Position numbers and translations under genes: made by a program
DNA from: an uncultured Clostridia bacterium
GTDB taxonomy: Bacteria; Bacillota; Clostridia; Christensenellales; CAG-917
Assembly (NCBI GenBank): GCA_944360115.1
Contig: CALVTH010000010.1
Location: 1 to 42,801, forward strand
Direction of reading: 5' to 3'
Length of the DNA stretch: 42,801 nt
The notes under the pieces: generated by a model
Seen by the model: only the letters and a program-made list of their open reading frames with translations
Database searches by the model: none
Told to the model about the DNA's origin: nothing
Part shown: piece after piece, positions 1-42,801 of the stretch
Layout of the letters: each line of letters starts with the position of its first letter
How positions within the stretch are numbered: position 1 is the stretch's first letter

Positions 1-71
1 CTGGTGGGCGGATTCGAACCGCCGACCTATTCATTACGAGTGAATCGCTCTACCGACTGAGCCACACCAGC
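1..71 (-). tRNA. tRNA-Thr (anticodon CGU), 3' end cut by window edge
   Basis: Read on the minus strand this folds as a full cloverleaf: a D arm GCTC/GAGC, an anticodon stem ATTCA/TGAAT around loop CTCGTAA (anticodon CGT), and a T stem GGCGG/CCGCC with loop TTCGAAT. The acceptor strand GCTGGTG (71 to 65) pairs with CACCAG at 6 to 1. The last pairing base, the discriminator and any CCA lie just outside the window. Confidence 0.95.
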
Positions 72-83
72 ACTCGCCTAGCG

Positions 84-112
84 ATTATACCAAAGTGGAA
101 AACAAAATGCAA
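84..112 (-). promoter_or_regulatory. Promoter of tRNA-Thr
   Basis: On the minus strand there is a -35 TTGCAT (112-107), a 17-nt spacer and a perfect -10 TATAAT (89-84). It ends 12 nt before the mature tRNA 5' end, as expected for a sigma-A-type tRNA promoter. Confidence 0.85.
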
Positions 113-234
113 GCGTTTTGACAAAGCGGACGATGTCTGCGACCATTTCCTTCATTCTATGATGTCTTGCGACAAATGTGAGAACTCGGGCGGGGCGAAG
201 TGCGAAATAAATTGCGCGGCGACGCTTTTCTTTG

Positions 235-263
235 TTGTCACGACGGACGGGGAAGTTTATAAT
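235..263 (+). promoter_or_regulatory. Promoter of the amidohydrolase gene
   Basis: TTGTCA (235-240), a 17-nt spacer and TATAAT (258-263) predict a transcript start near 270. This rules out the upstream in-frame ATG at 159 as the translation start and supports ATG 291, which has AGGAGGTG just before it. Confidence 0.85.
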
Positions 264-290
264 TGTGGGTGTAGAACAGGAGGTGCGGCT

Positions 291-1598
291 ATGGCTCCAG
301 GCAAGGTTTACGCAAACTGCAACATCGTCGATGTCGAGGACGGCTGCAAGATACTCGAAAATTCGGACATATTCGTCGTGGACGGCAAAATCGCCGACAT
401 CAGACCCCACGGCGTGGCGACCTACGGGTGGAAGGTGGAAGATATGAAAGGGGCGTACGCCGCGCCCGGACTCATCAACCTGCACGCCCACCTTTTCGGC
501 ACGGGCGCCCCGAGCAAGGTCATAAGCGGCGGCGGCGCGCAGAAAGTCGTGCTTAAACTGCTGTACACGCCGCTCGGGAAATTCGTGCTGTCAAGACTCG
601 TGGCTTCGGCGGCGAAACAGCAACTGATGTCGGGCGTCACCACGCTGCGCGCGGTGGGCGATTTCCGCAATTCGGACATCGAACTTGCCGCGGAACTCAG
701 AGCGGGCAAGGGCGCGGCGCGCGGTCTAAGACTGTTTGCTTCGGGTCCCGCGATTACGGTGGCGGGCGGTCACGGCGCGGGGACATTCGCGCTGACCGCC
801 GAGAAGCCCGAGGAACTTGCCGCGCTGGCGGTTGCCAACATCGACGCGGGCGCGGACTTTGTCAAGATATGTATCACGGGCGGGGTTACCGACGCCAAGA
901 AACGCGGCGAGCCGGGCGAACTCAAGATGACCGCCGAGCAGGTGAAAGCCGTGTGCGACGCGGCGCACGCCCGCGGCAAAAGGGTGGCGGCGCACATTCA
1001 GAGCAAGGAAGGAATGGAGATTGCCGCGACCTGCGGAGTGGACACGGCGGAGCACGCCGCACTTATGAGCGAAAACGCCCTCCGTCTTTTCAAGGAAAGG
1101 GGCGGGGCGGTGGTCGCCACATTCTCGCCCGCCTTGCCGTACTTCAAGCTGCCGCCCGAAATCACCAAACTGGGCGACGATTGCGCGTACAATTCCGAAA
1201 TAGTGCTCAACGGCATGAAGGACGCGGCGCACCAAGCCGCCGACAACGGCGTCGCCGTCGGAATGGGCACGGACGCATCCTGTCCTTTCTGCACGCAATA
1301 CGGCAGCTGGCGCGAGGTGGTGTATTTCAACCGTGCGGGCGGCTTCACCCCCGAACAGTCGCTGTACACCGCGACGCTCGGCAACGCGAAGGTGCTCCGT
1401 ATCGACGACGAAACGGGGTCTCTCGAGAAGGGCAAGAGCGCGGACATAATCTTCACCAAGGGCAATCCCGTCGCCGACCTTACCGAACTTTCGCGGGTGT
1501 TCTGCGTGGTGGCGCAAGGGCGCGAAATCGCAAAACCCAAGGTTAAACGCAATAAAAAGATAGATAAACTGCTTGTCGATATGACAAGCACGCTTTGA
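291..1598 (+). CDS. Metal-dependent amidohydrolase, imidazolonepropionase/prolidase-like
   Basis: A 435-aa protein of the amidohydrolase superfamily (composite-domain, imidazolonepropionase-like branch, which hydrolyses cyclic amides or dipeptides). Metal and catalytic residues are visible in order: HAH at 65-67, a Lys at 192 in ADFVKICITGG that would be the carbamylated metal bridge, His235, His255 in DTAEH, and Asp328 in GMGTDAS. The N-terminal 60 residues and the last 60 form the usual beta-sandwich, ending in a GSLEKGKSADII segment typical of the family. No signal peptide is seen, so it should be cytosolic. ATG 291 is chosen for its strong SD and for a promoter immediately upstream. The substrate cannot be read from sequence. 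The next gene, an S33 peptidase-like hydrolase, makes a peptide or dipeptide role plausible but this is inference. Confidence 0.88.
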   Translation: MAPGKVYANCNIVDVEDGCKILENSDIFVVDGKIADIRPHGVATYGWKVEDMKGAYAAPGLINLHAHLFGTGAPSKVISGGGAQKVVLKLLYTPLGKFVLSRLVASAAKQQLMSGVTTLRAVGDFRNSDIELAAELRAGKGAARGLRLFASGPAITVAGGHGAGTFALTAEKPEELAALAVANIDAGADFVKICITGGVTDAKKRGEPGELKMTAEQVKAVCDAAHARGKRVAAHIQSKEGMEIAATCGVDTAEHAALMSENALRLFKERGGAVVATFSPALPYFKLPPEITKLGDDCAYNSEIVLNGMKDAAHQAADNGVAVGMGTDASCPFCTQYGSWREVVYFNRAGGFTPEQSLYTATLGNAKVLRIDDETGSLEKGKSADIIFTKGNPVADLTELSRVFCVVAQGREIAKPKVKRNKKIDKLLVDMTSTL

Positions 1599-1653
1599 GC
1601 GGTGCGGGAAAGGCACGCGGACAAGGCAAAAAAAACGAAGCGGGGTGCACGGT

Positions 1654-2628
1654 ATGGCATACGAAATCGATTATTCGGAATTCATTGAGATAAACGACAA
1701 CAGACAGAACATAAGAGTGCGCGCGGCGCGGAGCGGCTTGCCCGTGCTGTTGTTTCTGCACGGCGGTCCGGGGGTGTGCGACAGACATCTCGTGCTTGCC
1801 AACCATTCGGGGCTTGCCGAAAAATACACGCTCGTGTGCTGGGATCAGCGCGCGAGCGGAAAGAGTTATTCCCGCGCGGCAATCGAGAACGGAGTGTGTC
1901 TCGAGGATTTCGTCAGCGACGCGGAGTTTCTGCTTGAATATCTCGCGGGCAAGTTCGGCGTGCGTAAAATCATCGTGGAGGGGCACAGTTGGGGCACCCT
2001 CATCGGCACAGAACTCGCCGCCCGTCGTCCCGACCTCGTCGCCGTCTACATAGGGCAGGGGCAGCTCGTCAACGGTGTGGAAAACGAAAAGGCGTCATAC
2101 GAATTCTGCCTTGCCGAAGCGGCGCGCGTCGGCGACAAAAAGGCGCTCGAACTGCTGGCGGGCGGCGCGCCCGTGAACGGCGAATATCCCACGCACAAGG
2201 CAATGATGGTGCAGCGCGATTGTCTCACCCGTTACGGCGGCGTGAATTACCGCGAAAGAAAGGGGCTTGTCAAATCGTTGCTGATGCCGCTGCTGAAATC
2301 CAAAGAATACTCCCTCGGCGATGTCATGCGCTATGCGCGCGGCGCGCTCGCTCTCACGGACATCCTCTGGAAAGAGGTTGTCGGAGTGCGTTTCGACGAG
2401 AAGGTGAAATCGCTTGCAATGCCCGTCGTCATCACGCAGGGCAGACACGACTACAACACTCCGTCGGCAATCGCAGAAAAGTGGTTCGCCGCCCTCGACG
2501 CCCCTTTCAAAAAGTGGATATGGTTCGAGGATTCCGCCCATTCTCCCGCCGACGAGGAAGTGGAGAAATGGGAACGCGAGGTCGAACTCGCCCTCGACGA
2601 AATCGCCGAGAAATTCCCGCTCAAGTGA
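1654..2628 (+). CDS. Alpha/beta hydrolase, proline iminopeptidase-like (S33)
   Basis: A 324-aa alpha/beta hydrolase resembling the prolyl aminopeptidase family. Visible motifs are the oxyanion-hole HGGPG at 36-40, DQRASGKS at 64-71 matching the family's DQRGxGxS, the nucleophile elbow GHSWG at 110-114 (Ser112), Asp266 in GRHDY and His296 in DSAHSP, giving a complete Ser-Asp-His triad. A helical cap lies between about 145 and 240. GTG 1645 is possible but ATG 1654 is preferred. The SD is weak in either case, and the gene lies 55 nt after the amidohydrolase, so co-transcription with it is likely. Family members release N-terminal proline or act as esterases or lactonases. The actual substrate is unknown. 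Confidence 0.85.
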   Translation: MAYEIDYSEFIEINDNRQNIRVRAARSGLPVLLFLHGGPGVCDRHLVLANHSGLAEKYTLVCWDQRASGKSYSRAAIENGVCLEDFVSDAEFLLEYLAGKFGVRKIIVEGHSWGTLIGTELAARRPDLVAVYIGQGQLVNGVENEKASYEFCLAEAARVGDKKALELLAGGAPVNGEYPTHKAMMVQRDCLTRYGGVNYRERKGLVKSLLMPLLKSKEYSLGDVMRYARGALALTDILWKEVVGVRFDEKVKSLAMPVVITQGRHDYNTPSAIAEKWFAALDAPFKKWIWFEDSAHSPADEEVEKWEREVELALDEIAEKFPLK

Positions 2629-2662
2629 CCGCCGCCCGGATAAGCGCGGCAAACGGCAAGAC

Positions 2663-2689
2663 AAAACCGCACCTCTCGGGTGCGGTTTT
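2663..2689. terminator. Bidirectional intrinsic terminator
   Basis: An 11-bp inverted repeat AAAACCGCACC / GGTGCGGTTTT with a short loop lies between two convergent genes. The A tract and T tract on either side let it serve both strands. Confidence 0.85.
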
Positions 2690-2760
2690 CGATATTCTTT
2701 TGCGGTAGGGTGCCCCGCGGTCGTGCGTAACGGGCGGGAGAGAGGACGGGGAAAGGACGG

Positions 2761-2970
2761 TCAATAATCCTTTCTGCCCACGATGTAGTCGATGTCCGTG
2801 TTGAAAAAATCGGCAAGCAGCCAAAGACTGCGTATGCTGGGCTCTTTTTTGCCGAGCAACCACGCGCTTATGGTGTTCTGTTTCAGCCCTATCTTGTCGG
2901 CAAGTTTCACCTGCGTGAGGTTGTTCTCGCGCATAAGTTCCTTTATTCTCGTGGCGACTATAATGTTCAT
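2761..2970 (-). CDS. Small XRE-family helix-turn-helix repressor
   Basis: A 69-aa protein made of little more than one Cro/C1-type DNA-binding domain. Residues 6-60 show the five-helix pattern, with the HTH core around NNLTQVKLADKIGLKQNTI and then WLLGKKEPS and a final LADFFNTDIDYIVGRK helix, as in many small Clostridia regulators. There is no separate ligand domain. The ATG at 2970 is preceded by GAGGGG at good spacing. The promoter overlaps an imperfect inverted repeat (3002-3023), so autoregulation is likely. The neighbours are convergent hydrolases and the divergent purine operon. Whether it controls either is unknown. Confidence 0.93.
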   Translation of the reverse strand: MNIIVATRIKELMRENNLTQVKLADKIGLKQNTISAWLLGKKEPSIRSLWLLADFFNTDIDYIVGRKDY

Positions 2971-3001
2971 ATTTTCCCCTCGAAAGGATATTTCTCCTCC
3001 G

Positions 3002-3030
3002 ATAATATCCCCAAGGGAGTATCTTTTTAA
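3002..3030 (-). promoter_or_regulatory. Promoter with operator-like inverted repeat for the XRE gene
   Basis: On the minus strand TTAAAA (3030-3025), a 17-nt spacer and TATTAT (3007-3002). The spacer and -10 box contain an imperfect dyad, GATAATATCCC then CAA then GGGAGTATC (3001-3023), a natural place for the small repressor to bind and block its own promoter. The dyad is seen; its binding is inferred. Confidence 0.6.
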
Positions 3031-3189
3031 AAATTAGCCCCATGGTGCTATTTGTTCCTTGCCCGTTTCTTGATTTTTAATCCGCACGGCGGAAACGGAC
3101 GGCTTCCGCGGCGGATTCAATATGTTGCGCCTGTCGCGCGCGCGGTCGCAATATATTTGAAAAATGTTTCAAAACCCCCTGCGTTTTTT

Positions 3190-3218
3190 TTGACATCGCC
3201 CTGCGGATAGTGTATCAT
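3190..3218 (+). promoter_or_regulatory. Promoter of the purine operon
   Basis: A consensus -35 TTGACA (3190-3195), 17-nt spacer and TATCAT (3213-3218) give a predicted start near 3225, about 160 nt upstream of purE. This is the best promoter before the nine-gene operon. Confidence 0.85.
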
Positions 3219-3224
3219 TTGACT

Positions 3225-3384
3225 ATGCTTACGAAGGCGAAGGCGGTGAGTCTCAAGACGGGGTATTTCCCCTCCCGCTTCGGCGGTCTCTGCACCGGCG
3301 CGTATCGCGCGGCTTTCCGTCTGCAATCAGTGTGACACCACGCAGTTTTCGAGAGAGAACTGCTTTTTTTATACAGGAGCGATT
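3225..3384 (+). promoter_or_regulatory. Structured purE leader with intrinsic terminator (candidate attenuator)
   Basis: The leader ends in a terminator: GCAGTTTTC (3342-3350), loop GAGA, GAGAACTGC (3355-3363), then seven T. Only 21 nt later purE starts, with AGGAG at 3375-3379. A competing pairing is visible, CTGC (3321-3324) with GCAG (3342-3345), which would break the terminator and so could be an antiterminator. Upstream are two GC hairpins, GGGG/CCCC (3260-3272) and GCGCG/CGCGC (3298-3310), and a possible long-range AGACGG/CCGTCT pairing. This layout is that of transcription attenuation by a metabolite-binding RNA or a protein. I do not recognise the conserved core of the purine, ZTP or ykkC/PRPP riboswitches, so the sensing element is unassigned. 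The stretch 3031-3189 upstream holds no gene that I can support. Confidence 0.7.
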
Positions 3385-3870
3385 ATGAAAAAAGTTGCGG
3401 TGATTATGGGCAGCGACAGCGACCTTCCCGTCGTCGGGAAGGCTATCGACACCCTGAAGGCGTTCGGCGTGGAATGTGAAGCGCATGTTTATTCGGCGCA
3501 CCGCACGCCCAAGGAAGCGGCGGAGTTCGCTTCGACGGCGCGCGACAAGGGCTTCGGCGTCATTATCGCGGCGGCGGGCAAAGCGGCGCACCTTGCCGGG
3601 GTGCTTGCGGCGCAGACGACGCTTCCCATCATCGGAATTCCCGTCAAGAGTTCGACGCTCGACGGATTGGACGCGCTGCTTTCCATGGTGCAGATGCCCG
3701 CGGGCATACCCGTGGCGACGGTGGCAATCGACGGCGCGGCGAACGCCGCGTTGCTGGCAATCGAAATTCTTGCCGTCGGCGACGCGACTCTGCAGAAGAA
3801 ACTCGAGGAAAAGCGCGCAGCGGACACCGCGGCCGTGCTCGAGAAAGACGCGAATCTTCGCAACGCGTAA
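3385..3870 (+). CDS. purE: N5-carboxyaminoimidazole ribonucleotide mutase / AIR carboxylase PurE
   Basis: A 161-aa PurE, a normal length, catalysing formation of CAIR in purine synthesis. Visible motifs are GSDSD at 9-13, SAHRTP near 38-43, and the phosphate- and active-site segment [10 protein letters not shown] followed by [19 protein letters not shown]. The usual GAGGAAHLPG is here [10 protein letters not shown], with Lys in place of the second Gly. No purK is seen in this operon, so whether the enzyme uses N5-CAIR (class I) or CO2 directly (class II) cannot be decided from this window. It is the first gene of the operon, behind an attenuator-like leader, with AGGAG as SD. Confidence 0.97.
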
Positions 3871-3882
3871 ACGGGGGAGAAT

Positions 3883-4917
3883 ATGGAGAAATCTTTCAGC
3901 GAGTCCTACAAACAGGCGGGTGTGGACATCACGGCGGGCTACCGCGCCGTCGAACTGATGAAGAAACACATCGCCCGCACGATGACGGCGGGTGCGCTGT
4001 CGGACATCGGCGGTTTCGGCGGATTGTTCGAGCTGGACCTCACCGGCATCAAGCGTCCCGTGCTCGTCAGCGGCACGGACGGCGTGGGCACCAAACTCAA
4101 GCTGGCTTTCACCCTCGACAAACACGACACGATAGGTATCGACTGCGTGGCAATGTGCGTCAACGATGTCATCTGCTGCGGAGCCAGACCTCTCTTTTTC
4201 CTGGACTATATCGCCTGCGGAAAGAATGTTCCCGAGCGCATTGCCGACATCGTGTCGGGCGTGGCGGAAGGGTGTGTGCGCGCCGGCGCCGCGCTCATCG
4301 GCGGCGAAACGGCGGAAATGCCCGGATTCTATCCCGTGGACGAATACGACCTTGCGGGATTTGCCGTCGGCGTGGTCGACCGCGACAGCATACTCGACAA
4401 CAAGACTATGAAGAAAGGGGATGTCGTCATAGCGTTGCCGTCCAGCGGCGCACATTCCAACGGATATTCCCTCATACGCAAGGTGTTCGAGGGCGAGGAT
4501 ATGGTCTCGCCGCGTGTGGAACTGGGCGGGAAGAGCCTCGGCGAAGCCCTGCTCACTCCCACCGAAATATATGTCAAACCCATGCTTGCGCTGTTCGGCG
4601 CGGCGAAGGTGTCGGCGGTGTCGCACATCACGGGCGGCGGCTTCTACGAAAACATTCCGCGCAGTATACCCGCGGGGCTGTCGGCGGTCATCGAAAAATC
4701 CGCCGTTCGCGTACCCGCGCTGTTCGGACTGATTGCCGACAAGGGCGGCATACCCGAGCGCGATATGTTCAACACTTTCAACATGGGCGTGGGCATGAGC
4801 GTCGTGGTCGCGAAAGAGGACGAAGCGACGGCGCTTGCCGTCCTGAAGGAAAACGGCGTCAACGCCTACATCGTCGGCGAAATCGCCGAGAGCGACGACA
4901 AGGTGAAGCTGGTATGA
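3883..4917 (+). CDS. purM: Phosphoribosylformylglycinamidine cyclo-ligase (AIR synthetase) PurM
   Basis: 344 aa, full length. It closes FGAM to AIR with ATP. The N-terminal half has the family signature [16 protein letters not shown] near 65-80 and the [10 protein letters not shown]-like segment [26 protein letters not shown] and [15 protein letters not shown] are also present, as is the C-terminal [13 protein letters not shown]. The gene begins 12 nt after purE with an SD (GGGGAG) and its stop overlaps the purN start by ATGA, so translation of the two is coupled. Confidence 0.98.
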
Positions 4918-5534
4918 CGACCGCCGCGACGGACAAAGTGAAAGTGGCGGTGTTCGTGACGGGCGGCGGCACCAACCTGCAAGCCATAATCGACGCCGAA
5001 AAGAGCGGCATAATCTCGACGGCGCGCATTGCGCTGGTGGTGTCCAGCAGGGGAGACGCCTATGCGCTCGCCCGCGCGGAAAAGGCGGGCATACCCACCG
5101 TCGTGTGCGAGAGGAAGACTTTCCCGTCGCAAGCCGATTTCGAAAAGGCAATTCGCGCCGCTCTCGACGAATACGGCATTGAACTCATAGTGCTGGCGGG
5201 ATTCATGAGCATACTGTCTGCCGATTTCACCGCGCGTTATCCCGAGCGGATAATCAATGTCCACCCCTCGCTCATTCCTCTGCATTGCGGCAAGGGATAT
5301 TACGGATTGCGCGTGCACGAAAGCGTGCTTGCCGCGGGCGACAAGGTGACGGGAGCCACCGTGCATTTCGTCAACGAAATCCCCGACGGCGGCAGAATCA
5401 TTGCGCAGAAAGAGGTGGCGGTCGAGGAGGGCGACACCCCCGAGACGCTGCAACGCCGCGTAATGGAACAGGCAGAATGGATATTGCTGCCGCAGGCGGT
5501 GGAGAGCGTGGCGCGCGAGATACGCGGGCTGTAA
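4914..5534 (+). CDS. purN: Phosphoribosylglycinamide formyltransferase PurN
   Basis: 206 aa. It transfers a formyl group from 10-formyl-THF to GAR. The phosphate-binding loop TGGGTNLQAI lies near the N terminus, and the catalytic region VLAGFMSILSADF followed by INVHPSLIPLHCGKGYYG carries the conserved Asn and His. HFVNEIPDGGRII follows, with Asp in the GG(A/D) triad region. The start ATG 4914 overlaps the purM stop by 4 nt. The ORF extends far upstream in frame but that part is the shadow of purM. Its cofactor can be made by FolD, encoded last in this operon. Confidence 0.97.
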   Translation: MTTAATDKVKVAVFVTGGGTNLQAIIDAEKSGIISTARIALVVSSRGDAYALARAEKAGIPTVVCERKTFPSQADFEKAIRAALDEYGIELIVLAGFMSILSADFTARYPERIINVHPSLIPLHCGKGYYGLRVHESVLAAGDKVTGATVHFVNEIPDGGRIIAQKEVAVEEGDTPETLQRRVMEQAEWILLPQAVESVAREIRGL

Positions 5535-5545
5535 AAACACACAAA

Positions 5546-5584
5546 CAGGGGTTTAACCGGATAAAAAGCCGATTAAACCCGCTG
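5546..5584 (+). other. Stable intercistronic hairpin without a T-run
   Basis: Between purN and purO, CAGGGGTTTAACCGG (5546-5560) faces CCGATTAAACCCGCTG (5569-5584) around an A-rich loop, giving about 14 pairs with two interruptions. It is not followed by a T tract, so it is not a normal terminator. An RNA-processing or stability element separating purEMN from purO onward is a possible role. Confidence 0.6.
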
Positions 5585-5624
5585 TTCAGACAAAGGACGA
5601 AAACTTCTTCGGAGGGTTACAATT

Positions 5625-6344
5625 ATGAGCAATTCGGCAAAAGAGGACATCGGAGTTATTCTCCGCGGCAACGCTTATCCCGGCAGGGGCATTGTAATCG
5701 GCAAGTCCGCCGACGGCAGGTCCGCCGTGTTCGCCTATTTCATCATGGGCAGAAGCGAGAACAGCCGCAACAGAATTTTCGTGGAAAAGAAAGACGAACT
5801 GGTCATCTATCCGTTCGACGAAAGCAAGGTCTCCGACCCCTCTCTCATCATCTATTCGCCCATGCGCCGCGTGTGGAACAAATGGGTGGTCACCAACGGC
5901 GACCAGACCGACACCGTCGTCGACGGGTTGCTGGCGGGCGAAAGTTTCGCCATTGCTCTCGAAAAGAGGTGCTTTGAGCCCGACGCCCCCAACTATACCC
6001 CCCGTATCAGCGGAATCATCGACCTCGACGACGGCTTCTCCTACAAGATCAGCATACTCAAGTGCGGCGACGGCAAGGGCGGCGTCTGCGACAGATATTG
6101 CTTCCGCTACGAGCCGCAGGACGGGCTGGGACATTTCATTCACACCTACAAGTGCGACGGCAATCCGCTGCCGTCCTTCGAGGGCGAGCCTACCAGAGTG
6201 GCGGTGCCCGCCGACATCGACGAATTCGCTTCCACGCTATGGAATTCCCTCGACGCCGACAACAAGATTTCGCTTTATGTCGGGTATATCGACCTCGACA
6301 CCCGCAATATGACCACGCGCCTTTTCAACAAGCACGCCAAATAA
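5625..6344 (+). CDS. purO: IMP cyclohydrolase, PurO type
   Basis: 239 aa, matching the archaeal-type PurO family that closes FAICAR to IMP, not the MGS-fold half of PurH. The N-terminal signature is clear: NAYPGRGIVIG near 15-25, then FIMGRSENSRNRIF near 40-53. SPMRRVWNKWVVTNGDQTD, YTPRISGII and the C-terminal YVGYIDLDT also fit. The SD GGAGGG sits 8 nt before ATG 5625. It is followed 10 nt later by a stand-alone AICAR transformylase, so the two genes together replace bifunctional PurH. Presence of this family in Clostridia is known but less common than PurH. Confidence 0.92.
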   Translation: MSNSAKEDIGVILRGNAYPGRGIVIGKSADGRSAVFAYFIMGRSENSRNRIFVEKKDELVIYPFDESKVSDPSLIIYSPMRRVWNKWVVTNGDQTDTVVDGLLAGESFAIALEKRCFEPDAPNYTPRISGIIDLDDGFSYKISILKCGDGKGGVCDRYCFRYEPQDGLGHFIHTYKCDGNPLPSFEGEPTRVAVPADIDEFASTLWNSLDADNKISLYVGYIDLDTRNMTTRLFNKHAK

Positions 6345-6354
6345 CGGAGACCAA

Positions 6355-7536
6355 ATGAAAGAGTTCGAACTCAAGTACGGTTGCAACCCCAATCAGAAGC
6401 CCGCGAGAATTTATATGGCGGATGGAAGCGAATTGCCCATAGAGATACTTTCGGGACGCCCCGGGTATATCAATTTCCTCGACGCGTTCAACAGCTGGCA
6501 GCTGGTCAAGGAACTTTCCGAAGCGACGGGCGAGGTGTGCGCGACTTCATTCAAGCATGTCAGTCCCACTTCCGCCGCGCTCGGCAGAAAACTCGACGAC
6601 AAACTCAAGAAGGCGTGTTTCGTGGACGACATCGCGGGACTTGACGACAGCCCGATTGCCTGCGCCTACGCCCGTGCCCGCGGCACGGACAGAATGTCGT
6701 CCTTCGGCGACTGGATATCCCTTTCCGACACCTGCGACGAGACCTGCGCCAGAATCATCGCCCGCGAGGTGTCCGACGGTATCATCGCCCCCGACTACAC
6801 CCCCGCCGCGCTGGAAATCCTGAAAGCCAAGCGCAAAGGCGCGTACAACATCGTCAAAATCGACCGCGGATATGTTCCCGCCGCCGTGGAGCACAAGCAG
6901 GTTTACGGCGTGACATTCGAGCAGGGCAGGAACAATTTCGTCATCGACCGCGCGTTGCTGTCCGATGTCGTCACCGAAAAAAAGCTCCCCGAGAGCGCGG
7001 AGACCGACCTTATCGTCGCGCTCATCACGCTGAAGTACACGCAGTCCAATTCCGTGGCGTACGCCGTGGACGGACAGGCAATCGGCGTGGGCGCGGGGCA
7101 GCAGTCCAGAATACATTGCACCCGTCTTGCGGGACAGAAAGCCGACCTGTGGCACCTCCGTCAGCACGACAAGGTGCTGGGACTGAAGTTCGCCGACGGC
7201 GTGGGCAGACCCGAGAAAAACAACATAATCGACATCTACCTTTCCGACGAGAGCGAGGATGTGCTCGGCGACGCGGTGTGGGAGAAGTATTTCGCCGTGC
7301 GTCCCGAGCCGTTCACGCGTGCCGAACAAAAGGAGTATCTTGCGGGAATACGCGGGGTGTCTCTTGCGTCCGACGCATTCTTCCCCTTTGACGACAATGT
7401 AATGCGCGCCTACAAGAGCGGCGTCGATTACATTGCCGAGCCCGGCGGTTCCGTGCGCGACGATCTCGTCATCGACACCTGCAACCGTCTGGGTATAGCC
7501 ATGGCGTTCACGGGAATGAGACTGTTCCACCATTGA
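6355..7536 (+). CDS. purH: Stand-alone AICAR transformylase (PurH transformylase domain only)
   Basis: 393 aa, starting directly with ELKYGCNPNQKPARIYM, the first strand of the AICAR transformylase domain. The MGS-like cyclohydrolase domain found at the N terminus of ordinary PurH (about 520 aa) is absent. Catalytic-type segments are visible: TSFKHVSPTSAALG with the Lys-His pair, YTQSNSVAYAVDGQAIGVGAGQQSRIHC, and DAFFPFDDNV near the C terminus. It formylates AICAR using 10-formyl-THF, and PurO next door completes ring closure. The start ATG 6355 follows GGAG (6345-6348). Confidence 0.94.
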   Translation: MKEFELKYGCNPNQKPARIYMADGSELPIEILSGRPGYINFLDAFNSWQLVKELSEATGEVCATSFKHVSPTSAALGRKLDDKLKKACFVDDIAGLDDSPIACAYARARGTDRMSSFGDWISLSDTCDETCARIIAREVSDGIIAPDYTPAALEILKAKRKGAYNIVKIDRGYVPAAVEHKQVYGVTFEQGRNNFVIDRALLSDVVTEKKLPESAETDLIVALITLKYTQSNSVAYAVDGQAIGVGAGQQSRIHCTRLAGQKADLWHLRQHDKVLGLKFADGVGRPEKNNIIDIYLSDESEDVLGDAVWEKYFAVRPEPFTRAEQKEYLAGIRGVSLASDAFFPFDDNVMRAYKSGVDYIAEPGGSVRDDLVIDTCNRLGIAMAFTGMRLFHH

Positions 7537-7599
7537 GCCGCAGTCGGAGCCGTGTTGACCGCGGCGGCGCGCCGCGGAGCGATAAGCGTTGAGGATGAT

Positions 7600-8877
7600 A
7601 TGAAAATTGCCGTTGTAGGTTCGGGCGGGCGCGAGCACGCCATAATCAAAGCCCTTGCAAAGAGCCCCCTTGCAGAGAAGATTTACGCGCTTCCCGGCAA
7701 CGGCGGCATGAGCGACATCGCCGAGTGTGTGGCGGTGGGCGCAAAGGACATTCCCGCCATTGTGCGGTTTGCCGTGGACAACGCCGTCGATTATGTCGTC
7801 GTCGCTCCCGACGACCCGCTCGTGCTCGGGGCGGTGGACGCCCTCGAGGAAGCGGGGGTGCCTTGCTTCGGACCGCGCGCCAACGCCGCTGTCATCGAAG
7901 GCAGCAAAGCCTTTGCAAAGGGGCTTATGGCGCGGCACGGAATCCCCACCGCGCATTACGCCGATTTCAGCGACGAAAAAGCGGCGCTCGGTTACATCGA
8001 CGGACTGAAAGAGGGCAAAATCGTCGTAAAGGCCGATGGACTTGCGCTTGGAAAGGGCGTCATCATAGCCGAGAACAAAGCCGAAGCCGCCGCCGCTGTC
8101 CGTTCCATGATGTCGGAAGGCAAGTTCGGCGCCAGCGGCAACACCGTCGTCATAGAGGAATTTCTTACGGGACCCGAGGTGTCCGTGCTGGCTTTCACCG
8201 ACGGCGAGACCGTGGTGCCCATGGTGTCGAGCATGGACCACAAACGCGCTCTGACGGGCGACCTCGGGCTGAATACCGGCGGTATGGGCACGGTCGCGCC
8301 CAATCCCTGTTACACCGACGAAATCGCCGCCGAGTGCATGGAAAAAATATTCCTGCCCACCGTGCGCGCGATGAAAGAAGAGGGCAGACCTTTCAAGGGA
8401 TGTCTGTATTTCGGGCTTATGCTCACGCCCGACGGACCCAAGGTCATCGAATACAACTGCCGTTTCGGCGACCCCGAGACGCAGGTGGTGTTGCCCCTTC
8501 TCGAAAGCGATTTGCTCGAAGTCATGCTTGCCTGCACGGAAGGCAGACTGAAAGATGTCGAGGTGCGGTTTTCCCGCGGCAGCGCCTGTTGTGTGATAAT
8601 GGCTTCCGAGGGCTATCCCGCCGCATACGGCACGGGTTACGAAATAGTCGTCGACGAGGGGTGCGACTGCGAGATATATTATGCGGGCGCAAAACTTTCC
8701 GAAGGCAAACTGCTGACATCGGGCGGCAGGGTGCTGGGAGTGACCGCTGTTGCGGACACGCTGGAAAAGGCGGTCGAAAAAGCGTATGACGGCGTGAAGA
8801 AAGTGCATTTCGGCAACGCGTATTACCGTCTCGACATCGGCGCGAGAGCGCTTGCGGCGGAAAAGAACGCCGAATAA
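7600..8877 (+). CDS. purD: Phosphoribosylamine-glycine ligase PurD
   Basis: 425 aa ATP-grasp enzyme joining glycine to phosphoribosylamine. It begins MKIAVVGSGGREHAII, the family's N-terminal signature. The ATP-grasp core shows KADGLALGKGVIIA, EEFLTGPEVSVLAFTDG, NTGGMGTVAPNP and YNCRFGDPETQV. ATG 7600 is preferred to the TTG at 7552 because GAGGATGAT lies just before it and the conserved fold begins there. The extra 16 upstream residues match nothing in the family. Confidence 0.97.
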   Translation: MKIAVVGSGGREHAIIKALAKSPLAEKIYALPGNGGMSDIAECVAVGAKDIPAIVRFAVDNAVDYVVVAPDDPLVLGAVDALEEAGVPCFGPRANAAVIEGSKAFAKGLMARHGIPTAHYADFSDEKAALGYIDGLKEGKIVVKADGLALGKGVIIAENKAEAAAAVRSMMSEGKFGASGNTVVIEEFLTGPEVSVLAFTDGETVVPMVSSMDHKRALTGDLGLNTGGMGTVAPNPCYTDEIAAECMEKIFLPTVRAMKEEGRPFKGCLYFGLMLTPDGPKVIEYNCRFGDPETQVVLPLLESDLLEVMLACTEGRLKDVEVRFSRGSACCVIMASEGYPAAYGTGYEIVVDEGCDCEIYYAGAKLSEGKLLTSGGRVLGVTAVADTLEKAVEKAYDGVKKVHFGNAYYRLDIGARALAAEKNAE

Positions 8878-8892
8878 CGGCGCGGAGGAATT

Positions 8893-11800
8893 ATGGTCTA
8901 CAGAGTCTTTGTCGAAAAGAAACCCGAACTTGCCGCCGAAGCGCGCGCGCTTCTCGCAGACGCCGTCGGCACGCTGGGGATAAGCGGACTCAAAGCGGTG
9001 AGAATAGTCAACCGCTACGATGTCGAGGGCGTGGACGCGGAGTTGTTCGACTACGCAAAGCGCAACATTTTCTCCGAGCCGCAGCTCGACATAGTGTCGG
9101 ACGCGCTCGACGAACGGGGCGCGGCGGCGGTGTTCGCCGTCGAGCCGTTGCCGGGGCAGTTCGACCAGCGCGCGGACAGCGCGGCGCAGTGTATACAGAT
9201 TGCGTCGCAGAAGGAAAAGCCGCTTGTGGCGACAGCGCGCGTGCACCTGTTGTACGGCGACATCACCGAGGAGGACGCCGAGCGCATAAAGCGTTATGTC
9301 ATCAACCCCGTGGAGTGCCGCGAAGCCGGATTCGGTCTGCCCGAAACGCTGAAAGCGCAATTCGCCGTGCCGACGGAAGTCGCCACCGTCGAAGGTTTTC
9401 TCGACCTCGAAGGCAAGGATTTCGAAGCGTTCGCAAAGAAATATTCCCTTGCAATGGACGCCGACGATGTCAGGTTCTGCCGCGACTATTTCAGAAGCGA
9501 GCGGCGCGACCCCACGCTCACGGAAATCCGTATGATTGACACTTACTGGTCCGACCATTGCCGTCATACCACATTCCTCACCACCATAGACGGCGTGGAA
9601 TTCGACAGCGACCTCGGCAAGGCGGAGTGGGCGGCGTATCTTGCGGCGCGCAGACAGCTGCACCGCGAGCACAAGCCGATAAACCTCATGGACATCGCGA
9701 CCATTGCCGCCAAGCAACTGCGCGCGGAAGGCAAACTGAACAATCTCGACGAATCCGAGGAAATCAACGCCTGCACCGTCAAAATCAAGGTGGATGTCGA
9801 CGGCAAGGACGAGGACTGGCTGCTGCTGTTCAAGAACGAGACCCACAACCACCCCACCGAAATAGAGCCTTTCGGCGGCGCGGCGACCTGCATAGGAGGC
9901 GCGATACGCGACCCTCTGAGCGGCAGGGCGTATGTCTATTCGGCAATGCGCGTCACGGGCGCGGGCAATCCGCTGGCTTCCCTTTCCGAGACCCTGAAAG
10001 GCAAACTGCCGCAAAAGAAAATCGTCACCACGGCGGCGGCGGGTTACAGTTCGTACGGCAACCAGATAGGACTCGCCACGGGCATAGTGGACGAACTTTA
10101 TCACGACGGTTATGTGGCGAAGCGTCTGGAAATCGGCGCGGTGACGGGCGCGGCTCCCGCGCGCAATGTCGTGCGCGAGACTCCCGTCGCGGGCGATATA
10201 GTCATACTGCTCGGCGGGCGCACGGGGAGAGACGGTTGCGGCGGCGCGACGGGATCTTCCAAGGCGCACAGCACGGCTTCCCTTGCCACCTGCGGCGCGG
10301 AAGTGCAGAAGGGTAACGCTCCCGAGGAGCGCAAACTCCAGAGACTTTTCCGCAATCCCGAGGCTTCGCTGCTCATAAAGAGGTGCAACGACTTCGGCGC
10401 GGGCGGCGTGTCCGTCGCAATCGGCGAACTTGCGGACGGTCTGGAAATCGACCTCAACGCCGTGCCCAAGAAATACGAAGGTCTCGACGGCACCGAACTT
10501 GCAATCAGCGAATCGCAGGAGAGAATGGCGGTGGTCGTAGCGGCGGAGAACGCCGAGAAATTCAAGCGGCTGGCATACGCCGAAAACCTCGAAGCCACGG
10601 TTGTCGCGGTGGTCACCGATGAGCCCCGTCTCCGTATGAAATGGAACGGAAAGACCATTGTCGACATCTCCCGCGAATTTTTGAATTCCAACGGCGCGGA
10701 GAAGCACACGACGGCAAGAATCGTCGCCCCCGCAAAACGCGACGCGAAGACCCCGAAGAGTTTTGCCGAGGGTATGCGCGCGCTTGCCGGCGACCTCAAT
10801 GTGTGCTCCAAACGCGGGCTGTCCGAACGCTTCGACAGCACCATAGGAGCGGGCACCGTGCTCATGCCTTTCGGCGGCAAAAAACAGCTGACCCCCATAC
10901 AGTGCATGGTCAACAAGGTTTCCGTCGAAAAAGGCGAAACAAGCACTTGTTCGCTCATGTCCTGGGGGTTTAACCCCTATATCAGCGAAAACAGCCCCTT
11001 CCACGGCGCCTATCTCGCCGTCGTGGAAAGCGTGTCCAAACTCATTGCGGCGGGCGCGGACAGAAAGGATGTTTACCTCACTTTCCAGGAGTATTTCGAG
11101 AAGCCGATGTCGGTGCCCGAGCGTTGGGGCAAGCCCCTCGCGGCGTTGCTGGGTGCCTACCGTGCGCAACGCGATTTCGGCATAGGCGCGATAGGCGGCA
11201 AAGACAGTATGAGCGGCACTTTCGAGCACCTCGATGTCCCGCCCACGCTGGTGTCGTTTGCCGTCACCACGGCGAAGACGGACGACATAATTTCCCCCGA
11301 TTTCAAGCGGGCGGGGAGCAGAGTCGCGCTGTTTGACTGCGAGTACGGCGCGGACGGTCTTCCCGTGGCGGAAAGCTTCCTTTTCAATCTCGACCGCGTG
11401 TCCGCTCTCGTCAGGGCGGGCAAGGCGCTTGCCGTGTGGACTCCCGCTTTCGGCGGCATTGCCGAGGGCATTATGAAGATGAGTTTCGGCGGAGGCTTCG
11501 GCTTTTCGTTCGACCCGTCCGTCACCCTCGAAAAAGCGTTCTCCGAAAGGTACGGTGCGTTCATCGTCGAACTCGCCGACGGCGCGGAAGGCGGCGAGAC
11601 GCTCGGCACGGTCACCGAAAAAGCCGAATTCACGCTCGGCGGCGACAGCGTGTCCGCAGAGGAAATTCTCGCGGTGTACGAGGGAAAACTCGAATCCGTC
11701 TTTGCCTGCAACATCAGACAGGAAGGGCAGGGACTGCACAAGGTGGCGTACGAGTGCGGCGGAGCGAAAAAGTCGGGGCTGGGGATTGCCAGACCCGAAA

Positions 11801-12588
11801 TCCTCATTCCCGTGTTCCCCGGCACCAACTGCGAATACGACACGGCGAAAGCCGCGGAGCGCGCGGGCGCCAAAGCGCGCATTTTCGTCGTCAACAACCT
11901 CACCGCCGACAGCATAGCGCAGTCCGTCGAGGAGTTCGCGCGGCTGGTGGGCGGAGCGCAGGCGATATTCATTCCCGGCGGCTTCTCGGGCGGCGACGAA
12001 CCCGACGGCAGCGGCAAGTTCATCACTTCATTCTTCCGCAACGCGCGCGTCACCGACGCCGTGCGCGACCTGCTCAAACGCCGCGACGGTCTCGTGGCGG
12101 GAATCTGCAACGGTTTTCAGGCGCTCATCAAACTCGGGCTCGTCACCTACGGCGACATCACAGAAATCGGCGCCGACGACCCCACGCTCACATACAACAT
12201 CATTTCGCGTCACCAGTCGCGCATAGTGCGCACGCGGGTGTGCTCCGACCTCTCTCCGTGGCTGTCCAGGGTCAGGGTGGGCGACATCGTCAATGTGCCC
12301 GTTTCGCACGGCGAGGGCAGGTTCATGGCGAACGCTGAGTGGCTCGCGCGCCTGGAGAAGGCGGGACAGATTGCCACGCAGTATGTCGACCTTTCGGGCA
12401 ATCCCACGGCGGATGTGGCGTTCAATCCCAACGGCAGCGACCTGGCGGTGGAGGGCATAACCTCTCCCGACGGCAGGGTGCTCGGCAAAATGGGGCACAG
12501 CGAACGCGTCGGCGCGGGACTGTACAGGAATGTGGAAGGCAACTACAATTTGGGACTCTTCGAGTCTGCGGTATATTATTTCGGCTAG
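8893..12588 (+). CDS. purL: Phosphoribosylformylglycinamidine synthase, single-chain PurL
   Basis: A 1231-aa single polypeptide holding N-terminal, two AIR-synthase-like and glutaminase domains. Bacilli split this job among PurS, PurQ and PurL. The centre carries [32 protein letters not shown] and [14 protein letters not shown]. The C-terminal glutamine amidotransferase (about residue 970 on) begins [11 protein letters not shown] and has the nucleophile in [14 protein letters not shown]. The conserved His lies in VSHGEGR, with another in KMGHSER. It makes FGAM from FGAR, glutamine and ATP, the substrate of PurM. The SD GGAGG precedes ATG 8893 by 6 nt. Confidence 0.97.
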
Positions 12589-12596
12589 GAGGCATT

Positions 12597-14102
12597 ATGG
12601 CAAAGTATTTCGAAGAACCGTCGAGGACATTCAGCGAGTATCTCCTGATACCCGCCTACACCGACGAGAACTGTATCCCCGCAAATGTTAGTCTGCGCAC
12701 CCCGCTCGTCCGCTTCAATAAGGGCGAGGAGCCGCGGATTTCGCTCAATATACCTCTCGTGTCGGCTATCATGCAGTCGGTCAGCAACGACACCCTCGCA
12801 ATAGCCCTCGCCCGCGAAGGCGGCATGAGTTTCATCTACGGCTCGCAGACCCCCGAAAACGAAGCCGCCATGGTGCGTCGCGTCAAGAATTACAAGGCGG
12901 GTTTCGTGGTGTCCGACTCCAACCTCACCCCCGACGACACCCTCGCCGCGGTGGTGGAGCTCGTCAAGGTCAAGGGGCACAACACCATTGCCGTCACCGA
13001 CGACGGCACCAGCTCGGGCAAACTGCTCGGCATTGTGACCAGCCGCGACTACAGGGTCAGCCGTATGCCTCTCGACCTCAAGGTGAGCGAGTTCATGACT
13101 CCGCGCGAGAAACTCATCACCGCGCCTCTCGGCACGGGACTCGCCGAAGCCAACGACATCATCTGGGAACACAAACTCAACGCCATTCCCATTGTGGACG
13201 AGAACGACCACCTCGTGTATTTCGTCTTCCGCAAGGACTACGACCAGCACAAGAAAAATCCTCTCGAACTGCTCGACGAGAGCAAGCGTTATATGGTGGG
13301 CGCGGGCATAAACACCCTCGACTACGAAAAACGCGTGCCCTTGCTCGTCGATGCCGGCGCAGATGTGCTGTGCATAGACTCCTCCGAAGGGTACAGCGTG
13401 TGGCAGAAACGCACCCTCGACTTCATACGCGGCAAATACGGCGACAAGGTCAAAGTGGGCGCTGGCAATGTCGTGGACAGGGACGGTTTCATGTTCCTTG
13501 CCGAAGCGGGAGCGGATTTCGTCAAGGTGGGTATCGGCGGCGGCTCCATCTGCATAACCCGCGAGCAGAAGGGCATAGGTCGCGGGCAGGCGAGCGCGCT
13601 CATCGAAGTGGCGGCGGCGCGCGACGAATATTTCAAGAAGACGGGCGTGTATGTGCCTATCTGTTCCGACGGCGGCATAGTGCACGACTATCACATGACT
13701 CTGGCTCTCGCCATGGGCGCGGACTTCCTCATGCTCGGGAGATACTTCGCCCGCTTCGACGAAAGCCCCACCAACAAACTCAACATCAACGGCAATTATG
13801 TCAAGGAATACTGGGGAGAGGGCAGCAACCGCGCGCGCAACTGGCAGCGTTACGACCTCGGCGGCAAGTCGGGTCTGAGCTTCGAAGAGGGCGTCGACAG
13901 TTATGTGCCTTACGCCGGCAGACTCAAGGACAATGTCGAACGCAGTCTTTACAAGGTGCGTTCCACCATGTGCAACTGTGGCGCGACGACAATCAAGCAG
14001 CTGCAGAAAAACGCCAAACTCACCGTGGTGTCCGCCACCAGCATAACCGAAGGCGGCGCGCACGATGTCATCCAGAAGAACACGACTTACATCAACAACT
14101 GA
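12597..14102 (+). CDS. guaB: IMP dehydrogenase GuaB
   Basis: 501 aa, the first committed step to GMP: NAD-dependent oxidation of IMP to XMP. A CBS pair lies at about 100-215, inserted in the TIM barrel. The active-site loop [20 protein letters not shown] has the catalytic Cys319, where many bacterial enzymes have [37 protein letters not shown] and the flap YEGVE-equivalent region [14 protein letters not shown] are also present. The start follows AGGAGGC, 8 nt after the purL stop. Its place in a purine operon couples IMP synthesis with guanine nucleotide synthesis. Confidence 0.95.
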
Positions 14103-14104
14103 TT

Positions 14105-14962
14105 ATGACTATCATCGACGGAAAACTCGTCAGCAGCGAGACAAGGAAACAAATTGCGGCAGAGGTCGCTTCGCTCCCGCAGGATAAATGCGGAAAAATC
14201 GGACTTGCGGTCATACTTGTCGGCGACAACCCCGCAAGTCAGGTGTATGTGCGCAACAAAATCAACGCCTGCGCCGAAGTGGGCATCGCGTCCACGCTGG
14301 TCAAGATGCCTGCCGACGCCACCTACGAAGAGGTGCTTGCCAAAATCCAAGCCCTCAACGCCGACCCCGAAATCAACGGTATTCTGGTGCAGCTTCCCCT
14401 TCCCGGACACCTCGACGAATCCGCGCTGTTGCGCGCGATTGACCCCGCCAAGGATGTGGACGGCTGCCACTATGTGCAGAAAGGCAAACTCTGGATAGGC
14501 GAGCCCGAAGTCATTCCCTGCACTCCGTACGGAGTGATGAGGTTGCTCGACTACTACGACATACCCCTCGAAGGCAAGAGGGCGGTGGTGATAGGTCGCT
14601 CCAACCTCGTGGGCAAACCCCTTGCGCAACTGCTTCTCGACCGCAACGCGACGGTCACGATCTGCCACAGCCGCACCAGAGACCTCGGCAAGATAACCGC
14701 CGAAGCCGACATCGTGTGCGTTGCAATAGGCGTCGCCAAATTCCTCAAAGCGGATATGGTGAAAGAGGGCGCCGTGGTCATCGATGTGGGTATGGACCGC
14801 GACGAAAACGGCAAACTTTGCGGCGATGTCGACTATGCCGCCGTCGCGCCCAAATGCTCCTACATCACGCCCGTGCCCGGCGGCGTGGGACCCATGACGG
14901 TCACCATGCTGCTCAAGAACACCGTCATGACCTACCGTCTGCAACACGGTCTTGCCGAATAA
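14105..14962 (+). CDS. folD: Bifunctional methylene-THF dehydrogenase / methenyl-THF cyclohydrolase FolD
   Basis: 285 aa, normal for FolD. Catalytic Lys52 lies in YVRNKINACAEVGI. The folate-site segment QLPLPGHLDESALLRAIDPAKDVDG, then PCTPYGVMRLL and the Rossmann segment VVIGRSNLVGKPLAQLLL, and the C-terminal TPVPGGVGPMTVTMLL, are all typical. It supplies 10-formyl-THF for PurN and the AICAR transformylase. The start ATG lies 2 nt after the guaB stop and has no visible SD, so translation is probably coupled to guaB. It is the last gene before a strong terminator. Confidence 0.97.
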   Translation: MTIIDGKLVSSETRKQIAAEVASLPQDKCGKIGLAVILVGDNPASQVYVRNKINACAEVGIASTLVKMPADATYEEVLAKIQALNADPEINGILVQLPLPGHLDESALLRAIDPAKDVDGCHYVQKGKLWIGEPEVIPCTPYGVMRLLDYYDIPLEGKRAVVIGRSNLVGKPLAQLLLDRNATVTICHSRTRDLGKITAEADIVCVAIGVAKFLKADMVKEGAVVIDVGMDRDENGKLCGDVDYAAVAPKCSYITPVPGGVGPMTVTMLLKNTVMTYRLQHGLAE

Positions 14963-15000
14963 CCGCGGTCGCGGAGCGACGCGTACGCGTGCAGGTTTTC

Positions 15001-15028
15001 GCGGCGGGCTGAATGCCCGCCGCTTTTT
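15001..15028 (+). terminator. Terminator of the purine operon
   Basis: A perfect 9-bp stem GCGGCGGGC / GCCCGCCGC with loop TGAAT is followed by TTTTT. From here to the promoter at 15235 I see no gene. Confidence 0.92.
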
Positions 15029-15234
15029 GCTCTTTGTCGCGGTCGTTTCAAAGGTAAATGGACAAGACTAAAAGCGCGTTTTCCGCAATCTAACCGCGCG
15101 GTTTCGAAAAATCCGTCGTTTATTCGCGGCGGACGGACGCGCGTCGGGCGACGACGGACGGGTGTGAAATGTCGCCGTGTGCCGTCCGGCTTTGCCTTCT
15201 GGCGGGTGACCGCGGGGGCGTCTTGGGTTTTTTG

Positions 15235-15263
15235 TTGACTGACGCGCGCGCGTGTGGTAAACT
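15235..15263 (+). promoter_or_regulatory. Promoter of the VOC-fold gene
   Basis: TTGACT (15235-15240), a 17-nt GC-rich spacer and TAAACT (15258-15263). The transcript would start near 15270, giving a leader of about 50 nt that includes the SD GGGAGG. Confidence 0.75.
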
Positions 15264-15318
15264 TATTAACAATTGGGGGAGCGGGCGCGCACGCGCGCCG
15301 CGCTTCTCGGGAGGTTGT

Positions 15319-15840
15319 ATGAAATTCGGCAAAATCGGTCATGTGGGTATCGTCGTCAGAGACATAGCGGTGGCAAAAGAGCAGTATTCCCGCATTTTCG
15401 GCATAAAGGACTGGTACGAACTTACCTACGACAGTCCCCTCGATATGACTTATCGCGGTGAAAAGCGCAACTGCAATGTCACCCTTTATTTCGGCGGCAA
15501 GGGACATACCGTCATCGAACTCATTCACACCGAGGGCGATTCCAACATCTATACCAATTTCCTCGAACGGCACGGCGAGGGCATACACCACATCGAGTAC
15601 AATGTCAAGGACCTCGACGCTGCAATCGCTCATGTCGAGAGTCAGGGCTGGAAGGTGCTGCAATCGGCGTCTTTCGGTTCGGCAGGCGCGAAGATACGCT
15701 ATGCGTATGTCGGAGCAAGCGAGGACGACGCCGTGGTCGAACTCATCGAGACCACCCTCGGCGGCGGCATAAAGAAGGGCGATATGCCTTTCGAGACGCA
15801 GCTTGCGGCGCTCACCGGCAACTATAAGAAATTGAAATAA
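15319..15840 (+). CDS. VOC-superfamily (glyoxalase-fold) protein
   Basis: 173 aa with two beta-alpha-beta-beta-beta modules. It begins GKIGHVGIVVRDIAVAKEQY, with a metal-ligand-type His in the first strand, then TVIELIHTEGDSN, GIHHIEYNVKDLDAAIAHV with another His, and VVELIETTLGG. This is the pattern of metal-dependent VOC enzymes such as methylmalonyl-CoA epimerase or glyoxalase I. The order HVGIVV..IHHIEY..VELIE is nearest the epimerase group, but the substrate cannot be fixed. ATG 15319 has GGGAGG at 4 nt spacing. An upstream in-frame GTG-type extension from 15169 would cross the promoter and is rejected. Confidence 0.85.
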   Translation: MKFGKIGHVGIVVRDIAVAKEQYSRIFGIKDWYELTYDSPLDMTYRGEKRNCNVTLYFGGKGHTVIELIHTEGDSNIYTNFLERHGEGIHHIEYNVKDLDAAIAHVESQGWKVLQSASFGSAGAKIRYAYVGASEDDAVVELIETTLGGGIKKGDMPFETQLAALTGNYKKLK

Positions 15841-15849
15841 CAAACACGG

Positions 15850-15876
15850 GGACGCGGCGAATCGGCGTCCTTTTTT
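15850..15876 (+). terminator. Intrinsic terminator directly before the next start codon
   Basis: GGACGC (15850-15855), a 9-nt loop and GCGTCC (15865-15870) followed by six T. It ends just before the SD (GGAGG, 15881-15885) of the next gene, so it may either end the VOC transcript or let part of it read into the oxidoreductase. Confidence 0.8.
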
Positions 15877-15889
15877 GCGCGGAGGATAT

Positions 15890-18010
15890 ATGGAAGACAA
15901 AATTCCCGTCGGAGAACAAAAGTACAAGAAACTGTTTTCGCCTATGAAGATAGGCACCTGCGAGATTAAAAACCGCATCGTCATGCCCCCCATGATGGTG
16001 GGTTTCGGTCAGCCCGACGGGCGTCCCACCGAGATGCTCATGGACTATTACGAGGAGCGCGCCAAGGGCGGCACGGGGCTCATCATCACCGAGATTACCC
16101 GCGTCAACGACGACCACGGTGCGGCGGCGTTCAATCAGCTGGCGATGTCGCACGACTATCACATCGAGCCCATGCGCGAACTTGCCAACCGCGTGAAACG
16201 CCACGGCGCCAGGTTCTTCGTGCAGCTTCATCATCCCGGCAGACAGAACATCGGCATTATGATACACATGGTGCCGCTCACCAATTTCTGCTCCAAAATC
16301 TGCAAGAATTTCCCCAATCTCGTCTACAAAATGGCGCCCGGAATCGGCAAGAAGATGATTGCCAAAGGTCTGGTGTTCGCTTCTCCCGGTCCCTCCAAGT
16401 GCGAACCGAGCAAGGTCGCGGGCGGTCATGTCAGAGCGTTCTCCCGCCACGAAATCAAGCAACTCATCCGCCAGTTCGTCGACGCGGCGGTGCGGTGCAA
16501 GAAAGCGGGCGTGGACGGCGTGGAACTGCACGCCGCGCACGGCTATCTGCTTCAGCAGTTCCTCAGCCCCAATACCAACAAACGCACCGACGAATACGGC
16601 GGCAGCTTCGAGAACAGACTTCGTTTCGTCGTGGAGATTCTCAAGGGCATAAAAGAGGAGTGCGGCAAGGATTATCCCGTCATCGTGCGACTTGCCGTCG
16701 ACGAATGTTACGACAAAATCGGTCAGCCGGGCAAAGGCTACGGGCTGGACACGGGCGTCAGGTACGCCGTCGCGCTCAAGGAAGCGGGCGCGGACGCCAT
16801 AGATGTGTCCTCCGCCGCATACGACACCTACAACTACTGGCTGGAACCCACTTCCTTCGATTGCGGATGGCGCGCATACATGGCGCAGGCGGTCAAGAAG
16901 GCCGTGGGCGACCTGCCCGTGCTTGCCGCCAATGTCATACGCTCGGCGGAGCAGGCGGAAAGGCAGATAGAGAGCGGTATGCAGGACTTCGCGTCCTTCG
17001 GAAGACCGCACATCGCCGACCCGCATCTCGCGGAAAAAATGCGCGACGGGCGCGAGGACGAAATCAAGCGCTGCATAAGCTGTCTTTACTGCATAGAGAG
17101 CATGATGGACAATGCATTTGTCGGCAAACACGGGTGCTGTTCCGTCAATCCGTCTCTCGGTGAGGAACGCAAGTACAACGACCTGCCCGCCGACGGAAAG
17201 GGCAGAAAGGTGATAATCGTGGGCGCGGGCGTCGCGGGACTGACCGCCGCCGAAGTGCTGGCGGGTAAGCGCGGCTTCTCCGTCACCGTCTACGAAAAGG
17301 AAGACATAACGGGCGGGCAAATCAACCTTGCCGACAAAGGTCCCAAGAAAGAGAAAATCGGCTGGTGCGCACACGACCTCTACACCGCCGCGACCAAGGC
17401 GGGAGCCAAAATCGTGTGCGGCGTGACCGTCACTCCCGAACTCATCGAAAAGGAAAACCCCTACGCCGTCATAATCGCAACGGGCGCGGTCGCCGTGAGA
17501 CCCCGCTCGATTAAAGGGTCGGACGGCGCGAATGTGTTCACCACCACCCAGATACTCGACGGGTCCGTCCGACTCGAGAACAAGAATGTCGTCGTGGTCG
17601 GCACGGGCATGACGGGTCTCGAAACGGGCGAACTGCTTGCCGAGGGCGGCAACAAACTCACCTTTGTCGAAATGGCGAACGAGATTGCCCCGGGAACATG
17701 GTTCCAGCACCTTGACGACGCGCTGCCCAAACTCAAAGCCGCGGGGGCGGAATTCGTCCTCGGCACCAAACTGCTTTCCATTGACGAAACGGGCGTGGAA
17801 GTCGCGGCGACCAAGGAGAAGAAACCCGCGCCGCGTCACATCGGTTGCGACGCCGTCGTGCTGTCGCTCGGCTCCCGTCCCGTCAACTCGCTTGCCAAGG
17901 AACTGGAAGGCAAGGTGGAAAGGCTGTTCGTCGTCGGCGACGCGTGCAAGGTGGGCAGGATAGCCAACGCCACCTCCGCAGCCTACAATGTGGCGGTCAA
18001 CCTGAAGTGA
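15890..18010 (+). CDS. NADH:flavin oxidoreductase, old yellow enzyme + FAD/NAD domain (2,4-dienoyl-CoA reductase-like)
   Basis: 706 aa in two parts. Residues 13-390 are an FMN-binding TIM barrel of the old yellow enzyme type (NRIVMPPMM, VQLHHPGRQ, VELHAAHGYLLQQFLSP, NKRTDEYGGS). A cysteine cluster at 395-417 should bind a 4Fe-4S centre. Residues 438-700 are a FAD/NAD-binding module with GAGVAG (445-450), a second dinucleotide motif VVVGTGMTGLETGELL and a final VGDACKVGRIANA. Such enzymes reduce enoate or dienoyl bonds, steroids or trimethylamine. The cluster Cys at 395, 398, 401 and 417 differ in spacing from the C-x2-C-x3-C-x11-C of E. coli FadH. ATG 15890 follows GGAGG. Substrate unknown. 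Confidence 0.93.
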   Translation: MEDKIPVGEQKYKKLFSPMKIGTCEIKNRIVMPPMMVGFGQPDGRPTEMLMDYYEERAKGGTGLIITEITRVNDDHGAAAFNQLAMSHDYHIEPMRELANRVKRHGARFFVQLHHPGRQNIGIMIHMVPLTNFCSKICKNFPNLVYKMAPGIGKKMIAKGLVFASPGPSKCEPSKVAGGHVRAFSRHEIKQLIRQFVDAAVRCKKAGVDGVELHAAHGYLLQQFLSPNTNKRTDEYGGSFENRLRFVVEILKGIKEECGKDYPVIVRLAVDECYDKIGQPGKGYGLDTGVRYAVALKEAGADAIDVSSAAYDTYNYWLEPTSFDCGWRAYMAQAVKKAVGDLPVLAANVIRSAEQAERQIESGMQDFASFGRPHIADPHLAEKMRDGREDEIKRCISCLYCIESMMDNAFVGKHGCCSVNPSLGEERKYNDLPADGKGRKVIIVGAGVAGLTAAEVLAGKRGFSVTVYEKEDITGGQINLADKGPKKEKIGWCAHDLYTAATKAGAKIVCGVTVTPELIEKENPYAVIIATGAVAVRPRSIKGSDGANVFTTTQILDGSVRLENKNVVVVGTGMTGLETGELLAEGGNKLTFVEMANEIAPGTWFQHLDDALPKLKAAGAEFVLGTKLLSIDETGVEVAATKEKKPAPRHIGCDAVVLSLGSRPVNSLAKELEGKVERLFVVGDACKVGRIANATSAAYNVAVNLK

Positions 18011-18062
18011 CAAAACGCAACAAAACAGCGCAACACGCGCTTTAATGGTTGATAACGACAAC

Positions 18063-18085
18063 AAAACCGCCGTTTCGGCGGTTTT
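18063..18085. terminator. Bidirectional intrinsic terminator
   Basis: A perfect 10-bp dyad AAAACCGCCG / CGGCGGTTTT with loop TTT lies between the convergent oxidoreductase and aminotransferase genes. Confidence 0.9.
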
Positions 18086-18114
18086 GTTTTGTCTTTCCGT
18101 TCGACCGTTTCCGA

Positions 18115-19302
18115 TTACTTCCCGATTTCGGCGAGGAACTCCTCGATTTTGTCGAGGGCTTTCTTTATGGCTTCGACGGAGTAGGCGTAGGAGATGCGGA
18201 TGAAGTCCTTGCCGCTGTCGCCGAAGGCACCGCCGGGGACGACCGCCACATTCTTTGCGTCGAGCAGGGCGAGGGCGAACTGTTCGCCGTCCATACCCGT
18301 GGATTTCACGCAGGGGAAGGCGTAGAAAGCGCCGCGCGGCTCGAAGCAGGTGAGCCCCATTGCGTTGAGTCTGTCGACGAGATAACGCCTGCGTTCGTCG
18401 TATTTGGAGCGCATTTCCTTGACCTCTGCGAAGTCGTCCTTGAAGGATTCCTCGAGGGCGGCGAGGGCGGCGTATTGCGCCGCGGTGGGGGCGCACATTA
18501 TTCCGTACTGATGGATTTTGTACACCACATCCATAACGGGTTTCGGCGCGCAGATGTAGCCGAGACGCCAGCCCGTCATTGCAAACGCCTTGCTGAAGCC
18601 GCTGAGCACTATGGTGCGCTCGCGCATATTGCCTATCGAAGCGATTGAGGTGAATTGCAGTCCGTTGTAGACGAGTTCGCCGTAAATCTCGTCGGAGAAG
18701 ACCATAAGGTCGTGTTTCTCGATGATGGGGACGAGGGCTTCGAGGTCGGCTTTCTCCATGACGCCGCCAGTCGGGTTGTTGGGGAAGGCGACGATGATTG
18801 CTTTGGTTTTGTCGGTGATTGCCGCTTCGACTTCCGCGGGGTTGAGTTTGAATTCGTCCTCGATGTGGCACTTGACCGCAACGGGAGTGGCGCCGGTCAG
18901 GGACACCAGGGGAGCGTAGCACACGAAGCAGGGCTCGGGGACGAGCACTTCGTCTCCGGGCGCGCACACGGCGCGGAACGCCGCGTCGAGACCTTCGGAC
19001 GCACCGACGGTGACTATGATTTCGCTTGCGGGGTCGTAGTGCACGCCGATGAATCCGTCGAGATATTTGGAGATAGCCTTGCGCAGTTCCATAAGACCTG
19101 CGTTCGCGGTGTATTGGGTCTTGCCGTCGAGAATGCTCTGAATGCCCGCGCGGCTGAATTTTTCGGGAGTGACGAAATCGGGTTCGCCGACGCCGAGAGA
19201 AATGCAATCCTTGCGCGTTGCCGCGATTTCGAAGAATTTTCTGATGCCCGAGGGTTTCATATCCCTTGCCACGGGATTGAGTTTGGCTTGATAATCGATC
19301 AT
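18115..19302 (-). CDS. Pyridoxal-phosphate aminotransferase, class I/II
   Basis: 395 aa, fold-type I. The motifs are SLGVGEPDFVTP at the start, the PLP ring and phosphate contacts NNPTGG (175-180) and SDEIYG (203-208), Schiff-base Lys238 in SGFSKAFAMTGWRLGY, and Arg246 that binds the substrate carboxylate. The order and length fit the AlaT/aromatic/aspartate branch. Exact amino-acid specificity cannot be assigned. The start has AGAAGGTGG upstream. It is a single-gene unit ended by the shared terminator at 18063. Confidence 0.94.
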   Translation of the reverse strand: MIDYQAKLNPVARDMKPSGIRKFFEIAATRKDCISLGVGEPDFVTPEKFSRAGIQSILDGKTQYTANAGLMELRKAISKYLDGFIGVHYDPASEIIVTVGASEGLDAAFRAVCAPGDEVLVPEPCFVCYAPLVSLTGATPVAVKCHIEDEFKLNPAEVEAAITDKTKAIIVAFPNNPTGGVMEKADLEALVPIIEKHDLMVFSDEIYGELVYNGLQFTSIASIGNMRERTIVLSGFSKAFAMTGWRLGYICAPKPVMDVVYKIHQYGIMCAPTAAQYAALAALEESFKDDFAEVKEMRSKYDERRRYLVDRLNAMGLTCFEPRGAFYAFPCVKSTGMDGEQFALALLDAKNVAVVPGGAFGDSGKDFIRISYAYSVEAIKKALDKIEEFLAEIGK

Positions 19303-19372
19303 TATTTTCCACCTTCTGAGTTAGCGGTAAGTTTTCGGCGCAAAGTTGCCGCCGACCGCAGCCCATAGAAAA

Positions 19373-19401
19373 ACTCTATCACGAATTGATTAACTTTTCA
19401 A
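19373..19401 (-). promoter_or_regulatory. Promoter of the aminotransferase gene
   Basis: On the minus strand TTGAAA (19401-19396), a 17-nt AT-rich spacer and TAGAGT (19378-19373), placing the start about 64 nt before the ATG. Confidence 0.6.
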
Positions 19402-19499
19402 CCTTTTTTTTGAATTTCCGCCCCCTTCCGAAACATATTTTCACCTTTGAAAACGAGGTGTCATCAAATGCGCATACGGCGATATAATAAATAGGCAGG

Positions 19500-19528
19500 T
19501 TGAATTGCGCGCCCCTGTGTGCTAGAAT
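19500..19528 (+). promoter_or_regulatory. Promoter of the LOG-like gene
   Basis: TTGAAT (19500-19505), a 17-nt spacer and TAGAAT (19523-19528). The predicted transcript starts near 19535, only about 10 nt before ATG 19545, with GAGGTG right at the 5' end. Confidence 0.75.
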
Positions 19529-19544
19529 TACTGCGAGGTGCAAT

Positions 19545-20111
19545 ATGAAAAAAATGATTTCGATTGTCGGCGACAGCATAATAGAGAAGGGCGGCGACAA
19601 ATATAAAGCGGCGTTTTCTATGGGCAAGGCTCTTGTCGACAACGGTTACAGAGTGGCGTCGGGCGGACTGGGCGGCGTTATGGCGGCGGCGTTCGAAGGC
19701 GCGCACGCTTCCGAATTCTACACCGAGGGCGACACAGTCGCCATTCTTCCTATGTTCGACAGACAGCAGGCAAACCGTTCCGCGGACATAATCATAGCCA
19801 CAGGTCTCGATGTCTACCGCAATGTTATTGTGGCGAATTCCGACGCCGTGATAGCCATCGGAGGCGGCGCGGGCACTCTCACAGAGGTGTGCAACGCGTG
19901 GGCGCTCAAACGCCTTATTCTCGCCTTCGAGGGCGTGGACGGCTGGAGCGATAAGATTGCGGGGCAGCGTATGGACCACCGCGTCCGCTATCCCGACATC
20001 GAGGAAGACAGAATCTTCGGAGTGAAAACGGCGGACGAAGCAATCGCCGTGCTCGAAAAGTATCTCAACCTCTACACCGCCTCGCACGAGGGCATAAAGT
20101 TCGGGGATTGA
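19545..20111 (+). CDS. LOG-like Rossmann-fold nucleotide-binding protein
   Basis: 188 aa. A Rossmann-type protein related to the LOG / lysine-decarboxylase-like family. The glycine-rich ASGGLGGVMAAAFEGA lies near 38-53. GGGAGTLTEVCNAW near 105-118 corresponds to the PGGxGTxxE motif, with Gly-Gly replacing Pro-Gly. Cytokinin-type LOG enzymes release a base from nucleotide monophosphates, but many bacterial members, including this shorter TIGR00725-like type, have no proven reaction. ATG 19545 is chosen over the TTG at 19500 because that codon overlaps the -35 box. Confidence 0.85.
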   Translation: MKKMISIVGDSIIEKGGDKYKAAFSMGKALVDNGYRVASGGLGGVMAAAFEGAHASEFYTEGDTVAILPMFDRQQANRSADIIIATGLDVYRNVIVANSDAVIAIGGGAGTLTEVCNAWALKRLILAFEGVDGWSDKIAGQRMDHRVRYPDIEEDRIFGVKTADEAIAVLEKYLNLYTASHEGIKFGD

Positions 20112-20115
20112 TATT

Positions 20116-20175
20116 GCTCGGTGCGCAACCGAGCGGAATATCCTAATTTTCGACGCGCCTGTGCGGGCGCGTTTT
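20116..20175 (+). terminator. Terminator region after the LOG-like gene
   Basis: Two hairpins follow the stop codon: GCTCGGT / ACCGAGC (20116-20134) without a T-run, then ACGCGCC / GGCGCGT (20153-20172) followed by TTTT. The second is the likely terminator. Confidence 0.75.
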
Positions 20176-20258
20176 ATTTATCAATTCGATTCGCACCTGC
20201 ACAAATATACGGCAGAGAATAACGGGGCGTAATGCGTCTGTTCACCCCGACAAAGAAG

Positions 20259-20282
20259 AAAGCACAGCTTCCGCTGTGCTTT
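20259..20282 (-). terminator. Terminator after tRNA-Pro
   Basis: A 10-bp dyad AAAGCACAGC / GCTGTGCTTT with a 4-nt loop lies directly 3' of the tRNA on the minus strand and is followed by a T-rich tail. Confidence 0.85.
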
Positions 20283-20286
20283 TGCG

Positions 20287-20363
20287 TGGTCTGGGTGAGA
20301 AGATTTGAACTTCCGGCCTCTTGAACCCCATTCAAGCGCGCTACCAAGCTGCGCCACACCCAG
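20287..20363 (-). tRNA. tRNA-Pro (anticodon GGG) with encoded CCA
   Basis: Minus-strand cloverleaf: acceptor CTGGGTG/CACCCAG, D arm GCGC/GCGC, anticodon stem CTTGA/TCAAG with loop ATGGGGT (anticodon GGG), and T stem GGAAG/CTTCT with loop TTCAAAT. Discriminator A is followed by a genomic CCA at 20289-20287. Confidence 0.95.
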
Positions 20364-20385
20364 TCGTATTTCCGATTGCCGACTC

Positions 20386-20414
20386 ATTATATAGCACGGC
20401 GAGAAATTTTGCAA
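20386..20414 (-). promoter_or_regulatory. Promoter of tRNA-Pro
   Basis: On the minus strand TTGCAA (20414-20409), a 17-nt spacer and perfect TATAAT (20391-20386), 22 nt before the mature 5' end. Confidence 0.85.
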
Positions 20415-20419
20415 CGGTT

Positions 20420-22912
20420 TTACGACTCTTTTTGTTTTTTGCGTGTCTGAGTCGTGACGACGAGCACTCCGACGCCCACGGTGGTGACGACAACGGCGAG
20501 GACTATCGCCGCAATTTGCACGGGAGTCAGCCCTTCGAGTTCGACCTCTTCCTTGAGAATATAGCCGTGCGTGCCGTCGCAGAGCACATACCACCAGTCG
20601 CCCGCGTCCTCCAGGATTTCCATTCTGGTGCCGTCGACGACGGTGGAGATTACGCCCGCGGTTTCGGAGGGAGCGGAGCGCAGTTCGACAATGCCGCCTA
20701 TGCGGGTGCCTATCGCGCGCCCGAACTGCTTTTCGCGTTCGGGAACGACGACAACATACTCGGCGAGCGCGGAGCGGGGCACATAATACAGCACGCCGTC
20801 TTTTTCGACGCGCGCCCATGCGCCGCCGTCAAGACCTGCCGCGTCGTCGAAACTTTCCACGCGCAAAGCCGTTTCGCCCGACGAAACGCCGCCGAGGTGC
20901 GGGTAGACGCGGAGCACGGTGTCTGCCGCCAGGTCGTAAACGCCGCGCGTGACGGTGGGCTCCGCCGCGACGAGCGCGGTCTCGGGGATATAGCCCAGCG
21001 AGCGGTTGGCGTAGGCGTAGACATAGCCCGCGACGGAAGAAACATTCTCGAACACTAGCACCGTGGTGTCGGCGGGTATCGCCGTCACGGTGTCGAATCT
21101 GTCAAGGTCGGTGAACATCTCGGCGTCGGCGGAGGTGACATAAAGTCCCGACGGGGTGTCGGGCGTTACCTGAGGCGCGACGGGGGGAGTGTAGGTGTCC
21201 TCGGTGACCGCGCCGATTGCGGCTCTGCCGACGAAGCAACTTTCCGAGGAGAATATTATGTCCTCGCCGTCGAGAGCGAGCGCCACGGGGGCTGCGGGAT
21301 AACCCTTGTCCACGAACACGCAGGAGCGCATTTCGGAGAGGGTGCTCAGACCGTTTTCGACGACGGAGATTCTGTTTTCGGTCGGGTATGCCACATAGAA
21401 GTCGCCGGCGTAATCGATGACGAAATCGCTTGCCCCCGCGAAGTCGCAGGGACGGAACGCGCGCAGTTCCGCGCCGTCGGCGGACAGGGTGTGCATACCG
21501 CTCTCGGTCATCACGAACAGATAATTGCCGCGAGGGGAAGGCTCCACGGCGATTGCGCCGTCCAGTCCGTCCTTTATTTTGGTGAAATACAGTGCGTCGA
21601 GGCGGTAGAGAGCGGAGTCCGTGAGTATGTACAGACTGCCGCCCGCGGTGACGATGTCGACGGGTTTTTCGCCTGAAGCGACCACTCCCGCAGCCGCGGC
21701 AAACGGCGCGAGTTCGTTGCCGTCTATGTGGAAAACCCCGCCCGCGCCGACCGCCACATAACGGCCGCCGTAGTAGGCAATGCGCGAGACCGCCGCGCCC
21801 GTCGCGTATTCCGCCGCGGCGGAGCCCTTGTATATCGCGACGCGGTCGTTGCCCGTGTCGGCTATGAGCGTGGCGTCGCCCGAGAGCGTTACGCCCGTGG
21901 GGGAATCGAATTTGCCCTGGGTGCTGCCGCGCATGGAAAGTTCGGCGGAGAGGGAGACGGTCTTTGCCGTCCAGTCGACGGTGTACACCCTGACCCCGCC
22001 GCCGTCGACGACATAGAGTGCGTCGCCGTATGCGGTGAAGACGGTATCCTTGGTGCAGACTATGTCGGTGTCGAACAATGCGGAGCCGTCTGCCTTGTCG
22101 ACCGCGCCGAGAGTCACGCCGCCCTCGCCGTTGTCGTACGACACGAAAATCCCGCCGCTTGCGTTGACAGCGCGGTAGGGGATGAGTTCGCTGGCGCAAT
22201 AGGTCGCCTCGGCTTTGGTTATGTCGTAAATGTAATAATTCCTCGGACCGTATGCCGAGCAGAAGAGATAGACGCAGAGGTTTTCGGCGGCGAAAACATT
22301 TCTGCCCGAGAGGGCGCCCGAGTGGGTTATGTTTTCGCGGTAGGGCGAAAGGTCGCTGTTGTAGACGAAGAGTTCCTCAAGCGATTTTATGTAGAAATAA
22401 TTGTTGTCCGAGGTAATGTATTCGGCGTCGAGTTCGGTCTGTTTGCCCTGGTCGTCGGGCGCGCTCATGAGCGTTATGTCTTCTGTCGCGAACGCGGGCG
22501 CGGGCGCGGAGAAGTCGGCGGAATAAAATTCGTCGTAGGTGGTGCCGTCGGAGGAACAGGCAATCAGGGCGGTGTCGGCGGACAGCCATATACCCTTGAC
22601 ATTTCCGTACGGCGCGGCGACGGTGAAGAAGGAACTGTCGCTGCGGTCGAACACGGTGACCGCGTTGTCGGCGGGGGAGTCGCCCTCGTGGAAAATGGCG
22701 ATGTAACCCGCGCTTGCCGCCGCGTATTTCGCGTTCTCTATGGGGAAGAAGTCGGTAGCGGACGGGGCGATGAGAGTGTAGTCGAGGGGTTCGTCGGCGG
22801 CGGGGGCGGCGTAAACGGAGTCCGTGCCCGAAGTCGTCGCAACGCAAAACGCCGCCGCGACAAGCACGGCAACGACGAGGGGCAATGCGACAAAAACCGA
22901 CATTTTTCTCAT
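20420..22912 (-). CDS. Secreted, C-terminally anchored beta-propeller/SH3b protein, function unknown
   Basis: 830 aa from ATG 22912. The first 31 residues form a signal peptide (a basic MRKM start, a long hydrophobic stretch ending in SVYA, then AAPAADEP). The body up to about 560 is rich in repeated beta-strand units, including an NHL-like unit FDSPTGVTLSGDATLIADTG, so a propeller is likely. Two or three SH3b-like modules follow, the last around GIVELRSAPSETAGVIST with the DWWYVLCDGTHGYI pattern. A single membrane helix lies near 795-818 (AAIVLAVVVTTVGVGVLVV), followed by the short basic tail TRKKQKES. It would sit on the outer face of the membrane, facing the cell wall. No enzyme motif is seen. 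Another start, the Met 3 codons downstream, is possible. Confidence 0.75.
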   Translation of the reverse strand: MRKMSVFVALPLVVAVLVAAAFCVATTSGTDSVYAAPAADEPLDYTLIAPSATDFFPIENAKYAAASAGYIAIFHEGDSPADNAVTVFDRSDSSFFTVAAPYGNVKGIWLSADTALIACSSDGTTYDEFYSADFSAPAPAFATEDITLMSAPDDQGKQTELDAEYITSDNNYFYIKSLEELFVYNSDLSPYRENITHSGALSGRNVFAAENLCVYLFCSAYGPRNYYIYDITKAEATYCASELIPYRAVNASGGIFVSYDNGEGGVTLGAVDKADGSALFDTDIVCTKDTVFTAYGDALYVVDGGGVRVYTVDWTAKTVSLSAELSMRGSTQGKFDSPTGVTLSGDATLIADTGNDRVAIYKGSAAAEYATGAAVSRIAYYGGRYVAVGAGGVFHIDGNELAPFAAAAGVVASGEKPVDIVTAGGSLYILTDSALYRLDALYFTKIKDGLDGAIAVEPSPRGNYLFVMTESGMHTLSADGAELRAFRPCDFAGASDFVIDYAGDFYVAYPTENRISVVENGLSTLSEMRSCVFVDKGYPAAPVALALDGEDIIFSSESCFVGRAAIGAVTEDTYTPPVAPQVTPDTPSGLYVTSADAEMFTDLDRFDTVTAIPADTTVLVFENVSSVAGYVYAYANRSLGYIPETALVAAEPTVTRGVYDLAADTVLRVYPHLGGVSSGETALRVESFDDAAGLDGGAWARVEKDGVLYYVPRSALAEYVVVVPEREKQFGRAIGTRIGGIVELRSAPSETAGVISTVVDGTRMEILEDAGDWWYVLCDGTHGYILKEEVELEGLTPVQIAAIVLAVVVTTVGVGVLVVTTQTRKKQKES

Positions 22913-22915
22913 ACC

Positions 22916-22947
22916 CCAATTATATATAATTGGTTTAAGTCCGTCAA
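22916..22947 (-). promoter_or_regulatory. Near-consensus promoter overlapping an 18-bp perfect palindrome
   Basis: On the minus strand TTGACG (22947-22942), a 17-nt spacer and TATAAT (22924-22919). Only 6 nt separate the -10 box from ATG 22912, so +1 falls on or next to the start codon. The perfect palindrome CCAATTATATATAATTGG (22916-22933) covers the -10 box and could be an operator. Confidence 0.8.
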
Positions 22948-22962
22948 CAAATATCATTCCTG

Positions 22963-22991
22963 TTGAAAAAGGGGCGGGAATGTGATAGAAT
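22963..22991 (+). promoter_or_regulatory. Promoter of the alpha-CTD/WG gene
   Basis: TTGAAA (22963-22968), a 17-nt spacer and TAGAAT (22986-22991). Predicted +1 near 22998 leaves a 5' UTR of about 7 nt with no SD before ATG 23005. Confidence 0.75.
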
Positions 22992-23004
22992 AACTGCGAT
23001 TATT

Positions 23005-23952
23005 ATGGGAAAAAAGAGATTTTTCTACGGCAATCAGCGCCCCTCCCGCGACGGTGAGACCGAAAAAAGGGACAAGGGGACGGAGAACGCCCGTCACGGC
23101 GACGAGCAGCGTCGCGGCGGCGGCAGGAAACGCGGAAGCACGCCTCCCGCACGCCTTCGCTACACCGAAGAGAAGCGCGCGATTACGCTGTCCGCGCTCG
23201 GAGTGGGCGAACATCTTGCCGAACTGCTGACCAAGAACAGAGTGACGACGGCGGGCGACCTTGTGTGCAGGACGGAAAGGGATATGTTCCGCATACAGGG
23301 TTTCAACAAGAAAATGCTCCTCGAGCTCAAGAAATGTCTTGCGGCGAAGGGTATGGATTTCTTGCCCGAGCGCACCGACAAACCGCAGAACAAACCCGCG
23401 GCGGAAGCGCGCGCCGAAAGCGCGGGCGACAGGCGTGGCGAGCGCCCCGAAAGGGACAGAGCCCGCGACGGCGCGGCGGCAGGCGGCGGCGAAAGACGGC
23501 GCGGAGACAGACCCGCACCCCAGCGCGAGCAGAAGAGAGAGGAGCGCAAAAAACTCACCGAGCCCCTTCCCGTCGAGGAATGGAGAAAGGTGCAAAAAAG
23601 CGGAAAATGGGGTTTCTTCGACGGTTTCAACACCGTAATCCCCGCGATTTACGACGAAGTGTTCTGTTTCAAGGACGGGTTGGCCTCCGTCGAACAGGAC
23701 GAAAAGTGCGGTTACATCAACCCCGCGGGCGAGGTGGTCATACCGCTGGAATACGAGACCGCGATGAGTTTTTCCGAAGGTTACGCCTCCGTCGTCAAGG
23801 GCGGCAAGTGCGGTTATATCAACAAGGAAAACGAAGTGGTCATACCTTTTGTTTACGACGCCGCGACTCCCTTTGAGGACGGTGAAGCCAAGGTCAAGAA
23901 AGACGGGCGCTGGGGGACGATTTTCCCCGACGGCTCCGTCAAGTGGATTTAG
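23005..23952 (+). CDS. RNA polymerase alpha-CTD-like domain fused to WG repeats
   Basis: 315 aa in four parts. Residues 1-50 are basic and disordered. Residues 58-120 match the C-terminal domain of RNA polymerase alpha: compare AGDLVCRTERDMFRIQGFNK, then KMLLELKKCLAAKGM, with [20 protein letters not shown] and its continuation in E. coli RpoA, including the helix-hairpin-helix region. Residues 120-185 are an Arg/Glu/Ala-rich linker. Residues 190-315 hold about four WG-type repeats (GKWGFFDGFNTVIPAIYDEV, KCGYINPAGEVVIPLEY, KCGYINKENEVVIPFVYD, GRWGTIFPDG). There is no signal peptide, so it should be cytosolic. DNA or RNAP contact by the first domain and a protein-binding role for the repeats are inferences. 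The subtilase gene starts 9 nt downstream. Confidence 0.85.
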   Translation: MGKKRFFYGNQRPSRDGETEKRDKGTENARHGDEQRRGGGRKRGSTPPARLRYTEEKRAITLSALGVGEHLAELLTKNRVTTAGDLVCRTERDMFRIQGFNKKMLLELKKCLAAKGMDFLPERTDKPQNKPAAEARAESAGDRRGERPERDRARDGAAAGGGERRRGDRPAPQREQKREERKKLTEPLPVEEWRKVQKSGKWGFFDGFNTVIPAIYDEVFCFKDGLASVEQDEKCGYINPAGEVVIPLEYETAMSFSEGYASVVKGGKCGYINKENEVVIPFVYDAATPFEDGEAKVKKDGRWGTIFPDGSVKWI

Positions 23953-23961
23953 GAACGCACA

Positions 23962-25839
23962 ATGACCGCCGCACGCAAAAGAACGCTGATATGTCTTGCG
24001 ACATTTGTCATCGCGCTGATACTTGCGTGCGGCTTTTTGTTTTCTTCGGCGCAGGTCGCCGAAGCCCTTTTGCCCGAAAGCTGGACCGACGCTGCGGCGG
24101 GTGACACGGGCGACTGGTATCTCGACGGCGACAATCTCGACATCGACGGCGTGAAAAGCACCGTCGACAGCTGGCGCATTTCCTCGGCGTACGACTTTTC
24201 CGCGCTCGCCGACGATCCCGTCGTCATCGCCGTCATTGACTCGGGCGTCAATCCGTCGCACGACATCTTCGGCGGTGGCGGCTCCTGTCCCGATGTGTTT
24301 TTCAGGGATTCCTCGGGCGCAATCGTGGGCGCCAACACGGCGGGCGGCGCTTCCTTCGTCGACGACGCTTCCGACAGACACGGCACCCATGTGGCGGGAA
24401 TAATAGCAGTGCTCATTCACGCGTTGGACCTTGAGGATTACATCAAGATAATGCCCATAAAAGCGGGCACTCCCGAGGGGACCAAGACCAGTTTCAGCCT
24501 CACCGATGTCAGGGAAGCCATAACCTTCGCCCTGTCCAACGGCGCCGACATCGTCAATATGTCCCTCACCGCCGACAGCGCGGGGTGGAACATCGTGAGC
24601 GATTCGAACGCCGACACCGCGCTTTTCGTCGCCGCGGCGGGCAACGACGGCAAATCCTCCGCCAGCGGCAATTTCTATCCCGCCGAGTCCGACAATGTCG
24701 TCGGCGTGATGAGCTACGCCGAGGACAGTCTCGGCGGCAAGACATTGAGTTCCACCAGCAATTACGGTTCGGGCTTTGACATCGCAGCCCCCGGCAATCT
24801 CATTCTCAGCGCGGACGGGTCCACCGCCGACGGATACAAGAAACTTTCGGGCACCAGTATGGCGTCGCCCGTAGTGGCGTTTGCCGCCGCTTTGCTCGAA
24901 GTCAAGTGGCGCGCCTCCGCCTTCGAGGAAGTGCCCGACGGCGTGTCGGAAGCCAGAAGCGCGCAGCAGGCGCTGTCCCTGCACTCGGCAGACACCGCGT
25001 ACAGCACCAAAGACCGCAAATATTATACCGCGCTCGACCTTTCCGCCCTCGTCGGCAAGAGTTTCGTCTACAGCGAAGCCAAAGGCGAAATGGTGATTGC
25101 CTCGGGTTTCGTCGATGTCGAAATGGAAGTCGTTTCGGGCGATCTGACCCTCGGACGGGCGGGCACGCTGGAACTCGGAGCCGCTTTGCCCGAAGGCGAG
25201 GACGCGGCGGAGTACACCTTCGTGTGGACGGTGAAATTCGGCGGCGGAAATGTGTATTACGGCACGCGGCAGAATTTCGCGGTGTCGTACAACGCCGCGG
25301 ATGTGGCGACGATGAACACGGTCTCCGTACTGCTCGAGGTCTATTCGGACGCGGGATTGCTCGTCGGGTCGGACACGCTTGTGTTGTCGCCGTCCTATGC
25401 CGACGAATCGGATTTCGCCATTAGCGTGGACGGCAAAGCCATAGGCGACGAATCGCCGTCGCAAAGCGTGGACAGCGGGACGGTGTTCTCGGTGTCGTAC
25501 ATCGAATACGCCTCGCCCGATACGGAAACGGTGTGGTATCTCGACGGCGAGGAGGTCGCGAGGGCAAACCGTTTCGCGCCCGAATTCGACGCGGCGGGAA
25601 CGCACACCGTCAAAGTGGTTGTGTACGAAAACGGAACGGCGGTTTACGAGCGCAGTATCGTCGTGGAGTTCAACGCCAAAAGCGTCGCGCCGGACGATAT
25701 CTGGGGTAAAATAGAGCAGTCCTTCGAGGACAACAGAGACACCTATATCCTCGTCGGTGTGGTGCTCGGGCTGGCGGTGGTAATCGTCGGCGCGGTGGTC
25801 ATTGCGATCGTGATACGCCGCGGCAACAGGCGGGCGTGA
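23962..25839 (+). CDS. Membrane-anchored subtilisin-like serine protease (S8)
   Basis: 625 aa. A hydrophobic N-terminal segment (8-30) acts as a signal peptide or anchor. The catalytic domain (about 75-345) has the full triad: Asp93 in AVIDSGVNPSH, His140 in DRHGTHVAGII and Ser299 in LSGTSMASPV, with the oxyanion Asn228 in AAAGNDG. Residues 370-590 look like two Ig/PKD-like beta-sandwich modules. A C-terminal helix near 595-618 and the tail RRGNRRA anchor it, so the protease faces outward. No clear I9 propeptide is seen, the stretch before the domain being only about 45 residues. It follows the alpha-CTD/WG gene by 9 nt with SD AGGA, so they form an operon. Confidence 0.93.
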   Translation: MTAARKRTLICLATFVIALILACGFLFSSAQVAEALLPESWTDAAAGDTGDWYLDGDNLDIDGVKSTVDSWRISSAYDFSALADDPVVIAVIDSGVNPSHDIFGGGGSCPDVFFRDSSGAIVGANTAGGASFVDDASDRHGTHVAGIIAVLIHALDLEDYIKIMPIKAGTPEGTKTSFSLTDVREAITFALSNGADIVNMSLTADSAGWNIVSDSNADTALFVAAAGNDGKSSASGNFYPAESDNVVGVMSYAEDSLGGKTLSSTSNYGSGFDIAAPGNLILSADGSTADGYKKLSGTSMASPVVAFAAALLEVKWRASAFEEVPDGVSEARSAQQALSLHSADTAYSTKDRKYYTALDLSALVGKSFVYSEAKGEMVIASGFVDVEMEVVSGDLTLGRAGTLELGAALPEGEDAAEYTFVWTVKFGGGNVYYGTRQNFAVSYNAADVATMNTVSVLLEVYSDAGLLVGSDTLVLSPSYADESDFAISVDGKAIGDESPSQSVDSGTVFSVSYIEYASPDTETVWYLDGEEVARANRFAPEFDAAGTHTVKVVVYENGTAVYERSIVVEFNAKSVAPDDIWGKIEQSFEDNRDTYILVGVVLGLAVVIVGAVVIAIVIRRGNRRA

Positions 25840-25871
25840 CCGCGGGGCGGCGAAAGTCGGATACAACAAAA

Positions 25872-25895
25872 AATCCACCGGAATTCCGGTGGATT
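25872..25895 (-). terminator. Terminator of rpsT
   Basis: A perfect 24-nt palindrome, 12 bp per arm (AATCCACCGGAA and its complement), followed on the minus strand by a T-run. It may also serve the convergent subtilase gene. Confidence 0.88.
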
Positions 25896-25916
25896 CGTTT
25901 TGTCTTTACGCTGATA

Positions 25917-26186
25917 TCACGCCTTCTTGAGTTTGTCGAGAGAGCGGCAGACGGTCGCCTTTTTGCGGGCGGCGGTGTTGGCGTGGAAAACGCCGTCGGA
26001 CGCGGCTCTGTCGATGATGGAGACGGTCTCGGGGAGAAGCTGTTCGGCAAGAGCGACATCGCCGGCTTCGATTGCGGCGTTGAACTTCTTGATGGCGTTC
26101 CTCACGCGGGACTTCTTTGCGACATTCTCCGCGTTCCTTCTCTTGGAAACCAGAACTCTCTTTTTGGCGGACTTGATGTTGGGCAT
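25917..26186 (-). CDS. rpsT: Small-subunit ribosomal protein S20
   Basis: 89 aa, the normal S20 size, starting MPNIKSAKKRVLVSKRRNAENV, with the long basic helices and the ASDGVFHANTAARKKA segment that defines the family. It binds 16S rRNA. ATG 26186 has GGAG in front at good spacing. Longer in-frame starts lie across the promoter. The gene stands alone between a strong promoter and a strong terminator and is divergent from gpr, a pairing common in Clostridia. Confidence 0.98.
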   Translation of the reverse strand: MPNIKSAKKRVLVSKRRNAENVAKKSRVRNAIKKFNAAIEAGDVALAEQLLPETVSIIDRAASDGVFHANTAARKKATVCRSLDKLKKA

Positions 26187-26229
26187 ATTTATTTCTCCTG
26201 TATTTCGTCTTGTAGTCGAATGCTTAGAC

Positions 26230-26258
26230 ATATTACCACACCGCAAAATTTGTTGCAA
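26230..26258 (-). promoter_or_regulatory. Promoter of rpsT
   Basis: On the minus strand TTGCAA (26258-26253), a 17-nt spacer and TAATAT (26235-26230), giving a leader of about 37 nt. Confidence 0.78.
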
Positions 26259-26269
26259 GCGTTTGGCAT

Positions 26270-26294
26270 TGTTTTTTCGCGCGACGGGATAATA
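26270..26294 (+). promoter_or_regulatory. Possible sporulation-type (sigma-G-like) promoter of gpr
   Basis: A GCATT element and, 17 nt later, GATAATA (26288-26294) resemble the -35 GHATR and -10 CATNHTA boxes of forespore promoters. The -10 box ends 5 nt before ATG 26300 and no SD is seen. The match is imperfect, and the region is too AT-rich to be sure. Confidence 0.35.
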
Positions 26295-26299
26295 AATTT

Positions 26300-27169
26300 A
26301 TGAAAATATTCGATTACGACACCGATATGGCGGCTGACAGCCTGGAAAAGAATTCTCTCGGCGAAATCGCCGACGCCAAAGAACTGTCGCACGGAATAGT
26401 GCGCCGCACCGCCAACCTGCGCTCCAAGGAACTTGCCGACAGGATAGGCAGAAGCCGCGGCATATATGTCACATTCGACTGCCCGCCGTCGGTGTTCGAC
26501 AAGGAAAAATCCGTCGCCGCGCTCACGGAATACATCGCCGCGACTCTCGTGGGAATGGCGGGAGTGCAGGGCAGGAGCGCGCGCGTGCTCGCCGTGGGAC
26601 TGGGCAACGACGAAATCGCCGCCGACCGTCTGGGAGACCGCACGGTCAAAATGCTCAGGGTGTCGCCCGCAAGCCAAGCCGAGCGCAAACGCAGGAAGGT
26701 GCGTTTGTCCGCCGTGTCCGTCGGTGTGGAAGGGGTGACGGGAATACGCACCGCCGAAGTGATAGAGGGGGTGTGCTCCCGCATAGAGCCGTCCTGTGTT
26801 CTCGCCGTCGACTCGCTTGCGACGGCTTCGCCCGACCGTCTGGGAACTTCCTTTCAGCTGACGACGGCGGGTATAACTCCGTCGGGCGGGATAAGCGCGG
26901 GCAGGACTCCCGTCAGCCGCGAAACGCTGGGCGTGCCCGTGATAGGAATCGGAGTGCCGCTGGTGCTGTCGATGCGCACCGCGCTTTCGGAATTTGCGGG
27001 GGAATACACGGCGGCGATAGGTTGCAAGGGCAACGAATTTCAGTTGCGTCGCATAATGGACGAAAAGAAACTGGGCGCGCTCGTAGTCGCGCCCAAGGAT
27101 GTCAAGAGCAGGGTGGAACTTGCGGCGACCGTCATCGCGGGGGCAATAAATCTGGCTTTCGGAGAGTGA
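26300..27169 (+). CDS. gpr: Spore germination protease GPR
   Basis: 289 aa. GPR degrades small acid-soluble spore proteins when spores germinate. Visible family features are the N-terminal TDMA (8-11) matching the TDLA next to the processing site, VGLGNDEIAADRLG (99-112), which corresponds to GLGN..TPDALG and carries Asp109, AVDSLAT with Asp171, the TTAGITPSGGISAGR segment, and SRETLGVPVIGIGVPLVL. The two Asp match the acid-protease pair of this family. It is shorter than the Bacillus enzymes (about 370 aa) and lacks a tail. The start is fixed by the family N terminus. Its presence says that the lineage sporulates or recently did. Confidence 0.92.
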   Translation: MKIFDYDTDMAADSLEKNSLGEIADAKELSHGIVRRTANLRSKELADRIGRSRGIYVTFDCPPSVFDKEKSVAALTEYIAATLVGMAGVQGRSARVLAVGLGNDEIAADRLGDRTVKMLRVSPASQAERKRRKVRLSAVSVGVEGVTGIRTAEVIEGVCSRIEPSCVLAVDSLATASPDRLGTSFQLTTAGITPSGGISAGRTPVSRETLGVPVIGIGVPLVLSMRTALSEFAGEYTAAIGCKGNEFQLRRIMDEKKLGALVVAPKDVKSRVELAATVIAGAINLAFGE

Positions 27170-27236
27170 CCGCATAAGGGGCGAGGGGTGCGGCGTCGCA
27201 CGGGAAATAAAACTGTATCAAAAGCAAAATACTGCG

Positions 27237-28148
27237 TTAGATTGCGGAAAACGCCGTTTTTTCGGCGTAAGTTTTCAGCAGATGCAGCAGCAGCCACCTG
27301 TATTTTTTATCCTCTCTTTCTCCCGTGAAACGGAACTTCACGCGGTACACCTCCGCCGCATATTCCTCGTCGTCGCGGCAACCCTGCGGGGCGTATTTTT
27401 CCGCCGTGCGGCCAGGGTCGGCATACGGGAGGGCGAAGCCCGAGGGCGCGGACCGCTGCGGCTCCGCAAAGGCTTTCTCGGACGGGTGTGCGTCGGAAAC
27501 GCGGCTTTCTGTCAAGTGTGCGGCGGACGGGGCGGAAGCAGACAGACTGGCCTCCACCTCTTTCACCACGGCGGCGTTGCCGTCGCTCAGAGGAGCGGAA
27601 GGATACATCGCCGCAATCTGGTCGGACATGTATATGTAATGAGAGCAGCCGAGCACCACGCGTTTCACGCCCTCGCGGGGCAGTTTCTCTGATAGATAGC
27701 CGCACAGCCCCGACATATCGGGTCTCAGGCGGCTTTTGGCTTTGAGCGAGGCGGTGATTTCCACAAGCACGGCAAGTTCGCGCGTGTCGGCGGTGAGGAA
27801 GCCCTTTTCCTTCGCGCCGAGTCCCGCAAGCGTGAGAGGAGTGGCAAGCACCAGCGTTTCGGACGGCGAAAAGCCGTCGAGTCGCGGGTGCAGTTTGAAC
27901 ACTCCCGCGGGGTCGGCGGTCACCGAAGCCGTGTTGCAACCCAGCACTATGCGGGTACATTCGCCGCTCATCGTCGCAACGGCGGCGTTTACGACGCGCT
28001 TCACCTCGTCGGGGGATTTGGTACCGAAAGGCATACGGGCGTTGTCGGCGTAGTAGAGGAAGTCGCATTGCGGGAATTTCCGCATAAGGACGGAGAGGGT
28101 GGTCAGCCCTCCTATGCCGCTGTCGTACACGCCGATTGTGGTTGCCAT
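27237..28148 (-). CDS. murI: Glutamate racemase MurI
   Basis: 303 aa, making D-glutamate for peptidoglycan. The family motifs are YDSGIGGLTTL (Asp9-Ser10), YYADNARMPFGTKS, the first catalytic Cys71 in VLGCNTAS, and the second Cys168 with His170 in VLGCSHYIYMSDQI. After about residue 200, where most MurI proteins nearly end, there is an Ala/Ser/Pro-rich stretch of some 55 residues, then a basic C-terminal helix. This explains the extra 30-40 aa compared with usual enzymes. No clear SD precedes ATG 28148. Confidence 0.92.
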   Translation of the reverse strand: MATTIGVYDSGIGGLTTLSVLMRKFPQCDFLYYADNARMPFGTKSPDEVKRVVNAAVATMSGECTRIVLGCNTASVTADPAGVFKLHPRLDGFSPSETLVLATPLTLAGLGAKEKGFLTADTRELAVLVEITASLKAKSRLRPDMSGLCGYLSEKLPREGVKRVVLGCSHYIYMSDQIAAMYPSAPLSDGNAAVVKEVEASLSASAPSAAHLTESRVSDAHPSEKAFAEPQRSAPSGFALPYADPGRTAEKYAPQGCRDDEEYAAEVYRVKFRFTGEREDKKYRWLLLHLLKTYAEKTAFSAI

Positions 28149-28235
28149 ACAAACAGATTTATGCCGCTCGGCGCCCGCTTATCACACCCCAAACGGAAAA
28201 AATGCGTCACGCGCGGAATATTGCGCTTTTTTTGC

Positions 28236-28264
28236 TTGATTAGTCTTTCAATTTATAGTATCAT
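28236..28264 (+). promoter_or_regulatory. Promoter of the EF-G-like gene
   Basis: TTGATT (28236-28241), a 17-nt spacer and TATCAT (28259-28264). The predicted start near 28271 leaves a leader of about 100 nt. Confidence 0.75.
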
Positions 28265-28372
28265 TTATTGGAATTTCGCTCCGTGCGCATTTCCCGACGG
28301 GAGAGGGCGGGGCGGCGGCGTTTGCCGTCGCGGCGGGGCGCGGACAACCGTAAATCAATCACGAGGTATATT

Positions 28373-30436
28373 ATGAAGACTTTTGCAACCGATTTCATAC
28401 GCAACATCGCGCTCATCGGGCACTCCGGCGAAGGCAAAACCTCTCTCGCCGAAGCAATGCTTTTCGAAGCAAAATCCATCGACCGTCTCGGCAAGGTCGA
28501 CGACGGCTCTTCCACGATGGACTTCGACGACGAGGAGATCAAGCGTAAAATATCCATCAGCATGGCTCTTGCCAGCGCCGTGCACAAGGGCGTGAAAATC
28601 AACATTCTCGATGTCCCCGGTTTCTTCGACTTCGAAGGCGAAATGGTGGCGGCTCTCTCCGCCGCCGACAGCGCGATAGTCGTGACCAGCGCGTCCGGCT
28701 CCCTCACCGTCGGCACCGAGAAAGCCCTCGAAATGTGCCTCGAAAAGGGCGTTCCCGCTTTCATATTCGTCAACGCCGTCAACAAGGAAAACTCCGACTT
28801 CATGTCCACCGTCGACGCCATTACCGCGCGTTACGGCAAGGTCGTCCCCGTCGAACTTCCCATTATGGAAGGCGGCAAGATGACCGGTTATGTGGATGTG
28901 TTCACGGGCGCGGCGTACACCCTTGACGGAAAGAGCGTCGATGTCCCCGCCGCACTCAAGGCGAAAGCCGACGATTACCGCGGCAAACTCATGGAAATGG
29001 TCGCCGAGACCGACGAGGAACTGATGATGAAGTTCTTCGAGGGCGAGGAGTTCACCGCCGAGGAAATCAACCGCGGCGTGCACGCGGCAATCGCGGGCGA
29101 CACTTTCATCCCCCTCATGGCGGGCAACGCCACCACCTGCACCCGCGTCGGCGGTCTCATGGACAAAATCGTCGATCTGCTTCCTTCTCCCGCGAAGGCG
29201 AAGAAAGCCAAGGCCACCAAGGACGGACAGGCCGTCGAAGTCGCTTGCGACGCTTCCGCGCCTTTCTCCGCGCAGGTGTTCAAGTCCATCGTCGACCCCT
29301 ATGTGGGCAAACTGCTCATTCTCAAAGTCAAGAGCGGCAAACTCCAGAGCGGCGACACCGTCTTCAACAACACCGCCGAGAAACCCGAGAAAATCGGCAC
29401 AATCTATGTGCTGAAAGGCAAGAAACAGGAGCCCGTCGATTTCCTCGAAGCCGGCGACATCGGCGCGCTTGCGAAGCTTGTCTACACCAACACCAACGAC
29501 ACGCTGTCCGCTCCCGAGAACAAACTCGTGTTCGACAAGATCGAATTCCCCGCGCCCGTCATCTCCTACGCGGTCAAAGCCGCCAAGGACGAGGAAAAAG
29601 TCATTCAGGGTCTTATCAAAATGCAGGACGAGGACGCCACTTTCAAGGTGGAGAAGAATGTCGAAACGGGCGATGTGCTCATCAGCGGTCTCGGCGAAGC
29701 GCAGCTTGACATAATGTGCAAGCGCGTCAAGAACAAACTCGGTCTCGACATCTCGTGGCAGGAACCCCGCGTGGCGTACCGCGAGACCATAAGAAAGACC
29801 GCCGAAGCCGAAGGCAAACACAAGAAGCAGTCGGGCGGTGCGGGTCAGTACGGCGATGTGTTCATCAAGTTCGAGCCGGGCGCCGAGGACGGCGAATTCG
29901 AGTTCGTCGACGCCATAGTCGGCGGCGCGGTGCCCCGTCAGTTCATTCCCGCGGTCGAAAAGGGTCTGCGTGAAGCCATCAAGAAGGGCGTGCTCGCGGG
30001 CTATCCCATGGTCAACATCAAAGCCACGCTCTACGACGGAAAATATCACCCCGTCGACAGCAAGGAAATCGCGTTCATCACCGCCGCCAAGTTGTCCTAT
30101 CAGGAAGGCTGCGCCAAGGCGGCTCCCTGCTTCCTCGAACCCATTATGGAAGCCAAAATCACCGTTCCCGACGAATACCTCGGCGACATTCTCGGCGACA
30201 TGAACAAACGCCGCGGCAGAATCCTCGGCACCGATGTCGTCGCGGGCGGCAAACAGGTCATCACGGCGGAAGTTCCTCAGGCGGAAATGTTCCGTTACGC
30301 CACCGACCTCCGCAGCATGACCCAGGGCAGGGGCAAGTTCTCCATGACCCTCATCCGTTACGACGAGGTTCCCGCCAGCGCCAACGCCAAGATTATCGAG
30401 GACGCCAAGAAGCGCGAGGAAGAGTCCAAGAAGTAA
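28373..30436 (+). CDS. EF-G-like translational GTPase with altered G motifs
   Basis: 687 aa with the complete EF-G domain order: a GTPase domain to about 265, then domains II-V (SGGAGQYGDVFIKFEPG marks domain IV, and the C-terminal GDMNKRRGRILGTD marks domain V). It belongs to the EF-G-like paralogue group, not main FusA. G1 is GHSGEGKT (16-23). G3 is DVPGFFDF (80-87), where EF-G has DTPGHVDF, so the catalytic His is Phe. G4 is NAVN (134-137) in FVNAVNKEN, where EF-G-type proteins have NKMDREN, so the Lys and Asp that select guanine are changed. The role of these paralogues is unknown. ATG 28373 follows ACGAGGT, and the ORF upstream of it covers the promoter. Confidence 0.9.
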   Translation: MKTFATDFIRNIALIGHSGEGKTSLAEAMLFEAKSIDRLGKVDDGSSTMDFDDEEIKRKISISMALASAVHKGVKINILDVPGFFDFEGEMVAALSAADSAIVVTSASGSLTVGTEKALEMCLEKGVPAFIFVNAVNKENSDFMSTVDAITARYGKVVPVELPIMEGGKMTGYVDVFTGAAYTLDGKSVDVPAALKAKADDYRGKLMEMVAETDEELMMKFFEGEEFTAEEINRGVHAAIAGDTFIPLMAGNATTCTRVGGLMDKIVDLLPSPAKAKKAKATKDGQAVEVACDASAPFSAQVFKSIVDPYVGKLLILKVKSGKLQSGDTVFNNTAEKPEKIGTIYVLKGKKQEPVDFLEAGDIGALAKLVYTNTNDTLSAPENKLVFDKIEFPAPVISYAVKAAKDEEKVIQGLIKMQDEDATFKVEKNVETGDVLISGLGEAQLDIMCKRVKNKLGLDISWQEPRVAYRETIRKTAEAEGKHKKQSGGAGQYGDVFIKFEPGAEDGEFEFVDAIVGGAVPRQFIPAVEKGLREAIKKGVLAGYPMVNIKATLYDGKYHPVDSKEIAFITAAKLSYQEGCAKAAPCFLEPIMEAKITVPDEYLGDILGDMNKRRGRILGTDVVAGGKQVITAEVPQAEMFRYATDLRSMTQGRGKFSMTLIRYDEVPASANAKIIEDAKKREEESKK

Positions 30437-30461
30437 TCCTCGAACATTCGCAAAAGTCGTT

Positions 30462-30492
30462 AAGCCCCGCCCGAAAGAGCGGGGCTTTTTTT
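30462..30492 (+). terminator. Terminator of the EF-G-like gene
   Basis: A perfect 9-bp stem AAGCCCCGC / GCGGGGCTT with an 8-nt loop, followed by TTTTTTT. Confidence 0.92.
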
Positions 30493-30770
30493 GCCCTGCG
30501 CACATTGCAGGACGCGCGGAGGTTACGACCGAAGGGGAAGAAGGTGACGAAGCAAGCGACGGAGGCGGCGCAAACGGTACGGCGGAGACTGCGGCGAACG
30601 GCGCGACGAGGGTGCGGATTATGGCGCGACGAGGGGAATGGCAAACGGCAGCGCAAAAGGTGCGGCGACGAGAACAGATGGGGAGAGAGACGAGGGGAAG
30701 ATAAGTGGAAGTCTGCGTCGTAAGAAGCGGGCGGACGGGGCGGAAAATGTGACGGCGGAGCTACAAACGA
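30493..30770. other. Purine-rich intergenic stretch without a supported gene
   Basis: About 280 bp between two convergent terminators. The plus strand is strongly A+G rich and poor in T. Short open frames exist, for instance 30505-30723, but they are highly basic, lack an SD and resemble no protein. I call no gene here. Confidence 0.6.
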
Positions 30771-30810
30771 AAACGCGCAAACGCGGGTTGAGATGTGCGT
30801 TTGCGCGTTT
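30771..30810 (-). terminator. Terminator of the pyridoxal-kinase-like gene
   Basis: A perfect 14-bp dyad AAACGCGCAAACGC / GCGTTTGCGCGTTT with a 12-nt loop and T/A tracts on both sides. Confidence 0.88.
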
Positions 30811-30841
30811 TAATGTCGCGTTTGTGCCTTATCTGCGAAAG

Positions 30842-31666
30842 TCAGCGTTTGTCCACCAGCATGGGGACGGCGCGTTCGATGAGCAGCCCGAAGCGCAGGT
30901 CGGTCTTTTCTTTGAGGGAGACTTCTATGCAGGCTTTGCAGAAATCGACGGCGCACTGAGCCGCGCGCTCGAAGCTCATTCCCGCCATGAGTTTGCCTAT
31001 GAAAGCAGATGACAGACAGTCGCCCGCACCGTGAATGTACGCCTCGAAGTTGGTGTTGTACTGGAAGGCGATTTTGCCGCCCGCGAGGGTCGCCGTGCCT
31101 TGCACTCCGTCGCCCGTCACTCCCGACAGCAACACGCGCTTGTAGCCCTTGTGGCGGAGTATGTTGAGAATCATCCGCGCGTTGGCTTCGTTGGGTTCCA
31201 GCGACATATCGAGGTCGGCAAGCATACGCCCTTCGGTGAAGTTGGGCATGACGATGTCGGCAATCCTGCAAAGCTCGAACATTCTGTCGCGGTAGGCGTT
31301 GTCGAAAATCTTGTACAGCGAGCCGTTTTCCGCCATGGCGGGGTCGACGGCAATCACCGCGCCGCGCGCTTTCATGTCCGTGGCAATCTTTATCGCCGCG
31401 TCGACGGTCTCCATGGAGCCGAGAAAGCCCGTGTAAAGGCAGTCGAAGGATATGCCGAGTTTGTTCCAATGCTCGTAGGAGGGCAGCATATTTAAAGCAA
31501 GGTCTGTATAGGTAAAACCTTCGATGCCGTAAGTCTGCGTGGAAAGCAGGGCGGTGGGAAGTCCCACGGCGTCGTGCCCGCAGGCGCAGAGAATGGGAAG
31601 CGCGGCGGTGAGCGAACATCTGCCCACCGAAGAGTAGTCCTGTATGGTGAGAATTCGTTTGTTCAT
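30842..31666 (-). CDS. pdxY: Pyridoxal/pyridoxamine kinase-like protein (ribokinase superfamily)
   Basis: 274 aa from ATG 31666. It begins KRILTIQDYSSVGRCSLTAA, the usual start of PdxK/PdxY-like kinases, then has LPTALLSTQTYGIEGFT, YTGFLGS, VIAVDPAMAENGSLY, and the anion-hole/catalytic-base segment HGAGDCLSSAFIGKL (GxGD with the catalytic Asp). It should phosphorylate vitamin B6 aldehydes or amines, though related kinases act on hydroxymethylpyrimidine, so specificity is not certain. In-frame Met codons at 31675 and 31702 lie inside the promoter, which leaves 31666 as the start, with no SD. Confidence 0.85.
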   Translation of the reverse strand: MNKRILTIQDYSSVGRCSLTAALPILCACGHDAVGLPTALLSTQTYGIEGFTYTDLALNMLPSYEHWNKLGISFDCLYTGFLGSMETVDAAIKIATDMKARGAVIAVDPAMAENGSLYKIFDNAYRDRMFELCRIADIVMPNFTEGRMLADLDMSLEPNEANARMILNILRHKGYKRVLLSGVTGDGVQGTATLAGGKIAFQYNTNFEAYIHGAGDCLSSAFIGKLMAGMSFERAAQCAVDFCKACIEVSLKEKTDLRFGLLIERAVPMLVDKR

Positions 31667-31673
31667 AGCAACC

Positions 31674-31702
31674 ATTTTATCACCGCGGCACGGCGTTTTC
31701 AA
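31674..31702 (-). promoter_or_regulatory. Promoter of the pyridoxal-kinase-like gene
   Basis: On the minus strand TTGAAA (31702-31697), a 17-nt spacer and TAAAAT (31679-31674). ATG 31666 comes 7 nt later, so the mRNA should begin at or one base before the start codon. Confidence 0.75.
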
Positions 31703-31802
31703 GGGGCGCGGGAAAATCGGCGCACTATTATCCTATTATCTTCGGCGCGGGCACGCACGCGGGGGCGCGTCCGCGACTCCCGCGCGGGGAAACAAATTTG
31801 AG

Positions 31803-31831
31803 TTGCAAAACGGCGTGCCTTGTGCTACACT
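31803..31831 (+). promoter_or_regulatory. Promoter of the SRP RNA gene
   Basis: TTGCAA (31803-31808), a 17-nt spacer and TACACT (31826-31831). Predicted +1 at 31837-31838 matches the start of the terminal helix of the RNA. Confidence 0.85.
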
Positions 31832-31836
31832 ACAAA

Positions 31837-32104
31837 GGCTACGCTAGACGGGGAGCCGGCGGTGCCCTGTGAACTGCAATCCGCCATAGCAGTGTCGAAC
31901 GCCGACCGAGGCCTTTCTTATGGTTGGCCGCACCGTACAAGGAGCGTTGATAGCAAGGTCCCGTGCAACATTATGCTGTGAACCGTGTCAGGGCTTGACC
32001 GCAGCAGCACTAAGCAGATGTTAATGTGTGCCACGGGGAAACTTTGAAGGAGCCACCTATACGGTTACCGCTTCGGTTTGAATTGTCGGAGTCGGTGCGT
32101 AGTA
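31837..32104 (+). ncRNA. ffs: Signal recognition particle RNA, large bacterial type
   Basis: About 268 nt. The 5' part has the Alu-domain consensus of Gram-positive SRP RNAs (GCTAGACGGGGAG, then GGCGGTGCCCTGTGAA, CAATCCGCCATAGCAG and GACCGAGGCC). The 3' third is the Ffh-binding domain IV: GCTGTGAACCGTGTCAGG, then AGCAGCACTAAGCAG and GTGTGCCACGG. CTACGC (31839-31844) pairs with GCGTAG (32097-32102) to close the molecule. The apical loop region reads GCTTGACCGC where most bacteria have TCCGGAAGGA, so the GGAA tetraloop is absent and a UGAC (URRC-like) loop is likely. Confidence 0.94.
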
Positions 32105-32139
32105 AACCCGAACGCCGCAAGTGCGGCGTTCGGGTTTTT
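32104..32139 (+). terminator. Terminator of the SRP RNA gene
   Basis: A perfect 15-bp stem AAACCCGAACGCCGC / GCGGCGTTCGGGTTT with loop AAGT and a T-run to 32139. Confidence 0.93.
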
Positions 32140-32262
32140 CTGTGCCTTTCGGCGGTTTTCGTGTCTGTTGCGATAATGCCGCGCGGGTCTGGGCGGGGCG
32201 TCGCGCTCGGGTGCGGCAAAGCGTCGGGAAGGGGAGTCCGTCGGCGGTCGGTTGCCCGAGGG

Positions 32263-33912
32263 TTATTTCCTTATCTTCTTGACCGTGGCGGAGCGGCGCA
32301 CGATGCGCGTTGCCACTTCGGCGTTTTCCGTCGGCGCGGCGGGCGCTTCGCTCAGGCACATATTCTGCATTTCGTTGCAGAAGGAGTTGATGAGCGCCTC
32401 GCTGGCGTTTTTCTTGGCGAGCATACTGAAGGACAGATTGTCCGCCTGCGGCACGACCATGGTGAATTCCTTGGTGTATTTGTCCATATCGTCGATGCCA
32501 TCGAAGCCCGTTTCGAGCACGGTCTTGTATTTGTTTTCGGGGGTGACGGTCTGGGTGATGATGGCGAATTTGTCGAATTCCTTGACCTTGGTGCCCGAAA
32601 GGACGGTGCTCCTGAGCGCGAGGACATCGTAGCCGTAGTGTTCGAGGGGCTGGGTGTCGCGGAGTATGTCGGCGCGCACCTGCTGCCACTTGGAAATCTT
32701 GTAGGACTCGGATATGAGCCACTTGATGACATTGCCCGGCAGGTTGCGCAGGTTGTTGAACATATACCAGAACGGACCTATCGGGAAGGTGCTGTCCTCG
32801 AGCGACTTGTAGATGATGTTGAGTTTGTAGGCGGCGTCGGGATAGACCTTGACGGACACCTTGAAGCCGTTGTGGTCGTCGTTTTCCTTGACGATGAGAA
32901 TGGTCTTGGTCTTGTATTTGTACACCCAGTTGAGAGTGCCGCGTTTCTTTATGCAGTAGACGCCGTCGAGGGAAGCGGTGTAGTCGATGACCTCTTCCAT
33001 TGTCATGGTCTTTTCCTTGTGGGGGAGCAGGACGAGGTTCTCGAACTCGGCGTTGCCGACCATGTTCATCTTGATGATGTCCATATCCGACGCGCCGAAC
33101 TCTTCGAGAGTGGGAACGACGGCGGAATATTTCTTGACGACGGCGTACACTTCGCCGTCACGCAGACGCACCGACCCGTAATAATTGGTGTTTACGGAGC
33201 CGGGCAACACATTCTCGTCCTCTTCGAGGGGCTGAATGTTGTCGTCGGCGGATATGTACTGCATCATGAGCGACGCATTGTCGGAGGAAATGGCTGCGAT
33301 GACGGGAGCGGCGATTTCCGTCTTCTCGTCCTTTTTCTCGTATTTCTTGGCGCCGCGGGGAGAGACGAGGAAATAGACCAGCGCGGCGATGACCGACAGC
33401 ACCATGAAGATGACGGTGAGCAGCACCATCATGACGGGGTCGTCGATTATCGCAAGGACGAAAGAGGAGTCGACGGATTTCTCGTAGACGCCGAGCAGAC
33501 GGGAGGAATCGTCGACGGTGCCGTCGGTGAAAGTGACCTCGTTGCCGCTGACGGAAGTGACCGTTTTGAGACAGACGGCGGGAGTCGCGTCTTTGTCGAG
33601 GAAGACATAGCCGACCACATCGCCCGCCTTGAAAGAGGAGGTTTCTCTTATGATCGCGCCCTCTTTCTGCACCAGCCCGGTGACGGGATTGGTGACTTCC
33701 ACGGTGTATTTGCCGTTGTTGTAGAAAAATCCGCCGTGAGCGTTTGCCGTGGCGGCGAAATAGACCGTCACTATGCTGATCGCGAAAGCCACCGCGACGA
33801 GGACGATGAGGACGATTCTCACCGTATTGGCAATTGCGGGGTCGCGCAAGCCGTAGGCTATCTCGAGGCTCTTGGATTTTTTCTTTTCGCTATTGTTCTT
33901 TTTGTCTGCCAT
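32263..33912 (-). CDS. Two-helix membrane protein of unknown function
   Basis: 549 aa from ATG 33912. The first 28 residues are charged and cytosolic. Membrane helices lie near 32-55 (VRIVLIVLVAVAFAISIVTV) and 157-182 (VMMVLLTVIFMVLSVIAALV). The extracytoplasmic loop between them reads GDVVGYVFLDKDATPAVCLKT, somewhat like the S26 signal peptidase beta fold, but no Ser-Lys dyad can be seen. The remaining 365 residues are a soluble cytosolic domain with no motif that I recognise. It is transcribed away from the pilus-like operon, sharing a 255-bp divergent region with it. A link to the pilus is only positional. Confidence 0.7.
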   Translation of the reverse strand: MADKKNNSEKKKSKSLEIAYGLRDPAIANTVRIVLIVLVAVAFAISIVTVYFAATANAHGGFFYNNGKYTVEVTNPVTGLVQKEGAIIRETSSFKAGDVVGYVFLDKDATPAVCLKTVTSVSGNEVTFTDGTVDDSSRLLGVYEKSVDSSFVLAIIDDPVMMVLLTVIFMVLSVIAALVYFLVSPRGAKKYEKKDEKTEIAAPVIAAISSDNASLMMQYISADDNIQPLEEDENVLPGSVNTNYYGSVRLRDGEVYAVVKKYSAVVPTLEEFGASDMDIIKMNMVGNAEFENLVLLPHKEKTMTMEEVIDYTASLDGVYCIKKRGTLNWVYKYKTKTILIVKENDDHNGFKVSVKVYPDAAYKLNIIYKSLEDSTFPIGPFWYMFNNLRNLPGNVIKWLISESYKISKWQQVRADILRDTQPLEHYGYDVLALRSTVLSGTKVKEFDKFAIITQTVTPENKYKTVLETGFDGIDDMDKYTKEFTMVVPQADNLSFSMLAKKNASEALINSFCNEMQNMCLSEAPAAPTENAEVATRIVRRSATVKKIRK

Positions 33913-33937
33913 AAATCCCACACTCAAACGGAAATAC

Positions 33938-33990
33938 GACCGCGCGTGACGGTCACAATTTACAATAGATTAAAATCCACTTTTTGTCAA
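33938..33990 (-). promoter_or_regulatory. Promoter and dyad upstream of the two-helix membrane protein
   Basis: On the minus strand TTGACA (33990-33985), a 17-nt AT-rich spacer and TATTGT (33967-33962). Around the predicted +1 (near 33955) lie two overlapping inverted repeats, GTGACGGTCAC (33946-33956) and GACCG/CGGTC (33938-33954), possible operator or leader hairpin. Confidence 0.75.
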
Positions 33991-34114
33991 TCGCCGCACG
34001 AAAACAGTCGGGTTGCATAAAAAGATAGCCGCACCGTTGCGTTGATAACGCCACTGTTATGCGGAGATTACGGCGGGAAAGGTTAAAAGGGCGGTTTTTG
34101 CGAAAAGGTGTTTA

Positions 34115-34143
34115 TTGCCAAAAGGTGTACGGCGTGGTACAAT
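34115..34143 (+). promoter_or_regulatory. Promoter of the pilus-like operon
   Basis: TTGCCA (34115-34120), a 17-nt spacer and TACAAT (34138-34143). Predicted +1 near 34150, with a very strong GGAGGAGGAG SD right after it. Confidence 0.8.
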
Positions 34144-34167
34144 TACCATGTGTGAGGAGGAGGAGTT

Positions 34168-35367
34168 TTGCAGAAGTACAGTTATAAGGCGTACGACTCC
34201 CTCGGCAAGGCCGTCAAGGGGACCATTGTCGCGTCGGACGACAAGAATTTCCGCGACCTTTTGCATGAGCAGGGTATGCGGTGTTACGAGTACCGCGTCG
34301 TAAACAAAGCCAAGCAGGTCAAAAGCAAACCTCTCAAAATCGGCGAACTCATCGCGTTCAGCCGTCAGTTGTCCTCTATGTTGTCTTCGGGTCTCGACCT
34401 CAGCCTCAGCCTCAAGATGCTGTATGAGCGCACCGAGAAAAACAAGAAAAATCTCAAACTCGTCGAGGCGCGCCTTTTCGAGGAAATCCAGAAGGGCGAA
34501 TCGCTGGCGTCGGCGATGCAGAATCTCGACAACACTTTCCCCTCCCTTTACATCAGCATGGTGAAGTCCGGCGAACTCAACGGCAAAATCGACGAGTCGC
34601 TGATAACCCTTGCCGACTATTTCGAAAAAGAGCACAAACAGCGCAACCAGATAAAGAGCGCCATGAGTTATCCCATCATCCTGCTCGTCATCTGCGCCCT
34701 CGTCGTCGTGCTGATGTCCGTCGTCGTGCTTCCGCGAATGGCGGATATGATACCCGAAGGCACGGCGATGCCGTTGCCCACGCAGATTTTGCTGGGATTG
34801 AAGGATTTCGTCGTCAATCAATGGTTCGTGGTGCTGATGGTCATATTCGCGCTGGTGGTGTGCGTGCCCATCATAAAGCGCATACCTGCGGTTTCCATTT
34901 TCACGGGCAAGTTCGCCACGCGTATTCCCGTCATCGGCAAACTGCGCAAGATGCTTTACACGGCAACCTTCGCGCGATCGCTTTCCACGCTGTATTCCAC
35001 GGGTATTCCGCTCCTCGACGCCATATCCATGAGCGGCGAGATCCTGAACAACAAATTCATTGAGATGCAGGTGAGGGAGGCCGTCATTTCCATAAGGAAG
35101 GGCAGCTCCATAGCCGAGGCGTTTTCCGTCGTCACATCCTTCGACACAATGCTCATGACGATGATTTTCGTCGGCGAGCAGTCGGGCACTCTCGACGACA
35201 TTCTCATTCAGACGGCGCGTTATTTCGAGGAGGAGGCACAGGGAGCTCTCAAACGCCTCATCTCTCTCATTTCGCCCGTCATGCTCATGATAATGGCGGT
35301 GGTCATCGGCTTCGTGCTCATCGCGGTCATGATGCCCATGCTTACGCTGTACCAGTCAATCGGTTGA
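34168..35367 (+). CDS. pilC: Type IV pilus / type II secretion inner-membrane platform protein PilC (GspF)
   Basis: 399 aa with two tandem GspF modules. The N-terminal MQKYSYKAYDSLGKAVKGTI is typical, followed by FSRQLSSMLSSGLDLSLSLKML, then a helix near 172-192, another near 220-240, the second module FARSLSTLYSTGIPLLDAI, and a final helix near 370-390. It forms the membrane platform on which pilin subunits are added. The start is TTG 34168, placed 4 nt after a long GGAGGAGGAG. The only nearby ATG (34148) is in another frame. No PilB or PilT ATPase is encoded next to it, so the motor must be elsewhere or beyond the window. Confidence 0.95.
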   Translation: MQKYSYKAYDSLGKAVKGTIVASDDKNFRDLLHEQGMRCYEYRVVNKAKQVKSKPLKIGELIAFSRQLSSMLSSGLDLSLSLKMLYERTEKNKKNLKLVEARLFEEIQKGESLASAMQNLDNTFPSLYISMVKSGELNGKIDESLITLADYFEKEHKQRNQIKSAMSYPIILLVICALVVVLMSVVVLPRMADMIPEGTAMPLPTQILLGLKDFVVNQWFVVLMVIFALVVCVPIIKRIPAVSIFTGKFATRIPVIGKLRKMLYTATFARSLSTLYSTGIPLLDAISMSGEILNNKFIEMQVREAVISIRKGSSIAEAFSVVTSFDTMLMTMIFVGEQSGTLDDILIQTARYFEEEAQGALKRLISLISPVMLMIMAVVIGFVLIAVMMPMLTLYQSIG

Positions 35368-35379
35368 CAAGGAGGAGTT

Positions 35380-36294
35380 ATGTACATTCTGCACATAAGC
35401 GGGGATACGGTCAAGATTCTGGAAGGCGCCGTCGCGCGGCGTAAAATCGTCGTGAACAGCCTTTATTCCGTCGCCATGCCCAGCGATTATCTCGACAATC
35501 CCGACGAAAAAGGCTACGAAAAACTCGAAGCCGTCGTCACCAACGGTCTCCGCGACCTCGGCGAGGATTTCAAGAACAAGAAAATCCGCATCGTGCTCGA
35601 CAACATCAACATTCCTTTCAGGGAAATGCTGGTGCCCACGCTCAACCGCAAAAAGACCATTCCGCTCATCAAGAACGAGATTTTCAGCGACGAGAAACTG
35701 GCAAACGGCAACACCGTCGATTACATCGAACTCGAAAAGAAGGTGGACGGTCAGAAGCAGACGCGCATCATGGTCACTTATGTCGACAACATCATCCTTG
35801 CCGATGTCCAGAAACTTTGCAAAAACCTCATGTTCAAGCTGCAATCCATCGACATAGGGCAGAACTGCACGGCGAAGATGTTGCGTTACACCGCGGACTC
35901 TCTTCCCGACAGTTATGTGTTCGCCGAATTGCGCGACAGCGTGGTCATGATAAGCCTCGTCATCGACAGGTCGTTCAAATACTGTATGTCAAAGAGCGTC
36001 ATCTCTCTCGAATCCATGCGGTTCAAGAGCGAGCGCACCTATTTCGTCAACGACATCGGCAACACTCTGCGAAGCGCGCTCGAACAGTTCAGGAAACTCT
36101 ATCCCGATTTCGATTGCAAGAGCGTCGTCATCGCGGGCACGGCGGAGAAATTCGAACTGTTGCGCAAGCCCGTCGCCGAAAAACTCGGCGTCAGCGTGCA
36201 GGCGCTCGTCGCTCCCGAAAATGTGGACAGCGTGTCGGACGAGGATTACAACGAATTTTTCTGCACCATAGGCGGACTTATAAGGGAGGGATAA
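35380..36294 (+). CDS. pilM: PilM-like actin-fold pilus assembly protein
   Basis: 304 aa, second in the operon, 12 nt after pilC with SD AGGAGG. The beginning MYILHISGDTVKILEGAV fits the first beta strands of the actin-like fold. VRIVLDNINIPFREMLVPTL-like strands follow, and the end (SVVIAGTAEKFELLRKPVAEKLGV) matches the second ATP-site lobe. Sequence similarity to PilM is low and the assignment relies on fold pattern, size and position before PilN- and PilO-like genes. PilM is cytosolic and binds the PilN tail. The N-terminal INL motif expected in the partner is present in the next gene (RDINLL). Confidence 0.75.
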   Translation: MYILHISGDTVKILEGAVARRKIVVNSLYSVAMPSDYLDNPDEKGYEKLEAVVTNGLRDLGEDFKNKKIRIVLDNINIPFREMLVPTLNRKKTIPLIKNEIFSDEKLANGNTVDYIELEKKVDGQKQTRIMVTYVDNIILADVQKLCKNLMFKLQSIDIGQNCTAKMLRYTADSLPDSYVFAELRDSVVMISLVIDRSFKYCMSKSVISLESMRFKSERTYFVNDIGNTLRSALEQFRKLYPDFDCKSVVIAGTAEKFELLRKPVAEKLGVSVQALVAPENVDSVSDEDYNEFFCTIGGLIREG

Positions 36295-36295
36295 T

Positions 36296-37000
36296 ATGCT
36301 GCGCAGAGACATCAACCTGCTATACAGCCTCACGCAGGCGACAAAGAAGAAGAGCTCGTCCAATCTGATGCTCGTTCTCGTCGTCGGCGTGGTGCTTATC
36401 GTCGGACTTATGACCTTCCTTTTCGTCGACGCAAAAATGACGGTAGAGAAAAACCAGTCCGTCATCGACGACCTCGACGCGAAACTCGGACAGACTTCCG
36501 TGCTCGCCCAGAAACAGAAAGAGTACAACGAACTCAAAACGGCGTATCAGAACGCCACCGTTTCGGCGATTGCGGAGCTCGCTCCGCAACAGTACGCGTA
36601 TGCCGGCGCGAAGATGAGCAAGACGCTCATCGACGTGCTCATGCTCACCGACGACGCAGGGACGCCCGTGTTCAAGGTGGACATAACGCAGCTAATAATA
36701 TCCGGCAACAGCATTACGTTGCAGTGCAGTTCGAAGACCGGAACGGACGCGGACTACGACTGCTACGACAAGGCGTGGGATTTCGTGGATTATCTCGCGG
36801 GCAACGCGCTTGCGGACGACAATCCTCTCGCCGCCACCGTGGTCGGCGGCGTTGCGATCAACGATCTTGTGCTCAAAAACGCGGACTATTTCACGGGGGT
36901 TGAGGACAATTATTCCGGTTTGCAGGCAAAGCCGGACAATCCGGAGGAGAGCATATCCTTCAATGTAAAATTCTCCGTCAACTGGGAGGCGCTGCAATGA
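36296..37000 (+). CDS. pilN: PilN-like pilus assembly protein
   Basis: 234 aa. The short cytosolic N terminus has RDINLLYSL, matching the INLLP-type motif by which PilN docks in PilM. A membrane helix (LMLVLVVGVVLIVGLMTFLF, about 24-43), a coiled-coil segment (about 48-85) and an outer alpha/beta domain follow, as in PilN. It starts 1 nt after the pilM stop and its own stop overlaps the pilO start (ATGA). The first ACGT of the whole window occurs in this gene at 36633, and later genes contain many. Confidence 0.82.
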   Translation: MLRRDINLLYSLTQATKKKSSSNLMLVLVVGVVLIVGLMTFLFVDAKMTVEKNQSVIDDLDAKLGQTSVLAQKQKEYNELKTAYQNATVSAIAELAPQQYAYAGAKMSKTLIDVLMLTDDAGTPVFKVDITQLIISGNSITLQCSSKTGTDADYDCYDKAWDFVDYLAGNALADDNPLAATVVGGVAINDLVLKNADYFTGVEDNYSGLQAKPDNPEESISFNVKFSVNWEALQ

Positions 37001-37950
37001 CATTCACGACAAGAGACAAGATATTGCTCGGCGTTCTCGCAGTCATACTCTTCGTGGGTATGATGTATCTCTACGGCGTCATGCCCGCCAACGAAGAGGC
37101 GGACAAGCTTGCCTCCGACGCCACCAAGAAGCAGCAGGAGCTCAACGAACTTCTTGCAAAAATAGCCGCGATAAACATCGACGCGCTGGATGACGAGTAC
37201 GACGAACTGCTGGACTACTATTACACGACGAAGGAGTCGCTGGAAGGCGTTGCCAAGCTGCCCGAAGAAGTGGAGATAATCGCCCTCGAAAGAAAAATCG
37301 TCAAATTGCTCGACGACAACGGAATCAAGGGTTACAGCACCACGAGCTGGAAGATAAACAGACAACAGCAGACGGCGTCCTATGACGGAGAAAGCGTCAT
37401 GTACGAAATCGTTCAGGCGGTTTGCCCCGTCCCCTTCAAAGTGGCGCCGGAAGTGTTCCACGATTTCATCGGAGCCGTTCACGACAACGAGTTTTACAGC
37501 ATTTCGGACCTGTCGGTGACTTATTCCGTCGAGACTCATACCACCACGGACGAGGGCGGCAACGACGTTACCACGACCGAGAAGTTCGCGGAAGGCAATT
37601 TCACCCTCAATTATTTCATGGCGGCGAGAACGGAGCAGGCAAATCTGCCGAAACTGCTCCCCGAAGTTACCGGGCTTGCGGCGGACGGAGCCACATTGAA
37701 GTTCAACACCGTGGACAACGCCGTGGGTTACGAGTTCTACACCGTGTCGGCGAGCGGCACCGTCACCGCCGTGCCTTACCTGTACGTCAAGGACAACGGA
37801 GAGGCGACGCTGAGCGTCAAGTTCTCCTCGAATTATCTGACGGCGGGCGTGCACACCGTTGCCGTTCGCGCGGTCGGCGACAAAGCGGAAGGTTACTTCA
37901 AGTCGCCCTTGCCCGACAAAAACACCGAGACTGTGCTTGTTACGGTGTAA
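36997..37950 (+). CDS. pilO: PilO-like pilus assembly protein with extra C-terminal domain
   Basis: 317 aa. A membrane helix at 9-28 (ILLGVLAVILFVGMMYLYGV) is followed by a coiled coil (about 31-90) and a ferredoxin-like domain, the PilO layout. PilO proteins are usually about 200-220 aa. Here residues 225-317 add a beta-rich, Fn3-like module (VTGLAADGATLKFNTVDNAV through YEFYTVSASG). That part would lie outside the membrane. The start overlaps pilN by 4 nt, so the two are translated together, as expected for partners of a heterodimer. Confidence 0.8.
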   Translation: MTFTTRDKILLGVLAVILFVGMMYLYGVMPANEEADKLASDATKKQQELNELLAKIAAINIDALDDEYDELLDYYYTTKESLEGVAKLPEEVEIIALERKIVKLLDDNGIKGYSTTSWKINRQQQTASYDGESVMYEIVQAVCPVPFKVAPEVFHDFIGAVHDNEFYSISDLSVTYSVETHTTTDEGGNDVTTTEKFAEGNFTLNYFMAARTEQANLPKLLPEVTGLAADGATLKFNTVDNAVGYEFYTVSASGTVTAVPYLYVKDNGEATLSVKFSSNYLTAGVHTVAVRAVGDKAEGYFKSPLPDKNTETVLVTV

Positions 37951-38035
37951 TGCGCATAAAAAAAGATAACGCGAACAAACCGACGGCATAAAAACCGTTT
38001 TGCGTCAAAAGACGCTCCGTAAGAGCGGAGGCAAA

Positions 38036-41000
38036 ATGAAAGCGCGACGTAAGAAAAGAGCCTTTTACAGAAAAGGAGCATCACTGGCAATGGTGCTGGT
38101 TTCCATAACCATTCTTACGATAATGGGAACGCTCTTCACCGCCATAGCAATGCGCTCCTACGAGTATTCTTACGCCAAACTGTGCAAGCAGCAGGCGTAC
38201 TACACCGCGCGGTCGGGCATAAGCGCCTTTTACAGTATGCTCAAAAGCGAGACGGGGTTGCTCGACAGCATGACACGCGACCTCGACGCGTTGTGTTTTG
38301 CAAGCGCCGCCACTTATTCGGACGACGATTTCGACATTACGACCGTAAGACTCGAAGTGGGCTCGGCGGGAGGCGGTACGTCCGACGGATTGATTTCGGG
38401 CGGATTCTTCGACACTTTCCTCGGCGATTGCAAGCTTTACGTACGCTACGCAAACAAGGAGCGCAGTCAAATAAGCATAGAGGCGCACTCCACTTACAAC
38501 GGTTATGCCGAGAGCGCGCGCGCCATCATAGCGCGCACGAACAAGGCCTCGTCCGAGCTGAAAAAAATCTTCGACAACACTTTCTGTCTGCAATCTCCCA
38601 TCACCACAATCGTCACCGACGGAATCGACGGCGACGTGTATGTCTCTCAGCCCGCGCCTTATCTTTACGACGAAGACGGCAACTGGATTGAGGAAGGAGT
38701 CGAGGGCGTTTACAACAAAGTTCTCGAAAGCCTTAAAAAGACTTCGAGCTACGGTGCATACACGGAAGTGACTGCCGGACAGTACATAAGAGACAATAAC
38801 GGAAATGTGGTCACGGACGAGAGCACCGATGTGGGCAAGTACAACAATGTTCTTCGGAAGATAGTGTACGCGAATGTTCAGGCGAGCACGGAGGACGCTG
38901 ATAAAATCGGTCACACCAAGCCGCTCTCGATGGAAAACACCCCGATAACGGACAGAAATTCCGAAGGCCAGACATACTACAACGATTGGGTCGAACTGTA
39001 TATGTTTTCGGCCGTTCAGGGCGACACCACCGTGGACGGCAATCTCTATGCACATTCCCGCATACTTCTCGGTCTCGTGGACAAGGACAGGAGCGGCAGA
39101 CAGTATATCAGTTACTGGGACGAGTCGCTTAAGAGGGAAGTTTATCCCAACCGCGCGTCCTGGTATCAGGTTACGAGCAATCTTTTCCCCGAATACGGTC
39201 TGGAAGGCGGCGGCGAAGGGAGCGTGAAAGATTACGAACACGGTTTCGACGTCGATGTTTTCTTCGACCACACAAGAACGGAGGCGGTGCTCGATGTTTC
39301 CGTCTCGAAATTCCGCATCAACGGCAATATGTATTTCTGGGATGATGTCCGTATAGAGAATATGGACAGCACCCAGACGGAAAACGCGCTGAACGGCGTG
39401 AAGAACAACATTTATGCCAAGCAGAATCTGTACATAGACGGCTTCCATATCGACAGTTGGAGCAGTATCATGGCTTACGCCACCATGTCCACATCCAAGC
39501 AGGTCTCCGTTTACGGCGATGTGTTCATCGGCGAAAATGCTTTTATCAGGGGAGCCAATATCTACGGGGACATTTATTGCTACGGCGAAGAACTGACGCT
39601 GGTCGACACCAATGTCTACGGTAACATCTATTTTGCGGGGTCCAAATTCACTGCCGACCGCGTCACGGTTTCGAGCGGCAGTCTGTCGGTGAGTTATAAC
39701 GGCTTAAACATCACGCAAAATTTGTCCGGCGGCAACGTCGTCATAGCGGGCACCAAGGGCAGCAGCAATTATTCCACCTACAACAGCAAGGCGGGCTTCG
39801 GCACTACTGCCGACACGGGCAACAACGCCGCTTCGCAGTGGGGAGCCACTCTCATTGATTGCAACATCTACGGCAATCTTTGGTCGGATGTCAATACTCA
39901 CATAGTGTCCGCAAAGAGCCAGGCGGGGCTGGGCGTGACTCCGCCTCACCCGCAGACGGGATACAGCGAATACGGCAATATCTATGCCACGAAGTATCTT
40001 TACATCGACCTCATAATGCCGCGAAGTATCGGCGACGGCTGGACGCAGACCGACAAATATCCGTTCATAGAGAACTGGGTGAGCGGGGTTGACCTCAACT
40101 ACGCTTACGCCACCGAAAACAACAGAATAGTGGTCAACGGCATGGTTTACGCCGAGCGTTTTCAGATGAAAACCAACCAGTCCAAGGTCCGAAATCTTGC
40201 CGAAAGCCAGCTCAACACCGTTTGCGTGGGCCGCGGAGGTCTGTACATAGACGGCTGCGAAGAATCGAGGCTGATTTCTCCGCAGAAGTGGAATATAAGC
40301 ATATCCAACGGACTGTATTCGCTGTCCTCGGGAGCGTGTTACAACACAAGAATTAACGGGTCGCTCGTCGACACGGGAAGTTTTTCCGCCAACGCCTCGG
40401 AATCCGACATTATCAACAGACTCGACAGCAGCCGTTATTCAATAGACGACGCGCTCGAATCGGTGCATTACAGCGTGCTGAATTCGATGGGGACGACCGC
40501 GACGCAACTCGACGTGTTATACGAGACCACGTTCGGCTCGACAGAAGTCTGGAAGGATAAGGTCATCACACTGTATTCGTGGAGCGCGCCCACACAGTAC
40601 GACGCGGACGACCCCGACGCAAACAATCCCGAAAGAACCATCGACTATGCCCGCGTCGTCGAAGGCAAGAACGAAAGGGGATTCAGAGACATCGACGAAT
40701 ACATCGATTATCTTCGCAGCGCGGAATCCGGCGGAAAAGCAGGGAGCGTCGATGGAACCACGCTTACCATCACCCAAAGCGCCTGGTTCTCGGGGCACGC
40801 CGACTTTTCGGCATTCGACAGGGTGGTTATCGACACCACGAAGGGCAATATCCACATCAAATTCAGCGGCGGCGCAACATTCGGAGCCCCCACCGCGACT
40901 TCCTTTGAAACGGGAAGCGACGTCATTCTGAAAGGCGGAAATCTCACGTTCTGGTATCTGTATGAGCCTGAGGGCTACGACATGAATTCGCCGACGCTTT

Positions 41001-41452
41001 CCGTCAACCCTTATACACAGCTGGGGCTCATACAGCAGGGGACGGGGGCGACTTACAGTTTTGACGGTCTGTACATTATCTCCAACGACGACTGTCTTAT
41101 ACAGTTCGCCAACGATGTGAGTCTGAACGGATTCGTTTATGCGCCGTATTCGCACCTGCTCCTGAAACCCGGCAGCTCGGGCACGCTCAACACCCTCAAC
41201 GGTTGCATGGCGATAGAGAGCCTTATTCTCACCAGCGACGGCGACACCCTCGGTTTCTGGGACGACTTGTTTGCGGGCATAACATGGACGCCGCAGAAGA
41301 TAATCGACGAAGTCGTCGGGCAATACGAGAACAGCCATTACGACTATGTAATGCCGCCTCTCATCATGGACGCGACTTTCCAGTACGGCGACGCCGTGGC
41401 GGAGCTCGAAAACTTCAACGAAGTCGTGTGGGAGTTCATGGGGTACTACTGA
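38036..41452 (+). CDS. Giant PilX-like minor pilin fused to a beta-helix-like ectodomain
   Basis: 1138 aa from ATG 38036 (GGAGG SD, 5 nt before). The basic head (1-13) and helix KGASLAMVLVSITILTIMGT (13-32) with the following KLCKQQAYYTARSGISAFY resemble the PilX/GspK type of minor pilin, which lacks the usual GFTLxE. Known ones are about 150-350 aa. From about residue 470 a run of short turns such as VYGDVFIGENAF, IYGDIYCYG, VYGNIYFAG and IYGNLW suggests a beta-helix, like bactofilin or autotransporter passengers. The C-terminal 250 residues hold further strand repeats (SFDGLYIISNDDCLIQFA). The likely place is the pilus tip or surface, and adhesion is an inference. Its stop overlaps the next prepilin. 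Confidence 0.72.
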   Translation: MKARRKKRAFYRKGASLAMVLVSITILTIMGTLFTAIAMRSYEYSYAKLCKQQAYYTARSGISAFYSMLKSETGLLDSMTRDLDALCFASAATYSDDDFDITTVRLEVGSAGGGTSDGLISGGFFDTFLGDCKLYVRYANKERSQISIEAHSTYNGYAESARAIIARTNKASSELKKIFDNTFCLQSPITTIVTDGIDGDVYVSQPAPYLYDEDGNWIEEGVEGVYNKVLESLKKTSSYGAYTEVTAGQYIRDNNGNVVTDESTDVGKYNNVLRKIVYANVQASTEDADKIGHTKPLSMENTPITDRNSEGQTYYNDWVELYMFSAVQGDTTVDGNLYAHSRILLGLVDKDRSGRQYISYWDESLKREVYPNRASWYQVTSNLFPEYGLEGGGEGSVKDYEHGFDVDVFFDHTRTEAVLDVSVSKFRINGNMYFWDDVRIENMDSTQTENALNGVKNNIYAKQNLYIDGFHIDSWSSIMAYATMSTSKQVSVYGDVFIGENAFIRGANIYGDIYCYGEELTLVDTNVYGNIYFAGSKFTADRVTVSSGSLSVSYNGLNITQNLSGGNVVIAGTKGSSNYSTYNSKAGFGTTADTGNNAASQWGATLIDCNIYGNLWSDVNTHIVSAKSQAGLGVTPPHPQTGYSEYGNIYATKYLYIDLIMPRSIGDGWTQTDKYPFIENWVSGVDLNYAYATENNRIVVNGMVYAERFQMKTNQSKVRNLAESQLNTVCVGRGGLYIDGCEESRLISPQKWNISISNGLYSLSSGACYNTRINGSLVDTGSFSANASESDIINRLDSSRYSIDDALESVHYSVLNSMGTTATQLDVLYETTFGSTEVWKDKVITLYSWSAPTQYDADDPDANNPERTIDYARVVEGKNERGFRDIDEYIDYLRSAESGGKAGSVDGTTLTITQSAWFSGHADFSAFDRVVIDTTKGNIHIKFSGGATFGAPTATSFETGSDVILKGGNLTFWYLYEPEGYDMNSPTLSVNPYTQLGLIQQGTGATYSFDGLYIISNDDCLIQFANDVSLNGFVYAPYSHLLLKPGSSGTLNTLNGCMAIESLILTSDGDTLGFWDDLFAGITWTPQKIIDEVVGQYENSHYDYVMPPLIMDATFQYGDAVAELENFNEVVWEFMGYY

Positions 41453-41847
41453 TGAGAGCGGTTTTCCGGACAAAACAATCCCGCAAAAGGGGATTCACTC
41501 TCGTTGAGGCGATTGTAAGCATCGGGATTTTCGCAATCGCGGCGGTTATGATCGCAATGATCCTTTTCACCGCCACGAATATGGTGCAGATGTCCCTCGT
41601 GTACGACTCCGACAGAGAAAAGCTTTCCGAGGCGGCGGCGCTTTCGTCCAGCACGCGCGTCGATCCCGACGACCCGAGCAGCGGGCTAATAGTGTCGCTC
41701 GATGTCAAAGTCGCGGGTAAGGACGTCGTGGAAAAATTCGTCATAGACCTCACCGACGGCAATACTCTGGTTGAGGTCGAAGGCAGATATTTCGAGTACA
41801 CCGTGCAATCGACAAAAAGAAAGTATTACATTTTCGTCAGCGATTGA
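41452..41847 (+). CDS. Type IV prepilin-like protein (GFTLVE)
   Basis: 131 aa. A short basic leader (MRAVFRTKQSRKR) is followed by the processing site G-FTLVEAIVSIGIFAIAAV, with Glu at +5, and a single helix. The prepilin peptidase should cut after the Gly. The globular part is only about 90 residues, with few Cys and a beta-rich C terminus, like a minor pilin or pseudopilin. ATG 41452 overlaps the stop of the upstream gene (TGATG), so the three pilin-type genes are translated as a unit. Confidence 0.88.
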   Translation: MRAVFRTKQSRKRGFTLVEAIVSIGIFAIAAVMIAMILFTATNMVQMSLVYDSDREKLSEAAALSSSTRVDPDDPSSGLIVSLDVKVAGKDVVEKFVIDLTDGNTLVEVEGRYFEYTVQSTKRKYYIFVSD

Positions 41848-41854
41848 GGCAGAT

Positions 41855-42511
41855 ATGTTGTTGAGGAAGTTTCGCAAACACAAAAGCGGATTCACGCTTG
41901 CCGAATTGCTAGTTGCGCTCGTAATACTCGGCATACTTTCCCTTTGCGTCTACCTCATAACGCAGGCGGCGAGTTTCACCTTTTCCAAAGGGCAGGAAGT
42001 GATAAGTGCCGACGACGTAAAAGACATTATTATCGAATATCTGAAACAGGAACTCAAAACCAGCACTTCCGTATATCTCACCGACGACCTCGTCGCCGAC
42101 GGCGCGCAGTATTTGAAAAAAGGGAATTTGCTGTTCTCCTCGGAGGTCGACGGCAGGCTTTATTTTCTGTCGAGCGACGTTGACGGAACGCTCAATCTGT
42201 CCTACACCCAAGACGGGACGATTGTCTTCCCGACCGACGCGAAACCGTACTTCGGCGAAGGAGCGAGCGACGCGGAAAAATATATATACGGCAATCATTG
42301 CATCAGAGTGGTTTTCAGTCCGCTCACCAATTCGGACGGCAAAAAGCAGGCCCTCAAAGTGACGGTGTCCGTTTATAAATCGATGAGTTCGACGACGGCG
42401 TCGGTCGAGGGGTCCGAGATCATTCAGCTCGTCAATATGGAACAGCAAAACGGGGAAATCACCGCTTCGACCGCTTTGACTTCCCCCGTGCGCTACTGTT
42501 TCTACGCATAA
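41855..42511 (+). CDS. Type IV prepilin-like protein (GFTLAE)
   Basis: 218 aa. Leader MLLRKFRKHKS, then G-FTLAELLVALVILGILSL with Glu at +5, then a long helix and a beta-rich head. The larger size and acidic head resemble PilW/GspJ-type minor pilins. It starts 7 nt after the previous stop with SD GAGGC, and the upstream in-frame Met at 41771 lies inside the previous gene and is rejected. The ORF ends 12 nt before the prepilin peptidase start. Confidence 0.88.
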   Translation: MLLRKFRKHKSGFTLAELLVALVILGILSLCVYLITQAASFTFSKGQEVISADDVKDIIIEYLKQELKTSTSVYLTDDLVADGAQYLKKGNLLFSSEVDGRLYFLSSDVDGTLNLSYTQDGTIVFPTDAKPYFGEGASDAEKYIYGNHCIRVVFSPLTNSDGKKQALKVTVSVYKSMSSTTASVEGSEIIQLVNMEQQNGEITASTALTSPVRYCFYA

Positions 42512-42523
42512 GGTGAGGGCGGT

Positions 42524-42801
42524 ATGGCGCTGGACGTGTGTCTGTATATCCTGAGCGCGCTTTGCGGGCTTGTTGCGGGCAGTTTTCTCAATGTTTGCAT
42601 ATACCGCCTGCCGCGCGGCGAGTTTTTCTCCAAAAGCCGTTCGTTTTGTCCCAATTGCAAGTCTCCAATAAAAGCCTACGACAATATTCCGGTGTTGAGT
42701 TACATCATTCTGCGCGGGAAGTGTCGCAGTTGCGGAGAACGGATTTCCCCGCGGTATCCTCTCGTAGAATTGTTGACCTGCGCGCTGTGGGTGGGCAATT
42801 A
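42524..42801 (+). CDS. pilD: Prepilin peptidase PilD (type A24), 5' part only
   Basis: The first 92 codons are seen before the window ends. MALDVCLYILSALCGLVAGS is the first membrane helix, followed by FLNVCIYRLPRGE, as in the family's GSFLNVxIYRLP. Two CxxC pairs follow (CPNCKSPI and CRSCGERI) that bind zinc, then SPRYPLVELLT, the segment before the first catalytic Asp loop, which lies past the edge. It cuts and methylates the prepilins encoded just upstream, and may do the same for the PilX-like protein. The SD is GAGGGCGG before ATG 42524. Confidence 0.93.
   Translation, partial: MALDVCLYILSALCGLVAGSFLNVCIYRLPRGEFFSKSRSFCPNCKSPIKAYDNIPVLSYIILRGKCRSCGERISPRYPLVELLTCALWVGN

Follow-up and report, generated by a model that had tools for sequence, protein, structure and literature searches.

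Avoidance of the word ACGT points to import of the distal part of a type IV pilus operon in a Candidatus Limadaptatus-type genome

The distal part of a type IV pilus operon at the end of the window, which is the whole of contig C10 (42,801 nucleotides) of a Candidatus Limadaptatus-type genome, was probably imported by recombination (probability roughly 0.78) from a close lineage of Limadaptatus in which the word ACGT is not avoided, the resident lineage having lost ACGT earlier, likely through a restriction-modification (R-M) system that has itself been lost. The boundary of the segment is compositional and sharp relative to the resident genome, with no ACGT site before it and 2.9 sites per kb after it. 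Most likely, the segment is one of about 58 pieces that were recently acquired from related or neighbouring organisms with no history of ACGT avoidance.

Avoidance of ACGT in the genome and its islands

The assembly of the source genome (G000) consists of 1,490,525 bases in 55 contigs and is 95% complete with a contamination estimate of 0. The genome counts cover nearly all of these bases, that is, all but contig C54 (2.9 kb) and a few kb at contig ends. A two-state model divides the genome into a core of 1.349 Mb, with 40 ACGT sites against 5091 expected (0.8%), and 58 islands that amount to 135.6 kb (9%), with 426 sites against 667 expected. The log-likelihood of this model is −1846, versus −2402 for a single rate. 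Thirty-six of the 58 islands are internal to contigs; any single small island of two or three sites is uncertain.

The avoidance is written into the choice of codons. In the 1055 core genes, 99.4% of the Asp, Asn, His, and Tyr codons preceding Val end in T (n = 3376), compared to 21% before other residues. Likewise, ACG accounts for 0.2% of Thr codons before T and 42% elsewhere, and CGT accounts for 0.1% of CGN codons after A and 22% elsewhere. As codon bias toward the forms that do not create ACGT is found in all three reading phases, the target is the DNA word itself, and synonymous codons serve to avoid it. The C-ending form before Val returns in island genes (49%) and in the distal pilus genes (45%).

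Among the 10 genomes of the genus, ACGT avoidance is found in only two, the source genome and its nearest named genome, Candidatus Limadaptatus stercoripullorum (G007). The hexamer GACGTC occurs 60 and 13 times in these two genomes, respectively, versus 816–1264 times in the other genus genomes. The idea that other genera of the family (g3, g6, and others) also avoid the word was considered and rejected, as low GACGTC counts there mostly reflect low GC; the observed/expected ratio (o/e) of ACGT, determined directly, is 0.87–1.05 in six low-GACGTC family genomes with at least 12 kb read, and three more had too little sequence. A different palindrome, GGCC, is strongly avoided throughout the genus (ten genomes, o/e of 0.03–0.27 in the stretches read), although no C5 methyltransferase was found in six of the ten.

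The islands of the source genome carry genes for BspA-type leucine-rich-repeat (LRR) proteins, glycoside hydrolases, transporters, a GerA germination protein, and a Type III R-M pair. One gene on contig C8 (C8:24095-45895), encoding a surface lipoprotein-like protein of 7267 aa, is free of ACGT over the first 7.4 kb but has 59 sites in the other 14.4 kb, and is a second case of an intragenic change in composition. As it contains no tandem or internal repeats, tandem amplification of a repeat with ACGT was rejected for this gene. For the island C13:300-9400, the best DNA matches, which span two adjacent genes, come from another family of the order; a core control of equal length matches its own genus best (172 genomes, G007 among them, were unscored in this control).

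The pilus operon and the position of the switch

The domains PF00482, PF00437 with PF05157, PF01478, and PF07963 are found in one cluster, which identifies a type IV pilus operon. The genes are ordered pilC, pilM, pilN, pilO, a large prepilin-like gene (pilX), two minor prepilin genes, pilD, pilB, and further prepilin genes (Table 1), and this order matches that of relatives. The operon extends beyond the window into contig C52, which is joined to C10 by a 77-bp overlap; an overlap of the same length links 15 other contig pairs. In C52, the remainder of pilD is followed by the gene for the PilB ATPase and then by prepilins (Peptidase_A24, T2SSE with MshEN, and N_methyl were found in this contig). 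Assembly breaks occur in the distal pilus genes of both avoiding species (the end of C48 and C38 in G007, C10/C52 in the source genome), which suggests that the region varied among strains in the sample.

Table 1. Features of the window related to the pilus operon and the ACGT switch
Feature	Position	Strand	Remarks
ACGT-free part of contig	1..36632	.	0 ACGT vs ~134 expected; same state as 91% of genome
pilC-like platform protein, 399 aa	34168..35367	+	ACGT-free; Pfam T2SSF; orthologues at same position in relatives
pilM-like protein, 304 aa	35380..36294	+	ACGT-free; operon position and orthologues; no Pfam match
Breakpoint, 90% interval	35420..36620	.	Posterior from two site densities
pilN-like protein, 234 aa	36296..37000	+	Named by position; aligned orthologues; no solid Pfam match
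ACGT-bearing segment	36633..42801	.	18 ACGT; right edge open
pilO-like protein, 317 aa	36997..37950	+	2 ACGT; weak Pfam T2SSM; genus orthologues
Large prepilin-like protein (pilX), 1138 aa	38036..41452	+	10 ACGT; GC3 0.69; genus orthologues at ~41-57% identity; no Pfam match
Minor prepilin 1	41452..41847	+	Pfam N_methyl
Minor prepilin 2	41846..42511	+	2 ACGT; GC3 0.66; Pfam N_methyl
Prepilin peptidase gene pilD, start	42524..42801	+	Rest in C52; joined reading frame

Based on trinucleotides, 133.9 ACGT sites are expected in positions 1–36,560 and 32.2 in positions 36,561–42,801. The observed sites all fall between positions 36,633 and 42,534 (o/e of 0.56), the first two (36,633 and 36,716) both being located in pilN. 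When the window is joined to C52, a model with two segments gains 39 log-likelihood units over a uniform rate. The preliminary description had noted that pilC, pilM, and the early part of pilN are without ACGT, that about three sites per kb follow, and that Asp-Val is then also encoded by GACGTC and GACGTG. These observations are borne out: the first 337 nt of pilN are free of ACGT, the density after the switch is as given above, and C is the final base of 19 of the 42 Asp, Asn, Tyr, and His codons that precede Val in the distal genes, compared to 21 of 3376 in the core. For reference, the pilM orthologues of non-avoiding relatives contain 5–8 ACGT. The absence of the word from pilC and pilM is real, but it is not special to these genes, as it spans the whole left 36.6 kb of the window and 91% of the genome.

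Two further points of that description need correcting. The placement of the switch inside pilN is unsupported, since the interval for the breakpoint spans ~35.4–36.62 kb and the posterior probability that it precedes pilN is ~0.4. Moreover, the ACGT-bearing feature had been taken to extend to the end of the window, whereas ACGT is present from pilN through the prepilins of C52, in which there are nine further sites, and the segment runs on to ~46.9 kb in joined coordinates.

Origin of the distal segment

Other avoided words also distinguish the islands, which were defined by ACGT alone. From core to islands, the o/e rises from 0.22 to 0.44 for GATC, from 0.27 to 0.67 for GATATC, from 0.06 to 0.33 for CATATG, from 0.11 to 0.17 for GGCC, and from 0.18 to 0.26 for CCGG; P values for the relaxation of these five palindromes run from 1e-17 to 2e-5 or below. 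GGCC reaches 0.29 (core 0.11) and CCGG 0.35 (core 0.18) in the distal pilus segment, while the proximal part (pilC/pilM) equals the core (0.11 and 0.19, respectively); no relaxation of GATC was seen in the distal segment (0.18). Four palindromes combined amount to 41 versus 23.9 distally (P = 9e-4) and to 10 versus 10.0 proximally, and 2.6–4.5% of core blocks are as high as the distal value. The relaxation in the distal segment supports a foreign origin without proving it.

The pilus loci of non-avoiding relatives have an ACGT o/e of 0.54–0.85, and that of G007 is at most 0.02, with no ACGT in its distal pilus genes. Because the value of the distal segment (0.56) lies within the range of the non-avoiding relatives, the segment looks like an ordinary locus of a non-avoiding Limadaptatus and not like a half-purged one. 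The codon usage of pilC and pilM versus pilN onward, a comparison proposed in the preliminary description, separates the two parts incompletely. GC3 is 0.75–0.77 from pilC to pilO and 0.63–0.72 from pilX to the prepilins, compared to 0.754 (sd 0.035) in core genes, so that pilN and pilO are native-like and GC3 is atypical only from pilX on. The low overall GC of the pilus region was rejected as a sign of import, as pilC and pilM are also low, yet have a normal GC3.

Gene trees, proposed for the same purpose, show no clear conflict between the proximal and distal genes. Four of the seven gene sets pair the source genome with G007, namely pilC+pilM (support 85/87), pilO (88/91), the minor pilins (96/95), and pilB (76/79). 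The trees of pilN, pilX, and pilD do not recover the pair, although the AU test does not reject it (p = 0.25, 0.11, and 0.10, respectively). The trees neither contradict an import nor reveal a donor. Since pilO, the minor pilins, and pilB are placed next to G007, any donor would be a close relative, and if the distal part was imported, it would have come from a lineage near the stem of G000 and G007. No donor of the segment was found in the collections searched, and a plasmid origin was rejected as the search returned no match. The step in protein divergence at pilM/pilN was also set aside as evidence of import because the same step occurs in all genus pairs.

The distal genes may not have arrived in a single event. 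The segment could itself be a mosaic, in which pilN–pilO and the genes from pilX onward were imported at different times or from different donors, a doubtful but conceivable history that agrees with the variation of GC3 along the segment and with the differing nearest relatives of its genes (G007 for pilO, minor pilin 2, and pilB, G002 for pilD, and none for pilN). However, the long branches have moderate support, a single history is compatible with every AU test, and ACGT is found throughout the segment.

It is very unlikely that the segment is native DNA in which fast-evolving distal genes re-created ACGT by mutation, with no import, after the avoidance had ceased. The genes from pilN to the minor pilins do evolve fast in every genus pair and several trees keep the segment with G007, but the same fast-evolving genes are without ACGT in G007, and pilB, a conserved gene of the segment, carries the word too. 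In addition, synonymous sites in the core are still at 0.8%, so a regain to 0.56 over that period would presuppose a local rate that is not plausible, and the other palindromes relax as well.

An assembly joint, by which C10 would fuse two organisms near pilM/pilN and the distal part and C52 would come from a second Limadaptatus species of the sample, had been raised in the preliminary description and is very unlikely: pilM is conserved enough for two species to share a short identical stretch and the contig breaks in both avoiding species suggest strain variation, but the reading frames are intact and the operon order is conserved across the joint, the 77-bp overlap links C10 to C52, the contamination estimate is 0, an intragenic switch also occurs in the giant C8 gene without repeats, and 36 other islands are flanked on both sides by ACGT-free DNA in one contig and would need two joints each.

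Import from a non-avoiding donor, which had been put forward for the genes from pilN to pilD, is accordingly kept as the best explanation, the segment being one of 58 islands and other avoided palindromes also relaxing in it, although the breakpoint need not be in pilN and the trees are without clear conflict.

Cause of the avoidance and its implications

Under an import by recombination, the lineage of the source genome and Ca. L. stercoripullorum would first have purged ACGT by synonymous changes, the purge itself being demonstrated. The purge was most likely driven by self-restriction through a Type II system recognising ACGT, which is now found in neither assembly. The mosaic of sites suggests that homologous recombination then replaced the distal operon, beginning around pilM/pilN and including pilD, pilB, and the prepilins, and the same import would have taken place at several dozen other places in the genome. 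The imported ACGT sites would persist because nothing purges them any more. The DNA could plausibly have entered by uptake via the pilus and ComEC, the latter being present in 10 of 10 genus genomes.

The avoidance of ACGT is likely due to a lost restriction system. While active, this system would have purged sites and hindered import, and after its loss foreign alleles would have accumulated unpurged. A profile search of G007 and of the source genome (95% complete, with C54 left out) found no C5 (PF00145) or D12 (PF02086) methyltransferases, and no plausible ACGT methyltransferase was found in either assembly. A search for PF02384 gave only a short match, in an ORF resembling a tRNA methyltransferase. 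The search turned up no related genome with an ACGT system; C5 methyltransferases of unassigned specificity are present in G001, G002, G005, and G008. An ACGT R-M system may lie within the missing 5% of the source genome or in C54.

A Type III R-M pair (Mod and Res) is located at C20:1563-5495, and its Mod is the sole PF01555 gene. As this region is an ACGT-bearing island of low GC, the only DNA methyltransferase found in the source genome looks like a recent arrival. Deamination of methylated C was rejected as the sole cause of the avoidance, as its products would be non-synonymous in phase A|CGT, yet that phase is equally avoided. It is improbable that the ACGT taboo is no trace of the cell's own Type II R-M system and is imposed without a DNA methyltransferase, for example by an unknown nuclease or a non-methyl DNA mark; if so, two species would be keeping their DNA nearly clear of one word through a mechanism not yet described, with ACGT left in recent imports only.

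Avoidance of a palindrome in host genomes without the matching R-M system has been interpreted as the mark of a system since lost (Rusinov et al., 2015, PMC4687349). The present case is alike in that a short palindrome is depleted genome-wide with no matching R-M system, and differs in being extreme (0.8% of expected in the core) and common to two related species. In Helicobacter pylori, the same word, which is the HpyCH4IV site, is strongly depleted, with an O/E of 0.05 in whole genomes and 0.11 in multilocus sequences (PMC3849833). In that species, the R-M repertoire is known and the expectation was derived from G+C only, whereas the ratio here is 0.008 in the core and near normal in the islands. 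Underrepresented oligomers, which are linked to restriction sites, change fast and expose foreign genes (PMC3497702). The idea is the same here, but that method is statistical and draws on many words, whereas in the present genome a single word of four letters is enough to locate breakpoints to ~1 kb.

Surface-exposed genes of type IV pilus loci are exchanged by homologous recombination (allelic replacement) within an otherwise conserved operon. The present locus resembles such cases in that surface-exposed pilus genes would have been swapped within a conserved operon, and differs in that the exchange is deduced from site avoidance and not from a comparison of strains.

Avoidance, the traces that lost R-M systems leave, and the detection of transfer by rare words are already known. 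What is new is the strength of the avoidance and the resulting map of imports, in which the pilus operon is one clear entry. In this gut bacterium, ACGT has been removed from ~91% of the DNA and is near normal in the other 9%, which yields a map of recent imports with edges to ~1 kb. The map also works for imports from close relatives that gene trees miss, and it reveals the kinds of genes that were exchanged, including parts of the type IV pilus, giant surface proteins, LRR proteins, glycoside hydrolases, and a Type III restriction system.
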